Positions 1-64,000 of a stretch of 64,000 nt of DNA are shown piece after piece. Position numbers and translations under genes: made by a program. Location of the stretch: assembly GCF_030450125.1 (NCBI RefSeq), contig NZ_CP123923.1:1674001-1738000 (forward strand), given 5' to 3'. Source of the DNA: Streptomyces sp. WP-1. Its GTDB lineage: Bacteria; Actinomycetota; Actinomycetes; Streptomycetales; Streptomycetaceae. Position 1 is the first letter of the stretch; each line of letters begins with the position of its first letter. A model generated the notes under the pieces. It worked only from the letters and a program-made list of their open reading frames with translations, had not been told where the DNA came from and did no database searches.

Positions 1-29
1 CCGGTAGGCCCGTGGCGCGGGTGGCCGGT

Positions 30-1868
30 TCACAGCCGGAAGCGCAGCCGGCAGATCACCGCGTCCGTCTCGCGCCGTACCGCGTGCGCCACGACCGCGC
101 CCCGCTGGTTCTGGAGGAGCCGCTGCCACAGCCGCTCCGGCTCGGCCTCCGGGATCAGCACGGTCACCCGGGTGCCGGGCTCGGCGGCGGCCACGGCACG
201 GACGTACGCGGCGATCGGGCGGCCCAGGCCGTGCCGCTCGGGGGCCAGGCACACCAGTTCGACGCCGGGGTCCCAGTCCCGCCAGGAGCGTTCGAAGGCG
301 CGGGCCCGCACCCGGTCCTCGGGGTCGGGATGGCACACGCTCACCGCCCGGACCTCGTCGCCGAGGGAGGCCGCCGCCGTCAGCGCCTCCGAGGTGAGCC
401 GGGACAGCGAGGAGACGGGCACGATCACCAGGGAGCGCTCGCGGTGCGGTGCGCACGGGAGCAGGCCGAGCCCGAGGCGCTCGTCGATCCGGCCGTAGGC
501 GCGGTGCACGGCCTCGAAGGCGGCGACCAGGGCGGGCAGCGCGAGAACGATCAGCCAGGCGCCCTCGGTGAACTTGCTCGCGGTGACGACGACCGCGGCC
601 ACGCCGGTGAGCAGCGCGCCGCAGCCGTTCAGCAGCGCCTTGCCGCGCCATCCGCGGCCCCGCCTCGCGCGCCAGTGCCGGACCATGCCGACCTGGGCGA
701 TGGTGAAACCGACGAAGACGCCGATGGCGAACATCGGGACCAGGGTGTTGGTGTCGCCGCCGGAGAACACCAGCAGCGCGGCCGACACCACGGCCAGCGC
801 CAGGACGCCGTGCCGGTGCACCTGGCGGTCGGCCTTCAGGGCGAAGACGTGCGGGGCGTGGTCGTCGCGGGCGAGCAGCTTCAGCAGCACCGGCAGCCCG
901 CCGAAGGAGGTGTTGGCGGAGAGGGCCAGCAGGATCATGGTGGCGAACTGGATGACGTAGAACGCCGCGTTGTGGCCGAGGGCGGCGTCCGCGAGCTGGG
1001 CGAGGACGGTGACGCCCTGGACCGGCTGGAGGTGGAACCGGCCGATCAGCACGGACAGTCCGATCAGCATCAGGCCGAGTACGGCGCCGAGGGCGATCTC
1101 GGCCCGCTGGGCGCGGCGTGTGCGGGGCACCCGGAAGGAGGGCACGGCGTTGGCGATGGCCTCCACGCCGGTCAGGGCGGCGCAGCCGGAGGCGAAGGCC
1201 TTCAGCAGGAGCAGCGCGCCCACGGTGGTGGCGTTGTCCGCGACGACCGAGGCGTGCCCGGCCGCTGCCGCCGTGCTCACCGGGTGGGAGCGGAACAGCC
1301 CGACGGCGATCAGGACGAAGACCGAGCCGACGAACACGGCGGTCGGCACGATGAACGCCCGCGCCGACTCCACGATGCCGCGCAGATTGACGCCCGTGAT
1401 CAGGACGAGCACCGCGAGGCAGATCCAGAGCCGGTGGCCGTACAGGCCGGGGAAGGCGGACGTCAGGGCGGCGACGCCCGCGGTGACGGCGACGGCGACG
1501 TTGAGGACGTAGTCCAGGACGAGGGAGGCGGCGGCCACCAGGCTGGTGCGGACGCCGAGGTGTGCCCGGGCCACGGCGTAGGAGCCGCCGCCGTCCGGGA
1601 AGGCGGCGATGACCTGCCGGTAGGAGGCGACCAGCACCGCCAGCAGGGCCGCGATGGCGAGCGTCACCGGCATCGTGAAGCCGAGGCCGCGCGCGCCGGC
1701 GCCGGCCAGGACCAGGACGATCGCCTCGGGGCCGTACGCCACGGACGCCATCGCGTCCAGCGACAGTGCCGCGAGGCCCGTGACGGCGGTCAGCCGGTGC
1801 CGCTCGCCGGTATCCGGCGGTTCCTCGCCGGCGGGGACGGCATCCGGCGCGGTGGTCAGGACGGACAT
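30..1868 (-). CDS. KimA-like APC-superfamily potassium permease
   Basis: This 612-residue integral membrane protein has many hydrophobic segments over roughly residues 30-470 and a hydrophilic C-terminal tail of about 140 residues. The opening region (LAALSLDAMASVAYGPEAI) and the overall length match the KimA/YdaO-type amino-acid-polyamine-organocation permeases; Bacillus KimA is of similar size and imports K+ with protons. It lies directly downstream of a KdpD sensor kinase on the same strand, which supports a potassium rather than an amino-acid role. The ATG at 1868 is preceded by GAGGAG about 9 bases upstream. The family is clear, but the potassium substrate is inferred from family and neighbour, and a generic amino-acid permease remains possible. 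Confidence 0.85.
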   Translation of the reverse strand: MSVLTTAPDAVPAGEEPPDTGERHRLTAVTGLAALSLDAMASVAYGPEAIVLVLAGAGARGLGFTMPVTLAIAALLAVLVASYRQVIAAFPDGGGSYAVARAHLGVRTSLVAAASLVLDYVLNVAVAVTAGVAALTSAFPGLYGHRLWICLAVLVLITGVNLRGIVESARAFIVPTAVFVGSVFVLIAVGLFRSHPVSTAAAAGHASVVADNATTVGALLLLKAFASGCAALTGVEAIANAVPSFRVPRTRRAQRAEIALGAVLGLMLIGLSVLIGRFHLQPVQGVTVLAQLADAALGHNAAFYVIQFATMILLALSANTSFGGLPVLLKLLARDDHAPHVFALKADRQVHRHGVLALAVVSAALLVFSGGDTNTLVPMFAIGVFVGFTIAQVGMVRHWRARRGRGWRGKALLNGCGALLTGVAAVVVTASKFTEGAWLIVLALPALVAAFEAVHRAYGRIDERLGLGLLPCAPHRERSLVIVPVSSLSRLTSEALTAAASLGDEVRAVSVCHPDPEDRVRARAFERSWRDWDPGVELVCLAPERHGLGRPIAAYVRAVAAAEPGTRVTVLIPEAEPERLWQRLLQNQRGAVVAHAVRRETDAVICRLRFRL

Positions 1869-2091
1869 GGGCGCGTGCTCCTCATCGTTCGGCCGCGCGC
1901 CGGGACCGGGGCGCGCGGAGGCACCCAGCCTCTGCCCTCTCCCCCGCCCCCGCCGACCTGTCCTGTCGCCTTCTTCGCGCCCGGCCTGCCTGTTTTGACG
2001 GGACGTTGACGGGCCGCCGCGGGGGCGAGCCGGTCACAGGGCGATCAGATCCTGGGGGCCGGGTGGGTGCGGGTCTCGGTCGATGTGCCCG

Positions 2092-4614
2092 TCAGGTGCC
2101 TCCGGCGAGGGGTGCGGCCGGTCCGGAGGGCGAGGGGTGCTCCGCGCACCCGCCGCCCTCGGCCCGCTCCCCGGACGGCAGCGAGACCACCATCGTGAGT
2201 CCGCCGCCGGGCGTGTCCTCCGGGTCGAGCGTGCCGTTCATCGCCTCCGTCAGGCCCCGGGCCAGGGCGAGGCCGAGACCGAGGCCGGTGGTGTTGTCGG
2301 TGTCGCCGAGCCGCTGGAAGGGCTCGAAGAGCCGCTCGCGGCCGTCGGCGGGGAGGCCGGGGCCCCGGTCGATCACCCGTAGTTCCACCCGTCCGGCCAG
2401 CGCGCTGGCCGTGATCAGCACCTTCTTCCCGGCGGGTGAGTACCGGGCGGCGTTGCCGACCAGGTTCGCCAGCACGCGTTCCAGCAGCGGCGGGTCGGCG
2501 AGCACCGGCGGGATCCCCTCCAGGTCCGCCGCCTCGGCCCCGGGTTCGTCGGCCAGGACGATCGGCAGCACCTCCTCCAGGGACGTCTCCCGCAGGTTCA
2601 GGGTGAGCGCCCCGGCCTCCAGGCGGCTGAGGTCGAGGAGGTTCTCCACCAGGCGGTTGAGCTTGGCCATGGACTCGTCGGCGGTGGCGAGGAGTTCCTC
2701 GCGGTCCTCGGCGGAGAAGGCGACGTCGCGGCCGCGCAGGGAGGTGACGGCGGCCCAGCCCGCGGCCAGCGGGGTGCGCAGATCGTGGCCGACGGCCCGC
2801 AGCAGCGCGGTGCGCAGCCGGTCCGCGGCCCGCACCGGTTCCACCTCGGCCGCCGCCTGGGCCAGCCGGGCGCGCTCCACGGCCGAGCCGACGTGCGCGG
2901 CGAACGCGGCGAGCACCCGGCGTTCGGAGGAGGACAGGGCCCGGCCGCGCAGGGCGAGACAGGCGCCGGGGCCCGCGGGCACGGCGGTCACCCCGGGCTC
3001 GTCCGGCGGCTCGTCCAGGAGGTCCGCGCGGTCCATGCCGAACGTCTCCCGGGTCCGTTCCAGGAGCGCCGGGATGGTCGCCTCGCCGCGCACGATGCTG
3101 CCCGCGAGCGAGGACATGGTCTCCGCCTCGGCCGTCGCCCGCGCCGAGCGCCGGGACAGGCGCAGGGAGCGGTCCACGACGGCGGCCACCACGGCCGCGA
3201 CGACCACGAACACCGCGAGCGCCACGAGGGCGTTCGGTCCGGCGAGCGTGAACGAGCCGACGGGCGGGATGAACCAGTAGTTGAGCAGCAGGGACGCCGT
3301 CACCGACGCGATCACCGCCGAGACGACCCCGCCTATGCAGGCCACGCCCACCACCGTGAGCAGGAACAGCAGTGCCTCGCTGGTGAGGTTGAGGGGGCCG
3401 CGCAGCTGGGCGAGGACGGCGGTGAGCAGCACCGGCAGCACCAGCCCGGCCACCGGTCCCGCGATCAGCCGGGCCGGGGACAGGGTGCGCCGCCGGGACG
3501 GCAGCAGGGTGCCGCGCCCGGCCCGCTCGTGGGTGACGCGGTGCACGTCGATGTCACCGGAGAGGGCGGTGACGGTCTCCCCGGTGCCGGGTCCGGTGAG
3601 GAAGCGCACGAGCCGGCCCCGTCTGCTGGTGCCCAGGACCAGCTGGGTGGCGTTCTCGGCGCGGGCGAACTCGACCAGGGTGGCGGCCACATCGTCGCCG
3701 ACGACCGAGTGGTAGCTGCCGCCGAGGTCCTCGACCAGCCGCCGCTGCCGGGCCAGCGAGGCGTGCGAGACACCGGCGGCGAGGCCGTCGCTGCGGGCCA
3801 CGTGCACGGCGAGCAGATCGCCGCCCGCGGACCGGTCGGCGATGCGGGCGGCCCGTCGTACCAGCGTGTCGCCCTCGGGGCCGCCGGTCAGCGCGACGAC
3901 GACCCGTTCCCGGGTCTCCCAGACCCGGCCGATGCCGTGCCGCAGGCGGTACTCCTGGAGCGCCTCGTCCACCCGGTCGGCCACCCACAGCAGGGCCAGC
4001 TGGCGCAGCGCCGTCAGGTTGCCGGGGCGGAAGTAGCTGGCGAGCGCGGCGTCGACGGCCTCGGGGGCGTAGATGTTGCCGTGCGCCATCCGGCGGCGCA
4101 GCCCCTCGGGCGGCATGTCGACCAGTTCGATCTGCCAGGCCCGGCGCACCACCTCGTCGGGCACGGTCTCGTGCTGCGGGACGCCGGTGATCTTCTCGAC
4201 CACGTCGTTGAGGGACTCCAGGTGCCGGATGTCGAGCGCGGTGACGACGTCGATCCCGGCGGCCAGCAGGATCTCGATGTCCTGCCAGCGCTTGGCGTTG
4301 CGGCCCTCGCCGGGGACGTTGCTGTGCGCGCACTCGTCCACGATCGCCACCCGCGGGCGCCGCGCCAGGACCGCGCCCAGGTCCATCTCCTCGAACCGGC
4401 CGCCCCGGTGGGAGCAGACGGCGCGGGGGACGCGTTCCAGGCCGTCGAGCATCGCCTCGGTGCGCGGCCGGCCGTGGCACTCGGCGAAGCCGACCACCAC
4501 GTCCGCGCCACGGGCGGCGCGCCGCCGCCCCTCGTCGAGCATCCGGTAGGTCTTGCCGACCCCGGGGGCCGCGCCGAGGTAGACCTTCAGTCGTCCGGTC
4601 CGTACGCCACTCAT
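2092..4614 (-). CDS. kdpD: KdpD osmosensitive K+ channel histidine kinase
   Basis: The protein is a membrane sensor kinase of about 840 residues that senses potassium limitation. In order it shows the N-terminal KdpD domain with Walker-type GAAPGVGKT (about residues 12-20), a universal-stress-protein-like segment, a DUF4118-type block of four membrane spans, a GAF-like region, the HisKA box HDLRTPLA with phosphoacceptor His near residue 610, and a C-terminal HATPase. I chose the ATG at 4614 because the sequence from MSGVRTGRLKVYLG onward aligns with the family; the longer open frame to 4812 adds only low-complexity basic sequence. No kdpE or kdpFABC is visible nearby. The KimA-like permease follows about 220 bases downstream on the same strand, so the two may form a potassium unit. 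Confidence 0.93.
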   Translation of the reverse strand: MSGVRTGRLKVYLGAAPGVGKTYRMLDEGRRRAARGADVVVGFAECHGRPRTEAMLDGLERVPRAVCSHRGGRFEEMDLGAVLARRPRVAIVDECAHSNVPGEGRNAKRWQDIEILLAAGIDVVTALDIRHLESLNDVVEKITGVPQHETVPDEVVRRAWQIELVDMPPEGLRRRMAHGNIYAPEAVDAALASYFRPGNLTALRQLALLWVADRVDEALQEYRLRHGIGRVWETRERVVVALTGGPEGDTLVRRAARIADRSAGGDLLAVHVARSDGLAAGVSHASLARQRRLVEDLGGSYHSVVGDDVAATLVEFARAENATQLVLGTSRRGRLVRFLTGPGTGETVTALSGDIDVHRVTHERAGRGTLLPSRRRTLSPARLIAGPVAGLVLPVLLTAVLAQLRGPLNLTSEALLFLLTVVGVACIGGVVSAVIASVTASLLLNYWFIPPVGSFTLAGPNALVALAVFVVVAAVVAAVVDRSLRLSRRSARATAEAETMSSLAGSIVRGEATIPALLERTRETFGMDRADLLDEPPDEPGVTAVPAGPGACLALRGRALSSSERRVLAAFAAHVGSAVERARLAQAAAEVEPVRAADRLRTALLRAVGHDLRTPLAAGWAAVTSLRGRDVAFSAEDREELLATADESMAKLNRLVENLLDLSRLEAGALTLNLRETSLEEVLPIVLADEPGAEAADLEGIPPVLADPPLLERVLANLVGNAARYSPAGKKVLITASALAGRVELRVIDRGPGLPADGRERLFEPFQRLGDTDNTTGLGLGLALARGLTEAMNGTLDPEDTPGGGLTMVVSLPSGERAEGGGCAEHPSPSGPAAPLAGGT

Positions 4615-4671
4615 CGCCGCCGACGCGCTCCGCTCACTGATCCGACTCCCCGCACGGGAAGGTTCCTCCTC

Positions 4672-4722
4672 CCAAGGAAGCGGCCGGGCGCGGCGGCGAT
4701 GCGGCCGTTGGCGCTTCCTTGG
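4672..4722. promoter_or_regulatory. Perfect 10-bp inverted repeat between kdpD and lplA
   Basis: The arms CCAAGGAAGC (4672-4681) and GCTTCCTTGG (4713-4722) are exact inverted copies with 31 bases between them. They sit in the divergent intergenic region, 58 bases upstream of the kdpD start and just over 100 bases upstream of the lipoate ligase start. The position suits an operator for the kdpD promoter; the spacer is long for a single protein dimer, so looping or two bound dimers is possible. No run of T follows, so a terminator is unlikely. Confidence 0.4.
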
Positions 4723-4838
4723 CGGCGCGCCCCGGTATCTTGGCGCCGTTTTGACGGAGCCTGGGCGGGGCGGCCCCCGGGGAACACCTCGGGGAGGCCG
4801 CGCGTTGATCACGCTGAGGGAAACGGAGGGCCCAGGCG

Positions 4839-5903
4839 GTGCACGGAGAGTACAAGGTGCCCGGCGGCAAGCTGGTCGTCGTGGATGTGGAGACGGACGG
4901 CGGCGTGCTGCGCGACGTCCGGGTGGCGGGCGATTTCTTCCTGGAGCCGGACGAGGCGCTGGACGCGGTGAACGGCGCGCTGGAGGGCGCCCCCGCGGGC
5001 ACCGACGCGGCCGGGCTCGCCGCGCGGATCGAGGCGGCGCTGCCCGCGGGCACGGTGATGTACGGGCTGACGGCGGAGGGCATCGCGATCGCGGTGCGCC
5101 GGGCGCTGGCGCACGCCACCGACTGGACGGACTACGACTGGCAGTTGATCCACGAGGGCCCCCAGGCCCCGGCGCTGCACATGGCCCTGGACGAGGTGCT
5201 GACCGCCGAGGTGGCCGCGGGCCGGCGCCCGCCGACGCTGCGGGTGTGGGAGTGGGGCGCCCCCGCGGTGATCATCGGCAGCTTCCAGTCGCTGCGCAAC
5301 GAGGTGGATCCGGACGGCGCCGCACGCCACGGCATCGAGGTGGTGCGGCGGATCTCCGGCGGCGGCGCGATGTTCGTGGAGCCCGGCAACACCATCACGT
5401 ACTCCCTGTCGGTGCCCGAGTCCCTGGTGCACGGCCTGTCCTTCCAGGACAGCTACGCCTATCTGGACGACTGGGTGCTCGCCGCGCTCGGCGACATGGG
5501 CATCCGCGCCTGGTACCAGCCGCTGAACGACATCGCCACCGACCAGGGCAAGATCGCGGGCGCCGCGCAGAAGCGGGTCGTGGGCCCCGGCGGCGGTCCC
5601 GGCGCGGTGCTGCACCATGTGACCATGTCGTACGACATCGATGCCGACAAGATGACCGAAGTGCTGCGCATCGGCCGGGAGAAGCTGTCGGACAAGGGGA
5701 CGCGGAGCGCGAAGAAGCGGGTGGATCCGCTGCGCCGGCAGACCGGTCTTGCCCGTGAGGCCGTCATCGACCGCATGATCGACTCCTTCCGCGGGCGCTA
5801 CGGCCTCGCGCCGGGCAAGGTCACCGACGAGGAGCTGGCGCGGGCCCGGGAACTGGCGCGGACGAAGTTCACGACCGGGGAGTGGACCGCGCGGGTGCCG
5901 TGA
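4839..5903 (+). CDS. lplA: Lipoate-protein ligase A family protein with fused N-terminal accessory domain
   Basis: This 354-residue cytosolic enzyme of the biotin/lipoate ligase fold probably attaches lipoate (or octanoate) to 2-oxoacid dehydrogenase and glycine-cleavage proteins via lipoyl-AMP. The first 85 or so residues (starting MHGEYKVPGGKLV) resemble the small accessory domain that is C-terminal in E. coli LplA and separate (LplB) in archaea. The catalytic domain follows, with RRISGGGAMFV (substrate loop), EPGNTITYS and a lysine in DQGKIAGAAQKR that fits the lipoyl-AMP-binding lysine. The GTG start is preceded by GGAGGG at about 8 bases. The next gene starts about 190 bases downstream, so it is probably transcribed alone. 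Confidence 0.88.
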   Translation: MHGEYKVPGGKLVVVDVETDGGVLRDVRVAGDFFLEPDEALDAVNGALEGAPAGTDAAGLAARIEAALPAGTVMYGLTAEGIAIAVRRALAHATDWTDYDWQLIHEGPQAPALHMALDEVLTAEVAAGRRPPTLRVWEWGAPAVIIGSFQSLRNEVDPDGAARHGIEVVRRISGGGAMFVEPGNTITYSLSVPESLVHGLSFQDSYAYLDDWVLAALGDMGIRAWYQPLNDIATDQGKIAGAAQKRVVGPGGGPGAVLHHVTMSYDIDADKMTEVLRIGREKLSDKGTRSAKKRVDPLRRQTGLAREAVIDRMIDSFRGRYGLAPGKVTDEELARARELARTKFTTGEWTARVP

Positions 5904-6091
5904 TCGTCCGCGCGCGGGGACACGGTTCAGGACAAGGTCAAGGCATGCCCATGTCCGGCCCAAGCCCCTGTATGAGTTCCGTGCATGTCGAGGCCATGGC
6001 CCTGACATAGCCGGATTTGCCCCGCCGTCCGCTGGCTACCGTGGTCGGGCCTGAATCGGCCACGCACGACCACGGGGAAGAGGTGACGGCG

Positions 6092-6604
6092 GTGACGGCG
6101 CCGATACGTTCACGCCTGCTCGATTTCGTGGAGCCGGAACCCGGACCGCCGGGGGGAGAGCCCGCGCAGGACGGGCCGCGACCGCGTCGTTCGGCCCTGC
6201 TGGACCTCGCCGAGTCCGCCCCTCCCCCGCCGCCCGCCGCCGACGGCCGCCCCGGTCCCCGGCCGGGTGTGCCGCCTTACCACACGCCGGTGTGCGTGCC
6301 CGCGCATCCGCGCTCGGTCGCCGGGACCGGCAGCGGGGGCCGCCCGGCCCGGGTGCCGTTCATCATGGTGGAACTCTTCGAACACCCCACGCAGGGCACG
6401 GTCGCGTTCGCCTTCACCTCCCCGGCGAAGCTGGCGGCGGCGCTCGGCGAGGCGCAGCCGTGGGTGGCCGGTTCGCTCGGTCCGCTGGCCGAGGAGATGG
6501 ACGGGCGGGGCGTGCTGGTCCTGCTCGATCCGCGCGTCACGCCCGGGGAACCCAACTGGCGGCCCGAGGACCTGGCCGCCCTCGCACGGGAGGTGCGCCG
6601 GTGA
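6092..6604 (+). CDS. SAV_915/SseB-like conserved hypothetical protein
   Basis: The protein has about 170 residues, a proline-rich N-terminal half and a compact C-terminal half with the core PFIMVELFEHPTQGTVAF and a VLLDPRVTPGEPNW tail, resembling the SAV_915-type family found in streptomycetes. Function is unknown. GTG at 6092 has GAAGAGG 8 bases upstream; GTG 6083 and TTG 6017 are longer alternatives with poorer spacing. Its stop overlaps the next start (GTGA, 6601-6604), so the four genes from here to 8733 are translationally coupled or overlapping. This suggests it acts with the WXG-like proteins behind it, perhaps as a chaperone or accessory factor (inference). Confidence 0.65.
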   Translation: MTAPIRSRLLDFVEPEPGPPGGEPAQDGPRPRRSALLDLAESAPPPPPAADGRPGPRPGVPPYHTPVCVPAHPRSVAGTGSGGRPARVPFIMVELFEHPTQGTVAFAFTSPAKLAAALGEAQPWVAGSLGPLAEEMDGRGVLVLLDPRVTPGEPNWRPEDLAALAREVRR

Positions 6605-6906
6605 CGGCCGACTTCAAGGTCGTCTACGACGACCTCACCGGCCTGGCCAAGGCCTTCCACGACCAGGCGGGCGACTACCGCAAGCTCGCCCCGGACGTCT
6701 CCCCGGCCGTCGTCAGCGGCGGTGATCCGGCGCTGGACGCCGCCATCAAGGAGGTCGCGGACCTCATCATCGGCCTGCACACCGTGCTCGCCGACCGCAT
6801 GGACGACCACGGCGACAAGGCCGCGTACGCGCGCGACTCCTTCCACCGGCACGACGTGGACATCCATGGTCTCTTCGAGGACCTGACGGACGGGCTGGAC
6901 GGATGA
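6601..6906 (+). CDS. Small ESX/WXG100-like helical protein
   Basis: This 101-residue acidic protein has no signal peptide and is predicted largely helical by its residue pattern. It begins MTADFKVVYDDLTGLAKAFH, a layout typical of small partners encoded beside WXG-type proteins (DUF6317-like; family assignment from memory). The start GTG overlaps the preceding stop and its own stop overlaps the next ATG (ATGA, 6903-6906), so it is embedded in a coupled operon. A role as heterodimer partner or chaperone of the large protein downstream is inferred from size and position only. Confidence 0.7.
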   Translation: MTADFKVVYDDLTGLAKAFHDQAGDYRKLAPDVSPAVVSGGDPALDAAIKEVADLIIGLHTVLADRMDDHGDKAAYARDSFHRHDVDIHGLFEDLTDGLDG

Positions 6907-8201
6907 GCGACAGCTGGGTGGGCGGCGACATCGGCGGGCTGCACACGATGGCCACCACGTACAAGAACGCCAAGGACAAGCTCGACGGCGTGGTCAAGCC
7001 GCTGAGCACCGCGGTGGAGAAGCTGGCGGGCGACGCGAGCTGGAAGGGCGAGGCGGCCGAGACGTTCCGCGGCAAGTGGAGCGAGGACGAGATCACGGCC
7101 GGCGGGTTCGCCGAGCTGGTGCACCAGGCGGGCACCATCCTGGGCACCCTCGCCGACGCGCTGAACACCTGTGAGACCTCCCTCCAGAACGCCGAGCACA
7201 CGGCGTCCGGCAAGGGTGTGGTCTGCGACGCCAAGGGCGCGCCGCAGCCGATCATGACGGCGAACCCGCCGAGCGCGGACGACCAGAAGACCATCTCCGC
7301 GATGAACGACTACGCGAAGGTGCGCGACCGGATCCTGCACACCGCCCAGCACGCGCGCCTCGAAGCGGCGCGGCAGCTGTCGGATCTGTACGACCAGGTG
7401 ACGTCGAAGGACAGTTCGGTGGCCACCGGCGACAAGGTCACCATCGCGGACTATCTGCGCGGCCTGTACGCGTACGACGCCGAGGACGCCCGCGCCGGCG
7501 GTGAGGCGGCCCGCTCCAAGCTGGACGACGCCAAGCAGGCGGCGCAGGACGCCAAGAAGGAGCTGCGCGCCGAGCGCAAGGCGTACCAGAAGGCGGGCAA
7601 GGCGCTGCCCAAGGACCTGCCCGCCAAGGGCGCGTACAAGGACGCGCTCACCAAGGTGGACGACCTGGAGGACGCGATCGCGCGCGCCGAGAACGGCAGC
7701 ACCAAGCTGCCGTACGACCGTGCGCTGAACGTGAAGCTGGCCGACGCGGCGGATCTGCTGCGCGCGGGCAAGAGCCTGGAGGCGGTGCCGGACTTCCTGA
7801 AGGAGATCCCGGTGCTGGACGTGGCCGCAGCCGGCGCGTGCGGTCTGCTGGAGGCGTCCGACGACCATGACAAGGGGTGGTCGTGGCAGAAGTCGATCGC
7901 GGTGGACGGGGGCGCCAACATCGCGGGCCTCGCGGCCGGTACGGCCATCACCGCGGGCCTGGTCGCGGCGGCGCCCGTCGATGTGCCCGTCGCGGTGGTG
8001 GCGGGGGTCGGCGGTGCCGTGGTGATCGGCGCGACCGGCATCATCGACCACTCCTTCCATGAGCACTGGAGCGAGGACATCCACGACCACGGTGTGGTCG
8101 GCGGTGTGCTGACAGGGTCGGGGCACGTGCTGTCCAAGACCGGCGACGACTTCGTTCGACTGAAAGACGATGTGTGGCATGGCATCAAGAGCATCTTCTG
8201 A
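6903..8201 (+). CDS. WXG-like putative type VII-secreted large protein
   Basis: The protein has 432 residues. The N-terminal 100 form a helical WXG-type domain (WKGEAAETFRGKW gives the WxG-like turn near residue 50). Residues 185-255 are highly charged and rich in Ala/Lys, likely coiled coil. Around residues 300-385 lies a glycine/alanine-rich hydrophobic segment (NIAGLAAGTAITAGLVAAAP) that could insert into a membrane, followed by a short HEHWSEDIHDHG tail. No known toxin domain is recognised. The following gene overlaps it by 23 bases and encodes a small membrane protein, an arrangement seen with effector-immunity pairs, but that role is inference. Confidence 0.75.
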   Translation: MSDSWVGGDIGGLHTMATTYKNAKDKLDGVVKPLSTAVEKLAGDASWKGEAAETFRGKWSEDEITAGGFAELVHQAGTILGTLADALNTCETSLQNAEHTASGKGVVCDAKGAPQPIMTANPPSADDQKTISAMNDYAKVRDRILHTAQHARLEAARQLSDLYDQVTSKDSSVATGDKVTIADYLRGLYAYDAEDARAGGEAARSKLDDAKQAAQDAKKELRAERKAYQKAGKALPKDLPAKGAYKDALTKVDDLEDAIARAENGSTKLPYDRALNVKLADAADLLRAGKSLEAVPDFLKEIPVLDVAAAGACGLLEASDDHDKGWSWQKSIAVDGGANIAGLAAGTAITAGLVAAAPVDVPVAVVAGVGGAVVIGATGIIDHSFHEHWSEDIHDHGVVGGVLTGSGHVLSKTGDDFVRLKDDVWHGIKSIF

Positions 8202-8733
8202 GGCCGCGGCCTCCTCGGTACCCGCCCGGATCCCCGAGCTGCCGGGGCTCGGCACCACCTGGTACGCACGGGGGCCGCGCTACTGGCTGCGCCGTACGGT
8301 CAATGCCCTGTTCCTCCTGGTCGTGTTGGCGTTCTTCTGCTACATCGCGCTCGTGCTGTACTCGGGTGCCCCGCGCACCTGTCTTCCGCACGATGCGCGG
8401 CGGGCCTGGGACATCGCGCAGATCGTCGCTTCGTGCGCGACCATCGTCTGGGGGTGGGTCAGCCAACGGCGGAAACTGCGCAGGCAGTTGCAGGATCCGC
8501 CGACACCCCACGCGGTCCGCGCGGTCAGACGGACCGAGTCGCGGCGTGCCGTGTACTGGTCCCGGGCGGGTCTCATCCCGTTGCTGCTCGCCGCGCCGGT
8601 CCTGCCGCCGATCGTCGCGTGGTGCGTCGGCGCGATGGCCGCGCTCCTCGCCGTGCGCGAATCACCGAGCGAGGTCGGCGCCCGTCGCTGGCTGGAGGCG
8701 CAAAAGGGGCGGGGCGGTACGTCCCGAGGGTGA
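8179..8733 (+). CDS. Membrane protein, candidate immunity/partner of the WXG-like protein
   Basis: This protein of about 184 residues has one hydrophobic span near residues 40-60 (VNALFLLVVLAFFCYIALVL), a weaker one near 80, and a third near 135-160 (LIPLLLAAPVLPPIVAWCVG). The central stretch is basic and cytosolic in character. It starts inside the previous gene (ATG 8179; ATG 8170 is an alternative), so expression is coupled to the WXG-like protein. I do not recognise a named family. A membrane-located immunity or translocation partner fits the context. Confidence 0.65.
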   Translation: MASRASSEAAASSVPARIPELPGLGTTWYARGPRYWLRRTVNALFLLVVLAFFCYIALVLYSGAPRTCLPHDARRAWDIAQIVASCATIVWGWVSQRRKLRRQLQDPPTPHAVRAVRRTESRRAVYWSRAGLIPLLLAAPVLPPIVAWCVGAMAALLAVRESPSEVGARRWLEAQKGRGGTSRG

Positions 8734-8826
8734 GTCCGTGATCGCGTGGGCAGGGGGGCCGAGGACATCCGTGTCAGATCGTGTGCTGAGGGGCGCCGGG
8801 CCGGCTCCCCGGCCCGCCGGCCGGCC

Positions 8827-9840
8827 TTAAGGGACCGTGAGCACGATCTTGCCCTGGATGTGTCCCTGGGCGGCGCGCTTGTGTGCTGCCCGGGCGTCCG
8901 CGAGCGCGAACGTGCTGTCGATGGCGACGCGGATCCTGCCCGCGTCCATCAGGCGTCCCAGTTCCGCGAGCTGAGCGCCGTTCGCCCGTACCTGCGTGCC
9001 GGATACGGTGATGCCCAGCCTCGCGTTCTCCTCGTCGTCGAACTCTCCGAAGTACACCGGGTACAGTGCGCCGCCGCGCTTGAGAGTGGGCAGGAAGCGT
9101 CGGCTGCCGGCGCCCCCGACGGCGTCCAGAACGAGGTCCACGTCGCGGACGACGTCCTCGGGGCGCTGCTTGGTGTAGTCGATGTACTCGTCGGCGCCGA
9201 GGCCGTGAAGGAAGGTCGCGTGGGTGCCGGAGGCCACGGCGATGACGCGGGCCCCCTTCCACTTGGCCAGTTGCAGGGCGAGGTGGCCGACGCCGCCGCC
9301 GGCTCCGTTGATGAGCACCGTGGTGTCGCTGCCCAGCGCCACGGGGCGGTGCCTCGCCTCCTGGAACGGGGACCGGTGATCGTGCCCGACGTCGATCAGG
9401 TACTGCCACGCCGTCAGCCCCGACATGGGCAGTGCGGCAGCGTGTGTGTGGTCCACGGCGGCCGGCTTGGGCGCGAGGTCGGAGGCGGGTGCGGTGACGT
9501 ACTCGGCGTACGCGCCGCTCTGCATCAGGGCGGGAAAGCGCAGCAGCCCCATCACCTCGTCCCCGGCCGTGAAGCCGGAAACATCGGCGGCGACGGCTTC
9601 CACGACACCCGAGATGTCGGTCCCCGGGATCAGGGGCAGGTCGAACGGGGGCCTGAACTCAGGAGGGATGCCGGGCATGCCCTCGCGGACGTACCAGTCG
9701 GGCGGATTGAGACCGACCGCCCGCACGCGGACGAGTACCTCGCCCGCGGCCGGTTCGGGAACCGCCACCTCCTCGTGGCGCAGCACCTCGGGGCCGCCGA
9801 ACTCGTGCAGCCGGATCGCTTTCATCATGCGGGTCGGCAT
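8827..9840 (-). CDS. NADP-dependent zinc-free alcohol dehydrogenase/quinone oxidoreductase
   Basis: This is a 337-residue medium-chain dehydrogenase/reductase. The N-terminal GroES-like half contains GEVLVRVRAVGLNPPDW and PGTDISGVVEAV. The Rossmann half has the nucleotide motif NGAGGGVGHLALQLAK, followed by ADEYIDYTK and a C-terminal HIQGKIVLTV. The zinc-ligand set of classical ADHs is absent, as in quinone oxidoreductases. ATG at 9840 is the natural start because the longer frame runs through the operator region. It is divergent from a TetR regulator with a palindrome between them, so TetR very likely represses it. The substrate may be a quinone or enone; this is inferred from the family. 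Confidence 0.88.
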   Translation of the reverse strand: MPTRMMKAIRLHEFGGPEVLRHEEVAVPEPAAGEVLVRVRAVGLNPPDWYVREGMPGIPPEFRPPFDLPLIPGTDISGVVEAVAADVSGFTAGDEVMGLLRFPALMQSGAYAEYVTAPASDLAPKPAAVDHTHAAALPMSGLTAWQYLIDVGHDHRSPFQEARHRPVALGSDTTVLINGAGGGVGHLALQLAKWKGARVIAVASGTHATFLHGLGADEYIDYTKQRPEDVVRDVDLVLDAVGGAGSRRFLPTLKRGGALYPVYFGEFDDEENARLGITVSGTQVRANGAQLAELGRLMDAGRIRVAIDSTFALADARAAHKRAAQGHIQGKIVLTVP

Positions 9841-9878
9841 CGTGTTTCTCCTGCCTACGGCACGGTATACGCTTATCC

Positions 9879-9937
9879 GGATCAGTGGACCACATAAACG
9901 GTTCACCGATCCGAATATATGGATCAGTGAACCGTTT
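9879..9937. promoter_or_regulatory. 42-bp palindromic TetR-type operator with an extra half-site
   Basis: The sequence 9896-9937 is a near-perfect palindrome: the left arm AAACGGTTCAC and the right arm GTGAACCGTTT are exact, and the interior GATCCGAATATATGGATC is almost symmetric. A direct copy of the half-site core (GGATCAGTG) occurs at 9879-9887 and again at 9921-9929. It lies between the divergent oxidoreductase (start 9840) and TetR (start 9967) and so could control both. It probably binds two TetR dimers; that is inference from length and family. Confidence 0.8.
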
Positions 9938-9943
9938 GGTCAA

Positions 9944-9965
9944 GTGAGGAGACCGTGAGGAGACC
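9944..9965 (+). repeat. Tandem duplication of the tetR Shine-Dalgarno segment
   Basis: The 11-mer GTGAGGAGACC occurs twice head to tail (9944-9954 and 9955-9965). Each copy supplies a GAGGAG ribosome site, so GTG 9955 and ATG 9967 are both well placed as starts for the TetR gene. Confidence 0.7.
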
Positions 9966-9966
9966 G

Positions 9967-10551
9967 ATGCGAGTCGACGCGCGGAGAAACCGTGACCATC
10001 TGCTCGCCGTGGCGGGTCCCGTCGTGGCCGAGCAGGGCATCGACGTGTCGATGCGCGACCTCGCGCGCAGAGCCGACGTCGGCCTCGCGACGCTGCTGCG
10101 GCACTTCCCGACGCGCGAGGCGCTCCTGGAGGGCCTGCTCCACGCGAGCTTCGCCGACCTGACGACCAGAGCGAGCGAGCTTGAGACAACGCACACGGCC
10201 GAGGACGCTCTCGTCTCATGGGTGCGCGACTGCGTCGCCTGGACAACCGAGTACCGAGGGGTGACCGTTCTGATGGCGGCAGCCATCGAGGACCCCGAAT
10301 CCGCCCTGCACGCCTCGTGCGTCACCTTGCGCGCGGCCGGTGCCCGGCTCCTCACCCGGGCTCAGGCCACAGGCGCGGCCCGGAACGACATCGACGGCGA
10401 TGACCTCTTCGCCCTGATAGCCATGCTCGCGTGGGTCGGCGATCAACCCACTCTCGCACCCCGCGCCAGCCACCTCTTCGACCTGGTCACCAGCGCCGTA
10501 CTGACGCGCGCGGACGGCGACCGGGGAACGGGCGCCCCCGGCGGACAGTGA
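9967..10551 (+). CDS. TetR/AcrR family transcriptional regulator
   Basis: The protein has 194 residues. Its N-terminal helix-turn-helix (NRDHLLAVAGPVVAEQG through DVSMRDLARRADVGLATLLRHF) is typical of TetR, and the variable C-terminal ligand domain contains the SBD-like stretch MLAWVGDQPTLAPR. It is divergent from the quinone oxidoreductase and faces the 42-bp palindrome, so it probably represses both that gene and itself until a small electrophile or quinone binds (inference). ATG 9967 is used as the start; GTG 9955, four codons earlier, is equally well spaced because the ribosome site is duplicated. Confidence 0.9.
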   Translation: MRVDARRNRDHLLAVAGPVVAEQGIDVSMRDLARRADVGLATLLRHFPTREALLEGLLHASFADLTTRASELETTHTAEDALVSWVRDCVAWTTEYRGVTVLMAAAIEDPESALHASCVTLRAAGARLLTRAQATGAARNDIDGDDLFALIAMLAWVGDQPTLAPRASHLFDLVTSAVLTRADGDRGTGAPGGQ

Positions 10552-10703
10552 AGCCGGCTTCATCGCCGGCAGGTCCGGCGCCATGACGGCAGAGGGCTCC
10601 GCCCGGATCACCGGCGCCGTTCACGGGACGAGGCGGCTGCCGGGACCGCCCACCAGGGCCGACGAACGCTTGGCGCACGATCCGGCACGGATGTTCCAAC
10701 CGC

Positions 10704-10731
10704 CGCCAATTGCATCAGATGCGAATTGGCG
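10704..10731. repeat. Hyphenated palindrome, left flank of the recombinase unit
   Basis: Outer arms CGCCAATT (10704-10711) and AATTGGCG (10724-10731) enclose GCATCAGATGC, itself a GCAT/ATGC repeat, with one extra base breaking perfect symmetry. The 13-mer GCATCAGATGCGA at its centre recurs in the second palindrome at 10871-10915, which suggests both bind the same protein. Confidence 0.6.
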
Positions 10732-10870
10732 ACAGCGTGCGAATCGCCCTGAAGGGGGGCGCCAACCGCGCTGCGGATTCGTGGCGTTGGGCGCTTGAGC
10801 TACCGGTGACAGTAGCGGCAGACACAGCCTTGCCGCCACCCATCCAGGGGGCTGACCTGCGGGTTTTCTG

Positions 10871-10915
10871 GCGACTCGCATAGGATGCGATTTCCTCGCA
10901 TCAGATGCGAGTCGC
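10871..10915. repeat. 45-bp nested palindrome overlapping the recombinase 5' end
   Basis: Outer arms GCGACTCGCAT (10871-10881) and ATGCGAGTCGC (10905-10915) are exact inverted copies. Inside are ATGCGA (10885-10890) and TCGCAT (10896-10901), also inverted. The site therefore carries four evenly arranged ATGCGA half-sites. One possible ATG of the recombinase gene (10905) lies in the right outer arm. It could be the recombinase crossover/binding site, an operator for the HTH protein, or both. Confidence 0.7.
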
Positions 10916-10931
10916 GGAGAGTGGTGAATCG

Positions 10932-12056
10932 GTGGGGTTCAACGGGTCGATACCGGGTGCGGCAAGGCTGCATCTGGTGGACGGGGTCGCGCTGCTGCGG
11001 CCGGAGGAACAGGTCTTCACGGCGATGCTGACGGGGTTCGCCAATCAGCAGCTGGCGCGGAATCTGGCCCGCACGACCGTGGAGGGCCGGGAGAACGCGG
11101 TGAAGGCGTTCACCGCGTACGTGAACACCTACCCGTGGAACTGGACGCCGGCGATGGTCGACGAGTGGCTCGGGGATCTGCGCTCGCTGCGCGATCTGAA
11201 GCGTTCGACGATCCGTTCGTACTCGGAGGCCGTCCGGTCCTTCTGCCACTTCGTGACCGACCCCCTCTATGAGTGGACCGCGACCTGCGAGGAGCGCTTC
11301 GGCACCCACCCGGTTCAGGTGGTGCACGAGTGGAACACCGCGGTGCACGTCCAGGACAATGAGTCCGACCCGAAGAAGCGGGCGTTCACCAAGGCTGAGC
11401 TGCACGCCTTCTTCGCCCACTGCGACGACGAGGTCGCCCGCATCCGCTCGCTGGGCCGCAAGGGCTGGCTGCCCGCGTTCCGCGACGCCACCGTGTTCAA
11501 GACCGCCTACGCCTACGGGACACGGCGCAACGAAACGCGGATGCTCGATGCCGCCGACTTCGGCCGGAACCCCCACGGGGCCGAGTTCGGCGAGTTCGGC
11601 CGCTGCCAGGTGAGGTTCGGCAAGGCGAAGAAGGGCTCGCCGCCCAAGCGCCGCGGAGTGCTGACCGTGTTCGACTGGACCCCGGACGTCCTGGACGAGT
11701 GGTTCACCGAGGTCCGCCCTCACTTCGGGACCGACGGCAACCCGGCAGCGTGGCCGTCCGAACGGGGCCTGCGGATCGGCTGCCAGCGGATCAACTCCCG
11801 TTTCAAGGCATACCGCGAGGCCCTGGGCCTGGACGACGGACTGGACTTCCACTCGCTGCGGAGGTCCTACGTCACCCACCTGATCGAGGACGGGTGGGAC
11901 CCCCGCTTCGTCCAGGAACAGGTCGGTCACGAGCACGCCAGCACCACCTCCATCTACACCTGTGTCTCGTCGGACTTCCGCACCCGGACCCTGCGCCGGC
12001 ACCTGGACGACACCATCGCTGCGGCCCTTCAGACCCGAAGCGGGAGGAACGCATGA
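10932..12056 (+). CDS. Tyrosine recombinase/integrase
   Basis: This site-specific recombinase of about 374 residues has an N-terminal core-binding SAM-like domain (RTTVEGRENAVKAFTAY, then RSFCHF) and a C-terminal catalytic domain with the full catalytic set: Arg in YGTRRNETR (near 198), His307 and Arg310 in HSLRRSY, His333 in GHEHAST and nucleophile Tyr342 in SIYTC. GTG 10932 has CGGAGAG 10 bases upstream; ATG 10905 lies inside a palindrome with no ribosome site. The stop overlaps the next start (ATGA). It probably catalyses movement of the surrounding element. Confidence 0.9.
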   Translation: MGFNGSIPGAARLHLVDGVALLRPEEQVFTAMLTGFANQQLARNLARTTVEGRENAVKAFTAYVNTYPWNWTPAMVDEWLGDLRSLRDLKRSTIRSYSEAVRSFCHFVTDPLYEWTATCEERFGTHPVQVVHEWNTAVHVQDNESDPKKRAFTKAELHAFFAHCDDEVARIRSLGRKGWLPAFRDATVFKTAYAYGTRRNETRMLDAADFGRNPHGAEFGEFGRCQVRFGKAKKGSPPKRRGVLTVFDWTPDVLDEWFTEVRPHFGTDGNPAAWPSERGLRIGCQRINSRFKAYREALGLDDGLDFHSLRRSYVTHLIEDGWDPRFVQEQVGHEHASTTSIYTCVSSDFRTRTLRRHLDDTIAAALQTRSGRNA

Positions 12057-12388
12057 AGCGCAAGGTCGGCTACACCTGGCGGCTGCGCGAGGTGATGGCC
12101 CAACATCAGATCTTCACGGCCACCGAGCTGGTCCCGCTGCTGCGTGAACGCGGGATCGACCTGTCCGCCTCGCAGGTCCACCGTCTGGTCTCCGGGACCC
12201 CGGAACGGCTGTCGTTGCAGGTCATGGCCGCACTCTGCGACATCCTCACCTGCACCCCGGCCGACCTGGTGGCCACCACCGCCGAGAACGCCGGGGTCCG
12301 CAAGACCGCCACCGGCGACCTTCCGGCCCTGTCCGCGAACGTCGCCAAGCTGCGGCCCCGCGCGGCCCGCATCCTGCCCGACGCATGA
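12053..12388 (+). CDS. Small Cro/C1-type helix-turn-helix protein
   Basis: The protein has 111 residues. The pattern ATELVPLLRERGIDLSASQ followed by VHRLVSGTPERLSLQVMAAL and ending in CTPADLV is a classic XRE/C1 helix-turn-helix ending in the TPADLF-like motif. It overlaps both neighbours by four bases (ATGA at 12053 and at 12385), so its level is locked to the two recombinase-like proteins. It may regulate the unit or help assemble the recombination complex; a binding site in the nested palindromes upstream is plausible. Confidence 0.85.
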   Translation: MKRKVGYTWRLREVMAQHQIFTATELVPLLRERGIDLSASQVHRLVSGTPERLSLQVMAALCDILTCTPADLVATTAENAGVRKTATGDLPALSANVAKLRPRAARILPDA

Positions 12389-13926
12389 GTCGGACCTATG
12401 CCACCGACGAGCAGTACGAACGCTGGTTCCTGGCGGAGTGCTGCCGCTGCGGACGCCGCAAGCACAAGGCCGGCACCTGGCCGGACGGCTACGTCTGCCG
12501 GACCTGTTCGGACCGCGCGGTTCGGACACGGGGCACCTGCCCCGGATGCGGCCAGGACCGGGCGCTTCCCGGTCTCCGTCCCGGCGACGGCGCCGCGATC
12601 TGCACGACCTGCGCAGGTTTCTCCCAGACCTTCGACTGTTCACGCTGCGGCTTCGAAGGCAAGCTCCTGGGCGGGCGGCTCTGCGAACGCTGCACGCTCG
12701 CCGACCGGCTCACCGCTCTGCTGGACGACGGCACTGGCCGCGTCCGCCCGGAACTGACACCGCTGTTCGACCTGCTGGTGGCGATGGATAAGCCCAGCAG
12801 CGGGCTGGCCTGGCTGGCCATGCGCCGCGACCAACCGGGAAACGCCTCCGAGCGGCTCCGGCAGCTCGGCCTCGGCCAGATCCCGCTGACCCACGACGCC
12901 TTCCACGAACTCCAGCCCTGGCGGTCGGGCGCTCACCTGGAAGAACTGCTGATGGCGAGTGGGGTCCTACCCGCCGTCGACAAGTACATCTGCTCGTTCC
13001 AGCGCTGGCTGCCCGGTCATCTGGCCGATATCGCCAACCCCGAGCACGCGAAGACGATCAGGCTCTTCGCGACCTGGCGCGTCCTTCCTCGACTGCGGGC
13101 ACGAGCCGACCGCGGCCACATCACACCCAGCATCCGCCGCTTCGCCGCCGAGCAGATCAAGCACGCGACCGCCTTCCTCCAGTGGCTCGGCGATCGGAAC
13201 ACCACCCTCGCCACCTGTGGCCAGACCGACGTCGACGCCTGGTGGGCCGAGAACAGCGAGCACGGCCGCAACTGCCTTCGGGCCTTCCTCAACTGGGCCA
13301 TGCAGAGCCGCCACTGCCGACGCTCGCTCTCGCTACCCGCGATGAAGACCACCCGGCGAGCCGCGCTGAGCGAAGACGAACGCCTGGACGCCCTCGGTCG
13401 ACTGTTGACCGATCCGGACACGCCGACGAACCTCCGCGTCGCCGGCGTCATCGTGCTTCTCTATGCCCAGCCCCTCACCCGGATCGTCCGGCTCACCGTC
13501 GACGACGTGATCCACGACGGAGACGCAGTCCTGCTCCGGCTCGGGGAACCGGCCTCACCCGTCCCCGAGCCGGCCGCCTCCCTGCTGCGGGACTACATCG
13601 CCGACCGCGACCACATGAACACCGCCACCAACCAGGCGTCCCCCTGGCTGTTCCCCGGCCGCGGTGCGGGCCAGCCCTTCCGCCCCGACCACCTGTCCGC
13701 ACTCCTCAACGAGATCGGTGTCCCAGTGGCAGCAGCCCGCGGCGCCGCCATCCGGCAACAACTCCTGGAAATGCCCGCCCCCGTCGTCGCAGACGCTCTC
13801 GGCTACCACGACAAGACCACCACCCGCCTCCTCAAGGAGACCGGCGGGACCTGGAGCCGATACGCCACCGGAGATCACGCAAAGTCACCAGCAGGCTGGG
13901 TCCCACGAGAAACTGGCGACAGTTGA
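12385..13926 (+). CDS. Zinc-ribbon protein with catalytically degenerate tyrosine-recombinase domain
   Basis: The protein has 513 residues. The first 105 contain three CxxC...CxxC zinc ribbons (Cys 19/22/38/41, 52/55/73/76 and 85/88/100/103). A helical middle region and a SAM-like segment (FLQWLGDRN) follow. The last 170 residues have the tyrosine-recombinase fold signature (VIVLLYAQPLTRIVRLTVDD, then LGYHDKTTTRLL), but the expected HxLR box reads AAIR, the GH box reads GY, and there is no Tyr at the nucleophile position. It should therefore not cut DNA by itself. An accessory DNA-binding partner of the upstream active recombinase is the best reading; the fold assignment needs structural confirmation. 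Confidence 0.8.
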   Translation: MSRTYATDEQYERWFLAECCRCGRRKHKAGTWPDGYVCRTCSDRAVRTRGTCPGCGQDRALPGLRPGDGAAICTTCAGFSQTFDCSRCGFEGKLLGGRLCERCTLADRLTALLDDGTGRVRPELTPLFDLLVAMDKPSSGLAWLAMRRDQPGNASERLRQLGLGQIPLTHDAFHELQPWRSGAHLEELLMASGVLPAVDKYICSFQRWLPGHLADIANPEHAKTIRLFATWRVLPRLRARADRGHITPSIRRFAAEQIKHATAFLQWLGDRNTTLATCGQTDVDAWWAENSEHGRNCLRAFLNWAMQSRHCRRSLSLPAMKTTRRAALSEDERLDALGRLLTDPDTPTNLRVAGVIVLLYAQPLTRIVRLTVDDVIHDGDAVLLRLGEPASPVPEPAASLLRDYIADRDHMNTATNQASPWLFPGRGAGQPFRPDHLSALLNEIGVPVAAARGAAIRQQLLEMPAPVVADALGYHDKTTTRLLKETGGTWSRYATGDHAKSPAGWVPRETGDS

Positions 13927-14029
13927 ATACGAGCCCCTACCAGTATCGGACCCCGACGCCCAGTGGGTTCACGCTTCCGTCGCACAGGCAGTCGTGTGAC
14001 ACTGTCGTCCCCGTCCCCCCTCTCACGAG

Positions 14030-14749
14030 ATGTGCGCCGTGCGTTCTCTGCCTCTGCCGCTCGCCCTCACCGCCCGGCTGACCCCGGTCGTGGTCCTCGC
14101 CTGTGCCGGGTGGGCGCTGTCCACCACCCCCGCCGCGCCCCAGGCGTCCACCGGGCACCGATCCGGGGCGAGCGCGTCCGACCAGCCGTCGTCGTCCGCC
14201 GCGCCCTCCGCCTCGGCCGCCGCGAAGTCGTACTCCACCGCCTCCTCGCCCTGCTCCGCCGTGTCCGCCTCGGTCGTCGGCGACCTGGTGCCCGGGGCGA
14301 AGCCGGCCGGCAAGGAGATCCCCTCGACCGACCCGAAGCTGCGCCGCACCTGCTCCTGGAACGCCCTGCACGGTTACGACTACCGCTGGCTCGACGTCTC
14401 CTACGAGATCAGCGGCTCCGCGGACGAGGCGAAGCAGGAGTACCAGCAGCAGGTGAGCCGGAAGAGCGGCGGCGGGGCCGTGCCGGGGCTCGGGGACGGC
14501 GCGTACTCCGTGGTCGGCCTGTCCACCGACGACAAGCAGCAGACCCGCGAGGGCGTGGTGATCGTGCGCGTCTCCAACGCGCTGGTCGTGGTGACGTACA
14601 GCGGCAGCGACTTCGACACCAAGAAGGCGCCGGGGACGGACGAGATCAACAAGGGCGCCATCAAGGTGGCGCGGGCGGCGGTCGGAGCGCTCGGCGGCGG
14701 GCAGCCCGGAGCCGGGTCAGAGTCCGGGTCCGGGTCAGGTTCCGGGTGA
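14030..14749 (+). CDS. Secreted DUF3558-like protein
   Basis: The protein has 239 residues with an N-terminal hydrophobic export signal ending VVVLACAGWAL; the cysteine may be lipidated although the lipobox is imperfect. A Ser/Ala-rich linker follows, then a domain with two conserved-type cysteines (SSPCSAVSAS and RRTCSWNAL), the hallmark of DUF3558 lipoproteins. The tail is a Gly/Ser repeat. ATG 14030 is used; GTG 14039 is nearly as good. No function is known. It follows the recombinase element and precedes the catabolic cluster, and appears to be transcribed alone. Confidence 0.75.
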   Translation: MCAVRSLPLPLALTARLTPVVVLACAGWALSTTPAAPQASTGHRSGASASDQPSSSAAPSASAAAKSYSTASSPCSAVSASVVGDLVPGAKPAGKEIPSTDPKLRRTCSWNALHGYDYRWLDVSYEISGSADEAKQEYQQQVSRKSGGGAVPGLGDGAYSVVGLSTDDKQQTREGVVIVRVSNALVVVTYSGSDFDTKKAPGTDEINKGAIKVARAAVGALGGGQPGAGSESGSGSGSG

Positions 14750-14858
14750 TCGTCCTGCCGCCGGGTCGGTGAGCCGCCGCGGCCACCGCGCTGCACCTCT
14801 GCGACCACCACGTGCCCGCAGGGGCCGTCCGAGGGCTGGCCGACGGACGGACCCTCGC

Positions 14859-16394
<1,536 letters not shown>

Positions 16395-16559
16395 GGGCGG
16401 GCCCCAATCGGGAACGGGACGGGTCGGCGGAGGCCGTGCGGGCACCAGCCCCTCCCCGCGGGGAGGCGGGGAGGGGTGACCAGGGGTGGGGGGTTGGGGC
16501 GGACCCCCGAGGGGACCGGGAGGAGGAGCCGGGTGGGACGGTGAAGGGGACGGGTGGGG

Positions 16560-17582
16560 CTAGGAGTTGACGGCGGGGATCACCTGGGTGCCGTAGGCGT
16601 CGATGGTGGCCTCCTGCGCGTCGTGCATGTCGTACAGCGCGAACTGGTCGACGCCCAGGGCACGCAGCGCGGTCAGCTTCTCGATGTGCCGCTCGGGCGG
16701 GCCGATGAGACAGAAGCGGTCCACGATCTCGTCGGGCACGAACTCGGTGTCGGGGTTGCCGCTGCGCCCGTGGTGGGCGTAGTCGTAGCCCTGCCGGGAC
16801 TTGATGTACTCGGTGAGTTCCTCCGGGACCTGAGCGGAGTGCGCGCCGTACTTGGAGACCAGGTCGGCGACGTGGTTGCCGACCATGCCGCCGAACCAGC
16901 GGCACTGGTCGCGGGCGTGGGCGAGGGCCTCGGGCGAGTCGTCGGCGGTGACGTACGCCGGTGCCGCCACGCAGATGCTGACCTCGGCGGGGTCGCGGCC
17001 GGCCGCCTGCGCCGCGTCCTTGACGGCCTTCACCATGTACTCGGTGAGGTAGAGGTCGGCCAGCTGGAGGATGAAGCCGTCGGCCTCCTCGCCGGTCATC
17101 TTCAGCGCCCTGGGGCCGTACGCGGCCATCCAGACGGGGAGTTGAGCGCCGGGGCGGACCCAGGGGAACTTGACGACCGCGCCGCCGCCGAGGTCGGCGG
17201 CGTCGCCCCGGCCGAGGGCGCGGATCACCTTGATGGCCTCGCTTATCCGGGCGAGGGTGTTGGGCCTGCGGCCCGCGACGCGCATCGCGGAGTCGCCGCG
17301 GCCGATGCCGCACACGGTGCGGTTGCCGAACATGTCGTTGAGGGTGGCGAAGGTGGAGGCGGTGACCTCCGGGGTGCGGGTGGACGGGTTGGTGACCATC
17401 GGCCCGACCGTCAGCCGCTCGGTCCGCGCCAGGATCTGGCTGTAGATCACGAACGGCTCCTGCCACAGCACGGCGGAGTCGAAGGTCCAGCCGTGGCTGA
17501 AGCCGTTGTGCTCGGCGCGCCGCATGAGGTCGATGACGCGGGAGGCCGGCGGGTCGGTCTGGAGGACGAGTCCGAAGTCCAT
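16560..17582 (-). CDS. F420-type LLM-class oxidoreductase (TIGR03842-like)
   Basis: This 340-residue luciferase-like TIM-barrel protein begins MDFGLVLQTDPPASRVIDLM and contains GRGDSAMRVAGRRP and PVWMAAYGPRALKMTGE, features of the LLM group annotated as F420-dependent oxidoreductases. It lies 12 bases downstream of the hydantoinase on the same strand. Reductive pyrimidine degradation needs a reductase to make the dihydro substrate, and no dihydropyrimidine dehydrogenase is visible here, so this enzyme may supply that step using F420H2 (inference). An oxidative role with reduced flavin cannot be excluded. Confidence 0.85.
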   Translation of the reverse strand: MDFGLVLQTDPPASRVIDLMRRAEHNGFSHGWTFDSAVLWQEPFVIYSQILARTERLTVGPMVTNPSTRTPEVTASTFATLNDMFGNRTVCGIGRGDSAMRVAGRRPNTLARISEAIKVIRALGRGDAADLGGGAVVKFPWVRPGAQLPVWMAAYGPRALKMTGEEADGFILQLADLYLTEYMVKAVKDAAQAAGRDPAEVSICVAAPAYVTADDSPEALAHARDQCRWFGGMVGNHVADLVSKYGAHSAQVPEELTEYIKSRQGYDYAHHGRSGNPDTEFVPDEIVDRFCLIGPPERHIEKLTALRALGVDQFALYDMHDAQEATIDAYGTQVIPAVNS

Positions 17583-17593
17583 GGGCACTGCTC

Positions 17594-18997
17594 CTAGGTG
17601 AGGTACTGACAGGTGGAGCGCGGGGTGTAGACGCCGTGTCCGGCGTGCCCGGTGTACTCCCGCCGGTCGATGACGGTCTCGCCGCGCGAGAGGACCGTCT
17701 CCACCCGGCCGGTGATCCGCCTGCCCTCGTAGGCCGAGTAGTCGACGTTCATGTGGTGTGTCTCGGCGGAGATCACCTGCTCCGCGTGCGGGTCGTAGAT
17801 CACCACGTCGGCGTCGGCGCCCGGGGCGATGGTGCCCTTCTTCGGGTACAGGCCGAACATCCGCGCCGGGGTGGCGCAGGCGATCTCGATCCAGCGGTGC
17901 CGCGAGATGTGCCCGTTGACCACGGCCTGGTGGAGGAGGTCCATGCGGTTCTCCACGCCCGGCATTCCGTTGGGGATCCTGGAGAAGTCGCCGCGGCCCA
18001 GCTCCTTCTGCCCGCTGAAGCAGAACGGGCAGTGGTCGGTGGAGACCACCTGGAGGTCGTTGGTGCGCAGCCCCCGCCAGAGCGCCGCCTGGTGCTCCCT
18101 GGGCCGCAGGGGCGTGGAGCACACGTACTTGGCGCCCTCGAAATCGGGCTCGGCGAGGTTGTCGGTGGACAGGAACAGGTACTGCGGGCAGGTCTCGCCG
18201 AACACGTTCAGCCCGTCGTCGCGGGCCCGCGTCAGCTCGGCGAGCGCCTCGGCGGCCGAGACGTGGACGACGTACAGCGGCGCGCCCGCGACCTGGGCGA
18301 GCCGGATGGCGCGGTGCGTGGCCTCGGCCTCCAGCAGGGCCTTGCGGACCTCGCCGTGGTGGCGCGGGTCGGTCTCGCCGCGGGCGAGGGCCTGTTCGAC
18401 CAGGACGTCGATGGCGATGCCGTTCTCGGCGTGCATCATGATCAGGCCGCCGTTGCCGGCGGCGCGCTGCATGGCGCGCAGGATCTGGCCGTCGTCGGAG
18501 TAGAACACCCCGGGGTAGGCCATGAACTGCTTGAAGGAGGTCACGCCCTCCTCGATCAGCAGGTCCATCTCCTTGAGCGTCTCCTCGTTCACATCGGAGA
18601 CGATCATGTGGAAGGCGTAGTCGATCGCGCAGTTGCCCTCGGCCTTCTGGTGCCAGGCGTCCAGGCCCTCGCGCAGGGTGCGGCCGACGCTCTGGATGGC
18701 GAAGTCCACGATGGTGGTCGTGCCGCCCCAGGCTGCGGCGCGGGTGCCGGTCTCGAAGGTGTCGGAGGCGTAGGTGCCGCCGAAGGGCATCTCCATGTGG
18801 GTGTGGCCGTCGACGCCGCCGGGGATGACGTATTTCCCGGTGGCGTCGATGGTCAGGTCGGCGGTGAGCGCGGCGGCGGCGGGGGTGCCGGAGGCCGCGA
18901 GGGCGGCGATGCGGCCGTCCTCGATGAGGACGTCGGCGTGGGTCTCGTCGGATGCGGTGACGACGAGACCACCGCGGATGATTTTTCGGCCGGTCAC
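17594..18997 (-). CDS. hydA: Dihydropyrimidinase/D-hydantoinase
   Basis: This 467-residue amidohydrolase opens hydantoin or dihydropyrimidine rings to N-carbamoyl acids. The binuclear metal site is complete: His65 and His67 in GHTHMEM, carbamylated Lys156 in TSFKQFMAYPG, His189 in MMHAEN, His245 in VVHVSA and Asp321 in STDHCPF. Length matches the family. It is flanked by an amidohydrolase that would cleave the carbamoyl product and by an NCS1 permease, which fits a complete ring-opening pathway. The gap to the LLM gene is 11 bases, indicating co-transcription. Confidence 0.93.
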   Translation of the reverse strand: MTGRKIIRGGLVVTASDETHADVLIEDGRIAALAASGTPAAAALTADLTIDATGKYVIPGGVDGHTHMEMPFGGTYASDTFETGTRAAAWGGTTTIVDFAIQSVGRTLREGLDAWHQKAEGNCAIDYAFHMIVSDVNEETLKEMDLLIEEGVTSFKQFMAYPGVFYSDDGQILRAMQRAAGNGGLIMMHAENGIAIDVLVEQALARGETDPRHHGEVRKALLEAEATHRAIRLAQVAGAPLYVVHVSAAEALAELTRARDDGLNVFGETCPQYLFLSTDNLAEPDFEGAKYVCSTPLRPREHQAALWRGLRTNDLQVVSTDHCPFCFSGQKELGRGDFSRIPNGMPGVENRMDLLHQAVVNGHISRHRWIEIACATPARMFGLYPKKGTIAPGADADVVIYDPHAEQVISAETHHMNVDYSAYEGRRITGRVETVLSRGETVIDRREYTGHAGHGVYTPRSTCQYLT

Positions 18998-19102
18998 TTG
19001 GTCCTCTCTCGTGGTCGGCTGCGGGTGAGTTGTGGTGGCTCGCGCCCACGCGGCGGTAGCCGCACATCGGGTACCGTCCCGCGCCCCTTCGGGACGCGGC
19101 GC

Positions 19103-19945
19103 CTACGGCGCCGTCAGCGGGCCGTACGCGCCCGGGGCGCGGTCGCGGTAGAACTGCCAGCGGTCGCGGACCTCGCGGAGTTTGGCCATGTCCAGGTCGC
19201 GGACGACCAGTTCGGTCTCCTTGTCGCTCGCGACCTCGCCGACGTACTGGGCCTCGGGGTCCACGAAGTAGGTCGTGCCGTAGAAGTCGTTGTCGCCCAG
19301 GTCCTCCACGCCGACCCGGTTGATCGCGCCGACGAAGTACTCGTTGGCGGCGGCCGCGGCCGGCTGCTCCAGCTGCCAGAGGTACTTGGACAGACCCCGG
19401 GAGGTGGCCGAGGGGTTGAAGACGATCTCGGCGCCTTCGAGGCCGAGCGCCCGCCAGCCCTCGGGGAAGTGGCGGTCGTAGCAGATGTAGACGCCGACCC
19501 TGCCGACGGCGGTCTCGAAGACGGGCCAGCCGCTGTTGCCCGGCCGGAAGTAGAACTTCTCCCAGAATCCCCGCACTTGGGGGATGTGGGTCTTGCGGTA
19601 CTTGCCGAGGTAGCTGCCGTCCGCGTCGATCACGGCGGCGGTGTTGTAGAGGACGCCCGGCTGCTCCTCCTCGTACATCGGCAGGATCAGTACGATGCCG
19701 AGGGCGCGGGCGAGCGACTGGAAGCGCTGGACGGTCGGACCCTCGGGGATCCGCTCGGCGTAGTCGTAGAACGCCTTGTCCTGGACCTGGCAGAAGTAGG
19801 GGCCGTAAAACAGCTCCTGGAAGCACAGGACTTGGGCCCCCTGCGCGGCCGCGTCGCGGACCGCCTGCTCGTGGACCTGGATCATGGATTCCTTGTCGCC
19901 GGTCCAGGCCGTCTGGAAGAGGGCGGCACGGATCACTCGGCTCAT
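19103..19945 (-). CDS. Nitrilase-superfamily N-carbamoyl amidohydrolase (beta-ureidopropionase type)
   Basis: This 280-residue enzyme has the complete nitrilase triad: Glu44 in CFQELFYGPYF, Lys118 in KYRKTHIPQ and Cys155 in YICYDRHFPEGW. GFWEKFYFRPGN and NRVG match N-carbamoylputrescine/N-carbamoyl-beta-alanine amidases. It lies upstream of the hydantoinase in the same direction, so it most likely hydrolyses the N-carbamoyl product to amino acid, CO2 and ammonia. A second copy of identical length lies at 23018-23860 beside an aminotransferase. Confidence 0.9.
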   Translation of the reverse strand: MSRVIRAALFQTAWTGDKESMIQVHEQAVRDAAAQGAQVLCFQELFYGPYFCQVQDKAFYDYAERIPEGPTVQRFQSLARALGIVLILPMYEEEQPGVLYNTAAVIDADGSYLGKYRKTHIPQVRGFWEKFYFRPGNSGWPVFETAVGRVGVYICYDRHFPEGWRALGLEGAEIVFNPSATSRGLSKYLWQLEQPAAAAANEYFVGAINRVGVEDLGDNDFYGTTYFVDPEAQYVGEVASDKETELVVRDLDMAKLREVRDRWQFYRDRAPGAYGPLTAP

Positions 19946-20100
19946 CGGGACCTCCGGTAGCTGGGTGTGCGGTGAGCCTAGGAAGCGGGCGGGCCGGCTT
20001 CGACGGGCAGCGTGTCACGTCCCCGGGCGTCTCGCGTGCCACCGTGTCATGTCTGCGCGGGCCCATGTTTCACCGCCGTTTTCCCAGGTGGTCACAGGTT

Positions 20101-21678
20101 TCAGCGTTGTTGCGCGTCATGCGCGAGCAGCGCGATGTGCACGGAGGCCGCCTGTTCGAAGTCGTCCAGGTCGACGCCGAGGCGGCCCTGTATGGCCTCC
20201 AGGCGGCGATAGAGCGCGGGCCGGGAGACATGGTGGAGCCGGGCGGTGCGGGACTTGTTGCGGCCGGTGGCGAGGTAGGTGCGCAGCACTTCGAGCAACT
20301 CGGGCTCGGCCCCGCGCAGCAGCCCGTCCAACTCCCGTTCCGCGAACGACTGCACATGCGGGTTCTCCCGCAACAGCCGTACGAGCCCCCGCAGATGGAC
20401 GTCCTTGAGGCGGACGACGGCGGGCAGGCCGAGGGCGGCGGCGGAGCCTGCGACGGCCTCGGCGACATGGCGGGCCTCGCGCAGTCCCGCGGGCACCTCG
20501 TCCCAGCCGGTGCGCGGGTCGGCGGCGGCGACCACGGCGTCCGGCCGCCCGGTGCCCTCCCGCAGCCGGGCCGCGAAGAGCGCGGTGAGGGCGTCGGCGG
20601 GCCGGTCGCGCGGCAGGCTGAGCAGTACGGCGGTCACTCCGTCGGCCAGTTCGGCGGCGAGCCCGGACAGGCCCAGCACCCGCAACAGCCGGTCCAGTAC
20701 GGCGGGTTCGGCGCCCGGGACGACGAGTGGCACGAAGGTGCGCAGATTGACCGGCAGCCCGGCGGCGCGGGCGCGCGGCAGCAATTGGCGGGCCGGTACG
20801 ACACCGGAGACGAGGTCGGTGAGCAGGCTCTGCGCGGACTGCTCCTCCCAGCTCAGCGCGGAGCCGCCGAGCATGCGGTGCAGCACCAGGGCCTCGGCGG
20901 CGCGGTCGGCGAGCAGCCGTCCGGTGGCCGTCTCGCCCCGGTAGCCGCACAGCAGCAGCCTCCCCCAGCGCTCGCCGCGGCCGCCGAGTTCGGCGCTGAT
21001 CCAGGCGTCCAGGGCGCCGCCGCCGGCCTGCCGGGCGACCCGCTCCCAGTCGCGCAGCACGTCGTCCACGGCGGAGCGCTCCCCCGCCGTGGCGAGGACG
21101 CGGTGGGCGAGGTTGGTGAGGACGACGGGGCAGGCGCTGTGCCGGGCGACCTCGTCGAGCAGCCGCTGGAGCGGGGCGCCCGCCGTGATCAGCGCGGTGA
21201 GGTCGGTGCGGACCGCCTCGGACAGGCTGACGGCCGCGAACTTGCGCCGTACCAGCCGGGACTGCACCTCCTCGGTCAGCTCGGCGAAGGGGAAGGGCCG
21301 GTGCAGCACGACCAGGGGCAGGCCGCAGCGTTCGGCGGCGCGGCGCATCACCTCGGGCGGGGCGGGGAAGGCCCGCCCGAGGCCGAGGACCACGGCGGCG
21401 GCCTCGGCGCGGTGCAGGGACCTTATGTACTCGGCCTGCCGGGTCTCGTCCCCGGCGAGCAGCACGCCGGTGGTGAGCACCATCTCGCCGCCGGTGAGCA
21501 TCACGCCCACGTCGGCGGCCTCGGCGACATGCACCCAGCGCACCGCCCGGTCGAGGCCGCCGGCGCCGGCCACCACCTCGGGTTCCCCGGCGAGCACCCG
21601 TTCCAGCGTGAGCACCTGGCGCACGGAGAGGGCGGGTTCCGGCGGGGCGGCGGGACGGGAGGCGGAGGTGGTGGTCAT
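20101..21678 (-). CDS. PucR-family transcriptional regulator
   Basis: The protein has 525 residues. The N-terminal PucR domain (SVRQVLTLERVLAGEPEVVAG through WVHVAEAADVG) is followed by a GGDEF-like middle region and the C-terminal PucR helix-turn-helix (LRTYLATGRNKSRTARLHHVSRPALYRR). PucR-type proteins control purine, allantoin and pyrimidine catabolism. It sits between two halves of the catabolic cluster and probably senses a pathway intermediate. ATG 21678 lies about 57 bases downstream of the aminotransferase stop, so it may be co-transcribed with that gene. Confidence 0.92.
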   Translation of the reverse strand: MTTTSASRPAAPPEPALSVRQVLTLERVLAGEPEVVAGAGGLDRAVRWVHVAEAADVGVMLTGGEMVLTTGVLLAGDETRQAEYIRSLHRAEAAAVVLGLGRAFPAPPEVMRRAAERCGLPLVVLHRPFPFAELTEEVQSRLVRRKFAAVSLSEAVRTDLTALITAGAPLQRLLDEVARHSACPVVLTNLAHRVLATAGERSAVDDVLRDWERVARQAGGGALDAWISAELGGRGERWGRLLLCGYRGETATGRLLADRAAEALVLHRMLGGSALSWEEQSAQSLLTDLVSGVVPARQLLPRARAAGLPVNLRTFVPLVVPGAEPAVLDRLLRVLGLSGLAAELADGVTAVLLSLPRDRPADALTALFAARLREGTGRPDAVVAAADPRTGWDEVPAGLREARHVAEAVAGSAAALGLPAVVRLKDVHLRGLVRLLRENPHVQSFAERELDGLLRGAEPELLEVLRTYLATGRNKSRTARLHHVSRPALYRRLEAIQGRLGVDLDDFEQAASVHIALLAHDAQQR

Positions 21679-21734
21679 GGCCGTATCCCCTTGCTCGGCA
21701 GTGCCAGGTGTCCCCTTGGTGTCGTACGCGTTTG

Positions 21735-23021
21735 TTACGCGTAGGCGCTCCTGAGCGCGTCCTCCAGGACGGCGGCGCCCTCCTCGGCCTCCGCGACGGT
21801 CAGCGACAGCGGCGGGGCGACGCGCAGCGCGCTGGTGTCGTGGCCGCCGCCCTTGCCGATGAGCAGGCCACCGGCGCGGGCCGCCTCCAGGACGGCGGCG
21901 GCCGCCTGCGGATCGGCCTCGTCGGTGCCCGGCTTCGCCAGCTCGATGCCGATCATCAGCCCGCGCCCGCGGACCTCCCGCACCCCGGGCAGCTGGGCGG
22001 CGACGGCCCGCAGCCGCTCGATGAGCAGGCCGCCGACCCGGCGGGCGTTGCCCTGGAGGTCGTGGTCGAGGAGGTAGGCGAGGTTGGCGAGACCCGCGGC
22101 CATGGTGAGCTGGGTGCCGCCGAAGGTGGAGATGCTGTTGGCGTCCAGGCAGTTCATGAGTTCGGCGCGGGCGATGACACCGCCGATGGAGGCGCCGTTG
22201 CCGATGCCCTTGGCGAAGGTGACGATGTCCGGCGGGCCGCTCGCGGCGTGCGCCCCCCAGCCCCAGAAGTGGTCGCCGGTGCGGCCCCAGCCGGTCTGCA
22301 CCTCGTCGGAGATCCACAGGACACCGCGTTCCCGCAGCACCTCGCGGAAGTCGGCGTACAGCCCGTCGGGCGGCGAGGTGAACCCGCCGACGCCCTGGAT
22401 GGGTTCGGCGATCAGCGCGGCCGGGGGCCGGGTGTGGCCGAGGACGTCTTTCAGGTCGGCGACGCAGGCGTCGGTGAAGGCGCGGTCGTCCAGGTGCGCG
22501 AAGGGGCCCCGGGTGCGGACGCCGCCGTGCACGTAGAGGGTCTGTAGCGGGGACAGCGAGGTCGGGGACCAGGTGCGGTTGCCGGTGATGCCGACGGTGG
22601 AGAAGGAGCGGCCGTGGTAGCTGTTGCGCATGGCCAGGACGGTGTTGCTGCGCCGGTACGTGGTGGCGAGCAGCAGGGCGGTGTCGTTGGCCTCGGTGCC
22701 GGAGGTGGTGAAGAAGACGCGGGCGTCGGGGATGTTGCTCACCTGGGCGATGCGCTCGGCGAGGTCCACCATCGGGCGGTTGAGGTAGAGGGTCGAGGAG
22801 TGCAGGATGCGCCCGGCCTGTTCGCCGACCGCCTTGGTGACCTCGGGCAGCGCGTGCGCGGTCATGGTGGTGAGGATGCCGCCGAAGAAGTCCAGGTAGC
22901 GGTTGCCGTCGGAGTCCCAGACGTGGCGGCCCTCGCCGTGGGTGATCTCGATCGGGTCGTCGTAGTAGAGGGCGAGCCAGTCGGGCATCACCCTGCGGTG
23001 GCGGGAGTAGAGGTCGCTCAC
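21735..23021 (-). CDS. Class III PLP-dependent aminotransferase
   Basis: This 428-residue fold-type I transaminase shows FFTTSGTEANDTALLLA, ISDEVQTGWGRTGDHFW (PLP-binding Asp) and the Schiff-base lysine in VTFAKGIGNG. It resembles aspartate-aminotransferase-family/AGXT2-type enzymes that transaminate beta-alanine or 3-aminoisobutyrate. In context it would convert the beta-amino acid released from N-carbamoyl-beta-alanine to a semialdehyde. GTG 23021 overlaps the stop of the upstream amidohydrolase by four bases (GTGA), indicating translational coupling. Confidence 0.92.
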   Translation of the reverse strand: MSDLYSRHRRVMPDWLALYYDDPIEITHGEGRHVWDSDGNRYLDFFGGILTTMTAHALPEVTKAVGEQAGRILHSSTLYLNRPMVDLAERIAQVSNIPDARVFFTTSGTEANDTALLLATTYRRSNTVLAMRNSYHGRSFSTVGITGNRTWSPTSLSPLQTLYVHGGVRTRGPFAHLDDRAFTDACVADLKDVLGHTRPPAALIAEPIQGVGGFTSPPDGLYADFREVLRERGVLWISDEVQTGWGRTGDHFWGWGAHAASGPPDIVTFAKGIGNGASIGGVIARAELMNCLDANSISTFGGTQLTMAAGLANLAYLLDHDLQGNARRVGGLLIERLRAVAAQLPGVREVRGRGLMIGIELAKPGTDEADPQAAAAVLEAARAGGLLIGKGGGHDTSALRVAPPLSLTVAEAEEGAAVLEDALRSAYA

Positions 23022-23860
23022 GGCTGCACCAGCCCTTCGTAGGCGTCGGGACGGCGGTCGCGGTAGAAGGCCCACTGCTGCCGTACGTCGTCGATGAGTG
23101 CGAAGTCCAGGTCGCGGACGAGGAGTTCCTCACCCTCGTCGCCCGCGGTCTCGCCGACGAACCGGCCGCGGGGGTCCACGAAGTACGACGTGCCGTAGAA
23201 GTCGTTGGTCCCGTACTCCTCCTGGCCCACCCGGTTGATGGCGGCGACGAAGTACTCGTTGGCGACGGCCGCGGCGGGCTGCTCCAGCTGCCAGAGGTGG
23301 GCGGACAGGCCCCGGTGGGTGGCGGCGGGGTTGTACACCAACTGGGCGCCTCCGAGGCCGAGTTGCCGCCAGCCCTCGGGGAAGTGGCGGTCGTAGCAGA
23401 TGTAGACGCCGACCTTGCCGACGGCGGTCCCGAAGACGGGCCAGCCCATGTTGCCGGGGCGGAAGTAGTACTTCTCCCAGAAGCCCTCGACCTGGGGGAT
23501 GTGGTGCTTGCGGTATTTGCCGAGGTAGGTGCCGTCGGCGTCGATCACGGCGGCGGTGTTGTAGTAGAACCCGGACCGCTCGACCTCGAACACCGGCGCG
23601 ACGATCACCATCCCGGTCTCCCGCGCGAGGTCTCGCATCCGCCGTACGGTCGGCCCGTCGGGCACGGGCTCGGCCCACCGGAAGTGCTCCCGGTCCTGGA
23701 CCTGGCAGAAGTAGGGGGCGTTGAACACCTCCTGGAACCCGATGATCCGCGCGCCCCGCCGGGCCGCCTCCCGGGCGTGCTCCTCGTGTTTCGCCACCAT
23801 GGACTCGGTGTCGCCGGTCCAGGTGGCCTGGACCAGCGCGGCGCGGACGACGTCGGCCAT
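23018..23860 (-). CDS. Second nitrilase-superfamily N-carbamoyl amidohydrolase
   Basis: Its 280 residues make it exactly the same length as the copy at 19103-19945, with the triad at identical positions (Glu44 in GFQEVFNAPYF, Lys118 in KYRKHHIPQ, Cys155 in YICYDRHFPEGW). It therefore looks like a paralogue from a duplication, now partnered with the aminotransferase. ATG 23860 is preferred because AAGGAG lies about 6 bases upstream; ATG 23878 has no ribosome site. Both copies probably act on N-carbamoyl-beta-amino acids, perhaps with different side chains. Confidence 0.9.
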   Translation of the reverse strand: MADVVRAALVQATWTGDTESMVAKHEEHAREAARRGARIIGFQEVFNAPYFCQVQDREHFRWAEPVPDGPTVRRMRDLARETGMVIVAPVFEVERSGFYYNTAAVIDADGTYLGKYRKHHIPQVEGFWEKYYFRPGNMGWPVFGTAVGKVGVYICYDRHFPEGWRQLGLGGAQLVYNPAATHRGLSAHLWQLEQPAAAVANEYFVAAINRVGQEEYGTNDFYGTSYFVDPRGRFVGETAGDEGEELLVRDLDFALIDDVRQQWAFYRDRRPDAYEGLVQP

Positions 23861-23887
23861 GAGCCGCTCCTTCGACATGACGTCAGA

Positions 23888-23919
23888 GCCTCTACGCCCG
23901 TAGAGCAGGCCGTAGAGGC
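23888..23919. promoter_or_regulatory. CTCTACG inverted-repeat operator upstream of the amidohydrolase-aminotransferase operon
   Basis: GCCTCTACG (23888-23896) is matched by the inverted CGTAGAGGC (23911-23919), and an additional CGTAGAG lies at 23899-23905 giving a tight palindrome CTCTACG-CC-CGTAGAG. Three half-sites lie within 60 bases of the ATG at 23860. This is a good candidate operator for the PucR regulator encoded downstream. Confidence 0.6.
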
Positions 23920-24083
23920 ACGAACGTAAGCCTCCTGGGCCGCCTTGCCAAGACCATCACCGCCAACCCGCCGATTCACACTCCGGTGGGCGAGCGGGGG
24001 CTTCGGCCCTGGGCGCCGCGGGTCCGCCGCGGCTCGTCGCGCGGTTCCCCGCACCCCTGGCGGGGCGCTTGAGCGCCGTTCGT

Positions 24084-24335
24084 TCAGATGGCGACCAGCG
24101 CGCAGTGCACCGCCAGGTCGTCCATCGACAGGCCGAGCACTCGCGCCAGCGCCGCCACCGTGAAGAACGCCGGGGTCGGGGCGCGGCCGGTCTCGATCTT
24201 GCGGAGGGTCTCGGCCGAGACGCCCGCCGCGGCGGCGACCTCGACCATGCTGCGGTCACCGCGCGCCTCGCGCAGCAGCCGGCCGAGCCGCTCGCCGCGC
24301 TCGTGCTCTTCGGGGGTGAGGGGGGTGCGCACCAT
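24084..24335 (-). CDS. Small XRE-family transcriptional regulator
   Basis: This 83-residue protein is almost entirely a Cro/C1 helix-turn-helix domain: LGRLLREARGDRSMVEVAAA then GVSAETLRKIETGRAPTPAF and a TVAALARVLGLSMDDL tail. It is divergent from methionine aminopeptidase with 88 bases between them, where two CAAATACCG repeats and an ATACCGGTAT palindrome lie. It probably represses itself and the peptidase gene. ATG 24335 is used; the longer frame to 24365 crosses the likely promoter. Confidence 0.88.
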   Translation of the reverse strand: MVRTPLTPEEHERGERLGRLLREARGDRSMVEVAAAAGVSAETLRKIETGRAPTPAFFTVAALARVLGLSMDDLAVHCALVAI

Positions 24336-24366
24336 GCGTCCATTGTGCCCGCCGCGCTCCCCCATT

Positions 24367-24416
24367 CAAATACCGCCTGCCCTCGCGCGGGACCCCAATA
24401 CAAATACCGGTATAGT
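24367..24416 (+). promoter_or_regulatory. Promoter/operator between the XRE gene and map, likely leaderless
   Basis: CAAATACCG occurs at 24367-24375 and 24401-24409, and ATACCGGTAT (24404-24413) is a perfect palindrome. A good -10 hexamer TATAGT lies at 24411-24416, only 7 bases before the ATG at 24424. A transcript would therefore start at or next to the ATG, and no Shine-Dalgarno sequence fits in the gap. Confidence 0.6.
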
Positions 24417-24423
24417 AATTGGC

Positions 24424-25200
24424 ATGGTGGAACTGAAGACGGACGCGTCCGTCGACGCGATGCATGCCGCGGGCCAGGTCGTCGGGCAGGCCCTGAGTGC
24501 CGTACGCAAGGTGGCGGACGTGGGGGTCTCGCTGCTGGAGCTGGACGAGGTCGCACGGGAGGTGCTGCGGGCGGCGGGGGCGACCTCGCCCTTCCTCGGG
24601 TACCGCCCGTCCTTCGCCCCGACCCCGTTCCCCGCGGTGATCTGCGCCTCGGTGAACGACGCGATCGTGCACGGCATCCCCACCGGGTACCGGCTGCGCG
24701 ACGGCGACCTGGTCTCGATCGACTGCGGGGCCCTGCTGGACGGCTGGGCCGGCGACTCGGCGATCAGCTTCACGGTGGGCCGCGCGCGCCCCGAGGACGT
24801 ACGGCTGGTCGGCACCGCCGAGCGGGCCCTGGCGGCCGGCATCGCGGCGGCCGTGGTCGGCAACCGCGTCGGTGACATCGCCCACGCCGTCGGCCGGGTC
24901 TGCCGTACGGCGGGCTACGGCGTCCCGCAGGACTTCGGCGGCCATGGCATCGGCCGCCGTATGCACGAGGACCCCGGCGTCCCCAACGAGGGCCGCCCCG
25001 GCCGCGGCTTCCCGCTGCGCCCCGGCCTGGTCCTGGCGATCGAGCCGATGCTGATCGGCGGCGGCCGCGACGAGTACCGCGAGGACCCCGACGGCTGGAC
25101 CCTGCGCACGACGGACGGCTCCCGCGCGGCCCACGCGGAACACACGGTGGCGATCACGGAGCGGGGTCCCCGGATCCTCACGGCACGCGTCCCGACCTGA
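24424..25200 (+). CDS. map: Methionine aminopeptidase type I
   Basis: This 258-residue metallopeptidase removes N-terminal methionine. The five metal ligands are present: Asp in SIDCGALLDGW, Asp in GWAGDSA, His in FGGHGIGRRMHE, Glu in LAIEPMLIGGG and Glu in HAEHTVAI. It lacks an N-terminal zinc-finger extension. Streptomycetes usually carry several copies, and this one is linked to a divergent XRE regulator, which suggests a conditional paralogue rather than the housekeeping gene. The ATG lies directly after a -10 box, so translation is probably leaderless. Confidence 0.93.
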   Translation: MVELKTDASVDAMHAAGQVVGQALSAVRKVADVGVSLLELDEVAREVLRAAGATSPFLGYRPSFAPTPFPAVICASVNDAIVHGIPTGYRLRDGDLVSIDCGALLDGWAGDSAISFTVGRARPEDVRLVGTAERALAAGIAAAVVGNRVGDIAHAVGRVCRTAGYGVPQDFGGHGIGRRMHEDPGVPNEGRPGRGFPLRPGLVLAIEPMLIGGGRDEYREDPDGWTLRTTDGSRAAHAEHTVAITERGPRILTARVPT

Positions 25201-25281
25201 GGGGCGCGGGGAACTGCGCGATCAACCGAGACGGACCCGCAGGCCGCCGTGCAACCGCGCTCACCCCCCCTCTTGGGCGAA

Positions 25282-25318
25282 CATGCCCACCCCCACACTT
25301 CATGCCATCGTGGGCATG
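25282..25318. promoter_or_regulatory. Inverted repeat upstream of the clpC-like gene
   Basis: CATGCCCAC (25282-25290) and GTGGGCATG (25310-25318) are perfect 9-bp inverted arms with 19 bases between, located 57 bases upstream of the clpC-like ATG. It resembles neither the HspR HAIR motif nor the ClgR consensus as I remember them. A regulator site is likely. Confidence 0.45.
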
Positions 25319-25374
25319 AGCAGCCCCACCCCGGTTACCCGGCGGAGCCACCGTCAGCGAAGGAAAGCATCGCC

Positions 25375-27930
<2,556 letters not shown>

Positions 27931-27939
27931 GACCCGTAA

Positions 27940-27978
27940 GCGAAGGTGCCGGGGGCCAGCCGCCCCCGGCACCTTCGC
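27940..27978. terminator. Bidirectional terminator hairpin between clpC-like gene and ggt
   Basis: A perfect 16-bp stem, 27940-27955 (GCGAAGGTGCCGGGGG) with 27963-27978, encloses a 7-base loop CCAGCCG. It lies 10 bases after the clpC-like stop and about 20 bases before the end of the convergent gamma-glutamyltransferase gene, so it can serve both. Confidence 0.85.
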
Positions 27979-27998
27979 GCACGTCGTGCGTACGGCTC

Positions 27999-29807
27999 CT
28001 ACGGGGTGGGGTCGACCACCATCGCCGAGCCGCCGCCGCGTCGTACCTTCTCGGCCGCGGCCAGCCATCTGCCGTCCGGCAGCCGCTGCACTCCGGTGGC
28101 GGCGCCGATCTCCGGGTTGAGGGTGAAGTGGTGGCCGATGGCCTCCAGCTGCTGCCTCAACGGGCTGTCGTACAGGGCGGGTTCGAGTTCCGTCTGGGCC
28201 GCGTTGCGCTGGCTGGCGCGGGGCGCGGCGATGGCGTCGACCAGGGGCAGACGCCGGTCGAGGAACTCGGTCAGGGTCTGGAGCACGGTGGTGATGATGG
28301 TCGCGCCGCCGGGCGAACCCAGCGCCACCACGGGCCGGTTGTGGCCGTCGAGGACGATCGTCGGCGAGATCGAGGAGCGCGGCCGCTTGCCCGGACCGGG
28401 CAGGTTCGGGTCGGGCACGGAGGGGCTCGCCGGGGTGAAGGAGAAGTCCGTCAGCTCGTTGTTGAGCAGGAAGCCCCGGCCGGGCACGGTCATCGCGCTG
28501 CCGCCGGTCTGCTCGATGGTGAGGGTGTACGAGACGACGTCGCCCCACTTGTCGGCCACCGTGAGATGGGTGGTGTTCTGGCCCTCGTACGTCGTCGGCG
28601 CCGCCTTGCCGCCCCGGGCGCAGCCCTTCGGGTGGTACGGGTCGCCGGGGGCGAGCGGGCTGGTGAGGACCGCGTCGTCCTTGATCAGGCAGGCCCGCGA
28701 GTCCGCGAACTTCTGCGAGAGCAACTGGCGGGTGGGGACCTTCTCGTAGGCGGGGTCGCCGACCCAGCGCCCGCGGTCGGCGAAGGCGATCCGGCTGGCC
28801 TCGATGTAGTGGTGCAGGTACTGCGCCTCGCTCATCTTCGACAGGTCGGAGCTCTCCAGGATGTTGAGCGCCTCACCGACCGTGGTGCCGCCCGAGGAGG
28901 ACGGGGCGATGGAGTAGACGTTGAGCCCGCGGTACGACGTCCTGGTGGGCGCCTGGAGCTTGGCGCGGTAGACGGCGAGGTCCTTCTCGGCGAGCTTGCC
29001 GGGGCGGGCGTTCCAGCCGGAGGCCGGGTCCACGGGCGGGTGCTCGACGGTCCTGACGATGTCGTCGCCGATGTCGCCGTGGTAGATCGCCCCCATCCCC
29101 TTCTTCGCCAACTCCTCGTAGGTCTTGGCGAGTTCGGGGTTCTTGAAGGTCGAGCCCACGGCGGGCAGCTTGCCGCCGGGCAGGAACAGCCTCGCGGTGT
29201 CCGGGAAGTAGCGGAACCGGGTCTCGTTGTCGGCGGTCTGCGAGCGGAAGGTGTCGTCCACGGTGAAGCCGTCGCGGGCGAGCCGTTCGGCCGGCTTCAG
29301 GACGCTGCCGAGTTTCCGGCTGCCCCACTGGTCGAGGGCGGTCTGCCAGGTGGCGGGGGTGCCCGGGGTGCCGACGCTGAGTCCGCTGCTGACGGCGTCG
29401 TTGAAGGAGAGCGGCTTGCCGTTCTCCACGAACAGGTCGGAGTCGGCGCTCCGCGGTGCCGTCTCGCGGCCGTCGATGGTGTGGACCGTGCGGGTCCGCG
29501 CGTCGTAGTAGACGAAGTAGCCGCCTCCGCCGACGCCGGACGAGTAGGGCTCGGTGACGCCGAGCGCGGCGGCGGTGGCGACGGCGGCGTCCACCGCGTT
29601 GCCGCCGTTCCTGAGAACCTCGATGCCGGCGGCGGTGGCGTCCTTGTCGACGCTGGCGACGGCACCGCCGTAGCCCACGGCCACCGGCTGTTTGCCGGCC
29701 GGTTCGCCCGTCTTCGGGGCGGGCGGCGGCGCCGCGGCCCCCATCGTCACCACGGCGGCCGACACCACCGTCAGAACCGCCAGTCTCCGCGTGCCTGGAC
29801 GACCCAT
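27999..29807 (-). CDS. ggt: Gamma-glutamyltransferase
   Basis: This 602-residue exported N-terminal nucleophile hydrolase cleaves glutathione-type gamma-glutamyl bonds. A signal sequence (LAVLTVVSAAVVTMGAAAPP) is followed by GNAVDAAVATAAALGVTEP and GVGGGGYFVYYD of the large subunit. The autoprocessing/catalytic Thr lies near residue 412 in GQNTTHLTVAD, and the small subunit has GRGFLLNNELTDF and SSISPTIVL. ATG 29807 has GGGAGG about 6 bases upstream. Since actinomycetes use mycothiol, extracellular gamma-glutamyl peptide salvage is a likely role (inference). Confidence 0.93.
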   Translation of the reverse strand: MGRPGTRRLAVLTVVSAAVVTMGAAAPPPAPKTGEPAGKQPVAVGYGGAVASVDKDATAAGIEVLRNGGNAVDAAVATAAALGVTEPYSSGVGGGGYFVYYDARTRTVHTIDGRETAPRSADSDLFVENGKPLSFNDAVSSGLSVGTPGTPATWQTALDQWGSRKLGSVLKPAERLARDGFTVDDTFRSQTADNETRFRYFPDTARLFLPGGKLPAVGSTFKNPELAKTYEELAKKGMGAIYHGDIGDDIVRTVEHPPVDPASGWNARPGKLAEKDLAVYRAKLQAPTRTSYRGLNVYSIAPSSSGGTTVGEALNILESSDLSKMSEAQYLHHYIEASRIAFADRGRWVGDPAYEKVPTRQLLSQKFADSRACLIKDDAVLTSPLAPGDPYHPKGCARGGKAAPTTYEGQNTTHLTVADKWGDVVSYTLTIEQTGGSAMTVPGRGFLLNNELTDFSFTPASPSVPDPNLPGPGKRPRSSISPTIVLDGHNRPVVALGSPGGATIITTVLQTLTEFLDRRLPLVDAIAAPRASQRNAAQTELEPALYDSPLRQQLEAIGHHFTLNPEIGAATGVQRLPDGRWLAAAEKVRRGGGSAMVVDPTP

Positions 29808-29949
29808 CCGTACCTCCCGTCGGGACAATCAGCGCAGCGTAGCCAGATTGTCACACTAGCGACAGTACCCCTCGGCCGCTCGCCACACGACCGTCACAGT
29901 TCGAACACCGGTACGCCCAGGACACTCTGGCCCACTACCGTGCCCGGCC

Positions 29950-30408
29950 ATGCCCGAGGACGTGCGCCACATCGTCCTGGGCCTGGTGGCGCCCGCCCTC
30001 TCCGCCTCCTTGGGCCGGCCGGCCCGCACGCCGGGGCTGCGGATCGCCACCGATGCCGAACCGGTCGCCGAGCGCGGCACGTTCCGCGTCGGCGCGCGGG
30101 AGTACCGGATGGAGCGGGGGGGTGTGGAGTACGTGCTGCTCGCGCGGGTCACCACCGAGGGCCGGGCCCGTCCGGTGTTCCTGTTCTGCGGCCGGAGCGC
30201 GATCACCCATCAGGACGCGACCCGCCATCTCACCCGCCGTCACGAGCGGTTGGCCCGCAAGTACGGCACCGGCGCGTTCGTCCTCCTGCTGAAGGTTCTC
30301 AACTCGGGGGCGTACGGGCTGGACATGGTGGAACTGGTGGCGGAGGTGAGCCGGGCGGCGCGCTCTCCGCTGCCGCTGCCCGAGCCGGAGCCCGCGGGGT
30401 CCGCGTGA
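29950..30408 (+). CDS. Conserved hypothetical protein
   Basis: The protein has 152 residues with no signal peptide or membrane span. The best-conserved-looking part is YVLLARVTTEGRARPVFLFC followed by ITHQDATRHLTRRHERLARK and a GAFVLLLKVLNSGAYGLDMV helix. I do not recognise the family. It is divergent from ggt with 142 bases between starts and is not followed by a co-directional gene. Codon bias agrees with a genuine gene. Confidence 0.6.
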   Translation: MPEDVRHIVLGLVAPALSASLGRPARTPGLRIATDAEPVAERGTFRVGAREYRMERGGVEYVLLARVTTEGRARPVFLFCGRSAITHQDATRHLTRRHERLARKYGTGAFVLLLKVLNSGAYGLDMVELVAEVSRAARSPLPLPEPEPAGSA

Positions 30409-31046
30409 GGCGCGGGCGGTGACGGCCCGTCGAGCGCAACTCGTCCGGCGCAGCTGACCTTCTCCTCGCCGGTGCGAGCAGTGATCTCCGGCTGCCGCCG
30501 GACGAGCCTGGCCCGTGTGAACTGCCGCCCCTCTCACGGTGCGGGGGCCATGGGGTCCCCAACCGGCGGCAGTGCCTCCGTCCCGGTGCGGTGGGGCTTG
30601 ATCACCTCACCACGGGGCGGAACGCACCATCGTAGTCGAGAGGTCGGGGGCCGGGGTTCCCGGCATGGGTACAGGGCCTGTCCGAGGGCCCGCGGGCGGT
30701 CGCCGGGGCCGGATGCCGGACGCGTCCGCGGACCCCGGTAACGGGTGGGCCGCGAAGGCGGGTGACGGACGGGGATCGACGGGGCGCCGGGTGAACCGGC
30801 CGGTGCGCGTTGCCTGGTGCGCCTTCTTCCAGACGCCGTTCCTCGGTTCGATCAACGGATCGACGGCCATACGCAGCCCTACTCCACTCTCCGCTGGGTG
30901 GTGGTCGCCGCAAACTATCCAGCCGGGCCCGGGAGTCGGGGGGCGACACGGCCTTTCCGGCATTAGCCGTATTTTAAGGCCGTGGTGGGGAGGGCACGGC
31001 GAGGAGGGAGTGGGGAGGAGGGCGTGGTCCCGGGGCCGCCGGGGGT
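30409..31046. other. Intergenic region without a supported gene
   Basis: No convincing protein gene was found in these 638 bases. A minus-strand frame from ATG 30870 (MAVDPLIEPRNGVWKK) begins like a real protein but becomes Pro/Arg-rich and may be a decayed gene start. The stretch near 30961-30981 (CATTAGCCGTATTTTAAGGC) is unusually AT-rich for this genome and could be part of a promoter. No RNA gene was recognised. Confidence 0.5.
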
Positions 31047-31460
31047 TCAGACCTCGGCGATCTCCGCGTACAGCTGGGACAGCTCGGGCACGCCGGTCGC
31101 GGCCCACTGGCGCCCCGCGTCCACCACCTCCACCTCGCGGCCGGAGGCGAGGCGCAGCACGGGCTCGCCGCCGGCGCTGATCCGCCAGGCGGCGCCGGGT
31201 ACGGTGCGCACCACCACGGTGCCCAGGTACAGCCCGGCGTCATGGCCGAGCCAGGGCAGCGTCTCGGCGTCCTCGCGCCAGCGCGGGACCATCTGGTCCA
31301 GGGCCTCCAGGGAGGCCGGGGTGTCGTCCAGGCGGACGCCGCCCCGGGCCGCCTGGGCGCGCAGCAGATCGCACTCGGACAGCAGCGCGGTCACCGACTC
31401 GGGGTCGGCGGGCAGCGCGGGGTGCTTCTTGTGCCGTGGGCCCAGGAACGGAAGGTTCAT
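31047..31460 (-). CDS. DUF6278-like conserved hypothetical protein
   Basis: This 137-residue protein begins MNLPFLGPRHKKHPALPADP, then VTALLSECDLLRAQAARGGV and a mixed alpha/beta C-terminal half (TVVVRTVPGAAWRISAGGEP). It matches a small streptomycete family that I recall as DUF6278; function is unknown. It lies 15 bases downstream of exonuclease III on the same strand, so co-expression is likely, but no DNA-repair motif is visible. Confidence 0.7.
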   Translation of the reverse strand: MNLPFLGPRHKKHPALPADPESVTALLSECDLLRAQAARGGVRLDDTPASLEALDQMVPRWREDAETLPWLGHDAGLYLGTVVVRTVPGAAWRISAGGEPVLRLASGREVEVVDAGRQWAATGVPELSQLYAEIAEV

Positions 31461-31475
31461 GGACCCAGCGTGGCA

Positions 31476-32255
31476 TCACACGTCGAGGTCGACCACCACG
31501 GGCGCGTGATCGGAGGCGCCCTTGCCCTTGCGCTCCTCGCGGTCGACGTAGGCGTCCTTGACGGCGCCCGCGAAGGCCGCGTTGCCGTACACCAGGTCGA
31601 TACGCATGCCGCGGTTCTTGGGGAAGCAGAGCTGGCGGTAGTCCCAGTAGGTGAACGGGTGGTCGTACTTGAGCGGGCGCGGTACGACATCGTCGAGGCC
31701 GGCCTCGCGCAGGGCGGTGAGGGCGGCGCGCTCGGCGGGGGTGACGTGGGTGGCGCCCTCGAAGGCGGCCCGGTCGTAGACGTCGTCGTCGGTCGGCGCC
31801 ACGTTGTAATCACCGAGGACGGCGAAGGGCCGGCTGCCCTGGGCGTCGCCGAGGACGGCGGCGCGCAGGGCCTCGAACCACTGGAGCTTGTACGCGTAGT
31901 GCGGGTGGTCGATCTCGCGGCCGTTGGGCACGTACACCGACCAGACGCGGACGGGGCCGCAGGTGGCGGAGATGGCGCGGGGCTCGGTCACGCCCTCGTA
32001 GCCGGGGTCGCCGGGCAGTCCCTTGACGACGTCGGCCAGGCCGACGCGGGAGAGCACCGCCACGCCGTTCCACCGGCCGGTGGCGTGCACCGCGGCCTCG
32101 TAGCCCAGCTCGCGCAGCGGCTCGACCGGGAACTGCTCCTCGGCGACCTTGGCCTCCTGGAGGCAGAGCACGTCGGTGCCGCTGCTCTCCAGCCAGGCCA
32201 GCAGGCGCGGGAGGCGGGCGGTGATCGAGTTCACGTTCCAGGTCGCGATGCGCAT
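31476..32255 (-). CDS. xth: Exodeoxyribonuclease III
   Basis: This 259-residue AP endonuclease/3'-exonuclease belongs to base-excision repair. It has MRIATWNVNSITARLPRL, LCLQEAKV (metal-binding Glu), GDYNVAPTDDD (catalytic Asp/Asn), IDLVYGNAAF and the terminal SDHAPVVVDL His. ATG 32255 matches the family start exactly; the longer frame is not conserved in type. It is the first of two genes on the minus strand. Confidence 0.95.
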   Translation of the reverse strand: MRIATWNVNSITARLPRLLAWLESSGTDVLCLQEAKVAEEQFPVEPLRELGYEAAVHATGRWNGVAVLSRVGLADVVKGLPGDPGYEGVTEPRAISATCGPVRVWSVYVPNGREIDHPHYAYKLQWFEALRAAVLGDAQGSRPFAVLGDYNVAPTDDDVYDRAAFEGATHVTPAERAALTALREAGLDDVVPRPLKYDHPFTYWDYRQLCFPKNRGMRIDLVYGNAAFAGAVKDAYVDREERKGKGASDHAPVVVDLDV

Positions 32256-32301
32256 GCTCCACAACCTACCTGGCGGGTACGACAACCCGTCCCGCCCCGC
32301 C

Positions 32302-32937
32302 TCACACCGGGGCCGAGGCGCCCGGGGCGAGCCGCTGGTGGTCGGTGCCGCCGAGGGCGCCGATCTGGTGGTCGTAGATCGGCCGGGCCAGGTCGGTGAG
32401 CAGGGCGTCGTGGATGTCGTAGGCGCGCTGGGGGCGCACCTCGCGGACGTAGTCGATCACTTCGGCGATCTTGTTCCAGGGGGCCATGACCGGGAGCATC
32501 AGCGTCTGGACGGGCCGGTCCGGGACGGTGAGGGCGTCGCCGGGGTGGAAGATCTTCCCGCCGTCGAGGAGGTAGCCGACGTTGGTGATGCGCGGGATGT
32601 CCGGGTGGATCACGGCGTGCAGCTCGCCGTGCACCTGTACGTCGAAGCCGGCGGCGGTGAAGGTGTCGCCGTGCCCGACGGTGTGCACACGGCCCGGGAA
32701 CGCCGCCGCGATCTTGTCCGCGACGGACCGCAGCGTCCAGATCCGGGCGGCCGGGTTGTCCTCCATCGCCGTCCGCAGCCGGGACTCGTCGAAGTGGTCC
32801 GCGTGCTCGTGCGTCACGAGGATCGCGTCCGCGCCGAGCGCGGCGTCCTCCTCGCTGAACCCCCCAGGATCGATGACGAGCACCTGCCCGTCCTTCTCCA
32901 CCCGGACGCAGGCATGGGACTTCTTGGTGAGCTTCAT
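32302..32937 (-). CDS. MBL-fold metal-dependent hydrolase
   Basis: This 211-residue metallo-beta-lactamase-fold protein shows the metal motif VTHEHADHFDES, GHGDTFTAAGF and a later HPGDALTVP that supplies another ligand. It resembles UlaG/YtkL-like L-ascorbate lactonase relatives of unknown substrate. ATG 32937 begins MKLTKKSHACVRVEKDGQVL, the usual start of the group. The next gene downstream (exonuclease III) starts 46 bases after its stop. Confidence 0.88.
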   Translation of the reverse strand: MKLTKKSHACVRVEKDGQVLVIDPGGFSEEDAALGADAILVTHEHADHFDESRLRTAMEDNPAARIWTLRSVADKIAAAFPGRVHTVGHGDTFTAAGFDVQVHGELHAVIHPDIPRITNVGYLLDGGKIFHPGDALTVPDRPVQTLMLPVMAPWNKIAEVIDYVREVRPQRAYDIHDALLTDLARPIYDHQIGALGGTDHQRLAPGASAPV

Positions 32938-33033
32938 GCCTCACCATCCTGCCCGAGGGGGCGCGGGGACGCCCGGGGGTGGGCCGCGGGGCGCCCGTGG
33001 GGCGGGTCCCGCGCGCCCCGTGGCCGTCCGGGC

Positions 33034-34326
33034 TCACTCCGCCGGGGTCGTCTCCTCCTGGATGATCCGCTGGGCCACCTTGAAGGCGCTGGTGGCGGCG
33101 GGGAGGCCGCAGTAGAGGGCGGTGTGCAGGAGGATCTCGCGGATCTCGTCGGGAGTGAGGCCGTTGCGCAGGGCGGCGCGGGTGTGGGAGGCGAGTTCGT
33201 CCAGGTGACCGCCGGCGATCAGCGCGGTGAGCGTGATACAGCTGCGGGTACGGCGGTCCAGGCCCGGCCGGTCCCAGATCTCACCCCAGGCGTAGCGGGT
33301 GACGAACTCCTGGAAGTCCCCGGAGAACCGGTCCGCTCCGGCCAGTTCCTGGTCGACGCGCGCGTCACCGAGCACCTCGCGCCGGATCTTGAGCCCGGTC
33401 TCGTACCGGTCGGCCCGGTCCGCGGGCGGCGCGGCGGCGGGCGGGGCGATCTCCGCGACCGGGACCACGGCCTGCGGCGGCACCATCGGCAGCGGCGCCG
33501 TGACCTGCGCCCCCGGCAGGGCGATCTGCCCGGTGTCGTACGGCTGCTGCCAGGCCGTGGAGAAGTGGTGGACCAGCAGATCGGTGACGGCGGCCGGCTG
33601 CTCGACCGGGACCAGGTGGGAGGCGCCGGGCACGACCGCGAGCCGGGCGTCGGGGATGCCCGCGACCAGGGTGCGGGCCTCGGCCGGGCCGGTGACCTGG
33701 TCCTCGGAGCCGACCAGGACCATCGTCGGGGCCGCGACGCGGCCCAGCTCGGCCCGCACGTCGAACGCGGCGAGGGCCTCGCAGGAGGCGATGTAGCAGC
33801 CGGGGTCCGTGGTGCGCACCATCTGCACCGCCCACTCGGTGATCGCGGGCTGCGCCGCCGAGAACCCGCCGGTGAACCAGCGGTCCGGCGAGGTCCGGGC
33901 GATGGGGTCCAGGCCGTTGGTGCGTACGATCACACCGCGCTGCCGGAACTCGTCGGCCGTCCCGAACCGGGGCGAGGCCGCGACCAGCGCGAGCGAGGCC
34001 AGCCGCTCGGGGTGGCGCAGGGCCAGCTCGATCCCGATGGCACCGCCGAGCGCGCAGCCGGCGTACCCGAAGCGCTGCACACCGAGCGAGTCCAGGGTCG
34101 CGAGCAACCGGGCGCTCAACTCCCCCACGGACCCGGCCGGATGCGCGGGCGCCCCGCCGTGCCCGGGCAGATCGAACCGGAAGATCCGCCACTGCTCGGC
34201 CAGCTCCGGGATCTGCCGGTCCCACATGTGCCAGGTGGTGCCCAGTGAGGGAGCCAGGATCAGTACGGGGGCCTCTTCCGGCCCGTCGAGGCGGTATTGC
34301 AGGGTGTTCGGTGGTGTCTCGCTCAC
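33034..34326 (-). CDS. pcaDC: Fused 3-oxoadipate enol-lactonase/4-carboxymuconolactone decarboxylase
   Basis: This protein of about 430 residues has an N-terminal alpha/beta-hydrolase (residues 1-255) and a C-terminal carboxymuconolactone decarboxylase domain (about 305-430; GEIWDRPGLDRRTRSCITL and LASHTRAALRNGLT). Such fusions (PcaL) act in the protocatechuate branch of the beta-ketoadipate pathway. Catalytic Asp209 (GSEDQ) and His237 (GASHLVP) are present, but the nucleophile elbow reads GCALGG with Ala92 where Ser is expected. GTG 34326 gives the typical N-terminus; GTG 34350 is an alternative. No other pca genes are adjacent. Confidence 0.88.
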   Translation of the reverse strand: MSETPPNTLQYRLDGPEEAPVLILAPSLGTTWHMWDRQIPELAEQWRIFRFDLPGHGGAPAHPAGSVGELSARLLATLDSLGVQRFGYAGCALGGAIGIELALRHPERLASLALVAASPRFGTADEFRQRGVIVRTNGLDPIARTSPDRWFTGGFSAAQPAITEWAVQMVRTTDPGCYIASCEALAAFDVRAELGRVAAPTMVLVGSEDQVTGPAEARTLVAGIPDARLAVVPGASHLVPVEQPAAVTDLLVHHFSTAWQQPYDTGQIALPGAQVTAPLPMVPPQAVVPVAEIAPPAAAPPADRADRYETGLKIRREVLGDARVDQELAGADRFSGDFQEFVTRYAWGEIWDRPGLDRRTRSCITLTALIAGGHLDELASHTRAALRNGLTPDEIREILLHTALYCGLPAATSAFKVAQRIIQEETTPAE

Positions 34327-34490
34327 GCCCAAGACCCTCTCACGTCCCACGAGCCCTCACACGGCCGGGGAACCCGGCGGCTCATGGCCCTCGCCGTTCG
34401 GCACCACGGGCACGGCGGAAGGCCATGGCGCCCCGGCGGACGGCGTTCTCGGACGTCGTTTCCCGTGGTGCGGAGTTTGTGGCGCCAGTG

Positions 34491-34713
34491 ATGCTCAAGA
34501 CCTGTGTGGAGACCACCAACGCATACGCCGGGGACGCCGGCTCCCTGATTCAGCAGTGCCGGCTGCCGCTGTCCACGAGCGCCGTCGGCCACCTCGCCGA
34601 CCGCCTGCGCAACCGTCTGAAAGGCGACAGGTCCGCGCCGGCGGGCCCGGCCGCCCGGCCGGACAGCGGTCATCGTCCTGGCCGTGCGGCGGTACGAGCA
34701 CTGGCTCGGCTGA
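34491..34713 (+). pseudogene. Remnant of an IS5-like transposase N-terminus
   Basis: The first frame gives LPLSTSAVGHLADRLRNRLK, resembling the start of IS5-group transposases. After a +1 shift the sequence continues PPGRTAVIVLAVRRYEHWLG and stops at 34711-34713, matching the next part of the same transposase region (PPGRxAVIVLAxLR). Nothing of the catalytic domain remains. The fragment abuts the LysR gene end and is most likely an old, truncated insertion sequence. Confidence 0.45.
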
Positions 34714-34714
34714 G

Positions 34715-35641
34715 TCACGGCGCGGCGCGTTGTCGCTCGGTCGTGCGCCGGCGTGCCGTTTCCTCGATCATCGCTGCCAGCACGTCCGTCGCGGCGCCGG
34801 AGCGCCGGTTCTTGGCGGTTGCGAGCGACAACGACCAGGTCAGGTTGTCACTGCCCGGGCCGATGATGCGCAGCGTGGGGCATGGGCCGATGTAGGCGTC
34901 GGGCAGGATCGCCACCCCCAACCCGTTGCGCACGTACGCCGTGGCCGTCTCGGCGTTGGTCACCTCGATGGAGACGTAGCGGGACCGCCCGGCCGCGGTG
35001 AACGCGCGGTCGACGATCGACCGGCAGCCGTAGCCGATCGGGAAGTCGACGAAGAGGTCGTCGGCCAGCTCGGCCAGGGCCGCTGCTCCGCGGCCCGCCA
35101 GGGGATGTGCCGGGGCCACGACGAGGTGCATGCCGACGGACACGAGCGGGGTCAGCCGCAGGCGGTGACCGGTGGGGCCGGGCTCGGACAGCAGGGCCAG
35201 ATCGAGACGGCCGGCGGCCAGGTCGTCGGCGAGCTCGCGGGAACCGCCCGGCCGGTGGCTGAGCCGCACCCGCACCCGTGGGTGGTCCGCGTGCATCCGG
35301 CCCAGGGCGGCGGGAAGATCGATGTCGGGCAGCGAGGCCATCACCCCGACACGGACCTCGCCCTGGATCCCGCCCTGGACCTCGTCGACGGCATCGACGG
35401 CGGCCCGGGCCGCCGTGAGTGTGTCGCGGGCCCGTGGAAGCAGGGCGCGACCGGCCTCGGTCAGGGACACCTCGCGGGAGGTGCGGTGGACGAGTTCGGC
35501 CCGCAGCTGCCTCTCCAGCGTCTTGAGTCCGGCCGAGACCGCGGATTGCACCACGTGCAACCGTGCCGCCGCCCGGGTGAAGTTCCGCTCCTCCACCACG
35601 GCGACGAAGTACTCCAGCTGCCGAAGCTCCAGACCGATCAC
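34715..35641 (-). CDS. LysR-family transcriptional regulator
   Basis: This 308-residue protein has an N-terminal winged helix (LRQLEYFVAVVEERNFTRAA then VVQSAVSAGLKTLERQL) and a periplasmic-binding-type effector domain with GEVRVGVMASLPDIDLP and AETATAYVRNGLGVAILPD. It is divergent from an FAD monooxygenase with 68 bases between, and the GTG start overlaps the ACAATCGTTGATTGT inverted repeat. The usual LysR pattern of autorepression and effector-dependent activation of the divergent gene is expected. Confidence 0.93.
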   Translation of the reverse strand: MIGLELRQLEYFVAVVEERNFTRAAARLHVVQSAVSAGLKTLERQLRAELVHRTSREVSLTEAGRALLPRARDTLTAARAAVDAVDEVQGGIQGEVRVGVMASLPDIDLPAALGRMHADHPRVRVRLSHRPGGSRELADDLAAGRLDLALLSEPGPTGHRLRLTPLVSVGMHLVVAPAHPLAGRGAAALAELADDLFVDFPIGYGCRSIVDRAFTAAGRSRYVSIEVTNAETATAYVRNGLGVAILPDAYIGPCPTLRIIGPGSDNLTWSLSLATAKNRRSGAATDVLAAMIEETARRRTTERQRAAP

Positions 35642-35658
35642 AATCGTTGATTGTAATC
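35640..35658. promoter_or_regulatory. LysR-type operator ACAATC-N3-GATTGT
   Basis: ACAATC-GTT-GATTGT (35640-35654) is a perfect inverted repeat, and GATTGTAATC (35649-35658) gives a second overlapping one. The site covers the LysR start codon and lies about 55 bases upstream of the monooxygenase ATG. Confidence 0.65.
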
Positions 35659-35709
35659 AGCGCCGTTCATCGTTGGACGCGAACGGCCCTGTGGATGAGG
35701 CTCGTTGGC

Positions 35710-36960
35710 ATGGGAGAAACCGAACCGAGAGTCAGCGTGCGCAACAGCCGGGTCCTGATCGTCGGTGCCGGGATCGCGGGACCGACCCTGGCGTTCTGGC
35801 TCGCCCGCCACGGCTTCACCCCGACGGTGGTCGAGCGGTCGCGGCAGGTGCGCGGGGGCGGTCAGGCGATCGACGTGCACGGCAGGGCCGTCGACGTGCT
35901 GACGAAAATGGGGCTGCTCGACGCCGCGCGCGCCGCCCGGACCGGCATCCGGGGCATGGACTTCGTCGACGCCCGCGGCCGGACCCTGGCCCGGACCACC
36001 GCGTTCAGTTTCACGGGCGGAGTCGCGGGCGGCCCCGGCATCGAGTTGATGCGCATGGACCTGGCAGCGTTGCTACTGGACAGCACCCGTGCCACCACCG
36101 AGTACGTCTACGGTGATCACCCGGTGGCACTCGAACAGACCGGCACAGCGGTCACCGTCGCGTTCGCGAGCGGCTCGGTTAGGGAGTTCGACCTGGTGGT
36201 GGGCGCCGACGGCATCCGCTCCGCCACCCGGTCGATCGCGTTCCCGGCGGACAGCCACCGCCTGCACCGGCTCGGGCGCTACATCGCCATCGGGGCGGTC
36301 CCGAACTTCCTGGGCTACGACCGCTGGGAGACCTTCTACGCCGCGGGACCGGATCGTCGGGTCTGCTACTTCGCCGGCGCGGGTTCCACTCGCGTGATGT
36401 TCACCAGAACCGACCCGGACCTCGACGTCGACCAGTACGACGACGAGGGCCTACGGGCGCTGCTGCGCTCTCACTTCGCCGGTGACGGCTGGCAGACCGA
36501 CCGTCTGCTCGACGAGGTCACGGGCAGCCCCGATTTCTACTTCGACGATCTGCGCCAGGTCCACATGGACTCGTGGCACCTCGGACGGGTCGCGCTCGTC
36601 GGAGACGCGGGCTACTGCGCCTCACCCGCCTCCGGTCTGGGAACGACCCTGGCCATCGTCGGCGCCTACGTCCTGGCCGGTGAACTGGCCGCCGCCCACG
36701 GCGATCACCACCTCGCGTTCGCCCGCTACGACCGGCGGATGCGGCCCTTCGTCGCGGACTGCCAGGAACGCGCGCGCCGCGGCGGGAACGTCTACGTCAC
36801 CCGCCCCCGCTTCTGGCTGCAGATGCAGCAGATCCGGCTCTCCAACCTGCCCCCGCTCCGACGCGTCATGACCACTCTGGCCGCCGGCAGCAAGGAACGC
36901 ATCGGCATGGGCATCACCTTCCCCGACGACGACCGGAACACTCCGTCGCCGGTCCCGTGA
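35710..36960 (+). CDS. FAD-dependent aromatic-type monooxygenase
   Basis: This 416-residue class A flavoprotein hydroxylase has the FAD motif VLIVGAGIAGPTLAFWLARH, the DG motif VVGADGIRSATR and the GD motif ALVGDAGYCASPASGLG. It resembles the tetracycline/aromatic hydroxylase group (TetX- and PgaE-like in general layout). The LysR partner is divergent, so induction by its aromatic substrate is likely. ATG 35710 is preferred; the longer frame runs through the operator. Substrate unknown. Confidence 0.9.
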   Translation: MGETEPRVSVRNSRVLIVGAGIAGPTLAFWLARHGFTPTVVERSRQVRGGGQAIDVHGRAVDVLTKMGLLDAARAARTGIRGMDFVDARGRTLARTTAFSFTGGVAGGPGIELMRMDLAALLLDSTRATTEYVYGDHPVALEQTGTAVTVAFASGSVREFDLVVGADGIRSATRSIAFPADSHRLHRLGRYIAIGAVPNFLGYDRWETFYAAGPDRRVCYFAGAGSTRVMFTRTDPDLDVDQYDDEGLRALLRSHFAGDGWQTDRLLDEVTGSPDFYFDDLRQVHMDSWHLGRVALVGDAGYCASPASGLGTTLAIVGAYVLAGELAAAHGDHHLAFARYDRRMRPFVADCQERARRGGNVYVTRPRFWLQMQQIRLSNLPPLRRVMTTLAAGSKERIGMGITFPDDDRNTPSPVP

Positions 36961-37145
36961 CGCCCGCTACCGTCCGCCCGGCCACCCGGCGGTGGCGGCC
37001 CAGGCGGGCCGAACTCTCCACCCCGGGGCGCGCGACGCTCGGAAGGACACCGCGGGAGCGCGGCCACTTCCGCGGGTGGTCGTGGTCGTAACCCTTGTCC
37101 CCCTGCACGCCCGACGCGCCCGGCCACCGGGGGGGGAACGACGTC

Positions 37146-38318
37146 TTACGAGGCCGGGTGCGGCGGTGTCGGCGGCTCCAGCATGGTCTCCAGGTTCTTC
37201 CGGGCGATCTGCCTGCGGAATTCGCCCTCGTAGGCGGGGTCACCGGCGTCGTGCATGGTCTGGGTCATCCAGACCGCGGATGCCTGGCGTTCCCAGGTGT
37301 GGTCCAGACAGGCGTCGGAGTAGCCGTCGAGCAGGCTCGCGTCGTTCTCCGTGACCTGCCGGACGATCGCGCGGGCGAGGACATCGGCGTCGTGGAGGGC
37401 GAGACTCATGCCCTGCGCGCTCATCGGCGAGATGAGATGGGCCGCATCCCCGAGCAGATGGAGCCGGCCGTGGCTCATGGGGCTGAAGACCACTCCGCGC
37501 AGCGGCACCACCTGCTTGCTCGTGATCGGGCCCCCGACCTTGACGGGCTCGCCGAAACGCGCCTCCAACTCGCTCCAGACACGGTCGTCGGGCCACTGCT
37601 CGACGGTGTCGGTGAGCGGGCACTGCAGATAGAGACGGCTCGCCTTCGGACCGCGTGTGATCTGCGCGGCGAAACCGCGCGAGTGCACGGCCAGCACGGC
37701 CGGCGGGTCCGCCGGCGCCTGCGCCATCACGGTCAGCCAGGCGTAGCCGAACTCGTGGGCGGAGCAGGTGAGGACGTCCTCGGGGATCGCCGTCCTGCTG
37801 ACACCGCGGTAGCCGTCGGCGCCGGCGACGAAGTCGCAGGTGACCGTCCGCGTCGCGCCGTCGGCGTCCCGGTAGCGGACCAGCGGCTCGTCGGAGTCGA
37901 TGCCGTGCAGCGACACGTCCTGGGCCCCGAAGCGCAGATCACCGCCGTCGCGCAGGAAGACCCTGATCAGGTTGCGGACGAGGATCTGCTGCGGGCAGAA
38001 CGCCCCGTCGACCTCGTCCTCCTCGTCGTCGCCCCTCTTCCACAGGCGCCTCTCCCCGTCTATCAGCAGCGGCAGACCCGAGTCGAGGTCGCCATGGCTG
38101 TAGCCCTCCACGGCCGCGCCCAGCCCCCACTCGTCCAGCAGGCGCACGCCGCCGGCATCGAGGGAGCCGGCCCGCTGCCGCTGCTCCACGTAGGCACGGT
38201 CGTGCTTTTCGAGGACGACACACCTGATCTTCTCGCGCAGGAGGAAATTGCCGAGCGCGAGTCCGGCGACTCCGCCCCCTACGATCACGACGGTCGTGTC
38301 CTTGCCGGTTCCGGTCAT
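37146..38318 (-). CDS. FAD-dependent monooxygenase (PobA-like group)
   Basis: This 390-residue flavoprotein hydroxylase shows VVIVGGGVAGLALGNFLLRE, FVAGADGYRGVSRT (DG motif) and LHLLGDAAHLISPMSAQGMS (GD motif). It is closest in layout to 4-hydroxybenzoate 3-monooxygenase relatives, although true PobA residues were not checked. It converges on the previous monooxygenase and is preceded by an AraC regulator transcribed in the same direction, separated by a tandem-repeat array. The AraC protein may control it. Confidence 0.9.
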   Translation of the reverse strand: MTGTGKDTTVVIVGGGVAGLALGNFLLREKIRCVVLEKHDRAYVEQRQRAGSLDAGGVRLLDEWGLGAAVEGYSHGDLDSGLPLLIDGERRLWKRGDDEEDEVDGAFCPQQILVRNLIRVFLRDGGDLRFGAQDVSLHGIDSDEPLVRYRDADGATRTVTCDFVAGADGYRGVSRTAIPEDVLTCSAHEFGYAWLTVMAQAPADPPAVLAVHSRGFAAQITRGPKASRLYLQCPLTDTVEQWPDDRVWSELEARFGEPVKVGGPITSKQVVPLRGVVFSPMSHGRLHLLGDAAHLISPMSAQGMSLALHDADVLARAIVRQVTENDASLLDGYSDACLDHTWERQASAVWMTQTMHDAGDPAYEGEFRRQIARKNLETMLEPPTPPHPAS

Positions 38319-38517
38319 GGTTCTTCGAGCTCCTCACAGAGAACGGGGCCGCGCACGGCGGAACATGGACGGCCCTGCCGCCCGAGTGGCGCGGCGTCGA
38401 CACCACTGTGGAACCCGGCCGCACCCGCCGGCCACCGGTGAATGGACACCCGGTACCGAAAACCCGCCACAACGGCGAGTCCGGGGGCGCTTGGGGGCGG
38501 GCTCTCCGGGGGCGAAG

Positions 38518-38652
38518 CTCTCCGGGAAGGGGCAGTGGCTCTTCGGGAAGGGGCGGTGGCTCTCCGGGAAGGGGCAGTGGCTCTTCGGGAAGGGGCGGTG
38601 GCTCTTCGGGGGGCGGTGGCCCTTCGGGGGGCGGTGGCCCTTCGGGGGCCGG
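38518..38652. repeat. GC-rich tandem repeat array, 21-bp units in 42-bp super-units
   Basis: Units alternate between CTCTCCGGGAAGGGGCAGTGG and CTCTTCGGGAAGGGGCGGTGG, the 42-bp pair occurring twice (38518-38601). Two 18-bp variants of the form CYCTTCGGGGGGCGGTGG and a partial unit follow. The array fills the end of the space between the AraC stop (38656) and the monooxygenase start (38318). The 42-bp copies are identical, implying recent expansion. Confidence 0.9.
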
Positions 38653-38655
38653 CCG

Positions 38656-39450
38656 CTAGATCGCCGCGGGGCTGTTGCGCAGGTCCGCCTGGTAGCTGCC
38701 CGGGGTCTGGCCGACGACGTCGTTGAAGGCGTCGATGAAGCTGGACGGGTTCGACCAGCCGCACACCATCGCGGTGTCGGTGACCGACATGCCGTCCGTC
38801 AGGTGGGCCAGAGCGTGGTGGATGCGCAGGATGGTGCGCCACCGGTGGAAGCTCATGCCGAACTCGCTGTGGAACAGCCGGCTCAGGGTGCGCTCGCCGG
38901 CTCCGGCGGCGCGTCCGAGTTCGGCCAGGGTCGCGGGCCGCGCGGGGTCGGCGTGCAGGAGGTCGGTGACGGTGCGGAGCCGGTCGTCGGCCGCCACCGG
39001 CAGGTGCAGTGACTGCTCGGGGGTCTCGGACAACTCGTCGACGACCACGGCGAGCAGCCGCCGGTGGGCGCCGGGGCGCGTCTCGGGCCGGCCGGCGGTC
39101 AGAGTCAGGACGGCCTCGCGCAGCAGCGGGCTGACCGCGAACACGCTGGGACGGCCGAGGAGTTCGCCGCACAGCTCGACCGGAACGGTCAGCAGGCGCG
39201 CGTCGGTACGGCCGTAGAAGCGGTGGGAGTGGGTGAAGCCGGGCGGTGTCCACGTCACGCGGTTGGCCGGGGCCACCCAGGTGCCGCGCTCCGTCGTGGT
39301 GGCCAGCGTTCCGGCGGCCGCGTAGACGAGCTGGCCCGCCGTGTGGGTGTGGGGGTCCAGGGAGTAGCCGTGCGGCATCCACCCGGCTCCACTGGGCACG
39401 TCCTGCGGCTCCCCGGGCTCCGGTGGGGCGTGGCGGCTTTTCGGCATCAC
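38656..39450 (-). CDS. AraC-family transcriptional regulator
   Basis: The protein has 264 residues. The N-terminal cupin-like sensor (MPHGYSLDPHTHTAGQLVYA) is followed by two C-terminal helix-turn-helix motifs: ATLAELGRAAGAGERTLSRL and DTAMVCGWSNPSSFIDAFN with the typical GQTPGSYQ ending. The layout matches small-molecule-responsive AraC regulators of the NimR/RipA type. It starts at GTG 39450 (ATG 39447 is next). It lies upstream of the PobA-like monooxygenase on the same strand; a 135-base repeat array separates them. Confidence 0.92.
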   Translation of the reverse strand: MMPKSRHAPPEPGEPQDVPSGAGWMPHGYSLDPHTHTAGQLVYAAAGTLATTTERGTWVAPANRVTWTPPGFTHSHRFYGRTDARLLTVPVELCGELLGRPSVFAVSPLLREAVLTLTAGRPETRPGAHRRLLAVVVDELSETPEQSLHLPVAADDRLRTVTDLLHADPARPATLAELGRAAGAGERTLSRLFHSEFGMSFHRWRTILRIHHALAHLTDGMSVTDTAMVCGWSNPSSFIDAFNDVVGQTPGSYQADLRNSPAAI

Positions 39451-39951
39451 GCCCCAGTCTACCGGTCAGTCGCATCCGCTCGGCTCCGACGGCATATCCG
39501 GCCGGGCTGGCCCTCACCCACGCCGGATTCGTCTCGTACCAGGACAAACAGCCGACACGGGAGTGACAGATGGGTACGGTGGCCTTCCGCCCGGTCCACC
39601 GACCGGGCGGCGAGCAAGATGCGGAAGCGGCTCGGAATGCCGTCCTGGCCTTGGGCAAGCGTCTGAACGCGGATTCCGCTCACTGCGTGGTCGACCGGAC
39701 ACGGTGTATCGACCGCCGTCCCTGTGCGCTCCCCCTTGATCGTCACGTCAGACCGGAGTCCACATCTACGGTTCGATCATGCGGCTGAAGCTGACTCCTC
39801 GACTCGCCTACGAGCGGAGCAGAGCAAGTATCCGCAAACCCTCTGACATCTGGTGAGCACCCATCGCAAGTCCCCGCAAGTATCCGGCGTCACGGTGCGC
39901 AATCGTTCACCCTCGAAGGGTCAAGACGCCCCTGGCCACATGGAGGTATCT
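39451..39951. other. Intergenic region with GCAAGTATCCG direct repeats
   Basis: No supported protein gene lies in these 501 bases. The 11-mer GCAAGTATCCG occurs at 39824-39834 and 39876-39886, with a related CGCAAGTCCCC between them, a likely operator for the nearby XRE regulator. The remainder shows weak coding character and nothing recognisable. Confidence 0.5.
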
Positions 39952-40203
39952 GTGGCACTGCACTTGCTGTGCAAGGACCCGGAGAGCCCGAACAATGGCA
40001 GCCCAACTCTCTATTACGACGATGAGACGGACAGCTACCTGCTGCAGTCGTGGAAGGTGAACGACCCCGCCCGTCTGTCGTCCATCCTTGTGCCCGACCA
40101 CGAGACCGTCGTCGAGTTCCCTGCCCGACTGCTGTCCCTCTTCCCGAGACATGAAGCCATGCCGCACAAAACCGCAAAGAAGACGGAGAACATAGCCGAT
40201 TGA
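39952..40203 (+). CDS. Small conserved-type protein upstream of the XRE-DUF5753 regulator
   Basis: This is an 83-residue protein (MALHLLCKDPESPNNGSPTL then YYDDETDSYLLQSWKV and a LVPDHETVVEFPARLLSLF tail). GTG 39952 has GGAGG 5 bases upstream, which decides the start over the longer frames at 39853 and 39940. It lies about 70 bases before an XRE-DUF5753 regulator, the position usually taken by a DUF397 protein, but its sequence does not look like DUF397. Function unknown. Confidence 0.65.
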   Translation: MALHLLCKDPESPNNGSPTLYYDDETDSYLLQSWKVNDPARLSSILVPDHETVVEFPARLLSLFPRHEAMPHKTAKKTENIAD

Positions 40204-40270
40204 CCACGGGGGTCCCGGGCCAGTTGGGCATTCACGCCGTTAGATGCCGTGAGCCGGAAGGCTGCACACT

Positions 40271-41164
40271 GTGCGCATGCCTACCTCTTCGAGCATCCGG
40301 GAAGCCCGACTCGCCCTGGGGCAGCAGCTACGCGCCCTACGGCAGCAACACGGCCTGACGGCCCGTGAGCTGGCGCGCCGGTGCGGCTGGCACGAATCCA
40401 AGTGCAGCCGTATCGAGAACGGTCACAAGGCCGCGTCGCCGAAGGACATCGAGGTCTGGTCACGGGCCTGCGGAGATGGTTCCGCCGCGGCGGAACTCAT
40501 CGGCATCGCCCGGGGTATCGACGGCATGTACGTCGAGTGGCGGGCCATGGAGAAGGCAGGACTCAAGCGCGCTCAGGAAAGAGTTCTTCCCCTGTGGGAC
40601 CAGACACGCAGATTCAGGGCGTACGCCCAGAACCTGATCCCCGGTCCGCTCCAGACGCGCGCCTACACCAAAGCGGTCCTGGCCGGCATCCGGGAGCGCC
40701 GCGGCCTTCCCGACGACGTGGAAGCCGCGGTCGTCACCCGCATGGACAAGCAGAAAGTGCTGACCGAGAGGGGTAAGCAGTTCGATGTGGTCCTGGAGGA
40801 GTCCGTGCTCTACCGGCGGATGGGACCGCAAGAGGTCATGATCGAGCAGCTCAGCAGGCTACTGGAAGTAAGCGTGCTGGCCTCCGTCAGCCTCGGCATC
40901 ATCCCCCTGAGCGCCGATCGCAGTCTGATGCCGCCGGTGGAGGACTTCTGGGTGTTCGATGACCGCCAGGTCAACGTCGAGCTGGTGTCGGCATTCCTGA
41001 CCGTCAAACAGGCCGGTGAGGTCAAGCGCTACCTGCACGATTTCACGCGGCTCAGCCAGCTCGCCCACAGCGGCGGGCCGGCTCTCACTCTTATCGCCGC
41101 CGCGATCAACACCTACGCCCGCTCTCCGAATCCCTCGGTAAGGGCGGACCCGACCAGCGAATAA
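40271..41164 (+). CDS. XRE-family regulator with DUF5753 (Scr1-type)
   Basis: This 297-residue protein has an N-terminal helix-turn-helix (LGQQLRALRQQHGLTARELA then WHESKCSRIENGHKAASPKD) and a C-terminal DUF5753 domain (YAQNLIPGPLQTRAYTKAVL, LEESVLYRRMG, FTRLSQLA). Streptomycetes carry dozens of such regulators, often with a small acidic partner. GTG 40271 or ATG 40277 serves as the start. The partner is probably the 83-residue protein upstream or the small membrane protein 18 bases downstream. Confidence 0.92.
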   Translation: MRMPTSSSIREARLALGQQLRALRQQHGLTARELARRCGWHESKCSRIENGHKAASPKDIEVWSRACGDGSAAAELIGIARGIDGMYVEWRAMEKAGLKRAQERVLPLWDQTRRFRAYAQNLIPGPLQTRAYTKAVLAGIRERRGLPDDVEAAVVTRMDKQKVLTERGKQFDVVLEESVLYRRMGPQEVMIEQLSRLLEVSVLASVSLGIIPLSADRSLMPPVEDFWVFDDRQVNVELVSAFLTVKQAGEVKRYLHDFTRLSQLAHSGGPALTLIAAAINTYARSPNPSVRADPTSE

Positions 41165-41182
41165 CCGAACGGAGGGACAAGG

Positions 41183-41389
41183 TTGTACCTTCGATGGTCC
41201 AGCCGACGCACCGCCCGGCTCCCCGCCTCGGACAAGCCCGAACGGTTCTACAGCAGAGAACGCCCCATCGTCACCGTCCTCGCCGCCGTGGCCCTTGCGG
41301 CCGTGTGCACCGTGGGTCTGGCCATGACCGGCGCCTTCACCGCCGATGACGGGCCGGCGGTGACCCCCTACAGGGACACAGTGCCCTGA
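41183..41389 (+). CDS. Small single-span membrane protein
   Basis: This 68-residue protein has a basic N-terminus (MYLRWSSRRTARLPASDKPE) and one membrane span near residues 30-50 (VTVLAAVALAAVCTVGLAMT). The TTG start is supported by GGAGGG 6 bases upstream. It follows the XRE-DUF5753 gene by 18 bases and overlaps the 3' end of the convergent dapF-like gene by 22 bases. No family recognised. Confidence 0.6.
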   Translation: MYLRWSSRRTARLPASDKPERFYSRERPIVTVLAAVALAAVCTVGLAMTGAFTADDGPAVTPYRDTVP

Positions 41390-42225
41390 GCGACGATGAC
41401 CGCAGGGCCCGTCAGCCGCATGGAGCCGTCGGCAAGAACGGATACGCGGAGCCGGCCACCGGGCATGTCAACCGTGTGGTCGCCGGGCGCAGGGCCAGCG
41501 GGCAGGGCAGCCACAGCGGCGCAGGCGCCGGTACCGCATGCGCGGGTTTCCCCGACGCCCCGTTCATGAACGCGTAGGGCGAGGTCGAACGGTGCACGGC
41601 GGACCACGAATTCGACGGTGACACCCTCCGGGTACGCGTCCGCCGGGGTGACGACGGGCGGCGAAACAAGATCACCTGGATCGGCGAGGTCGTCGACGAA
41701 GACGACGGCATGCGGATTTCCCATGTCGACATGGAGGGCGGGCCAGGCGTCGGCCCCCGCGGTGACGACGATGTCCGCGAGGCCTGACAGATGGGGCCTG
41801 CCCATGTCGACGGTGACAGGCCCGTCGAGACCGGCGCTGCCGTGCGGGACATGGACGGTACGTGGGCCCGCTCGGGTGGCGAGCGTGAGAGCCCCGGGCG
41901 GGCAGTGTCCGGCATGGACGAGGTAACGGGCCAGGACCCGGATGCCGTTGCCGCACATCTGCCCGGGGGAGCCGTCGGCGTTGCGGTAGTCCATGAACCA
42001 CTCGGCGTCCGCGGCCATGCCATCGGCTTCGAGCGTGGCGTCGCAGCGGACGGCGCGCAGGAGGCCGTCGGCGCCGATGCCGGAGCGGCGGTCGCACAGC
42101 CTCGCAACCTCGGTGGCGGACAGCGGAAATCGGCCCCCGGGGTCGGGCAGCACGATGAAGTCGTTGCCGGCGCCGTGTCCCTTGACGAAGGGATACGTGG
42201 TTGGGCCGACGGCAGTGGCGGTCAT
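41368..42225 (-). CDS. dapF: Diaminopimelate epimerase paralogue
   Basis: This 285-residue PLP-independent epimerase has both catalytic cysteines: Cys91 in GQMCGNGIRVLAR and Cys230 in GETRACGTGACAAV. FVKGHGAGNDFIVLPD at the N-terminus is also typical. Housekeeping dapF in Streptomyces normally sits among core genes; this copy is in an accessory region, coupled by a 4-base overlap to a small upstream gene and divergent from a GntR regulator. It may epimerise a different amino acid in a specialised pathway (inference). Confidence 0.9.
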   Translation of the reverse strand: MTATAVGPTTYPFVKGHGAGNDFIVLPDPGGRFPLSATEVARLCDRRSGIGADGLLRAVRCDATLEADGMAADAEWFMDYRNADGSPGQMCGNGIRVLARYLVHAGHCPPGALTLATRAGPRTVHVPHGSAGLDGPVTVDMGRPHLSGLADIVVTAGADAWPALHVDMGNPHAVVFVDDLADPGDLVSPPVVTPADAYPEGVTVEFVVRRAPFDLALRVHERGVGETRACGTGACAAVAALPAGPAPGDHTVDMPGGRLRVSVLADGSMRLTGPAVIVAQGTVSL

Positions 42226-42488
42226 GACGGCTTGCCTCCTCCTGCCGTGAAGCTCAGCCAGGCGATTTGGCCAGTAGCGGTATCGGTGAGCCCGAAAGCG
42301 GTGCCCAGCTCCAGGACGGCGAGGAGCTGGTCCCACCGTTCGAGCAAGTCCTCGGTGACGTCGGTCTCGATACGGACGGCACCTGGTTCGCGGACGAGCC
42401 GGGGCTCGGTGCCGGTGAGGGCGGTGAGCCGGGCGATGGCGTCGTCGATCGCGGCCTTTGGGCAGGGGTGGTCCACAGTGGCTCGCAA
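42222..42488 (-). CDS. Small hypothetical protein coupled to the dapF paralogue
   Basis: The protein has 88 residues and begins MRATVDHPCPKAAIDDAIAR, with an alpha-beta pattern (VRIETDVTEDLLERWDQLLAV). It overlaps the dapF start by four bases (ATGA), so the two are translationally coupled. TTG 42488 is used; GTG 42476 is an alternative. No family recognised. The promoter region upstream contains the CTAGTTAACTAG operator shared with the divergent GntR gene. Confidence 0.65.
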   Translation of the reverse strand: MRATVDHPCPKAAIDDAIARLTALTGTEPRLVREPGAVRIETDVTEDLLERWDQLLAVLELGTAFGLTDTATGQIAWLSFTAGGGKPS

Positions 42489-42519
42489 TCGAATCGACCT
42501 GTGATCACAAAGAGTACTT

Positions 42520-42553
42520 CTAGTTAACTAGATTTCAGCTCGTGAACTAGATT
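42520..42553. promoter_or_regulatory. GntR operator CTAGT-TA-ACTAG plus half-site
   Basis: CTAGTTAACTAG (42520-42531) is a perfect palindrome followed by AT. A further half-site AACTAGATT at 42545-42553 repeats the right arm (42527-42535). The site lies between the divergent small-gene/dapF operon and the GntR gene. The same arms with a different centre occur upstream of the desaturase-like gene (44403-44414). Confidence 0.75.
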
Positions 42554-42592
42554 GTCAACACGTACCGGTCGGCAACGTGCCCGAGGAGATCG

Positions 42593-43351
42593 ATGGCTGA
42601 CTCCAACTCAGCAGGCGCGCCTTACTTGCGGGTTGCGGAGGGCCTTCGGCTGCGTATCGCCAACTCCTCCTGGGATCCGGGCGACCGGCTTCCTTCCCGA
42701 GGCAAACTCGGTGCCGAATTCGGGGTCGGGGAGAACGTCATCCGCCGCGCGCAGGAATTGCTGATCGCCGAAGGCCTTCTGGAGGGCCGTGCGGGCTCCG
42801 GTACCTACGTCCGGGCACCTGTTGCGCGGCACATTCTCCGTCGCATCCCGGCCGTATCGGATCAGACGGGTGTCGCCCCGTCGGGGTTCACCGGCACTTG
42901 GGAGGCGGATTCCACCGCCAAGGTCCCCGCGCCCTCGGACATCGCCGACCGGCTGAACATCCGAACCGGCGATCCTTGCGTACGCACCTTCTACGAGTTC
43001 CTCGCCGACCGGCAGCCGGTGATGCTGGCGACCAGCTGGGAGCCCATGGCGATCACCGGCGGCACCGTGGTCGTCCTGCCCGAGGGCGGCCCACTGGCCG
43101 GCGCCGGAGTGATCGCCCGTATGGCACACCTGGGAATCGTCGTCGCACGGGCCGTCGAGCGGCCCCGACCCGTCCAGGCCGACCGCGACCAGGCACATCT
43201 GCTGGGCATCGCGGCCGGGGCACAGGCCACGCTGATCGAGCGTACACACTTCGCCGCGGACGGCCGCGCGGTGGAGACCGCGGACTTCCTCGTCCCGGCA
43301 AGTCGCTGGAACATCGAGTACGACATCACCCTGCCCTCGCCACTCATCTGA
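42593..43351 (+). CDS. GntR-family (UTRA) transcriptional regulator
   Basis: This 252-residue protein has an N-terminal winged helix (YLRVAEGLRLRIANSSWDPG then LPSRGKLGAEFGVGENVIRR and LLEGRAGSGTYV) and a UTRA effector domain ending in ADFLVPASRWNIEYDI. ATG 42593 has GAGGAG at about 4 bases. It is divergent from the dapF operon and lies next to the CTAGTTAACTAG palindrome, so it probably regulates itself and that operon. A matching site at 44403 extends the regulon to the desaturase-like gene. Confidence 0.92.
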   Translation: MADSNSAGAPYLRVAEGLRLRIANSSWDPGDRLPSRGKLGAEFGVGENVIRRAQELLIAEGLLEGRAGSGTYVRAPVARHILRRIPAVSDQTGVAPSGFTGTWEADSTAKVPAPSDIADRLNIRTGDPCVRTFYEFLADRQPVMLATSWEPMAITGGTVVVLPEGGPLAGAGVIARMAHLGIVVARAVERPRPVQADRDQAHLLGIAAGAQATLIERTHFAADGRAVETADFLVPASRWNIEYDITLPSPLI

Positions 43352-43421
43352 CAGCACCTGGCCACATGTCTGCCGGGAATGCTCTTGTCCGGCCTTCCGG
43401 CCGTCGAAGGGGGAAGACTTC

Positions 43422-44327
43422 ATGCCGGAGCAGCAGCGCGACCCGTTGGCTCGGGTCACCGATGCGCTCGGCTCACCCGTACTGGGCGCGGTGATCGGCA
43501 TCGCCGGGCTGGTCACGCCGGTGATCGGCTGGGCCGCCGAGCGCGTCGACCTCAAAGCGCTCGTTGTGTTCCAGGGCGCCCTCATCGTGATCCTGGCCAT
43601 CGGCCACCTGTGGACACACAGGGCCTACATCCGCCTGCGCAGAACCAACAACCTCAAGTCCATTGACGACGTCCGGTATTACGACCTCGTCCGCGCCCAT
43701 CTCGAACGTGAACTCGTCTCCGACTACGGCGAGATCGCCGACGGCCACCTCCGCGTCTACGCCTCCGAGGTCCCCCGCCTGTCGGCACTGCTGATCGACA
43801 CTCTCACCGACGCGGCCTCCGATCCCCCACGCCTCCTCGCCGCGGACCTGACCACCAACCCCCAACTGCTCAACCAGCGCCGCGAATACCTCGCCGCCAA
43901 CCGCCGCTTCCTCGAGGGCCACGGCACCATCAACCGTCTCTTCATCGTCTACCGCGACGACCTGCTCAAGGAAGAGTTCGCCCGGGCCCTGCTGGAACTC
44001 ATCGGCCGGCACCGCGACATCGGCGTCATCTGCGGCCTCGCCGTACGCGACCGGCTGCGCGCCGACGAAGCCGTCGACTATGTCGTCTTCGCCGCCGCCG
44101 CTGTACTGGTCGAGGAGGAACAGGGAGACGCCGACTACACCCGCGGCCGCAGTTCGGTGTACTTCAAGGGGGTCGATCGCTGGCGTCTCCGTTTCGAAGG
44201 CGTCTGGGGCAACGGCGCCGATTCCGCACCGCGTGCCCTGCGGACCTATGAAACCGTCGTGCGCTCCGTGTTCGACGCCGGCGCCTGGGACGAGCAGCGG
44301 GTCAGCGCGACCGTCGACGCCTTGTAG
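43422..44327 (+). CDS. Hypothetical membrane-anchored protein
   Basis: The protein has 301 residues. Two N-terminal spans (VLGAVIGIAGLVTPVIGWAA and ALVVFQGALIVILAIGHLW) are followed by a soluble domain of about 230 residues containing RLFIVYRDDLLKEEFARALL, GVICGLAVRDRL and SSVYFKGVDRWRLRF. I do not recognise the family. It follows the GntR gene by 70 bases on the same strand and is closed by a strong terminator, so it is likely part of the GntR transcript. Confidence 0.75.
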   Translation: MPEQQRDPLARVTDALGSPVLGAVIGIAGLVTPVIGWAAERVDLKALVVFQGALIVILAIGHLWTHRAYIRLRRTNNLKSIDDVRYYDLVRAHLERELVSDYGEIADGHLRVYASEVPRLSALLIDTLTDAASDPPRLLAADLTTNPQLLNQRREYLAANRRFLEGHGTINRLFIVYRDDLLKEEFARALLELIGRHRDIGVICGLAVRDRLRADEAVDYVVFAAAAVLVEEEQGDADYTRGRSSVYFKGVDRWRLRFEGVWGNGADSAPRALRTYETVVRSVFDAGAWDEQRVSATVDAL

Positions 44328-44351
44328 AGCAAATCGATCGTCTGCCACGCG

Positions 44352-44380
44352 CGGCCTCCGCCCTCTTGGGGCGGAGGCCG
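44352..44380. terminator. Rho-independent terminator after the membrane-anchored gene
   Basis: A perfect 12-bp stem CGGCCTCCGCCC (44352-44363) with GGGCGGAGGCCG (44369-44380), a 5-base loop and TTTCCCTT following. It lies about 25 bases after the stop and separates this transcript from the desaturase-like gene. Confidence 0.88.
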
Positions 44381-44402
44381 TTTCCCTTGCCCATTCACCA
44401 AA

Positions 44403-44416
44403 CTAGTCCACTAGAT
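44403..44416. promoter_or_regulatory. GntR-type operator CTAGT-CC-ACTAG upstream of the desaturase-like gene
   Basis: CTAGTCCACTAG followed by AT has the same arms as the site at 42520-42531, changing only the two central bases. A TACTGT -10 candidate lies at 44418-44423, so a bound repressor would block the promoter. Confidence 0.7.
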
Positions 44417-44479
44417 GTACTGTGCGTGACGACCTCGCGGGTGATCTACCCGTCTCCGCTCGTCCGTACCAGGAACATC

Positions 44480-45508
44480 ATGTCGATCGCCTTAGCGCTT
44501 ATCGTCGTCGGCGTCGCCCTGCGCCAGATCGACCGACTGCACTTCGCGCGTCAGCGGCCCCGTTCCGCCGGGGTTCGGGAGCTCATGGCCCTCCAACGCC
44601 TGCGTGCCAACGACCTCACACCGTCCCTGCTGCTGACCGGGCAGTGGGCGCAGATCACGGGATGGTGGATGCTCGCCGCGCACGGCTCGCTCCTCGCCGC
44701 TGCGGCGGCGGCCGCGATCGCGGTCCACTTCCGGCATCTACAGGAGATCAGCCATTTCGCCGTCCACGGCGTCCTGGCCCGCAGCAACCGCGCCAACCAC
44801 CTGCTCGGCGAGGCATTCGTTCATCACCCCCTCGCGCTCGGCCCTCTCCTGGCGCGCCGCAGTCGGCACGTCCGCGACCACCACCCCAACGCCACCCTGG
44901 CCGGCGACCCCAATCTCGCCGAACTCCGCCGGGCGGGCCTGCGCCCCGGCATCTCCGGCCTCCGGTATGCGGCCGCTCTGATCCATCCGTTCACACCGCG
45001 AGGCATCCGTATCACCACCGCCGGCCTCGCCGCGCACCTCCGGGGGCCTGGCGCCTGGCACCGTGTCTGCGCTCCGACCGCCGTCGCCGCAGCCGCGTAC
45101 CTGGCCGGCGGGTGGACCGCTCTGGTGTGCGGGGTCATGCTGCCGCGACTGCTGCTCTATCCACAGCTCGCCTGGATGTCTCTGCTGGTTGAGCACACCT
45201 GGTTCGATCCCGAGCGACGCATCGGCACCCCCGCTCAGATCGAAGCGGGGCGCTGTCTGCGTCTCTACCCGCGCAGCCGAATTTTCACCGCCCTCGCCGC
45301 CCTCACCTGGCTCCCTTACGGCGACCTCCACCACTACGCGCACTCCGCCCACCCCTCGACACGGTGGAACTACCTCCCAGCCCTCGAAAACCATCTTCCG
45401 CCCCCGCACTTCAGCCCCGACGGACTCCTGCTCGGCACGACCACCGTCGCCCGCCGCCATCAGCAAGCGCTCACCCCGGCACCGGCGGGACTACCGACGG
45501 CCGCCTGA
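44480..45508 (+). CDS. Fatty-acid desaturase/hydroxylase-like membrane di-iron protein
   Basis: This 342-residue membrane protein has the three histidine clusters of the membrane desaturase-hydroxylase family: HFRHLQEISHFAVHG near residue 85, RSRHVRDHHPNAT near 125 and GDLHHYAHSAHP near 285. Hydrophobic spans flank them. ATG 44480 has AGGA 5 bases upstream; GTG 44426 and further-upstream starts are possible but overlap the promoter. A GntR-type operator lies just upstream and a strong terminator just downstream, so it forms a single-gene transcript. Substrate unknown. Confidence 0.8.
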   Translation: MSIALALIVVGVALRQIDRLHFARQRPRSAGVRELMALQRLRANDLTPSLLLTGQWAQITGWWMLAAHGSLLAAAAAAAIAVHFRHLQEISHFAVHGVLARSNRANHLLGEAFVHHPLALGPLLARRSRHVRDHHPNATLAGDPNLAELRRAGLRPGISGLRYAAALIHPFTPRGIRITTAGLAAHLRGPGAWHRVCAPTAVAAAAYLAGGWTALVCGVMLPRLLLYPQLAWMSLLVEHTWFDPERRIGTPAQIEAGRCLRLYPRSRIFTALAALTWLPYGDLHHYAHSAHPSTRWNYLPALENHLPPPHFSPDGLLLGTTTVARRHQQALTPAPAGLPTAA

Positions 45509-45518
45509 TCCGAAACCC

Positions 45519-45548
45519 AAGCCCCACCGGAGTGCTCCGGTGGGGCTT
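45519..45548. terminator. Terminator hairpin after the desaturase-like gene
   Basis: The 14-bp arms AAGCCCCACCGGAG (45519-45532) and CTCCGGTGGGGCTT (45535-45548) are perfect inverted copies around TG; the innermost pairs would open to form the loop. Confidence 0.88.
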
Positions 45549-45637
45549 CGTCGATCCCGGAGCCCCCGCGCGCGACGGTTTGACACCGTCTCAGGCAGTG
45601 ACTACTTGCCCTGATCAACTAGGGAAAGGGTTACCTG

Positions 45638-46041
45638 ATGAAGTACCAGCCACGCAGATCCAGCGGCACCCCCGCCTATCAGCAGATCATCGAGCAGACC
45701 GAACAGGCCCTGCGGCTGGCATCCTGAAGCCCGGGGACAAGTTGCCCCCCGCCCGTGAGGCGGTGGAGAGCGCCGTGGTCAACGGCAATACCCAGCTGAG
45801 GGTATGTCAGGAGTTGTGGTGGCGAGGCCTGGTGGAGTCCAGGACGGGGCTGGGCACGTTCGAGGTGGGCACGCTCGGCAGTGCCGACCGGGTCGACGGC
45901 TCCGGGTTGCGGCATGAGCTGGAGCAGTGGATGGCCCGCGCCAGGGAGCACGGCCTGGAGCGGGAGGACGTCATGGCCCTGGTCGTCTCCGTCGGCAACG
46001 CGTGCTTCGCGGAGCGGGCGCCCGAGGGGCGGACGCGGTGA
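45638..46041 (+). pseudogene. Frameshifted GntR (YtrA-type) regulator
   Basis: From ATG 45638 the frame reads MKYQPRRSSGTPAYQQIIEQ then TEQALRLAS and stops at 45725-45727. In the next frame the protein continues at ILKPGDKLPPAREAVESAVV and runs to 46041 with GLVESRTGLGTFEV. Loss of one base in the CTGGCATCC stretch (CTGGGCATCC expected) explains the break. A sequencing error is possible, but the linked ABC gene is also damaged. An AACTAG half-site and TTGACA lie upstream. Confidence 0.8.
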
Positions 46042-47006
46042 CGACGCACGCCCCGACGGCCGTCCAGGCGGAAGGGGTCGGGCTGCGCGCCGGACGAGGC
46101 GCGCGGCGCCGGGAGCTGCTCGCCGACTGCACCTTCCGCGTGCCGCGCGGCGCGGTGTGCGGCATCGTCGGTCCGAACGGCGCGGGCAAGATCCCGCTGC
46201 TGTCGGCCGCCGCCGGGCTCGTCCGTCCGGACTCGGGCCGGCTCACCGTGCTCGGACAGCCCGCCGGCGCCGACGCGTTGCTCGCCGAGGTCGCCTTCGT
46301 CGACCAGCACCGCCCCCTGTACCCGCGGCTGCGGGCCGCCGAGCTGCTGGCCATGGGCCGCGATCTCAACCCCCGCTGGGACCGCGAACGTGCCCAGGAA
46401 GTCCTGGAGTTGGGGCGAATATCCCACGACAGCAGGATCGGATCGCTCTCGGGCGGTCAGTGCTCCCTGCTGGCGCTCGCCCCCGCGCGCGGCAAGCGGC
46501 CCGGGATGCTGCCGCTCGACGAACCGCTGAGCGATCTCGACCCGCTGGTGCGCCGGGCCGCCCTCGCTCTGCTGCTCGGGGATGTCGCGGAGGACGGCGG
46601 CACAGTCCTGCTCTCCTCCCATGTGCTGGGGGACCTAGAAGAGGCCATCGACCATCTGCTGCTGATCGACGGCGGCCGGATCCGGCCGGCCGGCGAGCTG
46701 TCCGAGCTGCTCGCCGCGCACCGGCTCCTCGACCGGCTCGGCCTGCTGGAGTGCCATGCGGGTCTGGCGCCGTGGCGGGTGCATCCCGTGGACCCGGTGG
46801 ACGCCGAGCCACGCCACCTCACGCTCGTACGCGTGGACGAGCCGACGCGGACACGGGCGGCCGACGCCGAACTCCCCAGCCTGGAGGAGCTGGTGGTCTC
46901 CTATCTGCGCTCCCCCTCCGTGGCGGGCCGGCTGGCCCCGGCATGCGGTCGGGCGTTCGTCAGCCGTCCAGCCGTACCGGAACCGTCTGCCAGCCGTAGG
47001 CGATGA
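46038..47006 (+). CDS. Degenerate ABC transporter ATP-binding protein
   Basis: This 322-residue ABC ATPase is paired with the GntR gene (GTGA overlap). The signature LSGGQ, Walker B MLPLDEPLSDLDPL and the switch His in LLSSHVL are present. However, Walker A reads GPNGAGKIPLL, with Ile52 where Thr/Ser must bind Mg-ATP, and the residue after LSGGQ is Cys instead of Arg/Lys. No membrane permease gene follows, and its end overlaps the P450 gene on the other strand. It is probably a decaying half of a YtrA-type GntR/ABC operon. Confidence 0.75.
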   Translation: MTTHAPTAVQAEGVGLRAGRGARRRELLADCTFRVPRGAVCGIVGPNGAGKIPLLSAAAGLVRPDSGRLTVLGQPAGADALLAEVAFVDQHRPLYPRLRAAELLAMGRDLNPRWDRERAQEVLELGRISHDSRIGSLSGGQCSLLALAPARGKRPGMLPLDEPLSDLDPLVRRAALALLLGDVAEDGGTVLLSSHVLGDLEEAIDHLLLIDGGRIRPAGELSELLAAHRLLDRLGLLECHAGLAPWRVHPVDPVDAEPRHLTLVRVDEPTRTRAADAELPSLEELVVSYLRSPSVAGRLAPACGRAFVSRPAVPEPSASRRR

Positions 47007-48195
47007 AGGACGGGACCTGCCGCAGCTCGCCGGCCGTGAAGGCGGGGGCCAGGCCGGGGAAGCGGTCGAAGAGGGCGGACAGGGCGGTGCGGGCCTCCAT
47101 CCGGGCCAGCGGGGCGCCGATGCAGCGGTGCACGCCGATGCCGAAGGAGAGGTGGTCGTCGGCGGCGCGCGCGGCGTCGAACGCCTCGGCGGTCTCCCCG
47201 TAGTGCGCCGGGTCCGTGCCGGCCGCGCCGTAGGTGGTGAGGATCGCGTCGCCCGCGGGGATGGTGACACCGTCCACGGTGATGTCGCGGACCGCGAACC
47301 GCAGCGGCAGGGAGGCGATGGAGGGCCGTACCCGCAGCACCTCGTCGATGACCTGGTCCCAGCCCAGCTCCCCGGAGCGGACCGCGGCGAGCTGCTCGGG
47401 GTGGGTCAGCAGCTCGACCACGGCGTTGGCGATCAGGTTCACCGTGGTCTCGAATCCGGCGCCGATCACCAGCAGGAGGGTGAACAGCAGTTCCTCTGCG
47501 CTGAGCCGGTCGCCCTCCTCGTCGCGGACCCGGATCAGCTCGGAGGTGAGGTCGTCGCCCGGGTTCTCGGCGCGGTAGGCGATCTGCGCGGGGATCACCG
47601 TGCCGATCCGCTGCTGCACGAAGGCCGCGTGCTCGGGGCTCGGGTCGCTGGTGTCCATGATCGCCGCGATCAGTTCGGCGACGCTCGGCCGGAGGTGGTC
47701 GGGCACGCCGAACAGCTCGCAGATGATCAGCATCGGCAGCGGCTGCGCGAACGCCTCCTTGAGGTCGACGACGGCGCCGGACGCCCCCGACTCCGCCATC
47801 TTGTCGAGGAGTTCGGCGGCGACGGCGTCGACCCGGCCGCGCAGCGCCTCGGTGCGCCGGGCGGTGAAGCTGGGCGCGACCAGGCGGCGCAGCCGGGTGT
47901 GGTCGGCGCCGTAGGTGGAGAGCATGTTGACCACGCCGATCCAGCCCAGCACCCAGCCCCACTCCGGGTGTTCGCCGACCTCGGGCCACAACCGCCAGTG
48001 TCTACGGGGGTCCTTGCTGACCTGCGGGTCGAGGATCAGGGTGCGCAGGGTGTCGTACCCGGTGGGCGCCCAGGCCGGGATCCCGCCGGGCAGCTCCACG
48101 GGGACGACCGGTCCCAGGGCGCGCAGCCGCGCGCTCTCCGCGACGATGTCGGACCCGAACGGGTCGATGGGCACACGGACGGGCGTCGTGGTCAT
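46960..48195 (-). CDS. Cytochrome P450 (conservon-associated)
   Basis: This 411-residue P450 has I-helix VIGAGFETTVNLIANAV, ExxR in IDEVLRVRPS and heme-binding LSFGIGVHRCIGAPLAR. All key motifs are intact. It is the last gene of the minus-strand run that begins with cvnA. Its start overlaps the stop of the second P450 by four bases (ATGA), so it is translationally coupled. In S. coelicolor, P450s of the CYP156/CYP157 families are encoded in conservons in the same way. Substrate unknown. Confidence 0.93.
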   Translation of the reverse strand: MTTTPVRVPIDPFGSDIVAESARLRALGPVVPVELPGGIPAWAPTGYDTLRTLILDPQVSKDPRRHWRLWPEVGEHPEWGWVLGWIGVVNMLSTYGADHTRLRRLVAPSFTARRTEALRGRVDAVAAELLDKMAESGASGAVVDLKEAFAQPLPMLIICELFGVPDHLRPSVAELIAAIMDTSDPSPEHAAFVQQRIGTVIPAQIAYRAENPGDDLTSELIRVRDEEGDRLSAEELLFTLLLVIGAGFETTVNLIANAVVELLTHPEQLAAVRSGELGWDQVIDEVLRVRPSIASLPLRFAVRDITVDGVTIPAGDAILTTYGAAGTDPAHYGETAEAFDAARAADDHLSFGIGVHRCIGAPLARMEARTALSALFDRFPGLAPAFTAGELRQVPSFIAYGWQTVPVRLDG

Positions 48196-49466
48196 GCTCG
48201 GGCTCCAGTCTGGGAGAGCGCGGAAGGGGCCGTCGGGCCGGTGGGACGGTCGGGGGCGCAGGGGGTGAACCGGACCGGCAGCGAGACGAGGGAGCGGTGG
48301 AAGGGGCCCGGGCGCCAGGTGAGCCGGTCGCGCGGCACGGTGGGCTCCATGTCGGGCAGCCACTGGGTGAGCCGCTCGATGGCCTCCGTGGCGATCAGCA
48401 GCCCCTCGTGCTTGACCGGGCAGGTGTGCGGGCCCGCGCCGAAGGAGAGGTGGGAGGCGTCCCGGGGATGGCGCGTCGCGCCCTGACCCTCGTCCGCGAA
48501 CAGCGCGAGCGCCCCGTACGACACGACGACGGGCACCGCGGCCCGCACCCACGCGCCGTGGAAGCTGAGCGACTTGCGGGCGTAGAGCACCCCGTAGTTG
48601 GTGAGCGGGGTCTCGTGGCGGAGCACCTCCAGGACCGCGTCGCGCACGGTGCGGGAGCCGCTGGTGAGGGTGGAGTAGTACGCCGGGTTGCCGAGGATGC
48701 GGGAGAGCGCGTTGCTCACCAGGTTGGTGGACGGCTCGTGGCCCGCGCCGAGGGTGAGGAAGACCTGCCAGGTGACCTCCTCGGTGGTCAGGCCCAGCGG
48801 GTGGTCGAGCAGCCGGCTGGTGAGGTCGTCGCCGCGCTTCGCCGTCTTGGCGCCGATCAGGTCCATGACGTACCTGCCGTACTCGGCCTCGCCCTGGACG
48901 GACGCCTCGCCGCCCTCCATCATCGCGCCGAGCGCGTCGTTGAGGCGGTCGGCCTCGCCCTCGGGGAAGCCGAAGATGCTGTTGAAGACCAGAGTCATCA
49001 GCGGGCGGGCGAAGTCGTTCACCAGGTCCGCCTCGCCGCGCGGGCCGAACCGGGAGACCAGGATGTGCACGGCGCGCAGCACCCGTTCACGCAGGTCGTG
49101 CGGCTCGACCAGGTCGAAGGCCTGGAGCAGGGCGGTCCGGTAGCGGAGGTGCTCGGCGCCGTCGGAGAAGAGGGTGTTGGGCCGCCAGCGCATCATGCCG
49201 AGGATCGGCAGGTCCTCGGGGACCGTCGCCTGCCAGGGGCGCGGGTCGCGGGACCAGGTCGCGTCGTCGTGCAGCATGTCGAGCGCGGCCCGGCGGTCGG
49301 TGACCACGTACGCCGGTACGCCCGGGGCGAGTTCGGCCCAGCCGACCGGGCCCTGGGCGCGCAGCGCCTCGTAGTAGCGGCGCGGGTCGACGGCGAAGCC
49401 GTCCTCCCACAGCCGTACCGGGGTGGAGCGGTCGAAGGACTCCGCGGGGGCGGGGTACGGCGTCAT
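48192..49466 (-). CDS. Cytochrome P450 with atypical heme loop (conservon-associated)
   Basis: This 424-residue P450 has ExxR in AVLEVLRHETPL and an I-helix LTLGAGHEPSTNLVSNAL in which the usual Thr is replaced by Pro-Ser. The heme loop SFGAGPHTCPVKHEG keeps the Cys ligand but lacks the usual CxG glycine (Val instead). This recalls conservon-linked CYP157 members, some of which have unusual signature motifs. Its start overlaps the end of cvnD by four bases. It may have altered oxygen activation or a structural role. Confidence 0.9.
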   Translation of the reverse strand: MTPYPAPAESFDRSTPVRLWEDGFAVDPRRYYEALRAQGPVGWAELAPGVPAYVVTDRRAALDMLHDDATWSRDPRPWQATVPEDLPILGMMRWRPNTLFSDGAEHLRYRTALLQAFDLVEPHDLRERVLRAVHILVSRFGPRGEADLVNDFARPLMTLVFNSIFGFPEGEADRLNDALGAMMEGGEASVQGEAEYGRYVMDLIGAKTAKRGDDLTSRLLDHPLGLTTEEVTWQVFLTLGAGHEPSTNLVSNALSRILGNPAYYSTLTSGSRTVRDAVLEVLRHETPLTNYGVLYARKSLSFHGAWVRAAVPVVVSYGALALFADEGQGATRHPRDASHLSFGAGPHTCPVKHEGLLIATEAIERLTQWLPDMEPTVPRDRLTWRPGPFHRSLVSLPVRFTPCAPDRPTGPTAPSALSQTGARA

Positions 49467-50143
49467 GAGCGCACCTCCCCGGCCACCGCGCGGGCGTCGA
49501 GGTCGATCAGGTGCTCCACGAGGGCGAGCAGCGCGTCGACGGAGGAGTTGCGGTCCCGGGCGTCGCACTCCACCAGCGGGGTGTCCGGAGCCAGGTCCAG
49601 GGACTCCCGCAGCTGCTCCTCGGGGTAATGGCGGGAGTCCGGGAAGGTGTTGACGGCGACGGCGTACGTCAGCCCCGACTCCTCGACCAGGCCGAGCACG
49701 TCGAAGGAGGCGTCCAGGCGGCGGCTGTCGACGAGGACGAGGGCGCCGAGCGCCCCGTAGGCGATGTCGGCCCACAGCGCGCGGAAACGCTCCTGCCCGG
49801 GGGTGCCGAACAGGTAGAGGACGGTCTCCCCGCCGAGGGTGATCCGGCCGAAGTCGATGGCGACGGTGGTGGTCTTCTTGTCCCGCACCCCGTCGAGGTC
49901 GTCGACGGCGGTGGACGCCTGCGTGAGGTGCTCCTCGGTGTGCAGGGGGCGGATCTCGGACACCGAGTCGATCAGGGTGGTCTTGCCGACGCCGAACGGG
50001 CCGACGACGACGATCTTCACCAACTCCCGTGCCGCGGCGGGAAGGTGGAGTTCCCCGGCCCGGAGTTCCCCGGCCCGGACACCGGAGTCGGCGACCCGGT
50101 GCTCGGCCGGGGCGGGTTCAGAGCTTGAGGGCGCGGAGGCCAT
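49463..50143 (-). CDS. cvnD: Conservon GTPase CvnD
   Basis: This 226-residue Ras-like small GTPase has P-loop VVVGPFGVGKTTLID, switch II FGTPGQERFRALW and the G4-like VNTFPDS. The family forms the GTP-binding component of cvnABCD complexes, with CvnA as a membrane-associated kinase-like protein that acts as sensor. It overlaps cvnC by 26 bases and the P450 by four. Possible control of aerial growth and antibiotic production is known for cvn9 in S. coelicolor; whether this is that conservon is not shown here. Confidence 0.92.
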   Translation of the reverse strand: MASAPSSSEPAPAEHRVADSGVRAGELRAGELHLPAAARELVKIVVVGPFGVGKTTLIDSVSEIRPLHTEEHLTQASTAVDDLDGVRDKKTTTVAIDFGRITLGGETVLYLFGTPGQERFRALWADIAYGALGALVLVDSRRLDASFDVLGLVEESGLTYAVAVNTFPDSRHYPEEQLRESLDLAPDTPLVECDARDRNSSVDALLALVEHLIDLDARAVAGEVRS

Positions 50144-50477
50144 CGGCGACTCTCTTCAGCAGGTCGTGGTCGGGCTGGGCGGCGGGCGGGACGGGCGGGC
50201 GTGCCGTCACCAGCCCCTGGTCGATCAGGGCGGCGGCGAGGACCCGGATGGCGGAGACGGGCAGCCGCAGCAGCGCCGCCGCCTCCACCACGGTCAGGGA
50301 GCCGCCCTCCAGCGACTGGAGCAGCGCGTGCTGGGCCGCGGGCAGGTCGCCGAAGACCGGCCCGGCGGTGGAGGTGAGCACCGACAGGCGCTCCAGGCTG
50401 TTACGGCTGGGCCGGGCCACCCCCGAGGTGGAGAGGTAGGCGGGCACCAGCGGACGGCCGGACCGGTGGCCCCTCAC
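50118..50477 (-). CDS. cvnC: Conservon protein CvnC (DUF742)
   Basis: This 119-residue DUF742 protein has LVPAYLSTSGVARPSRNSLE followed by a winged-helix-like LTVVEAAALLRLPVSAIRVL and the short basic C-terminus VADGLRALKL. GTG 50477 overlaps the cvnB stop by four bases (GTGA). It is a standard component of conservons. Confidence 0.92.
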   Translation of the reverse strand: MRGHRSGRPLVPAYLSTSGVARPSRNSLERLSVLTSTAGPVFGDLPAAQHALLQSLEGGSLTVVEAAALLRLPVSAIRVLAAALIDQGLVTARPPVPPAAQPDHDLLKRVADGLRALKL

Positions 50478-50896
50478 AGCAAAGCGCCGCCCTCGGCCGC
50501 GCGGGGGGCCGCGGCCATCGCCTTCTCGCCGAGCCGCGCCACCTGGGAGTGCACGCGGTGGCCGAGCAGGTCGAGCCGGACCTCGGGGTCGCCGTACGCG
50601 GCGACACAGGTGCCGTGGTCGGTCGGGGCGACCAGGATGTAGCCGTGGTCGGACTCGATCACGACCTGCCGCAGCTGGGCGGCGGGCATGTCGGCGAACG
50701 CGGCGGCCGCGGTACGGCAGGCGCCCTGCACGGTGGAGGTGATCGCGGCGACCCGCTCGGCCGACTCCTGGGTGAGCCCCTCCGAGAAGCCGGAGATCAG
50801 GCCGTCCCTGGTGAGCAGGACGGCGGCCTTCACATGCGGGACTTCGAGGATCGGGTCGAGAACCCACGCAGTGTCACCGGTGTCGCGGTTGGTCAT
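50474..50896 (-). CDS. cvnB: Conservon roadblock/LC7 protein CvnB
   Basis: This 140-residue roadblock-fold protein has LDPILEVPHVKAAVLLTRDG and ITSTVQGACRTAAAAFADMP. Roadblock proteins act as regulators of small GTPases, here CvnD. Its start overlaps the cvnA stop by four bases, so the four genes are translationally coupled. Confidence 0.94.
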   Translation of the reverse strand: MTNRDTGDTAWVLDPILEVPHVKAAVLLTRDGLISGFSEGLTQESAERVAAITSTVQGACRTAAAAFADMPAAQLRQVVIESDHGYILVAPTDHGTCVAAYGDPEVRLDLLGHRVHSQVARLGEKAMAAAPRAAEGGALL

Positions 50897-52455
50897 CGGG
50901 GAGCGGTCCCTTCGGATCGAGCTGCATCACGGGCAGCGGCGGTCGCCGACTGCAGGGCGCCGAGGGCCGCTGCGGTCTCCTCGGGCGAGCGGGCGGGGGC
51001 GGCGGTCTCGGCCGCGCTCGGCCGGATCATCGCGGCCTGGTCCGGCGAGACCTGGCGGCGGCGCCGGCGCGGGAGGTCGTCGGCGGCGGGCGCGGGCCGG
51101 TCCGGGCCGGGCGTCGGCCGGTCGTCGCCGGGCGACGGGCGTTCGGAGCCGGACACCGGTCGATCGTGGCCGGGTGCCGGGCGGTCGAGACCGGACGCCT
51201 GCCGGGCGGAGTCGGGCACCGGCTGGGCGGGCGCGTGGGTGTGCTCGGCGTGCTTCACCTGCCCGGGGTGCTGCACGTGCTCGGCGTGCTTCGCCTGCCC
51301 GGGGTGCTGCACGTGCTTGGCGTGTCGCGCGTGCTCGGCCAGCGGTTCGGGCCGGGGCACCTCCCCGGTGCGGGTGGAGGGCGAGGTGCTGGCGGCGGCG
51401 GGGCGCAGCGCCGGGTCGATGTGGCTCAGCAGGTGCCTGTCGACCAGCAGGACCGCCCGTACGCCCCCGTAGGGCGACGGTGTGGACAGGTCGACGGAGA
51501 GGTCGAACTGCCGGGTCAGCTGGCCGATCGCGGCGAGGCCCATCCGGGGCGGGTCGCCCAGGTCGGAGAACATGATCGGATCGGTGCCCCCGACCACCCG
51601 CTGGGCGGCGGCCCGTTCGTCGGGCGCCATGCCGACACCCGCGTCGTCCACGGTCACGGTGACGCCGTTGTGGACGTGTTCGAGGTTGACCACGACCGAG
51701 GTGTCCGGGGAGGAGTGCCGCAGCGCGTTGTCGAGGAGTTCGGCGGCGATGATCGCGACGGGCTCCACGGCGTGCGAGACCAGCGCGGTGCCGGGGTCGA
51801 GGTGGTTGTGGAGCTTGACCCGCCGGTAGCCGGAGAGCCGGGCCTGTCCGCCGGTGACGGCGTCGACGAGGTGCGACTCCTCGCGGGCCAGGCCGACCCA
51901 GGCCCCGCAGACCACGGCGGCGACCTGGGCGCGGCGCAGCGACTGCTCGTTCTCGTGGTCCAGGCTGTAGAGGTCCTGGGCCAACTCCGGTTCGTCGTAG
52001 CGCTGCTGGAGTCCGTGGAGGATGTCCTGGAGGCGGTAGAGGCTCGCCTGGATCTCCCGGGTGGTGCCGCGCATACCGGCGCGGGCGGCGGCGTCGACCC
52101 GCTTGCGTTCCTGGAGGACCGCGGTGCGCAGGGCCGCCAGCACCGGCTCGGTCGCGGCACCCTCGGGGCCGACCGGGCCGGGCACCGGTACGTGCGGGTG
52201 CGCGGTGCGGGACGCCTCGGCCGGCATGCGCCGGGTGGCGAGGTGCTCCAGCTCGGCGGCGAACGCCTGGCGGAGGCGCTCGGCCTCCTCGGCGCCGGCG
52301 CGGGCGGACTGCTCGGCCTGGTGGCGCAGGCCGGTCATCTCCTGTCGCAGCCGGGCGCGTTCACGCCGGGAGCGCCACAGGCCGCTGCCCAGAGCTAGTG
52401 CCGACACCGTCCCGGCGGCCAGGCCTCCGAAGGCCAGCTCCGGTATCTCGATCAT
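50893..52455 (-). CDS. cvnA: Conservon sensor-kinase-like CvnA with His-rich tail
   Basis: The protein has 520 residues. An N-terminal membrane span (LAFGGLAAGTVSALALGSGL) is followed by a coiled-coil region (residues 30-160) and an HATPase domain (AAELLDNALRHSS near 238-249, VDDAGVGM near 269-276). The tail of about 165 residues is unusual: a 12-residue repeat HVQHPGQAKHAE/HVQHPGQVKHAE (381-404) within a His-rich block, then five DRP/ERP-type repeats (424-455) and a basic patch. ATG 52455 is used. The His-rich block may bind metal. Confidence 0.92.
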   Translation of the reverse strand: MIEIPELAFGGLAAGTVSALALGSGLWRSRRERARLRQEMTGLRHQAEQSARAGAEEAERLRQAFAAELEHLATRRMPAEASRTAHPHVPVPGPVGPEGAATEPVLAALRTAVLQERKRVDAAARAGMRGTTREIQASLYRLQDILHGLQQRYDEPELAQDLYSLDHENEQSLRRAQVAAVVCGAWVGLAREESHLVDAVTGGQARLSGYRRVKLHNHLDPGTALVSHAVEPVAIIAAELLDNALRHSSPDTSVVVNLEHVHNGVTVTVDDAGVGMAPDERAAAQRVVGGTDPIMFSDLGDPPRMGLAAIGQLTRQFDLSVDLSTPSPYGGVRAVLLVDRHLLSHIDPALRPAAASTSPSTRTGEVPRPEPLAEHARHAKHVQHPGQAKHAEHVQHPGQVKHAEHTHAPAQPVPDSARQASGLDRPAPGHDRPVSGSERPSPGDDRPTPGPDRPAPAADDLPRRRRRQVSPDQAAMIRPSAAETAAPARSPEETAAALGALQSATAAARDAARSEGTAPR

Positions 52456-52795
52456 GGATGGGGACCTCGCGGATCTCGGATGCGTCTGGGCGTCTGACAG
52501 GAGGGACGGGCGTCGGGGCAAGGGGCGTCCGTTGAATCAGTTGGCAAACTACACACTGTTCGCCGCCGGTTGCACCTGGCATTTGCCCGACTTCCGCGCC
52601 CTTTTGCCTATTTGACAGCCGCTCATCGACCGAACCGTATCCGTAATGGACTCCGGAAGCGGACATCCGACGCCGCCGTCCCTCCCAAGAGGGGTTTGAC
52701 GCGGCGGAACCCGTGCAACGGACGCGGCCGCTCCCCATCCCGATGACAATCACTGTTCGCGACACCAAGGACGCACAGAGCAATCGGGAGGGAAC
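52456..52795. other. Divergent intergenic region between cvnA and the secreted protein
   Basis: No gene is supported. A TTGACA hexamer at 52612-52617 is the best -35 candidate, but no clean -10 follows. The stretch around 52540-52620 is less GC-rich than its surroundings and probably carries the promoters of both transcripts. Confidence 0.4.
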
Positions 52796-53398
52796 GTGTC
52801 ACGCGTGAAGAACCACCGTCTGGCCGCCGTCGTCGCCGCCGCGGGTCTCGTGGGTGCGAGCGCCGTCGCGGTCGGGGGCCTGAGCACCGCGTCGGCCCAG
52901 GCGACGGCCGCGGCGGCGCCCGTCTCGCGGGCGCGGACCGTGGTCGGCCCGGCGAGCGAGCCGGGCGAACCGTCGGTGGCCCACTGCCCGGAGGGCATGC
53001 GCGTCCTCAACGGCGGCTACAACACGGCCGCCTTCAGCCAGTCCAACGGCGGTGAGCCCTACGACGGCGTCCAGGCCGACGCCCCGCTGTCGGACGGCAA
53101 GGGCTGGTTCGCGGGCCTGATGACCGGCCGGGTCCAGGCCCGCGCGGTGTGCGTGCCGCAGGACGAGGCACCGCGCGTCGTCGTGGGACCGACCAGCGGC
53201 GAGCACGCCGACTCGGACGCGCACTGCCCGGAGGGCACCGACGCGGTCGGCGGCGGCTACTACGCGCAGAGCTGGTACAAGAACGGCTGGGGCGAGTCCC
53301 AGGACGCGGTGACGGCCAGCGCGCCCCTCGCCGGCGGCAAGGGCTGGTACGCAAGGCAGTTCGCCGGCAAGGTCCAGGCACGCGCGCTGTGCATCTGA
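52796..53398 (+). CDS. Secreted protein with an internal duplication
   Basis: This 200-residue exported protein has a signal peptide (about 1-34, ending STASAQA). Two copies of a domain of about 70 residues follow (49-119 and 129-199), each starting VVGP, with HCPEG...GGY in the middle, GKGW, and ending with VQARAxC. The paired cysteines Cys64/Cys119 and Cys144/Cys199 are exactly 80 residues apart between copies and probably form a disulfide in each domain. GTG start with GGGAGGG just upstream. Function unknown. Confidence 0.85.
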   Translation: MSRVKNHRLAAVVAAAGLVGASAVAVGGLSTASAQATAAAAPVSRARTVVGPASEPGEPSVAHCPEGMRVLNGGYNTAAFSQSNGGEPYDGVQADAPLSDGKGWFAGLMTGRVQARAVCVPQDEAPRVVVGPTSGEHADSDAHCPEGTDAVGGGYYAQSWYKNGWGESQDAVTASAPLAGGKGWYARQFAGKVQARALCI

Positions 53399-53409
53399 AT
53401 TGTGCGGAA

Positions 53410-53434
53410 GAGGCCCGGCGGACGGCCGGGCCTC
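53410..53434. terminator. Bidirectional terminator hairpin
   Basis: A 10-bp stem GAGGCCCGGC (53410-53419) with GCCGGGCCTC (53425-53434) and a 5-base loop lies between the convergent ends of the secreted protein and the flavin reductase genes. Confidence 0.8.
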
Positions 53435-53455
53435 CTGGCGAACCATCACCGCGCT

Positions 53456-53956
53456 TCAGTGACTCGCCGCCGCGGCCGGCCAGGTGCTGTACGAGCCGCG
53501 GCAGTACAGCAGCGGCTCCCGGGAGTACGTGTCTCCCCCGTGGACGTCGGCGATCAGCAGCCAGTGGTCCCCGGCGTCGACGGTCTGCACGGTGCGGCAC
53601 TCCGCGTAGGCGAGCGCGATGTCGGTGAGGATCGGCGCGCCCCCGGCATGCGCGGAGGGCTCCCAGACGAGGCCCGCGAACTTGTCCGGCCCCTTGTCGG
53701 CGAAGGTGCGGGAGGCCTGCTCACCGGATTCGGCGAGGAAGTTGACCACGAACGCGCCGGAGGCGGCCAGCGCCGGGAACGTCTGGGAACTCTTGCCGAC
53801 CCCGACGAGCAGCCTCGGCGTCGCGGCCGAGACCGAGCAGACGGCGTTGCAGGTGAAGCCGCGCGGCCTGCCCTGCTCGTCCAGCGCCGTGACGATGGCG
53901 ACGGCCGTCGGGAAGGAGCCGAAGATCTTGCGGAACCGCTCGCTGTCTAGGGACAT
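53456..53956 (-). CDS. Flavin reductase family protein
   Basis: This 166-residue FMN-binding split-barrel protein has FRKIFGSFPTAVAIVTALDE, PRGFTCNAVCSVSAATPRLL and FVVNFLAESGE, typical of reductase components of two-component flavin monooxygenases. It is the last gene of the minus-strand biosynthetic operon, 24 bases after the ATP-grasp gene. It probably supplies FMNH2 to the SsuD-like monooxygenase encoded at the other end of the operon. Confidence 0.9.
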   Translation of the reverse strand: MSLDSERFRKIFGSFPTAVAIVTALDEQGRPRGFTCNAVCSVSAATPRLLVGVGKSSQTFPALAASGAFVVNFLAESGEQASRTFADKGPDKFAGLVWEPSAHAGGAPILTDIALAYAECRTVQTVDAGDHWLLIADVHGGDTYSREPLLYCRGSYSTWPAAAASH

Positions 53957-53980
53957 GTGGATCTCACCATGCTTTCGGAT

Positions 53981-55237
53981 TCAGAGCAGTTCGTGCTCGA
54001 GCTCGCGGATCACCTTGTGTGCGTTGTCGATCTCGGTGGGGTCGGGATGCACCAGGAACACGGCGCCGGGCGAGGAGTTGAGGTCCACGGTCGGCCGGGT
54101 GGCCGCGCCGTCGGCGATCCGGAACCGGACGCTCTCGAAGGCCGGGATCCGCTCCAGCGCGGACGTGATGGCCGCGAGCGGCAGCGGTACGGCACGACGC
54201 GCCATGAGGTTGACGCAGCGCGCCCGCTGGAGCACCGGGTAGCGGGCCGGGCGGGCGGCGAGCGCGACGCCGTCGCCCGCGTGGCAGTCGAGGGTGAGGC
54301 TCACCTGGTTGGCGCCGGTGCACAGGTCGAGCGCGGCCGGGTTGGCCAGCCCCGAGACGCGCGCCCCGGTCTCCAGGAGCAGCGGGCCCCGCGCGGTGAG
54401 GATCAGCTCGCTGTGCGCGGGCCCGTCGGTGATGCCGAGGGCGTCCAGGGAGCGTGCGATGTACGGCAGGACGACGTCGAGCACCGGGTCGTCCGGCGTC
54501 AGCAGGTCCTCCGCCTCGTAGATCCGGCGGCCGCCCTCCCGTACCTGCTTGCGGCTGATCCAGGCGTCGGTGAACCAGTGACTCCCGTCGCGGCTCACGG
54601 TGTTGACGATGTACTCGTCCCCGGCGAGGTACTCCTGGGCGAGCACCTCCTCGTTCACCCGGAGCATGATGTTGGTCTTGCCGAGGACGGCCCGGCAGGC
54701 GTCCAGGACCTCCTGCTCGCTGTCGCAGGTGTAGACGTCGTCGGAGCCCGCGCTGTCCAGCGGCTTGATCACGAGGCGCGCGATGTCCGGGTGGCGGCGC
54801 CACCAGGCGAGCAGTTCGGCGGGGTCGCCGGAGCGGCACTGCCGGGCCGTGGGCACGCCCGCCCGGGAAAGGGCCTCCATCATCAGGGACTTGTCGCGGC
54901 GGGCGGCGGACAGCGCGGGGTCGTTGCCGCGCAGCCCGAGCCGGTGGGCGAGTTCGTCCGCCGCCTCGACGCCGAACTCGCTGGCGGCGACGACGCCCAC
55001 GGGGCGCTGCGCCCTCAGGCGGTCCAGCACCTCGGCCTCGTGGCCGGGGTAGGTGAGGTCCTCGGCGAGCAGTGCGCTCGGCAGGCTCGCGCCGAAGGTG
55101 CCGGACGCGAGGTCGCGGGAGCGCACATGCAGGACGCGATGGGTCCCGGCCGCCTCGCGGGCCAGCATCGCCCCCGTGGAGAACGCGTCCACCAGGACCA
55201 GGGCGGGCCGGTCCTGGGGTTGGTGCGGGACAGTCAT
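53981..55237 (-). CDS. ATP-grasp ligase
   Basis: This 418-residue ATP-grasp enzyme shows LVIKPLDSAGSDDVYTC (ATP-binding lysine), EVLAQEYLAGDEYIVNTV, the acidic ELILTARGPLLLETGARVSG and a D-x-N motif region (VDLNSSPGAVFLV). This subgroup joins a carboxylate to an amine through acyl-phosphate and often forms dipeptides in natural-product clusters. Its start overlaps the end of the mutase-like gene by four bases (ATGA). The substrate is likely the amino acid made by this operon (inference). Confidence 0.88.
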   Translation of the reverse strand: MTVPHQPQDRPALVLVDAFSTGAMLAREAAGTHRVLHVRSRDLASGTFGASLPSALLAEDLTYPGHEAEVLDRLRAQRPVGVVAASEFGVEAADELAHRLGLRGNDPALSAARRDKSLMMEALSRAGVPTARQCRSGDPAELLAWWRRHPDIARLVIKPLDSAGSDDVYTCDSEQEVLDACRAVLGKTNIMLRVNEEVLAQEYLAGDEYIVNTVSRDGSHWFTDAWISRKQVREGGRRIYEAEDLLTPDDPVLDVVLPYIARSLDALGITDGPAHSELILTARGPLLLETGARVSGLANPAALDLCTGANQVSLTLDCHAGDGVALAARPARYPVLQRARCVNLMARRAVPLPLAAITSALERIPAFESVRFRIADGAATRPTVDLNSSPGAVFLVHPDPTEIDNAHKVIRELEHELL

Positions 55238-56499
55238 GGGCGGGGAACCAATCTGGGCTCGGACGACGCGCTGTCGTAGCGCTGCGCCACGTGGTTGAGC
55301 ATCCCGTACAGATCGTCGGAGGAGAGCCGGCCGGCGGTACGGGGGGTGGGGGTGCTCAGGGGCAGGTTTCCGGTGGACCCCCAGGCCAGCGCGCCGCGTT
55401 CGTCGATGACGCAGGTCGCCGCCGCCCTGTTGTCGGGGTGGAGGCAGTAGGGGATGTCGAGCAGGCCGAGCCGGAACGCCTCGGTCAGCGCGGTGCCGAT
55501 GTCCGCGTCGAGGTTCAGCACCGCCTCCACGATGGCCCGGGCCTCGGCGAGCGTCTCCTCGTAGTACGCGTCCTCCTCGGCACCGCGGGCGGCCGCCGGT
55601 CCGCGCGCGGCGGCGGCGGCGAGCCGCAGCGCGGACAGGTTCTCCGAGACGCTCGGGATCTGCCACGCCTCGGAGACCGTCTTGACGATCAGCCGCTCGC
55701 AGCCCGCGTCCCGGGCGAGCCGCGCGCTGTCCTCGATGAGGGCCCCGGCGCCCGCCGGGGTGCGCGGGAACAGGCCCATGTACGTGTACAGGACCACGTG
55801 CCAGGTGGTGTCCCCCAGCAGTTCGGACGCGAGGGTGCGCAGCGCCCGCAGGGCCCCGCGGTCCTGTGCGGCCAGGGTGCCCTGGGCGTAGCTGAAGGAC
55901 ATGTGGCGCAGCCCGTGGGCGTGGAAGAAGCAGCCCTCCAGCACCGCCGTCGCCACCAGCAGCGAGGGCGGGCAGAGCTGGCCGAGCAGGCAGCCGCCGA
56001 AGCTCTCGATGTGCCCGTGCCCGGTCTCCCCGGCCAGCATCAGGCAGCTCTCCGACCAGGCGCGCACCGCGTCCGCGAGGGGGAGCCTGCTGTAGGGCAG
56101 GCAGTACGAGACGGGGCCGCCCTCGGTGGCGTCCAGGCCGACCTCGACCAGCCGGCGGAACACGGCCAGCGGTCGTGCCGTGCCGTGCCGGACCTGTACG
56201 GGGAACTCCGGTCCGTACAGGTCCGTCAGCATGTCCCGGGTGGCGGCCGCGGGGTGGGAGACGAGCGGGTAGCCGTTCAGCTCCTCGTCCGCGGCCAGCC
56301 GCTCCAGCGGGGTGGTGTGGTCGCCGACCCGGGTGTAGCTGTCGATGGTGATCGTGCCCACCACGGGGAAGTCGAGGGCGGCCACCTCGCGCAGCCCGGC
56401 CGCCATCGCGCCGATCCTGCCGAAGCCCATGCGGGGCTGCACGACCAGGGTGCGGTCGGCCCGGCGGCCGGCCACGAACCGGTCGAGGTAGCCGGTCAC
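55234..56499 (-). CDS. Glutamate mutase (methylaspartate mutase) E subunit-like protein
   Basis: This 421-residue TIM-barrel protein is about 40 residues shorter at the N-terminus than GlmE. The substrate-binding residues known in Clostridium GlmE (Arg66, Arg100, Arg149, Glu171, Tyr177, Tyr181) find counterparts with constant offset: Arg23 in QPRMG, Arg57 in DSYTR, Arg104 in QVRHGT, Glu126 in TEGGP, Tyr132 and Tyr136 in SYCLPYS. IVKTVSEAWQIPS and LDIPYCL also align. It should perform adenosylcobalamin-dependent carbon-skeleton rearrangement with the B12 subunit at 59244-59732, probably glutamate to 3-methylaspartate. GTG 56499 overlaps the preceding stop. Confidence 0.88.
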   Translation of the reverse strand: MTGYLDRFVAGRRADRTLVVQPRMGFGRIGAMAAGLREVAALDFPVVGTITIDSYTRVGDHTTPLERLAADEELNGYPLVSHPAAATRDMLTDLYGPEFPVQVRHGTARPLAVFRRLVEVGLDATEGGPVSYCLPYSRLPLADAVRAWSESCLMLAGETGHGHIESFGGCLLGQLCPPSLLVATAVLEGCFFHAHGLRHMSFSYAQGTLAAQDRGALRALRTLASELLGDTTWHVVLYTYMGLFPRTPAGAGALIEDSARLARDAGCERLIVKTVSEAWQIPSVSENLSALRLAAAAARGPAAARGAEEDAYYEETLAEARAIVEAVLNLDADIGTALTEAFRLGLLDIPYCLHPDNRAAATCVIDERGALAWGSTGNLPLSTPTPRTAGRLSSDDLYGMLNHVAQRYDSASSEPRLVPRP

Positions 56500-58004
56500 C
56501 GCCCTGAGATCAGTTCGGTGGCGGGGGCTCCGCTGGCCGGGTCGATGGTGGCCACGTGGTACTTGTGCGGGTCGCCGGCCCGGACGCGGGAGATGATCGT
56601 CCCCGGGGTGCCGAAGTCGACCAGGCTGCTGGTGTAGAGGGTGCGCAGGTGGGTGAGGCCGAGGCCGGAGACCTCCTGGAGCCAGGCGGCGGTCTCGTCG
56701 TCGGTCCCGGCGTCCGCCGCGCCGAGCACGGCGTGGATGCGGTCCGCCGCGGCCGCCCTGTCGGGGTGGCAGCGTTCGAGGAAGGCGGCCAGCCGTGCGC
56801 CGCGGTCGGTGAAGGGCGAGAACACCATGGCCACGAGCGCCTCCTCGGACAGTCCGAACGCCTCCCGCGCGAACTCGGCGGAGAGCTGCCGCCGGTGGAT
56901 CCGCTTCTCCGGGGTGTCGTAGCGGCTGAGCGCGAGGTCGACGAGGTTCTGCGGCATCTCCTTCTTGTGCATCAGCTCCTCGGCCAGCTCCAGGTACTCG
57001 GCCAGGCCCTCGTCGTACGTCCGGCCCTGGACGAACTCGGCCCGCAGCGCGCGCAGATGGGCCATCAGGCCGGGGTTGGCGCAGTCGGACTCGCTGAAGC
57101 TGAAGGCGAGTTCGTCGAACTGGAACCCGAGGAAGTCCACGATGAGGTCCCAGTGGTCGTGCACCCGGTAACTCACCAGGTCGTAGACCGAGATGAACTG
57201 CGGCTGCATCGAGCGGTCGCCGGTGGACACCTCGCGCTCGGCGAGTTCGCTCTCGCTGTCGTCGCCGAACAGCTCGCGGAAGTAGGTGTCGCCGATGCCG
57301 CGCAGGGCCAGCAGGATGCCCCGGAAGCCCATCGTGCGGCACTCCTGCACATCCACGCCGGATGCCTTGGCGAGCCGCATGATCCAGGCGGAGTACAGGA
57401 GTTGCTCGCGCCGGGAGTCGCCGGTCATCACCACGTCGACACCGCCGTCGAACCAGGCGGCGCGGCCGTAGAAGTCGGCGACGGCCAGGTTGCAGCTGTT
57501 GCAGAAGGTCGGCCGGCCGTCGCCCGCGGCGCGGTGGCCGTTCATCAGGACGTCGACGCGGTTCATGTCGATCAGGCGCTCGGGCAGCGGCAGGTCGACG
57601 TGGAAGGGGCGGACCAGCGTGTGGTCGATGGTCAGCAGTTCCGCCCGGTCGTCGTCGAGCAGGCCGAGCGCCCGGTAGACGCGGTCGATGTTCTCCATGA
57701 CGGCCCGGGGCACGCCCGCGTGCCGCATGTTGGCGACGCGCAGCGTGAAGGTGCGGCCGAAGTTCAGCGCGAGGTGCAGCTGCACCGCGCGCACGAACGC
57801 GACGACGTACGTGCTGTCCTTGCCGCCGCCGTAGGCCACCATGACCTTGTAGTCGGGCAGCGCGTCGATGCCGCCCGCGGCCTCCACGAGCCGTTCTCCG
57901 GTCGCCTTGACGCCGTCGAGCTCCACATCGCTGAGGAAGCCGGTCAGCTGGGCGTGCAGCGTCGGGTACCGCTCGTTCGCGGGCTCCCCCGTGTGCTGGT
58001 TCAT
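56496..58004 (-). CDS. PP-loop ATPase of unknown function
   Basis: This 502-residue PP-loop (N-type) ATPase has VMVAYGGGKDSTYVVAF at residues 55-70 and a CxxC (Cys168/Cys171 in PTFCNSCNLAV) before DVVMTGDSRREQL. The arrangement recalls N-acetyl-sugar amidotransferases and tRNA thiolases, which adenylate a carbonyl and replace it with N or S. The 270-residue C-terminal half has no match I recognise. It sits between the mutase subunits in the operon with 4-base overlaps on both sides, so it probably acts on the same substrate. Confidence 0.75.
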   Translation of the reverse strand: MNQHTGEPANERYPTLHAQLTGFLSDVELDGVKATGERLVEAAGGIDALPDYKVMVAYGGGKDSTYVVAFVRAVQLHLALNFGRTFTLRVANMRHAGVPRAVMENIDRVYRALGLLDDDRAELLTIDHTLVRPFHVDLPLPERLIDMNRVDVLMNGHRAAGDGRPTFCNSCNLAVADFYGRAAWFDGGVDVVMTGDSRREQLLYSAWIMRLAKASGVDVQECRTMGFRGILLALRGIGDTYFRELFGDDSESELAEREVSTGDRSMQPQFISVYDLVSYRVHDHWDLIVDFLGFQFDELAFSFSESDCANPGLMAHLRALRAEFVQGRTYDEGLAEYLELAEELMHKKEMPQNLVDLALSRYDTPEKRIHRRQLSAEFAREAFGLSEEALVAMVFSPFTDRGARLAAFLERCHPDRAAAADRIHAVLGAADAGTDDETAAWLQEVSGLGLTHLRTLYTSSLVDFGTPGTIISRVRAGDPHKYHVATIDPASGAPATELISGR

Positions 58005-59242
58005 ATGCGCGTGGCCTCGAATTCGAAGGTGTCGATGATGCGGTGGATGTCGGCCTCCACCCGGGACTCGTCGTCGCCCAGGAGGATGAAGCGGCCGCTG
58101 TGCAGGGCGTCGTAGGAGCCGCCGGGCTGGAGCACCTCGCCGACCGGGGGCAGCAGCTCCCGCCAGATCGAGGGCACGCTCGCGCGCAGCGAGACGGCCT
58201 TGGTGACCCGCGCGGGCAGGTCGGCCGGCTTGGGCACGCACAGCCAGCCGCCGGACGGATCGCCGGACTTGGTGGTGATCCGCGCGGTGGACTCGCCGCC
58301 CACGGCACGCAGCCAGACCTCGAAGAGGTTGACCCCGAAGAGCTTGTTCAGCAGGTGCGGCACCTCGCTGCCGCCCACCCGGCCGCCGATCTCCAGGAAC
58401 ACGAGCTCGTCGTCGGGCGTGACGAAGACCTCCAGGTGGAAGGGGGTGGTGCGGATGCCGAGGGCGGCGACGCACTCCCGGCTGAACGCCTCGATACGGT
58501 CCCGCAGTTCGCTGTTCTGGACCACCACGGAGCCGAGCGGGGCGCCGAGGCCGAAGGCCAGGCAGTCGTTCACATAGCGGGAGACGACCTGGAAGGGGAC
58601 CTCCGCGTGGTCGTCCGCGTAGCCGTCGATGTGGAAGATGCGGCCGGTGACGAACTCCTCGATCTCGTACCGGGACAGGTCGAGGGTGGGCAGCAGCTCG
58701 GTGAGCCGGCCCTCGTCCTCGACGCGGTGCACGCCGATGCTGGCGGCGCCGTCGACCGGCTTGAGGATCACCGGGTAGCCGGCGCTCCGCGCGAACTCCA
58801 CGGCCGCTTCCGGGGTTTCGCAGCTGCCGAAGCGCGGGACCCGGACGCCCTTGAGGGCGAGGATCTCCTTCATCCGCACCTTGTCGCGGTAGACCGCGAC
58901 CTCGTCCGGGGTCGGGCCGGGGATGCCGAGGTCCCGGCGGACCCGGGCGGCGATCTCCAGGGTGAACTCGGACAGCGCGACGAGCTGGTCCACCGGGCCG
59001 ACCCGGCGGGTGATCTCGGCGACCGCGTCCCGCAGCGCCTCGAAGTCGTTGACGTCGTCGACCTGGACCTGCGCGGCGATCTTCGCGGGGTCGGCGAGCA
59101 CGCCCTCGGCGCCGAGCGGGTCCACCACATAGCTGACCCGGTGGGCGTCGTGGTCGATGAACTCCTCGTAGCGCGTCAGCTCGTTGTCCCAGCGCACGCC
59201 GTCGGAGAAACGCGGCCAGCGGTTGACGATGACGATGTGCAT
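58001..59242 (-). CDS. ATP-grasp ligase
   Basis: This 413-residue ATP-grasp enzyme has GYPVILKPVDGAASIGVHRV (ATP-binding Lys), IEEFVTGRIFHIDGY and a metal-binding EVFVTPDDELVFLEIGGRVG. It belongs to the carboxylate-amine ligase branch (biotin-carboxylase/BacD-like layout). A second ATP-grasp gene in one operon suggests two successive couplings. It begins one base after the stop of the B12-subunit gene. Confidence 0.9.
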   Translation of the reverse strand: MHIVIVNRWPRFSDGVRWDNELTRYEEFIDHDAHRVSYVVDPLGAEGVLADPAKIAAQVQVDDVNDFEALRDAVAEITRRVGPVDQLVALSEFTLEIAARVRRDLGIPGPTPDEVAVYRDKVRMKEILALKGVRVPRFGSCETPEAAVEFARSAGYPVILKPVDGAASIGVHRVEDEGRLTELLPTLDLSRYEIEEFVTGRIFHIDGYADDHAEVPFQVVSRYVNDCLAFGLGAPLGSVVVQNSELRDRIEAFSRECVAALGIRTTPFHLEVFVTPDDELVFLEIGGRVGGSEVPHLLNKLFGVNLFEVWLRAVGGESTARITTKSGDPSGGWLCVPKPADLPARVTKAVSLRASVPSIWRELLPPVGEVLQPGGSYDALHSGRFILLGDDESRVEADIHRIIDTFEFEATRI

Positions 59243-59243
59243 T

Positions 59244-59732
59244 TCAGACTGCTCCTGCGATCATGAGTTCCTGGTTGTCCCACGGCGGTACGGGGGCGGA
59301 GGGCGGCTGCCAGGCGGCGAAGCCGTGCTGCCTGCCGCGGTGGAGGAAGTCCCGGAAGCGGGGGACGGCTTCCTCGCCGGTGAACACGTCGGCCCAGCCC
59401 TGGGCGATCAGATCGCGGCGCACCCGGTCGTTGTCCGACTCCGAGGTGGTCAGCTTTCCGCCCACGACACAGGGCAGTTCGACGCCCCGGCGCCGGAGTT
59501 CGGTCATCAGGAGCCGGGCGCCGTGATGGCCGTGCCCGTTGATGCTGGAGACCACGAGCAGATCGGGGCGGTGCTCCTCGATGCCGCGCAGCACCTCCGG
59601 CACCGGGGTGCAGCTGCCGAGGTTGCGCACCAGGCCGCCGTGCTCCTCCAGGAGCTTCTGGAGATAGACCAGGTTCCAGATGTGGGAATCGGATTCGACG
59701 GTGCTCACGAGGCACCGGAAGGACGTACTCAA
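59244..59732 (-). CDS. Cobalamin-binding subunit resembling glutamate mutase S
   Basis: This 162-residue Rossmann-like B12-binding domain carries VESDSHIWNLVYLQKLL, a DxH motif with Asp15 and cobalt-ligand His17. The usual following Gly is Asn20, a deviation from DxHxxG. VVSSINGHGHHGARLL and the GG of PCVVGGKLT match the SxL and GG motifs. TTG 59732 overlaps the end of the MFS gene (TTGA). It should pair with the GlmE-like protein; the two genes are separated by the PP-loop and ATP-grasp genes. Confidence 0.88.
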   Translation of the reverse strand: MSTSFRCLVSTVESDSHIWNLVYLQKLLEEHGGLVRNLGSCTPVPEVLRGIEEHRPDLLVVSSINGHGHHGARLLMTELRRRGVELPCVVGGKLTTSESDNDRVRRDLIAQGWADVFTGEEAVPRFRDFLHRGRQHGFAAWQPPSAPVPPWDNQELMIAGAV

Positions 59733-60970
59733 GACTGCACTCCTACGGGAAGTCGTTCACGATCCGTGAGCGTCCGGCGGAAGCTGCGCATGGTCAGGGG
59801 CAGGAGGACGGCGCCGAAGACGCTGAGCACCACGGCGAGCACGCCCACCAGGCGCTGCGGCCCGTACGTGGCCCCGACGCTGCCGACCAGCAGTCCTGCG
59901 ATGGGGTACGACAGGAGGTTGAGCAGGTAGAAGGGCCCCATCACCTTCCCGAGGTGCTCCCTGGGGATCACCTTCACCCGCGAGGTGCGGTTGAAGACGT
60001 TGTAGTACGCGGTCCCGGTGAGCACCGCGATGAACAGCACGGCGTAGACCGGGAAGGAGCCGGCGATGCCGATCAGCAGCAGCGCGGCGCACAGCACCGC
60101 GAAGCCGAGCACACCGAGCAGCGGGACCTCGAACCGCTTGAGGACCAGCGGGATCACCAGCAGGTTGACCAGTCCGACGACGCCGACGCAGGTGTTGAGC
60201 AGCGCGAACGACCAGTCGGGCGCGGCGAAGACGCCGGTCACCAGTGCCGCGTTGGCGCTGAGCACCGAGGCCACCACGAGGTTGATGCCGAAGTTGAGGA
60301 TGCCGAGCAGCAGGACGGGGCGGTTGCCGGCCATCAGCTTCCAGCCCAGGCCCAGTTCGCGCATGGTCTCCCGCGTGGTCGTCGGTTCGCCCGGCCGCTC
60401 GCCGCGCGGCAGCGGCAGCCAGCAGGCGGCGGCGAGGGCGAACACGGAGGCGGCGACGGCCAGCAGCCACACCTTGCCGATCAGCGCGGCGGCGAGCGTG
60501 GCGAGCGCCGGCCCGAGGGCCATCGCGAGCAGCTCCATGTTCTGCACCAGTGCCTGGGTGCGCGCCATGGCCTCGCCCGCCGCCAGCTGGGGCACCATCT
60601 TCTCGACGGACATCCGGGTCGGCGCGACCAGGATCGACAGGACCGCACCGCTGGTCATCAGGGCGGGCGTGGTCCAGCCGGGCCGGGTCAGCAGGACCGC
60701 CACGACCACGGCGAGCACCACCGCGCGGGAGCCGGTCACGACGGAGAACAGCCGGGCGCCGCCGTCCCGGTCGGCGATGAGGCCGGCGAAGGGATAGGCG
60801 ATCAGACCGGGCAGCCACTCCAGCGCGAACGCGTAACCCAGCGTGGAGACTTGTTTGGTGTCCTGGAAGAGCAGCAGCGGTACCGCGAACATCACGACCT
60901 GCTCGGCCATCAGACCGAGCAGCACGCCCGCGCCGAACAGGCCGCGGCCGTAGCGGGGTTGAGGGGTCAC
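59729..60970 (-). CDS. MFS transporter
   Basis: This 413-residue major facilitator has about twelve spans (GVLLGLMAEQVVMFAVPLLL, LEWLPGLIAYPFAGLIADRD motif A region and later ILNFGINLVVASVLSANAAL). It resembles the MFS-3/enterobactin-exporter-like group often used to export natural products. GTG 60970 overlaps the LLM stop by four bases (GTGA). Product export or self-resistance is a reasonable inference. Confidence 0.9.
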   Translation of the reverse strand: MTPQPRYGRGLFGAGVLLGLMAEQVVMFAVPLLLFQDTKQVSTLGYAFALEWLPGLIAYPFAGLIADRDGGARLFSVVTGSRAVVLAVVVAVLLTRPGWTTPALMTSGAVLSILVAPTRMSVEKMVPQLAAGEAMARTQALVQNMELLAMALGPALATLAAALIGKVWLLAVAASVFALAAACWLPLPRGERPGEPTTTRETMRELGLGWKLMAGNRPVLLLGILNFGINLVVASVLSANAALVTGVFAAPDWSFALLNTCVGVVGLVNLLVIPLVLKRFEVPLLGVLGFAVLCAALLLIGIAGSFPVYAVLFIAVLTGTAYYNVFNRTSRVKVIPREHLGKVMGPFYLLNLLSYPIAGLLVGSVGATYGPQRLVGVLAVVLSVFGAVLLPLTMRSFRRTLTDRERLPVGVQS

Positions 60971-62034
60971 GAACCCGCCGCCGCGTTCCGCTCGTGCTCG
61001 CGGATCAGCGGGGCGACATGCGTGTAGAAGATCCGCATCTCGTCGCGCGTCGGCCAGCCGGAGAAGATGAACTCGCTGACGCCCGCGGCCTTGTAGGCGT
61101 AGAGGTACTCGGCGACCTCCGCGTAGCTGCCGACGACGCACAGCGCCGGGCCGCCCCGGTAGGCGACGGCGCCGGACCACAGCATCGGCGACAGCCAGTC
61201 GTCGGAGGCGGTGTCGGCGAGCCGGAAGGAGGTCTTGACGGCCTCGGAGTCGGACTTGCCGACGAAGTCGCTGACCCAGGCGCGGTGTTGCTCGTCGGGG
61301 TCGCGCATCATGTCCTCGACGGCGGCGAGCGCCTCGGCGCGGGTCTCCCGGGCGAGGACGTGCATCCGGATGCCGACCTCGCAGCCCTGGGACAGCAGCG
61401 GCTCGGTGACGGCCGCGATGCCCTCGGGGGTGTCGCCGTAACGCAGCCAGCAGTCGGCGTACTTGATCGCGGTCTTCTGGGCGACGGCGGAGGCACCGCT
61501 GATGTAGATGTGCGGACGGCCGCCGCCCTTGTAGCCGAGGCCGAGCTGCGCGTCCTCGATGGTGTAGTGCTCGCCCTTGTGGGTCAGCGGCGTCTCGCCG
61601 CGCCAGAAGCGGTGGCAGACATCGAGGAACTCCTCGGACCTGGCGTACCGCTGGTCATGCGCGAGAAAGTCACCGTAAAAAGCCTGCTCGGCCGGGGATA
61701 TTCCGGCGACGAGATTCAGCGCGATGCGCCCGTCGGACATCCAGGAGACGGTGTTCACGATCTGGGTGAACAGTGTGGGAGAAAGCAGTCCGGGGCGGTA
61801 GGCGAGGATGAACTTGACCCGTTCGGTTTCCCGGACGAGAGCACCGATCATCGGAAGGGGATCGGGCATGTGGTAACTGATTCCCATGAGGAGGGAATCA
61901 ACCCCGAGTTCATCCGCCTCACGGGCGAAATCAACTATCCCGTCAAAATCGAGCTCACCTGCCTGGTACTTGTCGGTGGCCTTCTGCTGGCCACTGTCCA
62001 GAGGCGAACACCAGTGCAACTTCAGATCGTCCAT
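60967..62034 (-). CDS. SsuD-like LLM-class flavin-dependent monooxygenase
   Basis: This 355-residue luciferase-like monooxygenase has LLMGISYHMPDPLPMIGALV, RVKFILAYRPGLLSPTLFTQ, GRIALNLVAGISPAEQAFYG and AVAQKTAIKYADCWLRYG, matching FMNH2-dependent alkanesulfonate-monooxygenase-type enzymes. It is the first gene of the eight-gene operon, while its probable flavin reductase partner is the last. In this setting it may hydroxylate or oxidise an amino-acid-derived intermediate rather than desulfonate (inference). Confidence 0.92.
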   Translation of the reverse strand: MDDLKLHWCSPLDSGQQKATDKYQAGELDFDGIVDFAREADELGVDSLLMGISYHMPDPLPMIGALVRETERVKFILAYRPGLLSPTLFTQIVNTVSWMSDGRIALNLVAGISPAEQAFYGDFLAHDQRYARSEEFLDVCHRFWRGETPLTHKGEHYTIEDAQLGLGYKGGGRPHIYISGASAVAQKTAIKYADCWLRYGDTPEGIAAVTEPLLSQGCEVGIRMHVLARETRAEALAAVEDMMRDPDEQHRAWVSDFVGKSDSEAVKTSFRLADTASDDWLSPMLWSGAVAYRGGPALCVVGSYAEVAEYLYAYKAAGVSEFIFSGWPTRDEMRIFYTHVAPLIREHERNAAAGS

Positions 62035-62407
62035 AGCTACCCACCCGAAAAGACTTGGTCTTTACAGCCGACGGCCGAACAAGGAGATAAATGGCGGATC
62101 AGAAGAACTCTGCCGACGCCATGCGACTTGTGTCCGACCTTGACACGTCTCCTGACGTTACGTCAAGATCACGACGCTGCTCGCAGTAGAGAGTAAACCT
62201 CCGACTTTGACTTCGCGGACGAGGGACGGCCTTGAAGGGCTGTGCTTCATCTCACACGCAAAGGTTGCGACCGGCTTGCGTTCGCTTACGAAATAGGTCA
62301 GAGCAAAGGCAAATGATTTCTCAACGTTGGTTCAGCCTGAGGTGAGCGGAATGTTTCGCCCCGGATCGGCCGGCCGACGCGACCGACGGACATGAAAGGT
62401 TACGAGG
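62035..62407. promoter_or_regulatory. Divergent promoter region of the biosynthetic cluster
   Basis: No gene is supported in these 373 bases. A TTGACA -35 candidate lies at 62140-62145, and TGACGT-T-ACGTCA (62153-62165) is a perfect palindrome placed between the two divergent transcripts. It may be the site of a cluster regulator encoded elsewhere. Confidence 0.5.
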
Positions 62408-63403
62408 TTGTCCCAGGAGACGGGTAGGGTCCAACTGCCCACCCCACGCGCCCACCTGACGTCGGACCGGACCCGCGCCACGCTGGCGGTGCAGAGCAAG
62501 TTCCTTGCCGGGGCCAGGGAGTTCCTGGTCGGCGAGGGCTTCCAGGAGCTGCTGCCGCCCACGATCGGACCGGTCACCGACCCCGGCGCCCGCGGTGCCA
62601 AGCAGGTCGACATCGACTACTACGGGCACCGCTACAAGCTGATGACCAGCGGAATCCTGTACAAGCAGGCCTCCCTGCTCAGCTTCGACAAGATCTTCCA
62701 CGTGGCCCCGAACGTGCGACTCGAACCGCTGGAGACCGCGGTCACCCACCGCCACCTGGTGGAGTTCCACCAGCTCGACGTGGAGATCGGCGAGGGCTCC
62801 CGCGAGGACGCCCTGGACATCGCCGAGCGGCTCACGAAGCACGTGGTGGAGTACGTCCTCGTGCACGCCCAGCCCGAACTGGCGGTGCTCGGCCGCGACT
62901 TGGAGGCATTCAAGCAGATACTCGCCGGCCCCTACGGCCGCCGGAGCCACGCCGACGTCGTCGCGGACCTCCAGGCCCGCGGGCACGCGCAGGAGGCCGG
63001 TGCGGAGGTGGACTGGGAGGGCGAGGAGATCATCTCCCGGGCCGCCGCCCACCCCTTCTTCATCACCGACTACCCCAAGGGCTCGCGCGGCTTCTACGAC
63101 AAGGAGAGCACGACGGAGCCGGGGGTGCTGCGCAACTTCGACCTCATCTTCCCGGGCGGTTTCGGCGAGATGATGAGCGGAAGCGAACGCGAATCCGACT
63201 ATCGCAATCTCGTCATGCGCATCCGGGAAACCGGCGAGAACCCCGCCAAGTATGACTGGTACTTGACGCTGGCCCGCGAGGGACTCCCGTCCAGCGCCGG
63301 CTTCGGGCTCGGCGTGGAGCGCTTCACCCGGTTCCTGTGCGGCCTCGACGCGGCCTGGCAGGCGTCGGGCTACCCGAAGCTCCCGGGGGACCCGCGGCCA
63401 TGA
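62408..63403 (+). CDS. Asparagine-synthetase-like class II aminoacyl-tRNA synthetase paralogue
   Basis: This 331-residue protein has the class II catalytic core of Asp/Asn-tRNA synthetases: motif 2 FHVAPNVRLEP... THRHLVEFHQLDVEI and motif 3 SSAGFGLGVERFTRFL. It lacks the N-terminal anticodon-binding domain. Archaeal enzymes of this kind make asparagine from aspartate without tRNA, so here it may amidate an aspartate analogue such as 3-methylaspartate (inference). TTG start with AAAGG about 8 bases upstream; the stop overlaps the next start (ATGA). Confidence 0.88.
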   Translation: MSQETGRVQLPTPRAHLTSDRTRATLAVQSKFLAGAREFLVGEGFQELLPPTIGPVTDPGARGAKQVDIDYYGHRYKLMTSGILYKQASLLSFDKIFHVAPNVRLEPLETAVTHRHLVEFHQLDVEIGEGSREDALDIAERLTKHVVEYVLVHAQPELAVLGRDLEAFKQILAGPYGRRSHADVVADLQARGHAQEAGAEVDWEGEEIISRAAAHPFFITDYPKGSRGFYDKESTTEPGVLRNFDLIFPGGFGEMMSGSERESDYRNLVMRIRETGENPAKYDWYLTLAREGLPSSAGFGLGVERFTRFLCGLDAAWQASGYPKLPGDPRP

Positions 63404-64000
63404 CCGATCTCCACGCCCCGGGCTTCCCCCGGCAGCAGGTGGCGGAACGCGCCCGGCACGGCACCGCGTCGGCGTTCCCCGAAGCCGCCGGCTACGGGAC
63501 GACCATGTTCGGGCAGGGGCCCCCGGAGCCGGACGTGCCCCTGGACGCGATCGACCGGACCCGGCTGGTGCCCCCGGTCTTCGTGCCCCGGCGCCTTGAG
63601 CGGCTGATCGACCTGGGCCGCGAGCCGGTGGTGTCGGACGCCGAACTCGCCACCACCATCGGGGGGTTCAGCGCTCCGCTGCCGGTCTACGTCTCCGCGT
63701 TCGGCTCGACCCGGGTCGCCAGCGGCGACCTCGGCCAGGCCGTAGCACGCCAGGCGGGCCGGCTGGGCATCCCCATGGTCATTGGCGAGAACATCGTCCC
63801 TGTCGCCGGATACGGCCGCATGACGGAGACGGCTCCCAGCTCGCTGCTGCAAAGGATCACGGAGTACGCCGCCGCCGTCCCCGACGGACAGGGCGGTGTG
63901 GTCGTCCAGCAGAGCACCGAGGACGCCGACGCCGAGGTCTGGAACCTCGTCTACAGCGATCCCGCGGTGCAGCCGCTGCTCGAATCGGGCCGTCTGGCCT
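63400..64000 (+). CDS. FMN-dependent alpha-hydroxyacid dehydrogenase/glutamate-synthase-like protein (partial)
   Basis: The first 200 residues of a TIM-barrel FMN enzyme are visible. LPVYVSAFGSTRVASGDLGQ followed by ARQAGRLGIPMVIGENI resembles the FMN-binding start of lactate oxidase, type 2 IPP isomerase and the glutamate synthase large subunit. The gene runs off the window. It is coupled to the asparagine-synthetase-like gene by a 4-base overlap and is likely another tailoring enzyme. Confidence 0.8.
   Translation, partial: MTDLHAPGFPRQQVAERARHGTASAFPEAAGYGTTMFGQGPPEPDVPLDAIDRTRLVPPVFVPRRLERLIDLGREPVVSDAELATTIGGFSAPLPVYVSAFGSTRVASGDLGQAVARQAGRLGIPMVIGENIVPVAGYGRMTETAPSSLLQRITEYAAAVPDGQGGVVVQQSTEDADAEVWNLVYSDPAVQPLLESGRLA

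Follow-up and report, generated by a model that had tools for sequence, protein, structure and literature searches.

A candidate NRPS/PKS-independent gene cluster of Streptomyces with an exchangeable glutamate mutase module and an unnamed PP-loop enzyme family

Introduction

Glutamate mutases supply NRPS and PKS assembly lines, for example those of friulimicin and vicenistatin. In the friulimicin, vicenistatin and sceliphrolactam lines, the catalytic subunit GlmE and a B12-binding subunit serve to make 3-methylaspartate, and the same role is predicted here for a locus of Streptomyces sp. WP-1. In contrast to these systems, no NRPS or PKS was found near this locus, and its GlmE belongs to a clade separate from 30 other Streptomyces GlmEs. 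Amide bonds can also be formed by ATP-grasp ligases, without an NRPS, as in dapdiamide and other L-amino-acid-ligase clusters; one of the ligases at the present locus is DdaF-like. To our knowledge, dapdiamide-type clusters contain neither a glutamate mutase nor a PP-loop enzyme nor a luciferase-type (LLM) monooxygenase. A third point of comparison is provided by TtcA, TtuA, Ncs6 and YcfA, which combine a PP-loop with a CxxC motif and a further Cys and use ATP to activate an amide-like oxygen; the PP-loop protein studied here also has a CxxC and a third Cys, the latter three residues off in alignment with TtcA, and its ATP chemistry is predicted to be similar. Whereas TtcA, TtuA and Ncs6 comprise about 300 residues, the new protein has about 500, with a long C-terminal helical region in the predicted fold; unlike them, it has no family match and lies in a small-molecule gene context.

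Other small clusters, from Pantoea, were passed over by tools that seek NRPS/PKS cores, according to one report (PMC7744662), and such tools may miss clusters of the present kind as well. This article examines a window of 64,000 nucleotides (the whole stretch of DNA analysed; contig NZ_CP123923.1, positions 1,674,001 to 1,738,000). On balance, its right-hand part probably harbours a cluster that makes a small peptide or a modified amino acid independently of NRPS and PKS enzymes, by the chemistry proposed below. As judged from its genes, it appears to be a novel form of the NRPS-independent peptide clusters.

Gene content and layout

Every gene named in the first-pass annotation is borne out, namely eight on the minus strand and a divergent plus-strand pair beside them:

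53456..53956, minus strand: flavin reductase (PF01613, over the Pfam cut-off), likely partner of the LLM monooxygenase
53981..55237, minus strand: ATP-grasp ligase 2, DdaF/PRK07206-like (NF005543), L-amino acid ligase relative
55234..56499, minus strand: GlmE-like methylaspartate (glutamate) mutase catalytic subunit (GTG start; PF06368)
56496..58004, minus strand: PP-loop enzyme of an unnamed family (GGKDS, FCNxC, ESDCxNP, C-terminal SGR)
58001..59242, minus strand: ATP-grasp ligase 1 (PF13535, 47.2 bits against a cut-off of 27)
59244..59732, minus strand: B12-binding subunit, GlmS-like (TTG start; PF02310, 49.3 bits against 32.1)
59729..60970, minus strand: predicted MFS exporter (PF07690)
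60967..62034, minus strand: LLM FMN monooxygenase, alkanesulfonate-monooxygenase-like (PF00296)
62408..63403, plus strand: asparagine synthetase A of the class II tRNA-synthetase type, AsnS (TTG start; NF005052)
63400..64656, plus strand: FMN enzyme, Glu_synthase/FMN_dh type, crossing the window end at 64000
64887..65816 in the window frame (genome 1738887-1739816), just beyond the window: PanE-like reductase (KPR)

The eight minus-strand genes (53456-62034) are closely spaced. Five of the seven junctions are 4-bp overlaps and the other two are gaps of 1 bp and 24 bp; the block therefore reads as one operon. Rfam gave no match within 52000-64000 at the gathering threshold. The KPR gene belongs to the conserved set; with it, the locus counts eleven neighbouring genes.

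The glutamate mutase module

The GlmE-like protein scores 253.1 bits against PF06368 (cut-off 26.6) and falls short of the equivalog model for methylaspartate mutase E, TIGR01503 (135.6 against 390.1 bits). Alignment with solved GlmE (6h9e/1cb7) confirms the earlier observation that all six substrate residues are in register; in the Clostridium cochlearium enzyme we take these to be R66, R100, R149, E171, Y177 and Y181. All six are present in each of 17 cluster mutases, and 14 of these match all four motif patterns; the variants are DSYNR and QLRHG in L024 and QARHG in L017 and L019. The mutase of L023 has LRY in place of the LPY seen in the others.

In a tree that took 17 of the 22 cluster mutases (L008, L013, L015, L018 and L077 were omitted; long rows, L023 among them, were included), the cluster GlmEs form one clade with support 99/85, apart from 30 other GlmEs. 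This comparison set is drawn entirely from Streptomyces and consists of the best-scoring loci and the genome's own second copy.

The B12 subunit lies below the cut-off of NF002612, the equivalog for methylaspartate mutase S (52.4 against 110 bits), and as a putative GlmS-like protein is assignable to PF02310 only. At the cobalamin motif DxHxxG it reads, by eye, DSHIWN; Asp and His are retained and Asn replaces Gly. A paralogue in the same genome has DSHTWN.

Ligases, AsnS and redox enzymes

Ligase 2 exceeds the cut-off of NF005543, the PRK07206 ATP-grasp subfamily (329.7 against 302 bits), and is related to the L-amino acid ligase 30vh (E 1.7e-48); against the equivalog for dapdiamide A synthase DdaF it reaches 193.1 bits and misses the cut-off of 840. 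Ligase 1 has the L-amino acid ligases 4wd3 and 3vot among its relatives. Of the initial proposal, the presence of two ATP-grasp enzymes with L-amino-acid ligase relatives and of an exporter gene is supported; a small peptide as their product is a prediction.

AsnS (331 residues, without an anticodon-binding domain) passes NF005052 with 417.6 against 368 bits, and 3p8t, an asparagine synthetase A from an archaeon, is one of its relatives. The enzyme might also join a different amine or accept a different substrate. As homologues with 62-68% identity occur widely among actinobacteria, the AsnS gene alone is no cluster marker.

The nearest solved relatives of the LLM protein are alkanesulfonate monooxygenases. 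Among the SsuD residues that we presume to be functional, equivalents of R226, H228 and R297 are retained and those of C54 and Y331 are not; the score of 180.8 bits is under the SsuD equivalog cut-off of 518.2, and the predicted monooxygenase is assignable to PF00296 only. In an alignment of nine KPRs with Escherichia coli PanE, the equivalents of K176 and E256, presumably catalytic, are invariant; Leu and Ala replace N180 and N184 in all nine, residues that we take to contact pantoate. The putative reductase is accordingly placed in the ApbA/PanE superfamily only. Self-resistance conferred by KPR or by an accessory PanB is conceivable, but KPR lacks these two Asn residues.

The PP-loop family

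The PP-loop protein matched no Pfam or NCBIfam model; its label rests on the GGKDS motif and the predicted fold. A PDB sequence search gave no meaningful match. GGKDS, CxxC and a third Cys are invariant across a 26-row family alignment; the cysteines of the window protein are C168, C171 and C308. Among the 120 homologues listed, 119 have at least 450 residues; FCNxC occurs in all 119 of these and ESDCxNPxxMAH in 117. In the open-licence literature, papers on Pantoea and on thioamides included, no known product could be linked to the PP-loop loci. Pantoea PNP-1 was considered as the same cluster and set aside; it differs in having carbamoyl- and formyltransferase genes (PMC4010436).

Distribution and module exchange

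The cluster proposed on first reading of this DNA is real, and it is conserved: ten of the eleven genes are co-located in all 16 actinobacterial loci that have the mutase, the run from the LLM gene to ligase 2 has an identical order in all 16, and the flavin reductase gene adjoins the cluster in seven. The genes are found together and inherited together. Recurrence of the set in three genera (Streptomyces, Nocardia and Cellulomonas) indicates more than chance. A reduced operon with AsnS, B12 subunit, PP-loop, GlmE and exporter genes occurs in the Gammaproteobacteria Methylobacter and Salinisphaera. Genes in loci L025-L028 were placed by tblastn.

The PP-loop gene is also found in other company. 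No mutase lies inside the retrieved flanks of 28 of 46 PP-loop loci. Comparison of 120 listed of 408 PP-loop matches with 120 listed of 2663 mutase matches indicates, by identical lengths of the longest contig, at least 32 genomes apparently common to both, Pseudomonas and Ramlibacter among them; this is co-occurrence by genome, not by gene order. A substantial PP-loop match was found in 13 of 392 Streptomyces genomes (one of the 13 broken; five of the mutase type by identity). In the phylum sample, three of 396 genomes matched: that of WP-1 itself, G208 and G387, the last over 28 positions. The gammaproteobacterial sample gave two among 369, Methylobacter and G633, where the match spans 45 positions. 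Four Streptomyces hits were excluded from the counts as weak and partial: those in G806, G993 and G1043, and the second hit of G770; two of these (L073 and L074) resemble, by eye, LytR-type proteins. Since the occurrence is so patchy, a role in primary metabolism was judged unlikely.

Module exchange is visible in the Streptomyces locus L079. This carries the LLM, MFS, both ligase and flavin reductase genes at 58-82% identity, together with a PP-loop gene and, directly after the latter, a gene for a TauE-family permease. Mutase, B12 subunit, AsnS, FMN enzyme and KPR genes are lacking in L079, and a VioC/GntD-type oxygenase (under every equivalog cut-off) is present; the mutase and AsnS are swapped for an oxygenase. 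The PP-loop family is the constant element, and the mutase is an exchangeable supply module. To call the cluster 'built on' the mutase, as was first done, is therefore too strong: with 81 of 199 genomes carrying one, a GlmE gene is common within Streptomyces, and other loci exchange this module. From the genes that L079 shares with the window cluster it follows that the shared enzymes plausibly accept a beta-substituted residue.

Proposed pathway and alternative readings

From these genes, we infer the following chemical steps. GlmE and its B12 subunit, judged by the conserved residues and the partner gene, would convert L-glutamate to 3-methylaspartate, and AsnS would amidate the beta-carboxylate to give 3-methylasparagine. 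The PP-loop enzyme may then use ATP to activate the side-chain amide, so that oxygen is replaced by sulfur (a thioamide) or nitrogen (an amidine). Tailoring of the residue would fall to the FMN enzyme and KPR, which accompany the mutase module, and to the LLM/flavin reductase pair, which accompanies the ligases. The two ATP-grasp ligases would attach the residue to one or two more amino or hydroxy acids, and the product would leave via the MFS protein. Glutamate mutase would thereby gain a role outside NRPS/PKS assembly lines.

For the PP-loop step, one reading within this pathway, though at less than even odds, is an iron-sulfur thiolase that turns an asparagine-type side-chain amide into a thioamide. 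The invariant GGKDS and cysteine motifs and the TauE-family gene behind the PP-loop gene in L079 are consistent with this; TtcA is the best of eight E. coli PP-loop proteins (70.8%, then TilS at 36.1%), its CxxC falls on the family CxxC in the profile alignment, NcsA, LarE and TtuA appear within the first 15 Foldseek rows, and YcfA of 6-thioguanine offers a precedent (PMC6225789). However, the match to TtcA is not significant: TtcA and WbuX family profiles gave no family match to the window protein at E up to 5, and three of 26 family members match the TtcA profile (best E 0.17). The third Cys sits three residues off the one that we take to be a TtcA ligand, and the cluster has no sulfur-carrier gene. 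It is somewhat doubtful that the enzyme instead uses ammonia to form an amidine (or amide), like the N-acetyl sugar amidotransferases WbuX and LegG. The top Foldseek row is an amidotransferase, but at E 8.6e-3 only, and nothing was found at E up to 0.001; the WbuX profile, built from the six of 12 loci that fit the motif used, scores 64.7 against 79.7 for TtcA, with overlapping single-protein scores (five TtcA at 38.8-77.4, six WbuX at 2.5-43.7). Two of the 26 members match TIGR03573 (best E 0.086), the window protein not among them. The Cys motifs of WbuX precede the PP-loop and have no correspondence in the new family. No Pfam model matched the putative amidotransferase, nor does it have a counterpart in the window cluster. 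By sequence, the protein appears to be fileable neither as TtcA nor as WbuX.

As regards the cluster as a whole, it is very improbable that it merely feeds an NRPS or PKS encoded far away. The literature on GlmE points to assembly lines such as those of macrolactams as the usual setting, and the genome has 46 condensation-domain matches; the nearest of these NRPS domains lie about 376 kb to the left and about 400 kb to the right, however, which agrees with the initial statement that none is visible here. No condensation domain was found in the ten scanned of 38 flanking gene calls, and a rightward extension by 37 kb held no gene call of NRPS/PKS size (the PKS search covered gene calls and the ten scanned flanking proteins). 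Among the genes common to 14 compared mutase loci, shared genes only being considered, there is no NRPS/PKS gene, and the cluster has its own ligases and predicted exporter. That the cluster is already known under another name is improbable: S. griseofuscus and S. murinus are examples of named species with close homologues, but the open-licence literature yielded no such cluster, in keeping with the novelty first proposed.

A broader version of the thiolase proposal is less secure, and we regard it as unlikely though attractive: the PP-loop family would be a new Fe-S enzyme thiolating the side-chain amide of asparagine and 3-substituted asparagines. A free thioamide amino acid would then be the hidden warhead common to clusters of genera as diverse as Streptomyces, Nocardia, Pseudomonas and Pantoea; glutamate mutase with AsnS, or alternatively a beta-hydroxylase, would form the exchangeable modules that feed it, and ATP-grasp ligases would pack it. 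In any case, a widespread family for which no Pfam or NCBIfam model was found is the common factor of several differing small clusters, and the natural swap of mutase and AsnS for an oxygenase makes the chemistry directly testable.

A separate observation concerns locus L076, where, by eye, an AsnB-like protein is encoded near the PP-loop gene.

Composition and borders of the cluster

The cluster is real: it is an eleven-gene actinobacterial set with no NRPS or PKS genes found nearby, and there is also a shorter proteobacterial form. The window spans bases 1674001–1738000 of a single 7.6-Mb contig, and the region examined around the cluster extends about 12 kb to its left and 37 kb past the right window end. 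Eight genes run on the minus strand; of their seven junctions, five are 4-bp overlaps and the other two leave gaps of 1 bp and 24 bp. A divergent pair, AsnS and the FMN enzyme, continues past the window edge, and the PanE-like reductase KPR adjoins the cluster outside the window.

Genes of the cluster in window coordinates, with family-scan results.
Start 62034, minus: luciferase-type monooxygenase (LLM), Bac_luciferase match
Within the run, minus: exporter, MFS match
Within the run, minus: B12 subunit, B12-binding match
Within the run, minus: ATP-grasp-1 and ATP-grasp-2, both ATP-grasp; one of the two above the PRK07206 cut-off and DdaF-like
56496–58004, minus: PP-loop protein, 502 aa, no model matched in family scans
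Within the run, minus: mutase, Met_asp_mut_E match
End 53456, minus: flavin reductase, Flavin_Reduct match
Divergent pair, end 64656: AsnS, class II tRNA-synthetase-type, above the asparagine synthetase A cut-off; FMN enzyme, Glu_synthase/FMN_dh match
64887–65816: KPR, PanE-like reductase

Mutase and B12 subunit both fall below the NCBI equivalog cut-offs and are therefore filed at Pfam-family level. By sequence, the solved relatives are glutamate mutase for the mutase, L-amino acid ligases for the ATP-grasp proteins, AsnRS and archaeal asparagine synthetase A for AsnS, alkanesulfonate monooxygenases for LLM, glutamate synthase for the FMN enzyme, and PanE proteins for KPR. Each of the six glutamate mutase substrate residues is in register in the window protein, as the first-pass annotation had read for a GlmE-like subunit. 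Its calls for the B12 subunit, the ATP-grasp pair, the exporter, the two-component monooxygenase (flavin reductase plus LLM), AsnS and the FMN enzyme each have a family match. Relatives of AsnS (62–68% identity) are widespread in actinobacteria, so that AsnS alone is no marker of the cluster.

To the left lie the gene of a secreted protein and an operon with histidine-kinase and P450 genes; the operon is found beside the cluster again only in close Streptomyces (L007, L009, L020). The stretch 46960–52338 encodes, in succession, a histidine kinase, a pair of small proteins, a small GTPase and two P450s (by eye, the kinase excepted) and is a conservon-like operon.

Conservation of the mutase-type cluster

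With the PP-loop protein as query and one genome per species, 46 loci were obtained, and 18 of these have a mutase within the fetched flank. All 16 actinobacterial mutase loci (Streptomyces, Nocardia, Cellulomonas) share ten genes: AsnS, FMN enzyme, KPR, LLM, MFS exporter, B12 subunit, ATP-grasp-1, PP-loop, mutase and ATP-grasp-2. The order from LLM to ATP-grasp-2 is identical in every one; the flavin reductase is present in seven. The AsnS–FMN pair and KPR are relocated yet kept within the cluster in Cellulomonas (L016) and Nocardia panacis (L024), which identifies them as members. When 15 loci, 14 with mutase, were compared all against all, no further gene proved common to all. The short form in Methylobacter (L022) and Salinisphaera (L023) consists of AsnS, B12 subunit, PP-loop, mutase and an EamA exporter; this operon also occurs on a 349-kb Methylobacter plasmid.

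In protein searches, 32 exact lengths of the longest contig, those of Pseudomonas and Ramlibacter among them, occur both in the best 120 of 408 PP-loop matches and in the best 120 of 2663 mutase matches; equal length is taken to mean the same contig. All 32 lie within the 77 closest PP-loop matches. In a tree, 17 cluster mutases, Proteobacteria included, occupy one side of a branch (99/85) versus 30 other Streptomyces mutases.

Mutases are common in Streptomyces (81 of 199 genomes); mutase-type PP-loop genes, typed by at least 73% identity, are rare (5/392), and in four of these five genomes (G000, G770, G796 and G1026) a mutase was seen beside them. This genome sample probably overlaps the strains of the per-species scan, so that neither set is independent of the other. 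The strain has a second mutase locus at genome position 4607966–4616638 (L006:7966–16638), where a single open frame holds GlmE and about 700 additional, FAD/NAD-binding-like residues; a B12 subunit, an AMP-ligase-like protein, an MFS exporter and an FMN enzyme are also present (all by eye).

The PP-loop family as the constant element

The first-pass annotation described a cluster built on a glutamate mutase. The mutase is indeed there with its six residues, but it is absent, within the fetched flanks, from 28 of the 46 PP-loop loci; the constant element across cluster forms is the unnamed PP-loop family, a more interesting finding than that title conveyed. The partners of the PP-loop gene in Pantoea, Erwinia and several Streptomyces loci are a further ATP-grasp gene, an oxygenase, a YbaK-type tRNA-editing protein and an EamA exporter; some of these loci lack part of the set (18 loci compared). 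Between the mutase and the mutase-free type of locus, the EamA proteins are 42–45% alike. In Kitasatospora (L027) and Streptomyces G828 the PP-loop gene has NRPS-like neighbours or is part of an NRPS-like gene (by eye).

Several individual loci may be recorded here. The mutase-free cluster of Pantoea and relatives (L030:11470–15700, and similar ones among L029–L052) comprises ATP-grasp, a WelO5-like oxygenase, the YbaK-type protein and the EamA exporter, together with a MocR-type regulator encoded divergently. In G828 (L081:6242–10918) the PP-loop domain and an NRPS-type protein (by eye) share one open frame. A mutase-free-type gene in another Streptomyces (G1132:C1:2534777–2536235) is apparently broken, in three pieces with one in-frame TGA.

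The most telling mutase-free locus is L079, from Streptomyces G964. Its identities to the window proteins are 82% (LLM), 71% (MFS), 73% (ATP-grasp-1), 69% (ATP-grasp-2) and 58% (flavin reductase); mutase, B12 subunit, AsnS, FMN enzyme and KPR have no match in the 20-kb stretch. It also encodes an adenylation protein, an MbtH-like protein, an FkbM methyltransferase and an oxygenase that comes closest to clavaminate synthase, GntD and VioC but scores below each cut-off. Because L079 shares the ligation, oxidation and export genes and has an oxygenase instead of the mutase set, the cluster looks modular, with modules for supply of a beta-substituted amino acid, for the PP-loop enzyme, and for ligation, oxidation and export. 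We infer every chemical step: the supplied residue would be 3-methylasparagine in the window cluster and a 3-hydroxy or 3-methoxy analogue in L079. Directly after the PP-loop gene, L079:10909–11664 encodes a TauE/SafE-family permease, a hint of sulfur chemistry.

Assembly-line genes in the surroundings

At first pass no NRPS/PKS genes were visible at the cluster, and such domains were also absent from ten Pfam-scanned proteins, the two longest included, of 38 flanking gene calls. PKS were looked for among these proteins, and NRPS condensation domains genome-wide; of the latter, the nearest above cut-off end at 1351106 and start at 2139998, which places them about 376 kb and 400 kb away. Some 33 kb to the right of KPR there is an IucA/IucC-type gene, which looks separate.

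Pantoate-type enzymes

In nine aligned KPR proteins, the catalytic PanE residues K176 and E256 are kept, and the pantoate-contacting N180 and N184 are replaced by Leu and Ala; the KPR substrate therefore likely differs from that of PanE. Besides the cluster KPR, G000 has one, weakly matching, ApbA_C protein and G796 none. KPR and PanB (ketopantoate hydroxymethyltransferase) may take part in product assembly or in producer protection.

Methylobacter BlB1 (G001) carries two PanB genes, neither placed beside the operon, and Salinisphaera (G002) also carries two. The accessory Salinisphaera gene is part of the operon, with mutase and exporter on either side (L023:4252–5049), and the PanB gene of the Methylobacter YRD-M1 plasmid is about 9 kb away from the PP-loop gene (L075:22264–23091). 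The reduced cluster of Salinisphaera and of the Methylobacter plasmid is accompanied by an accessory PanB subfamily. Between the two genera these accessory proteins share 54% identity, and with the other PanBs compared 37–42%; their catalytic residues are kept (by eye).
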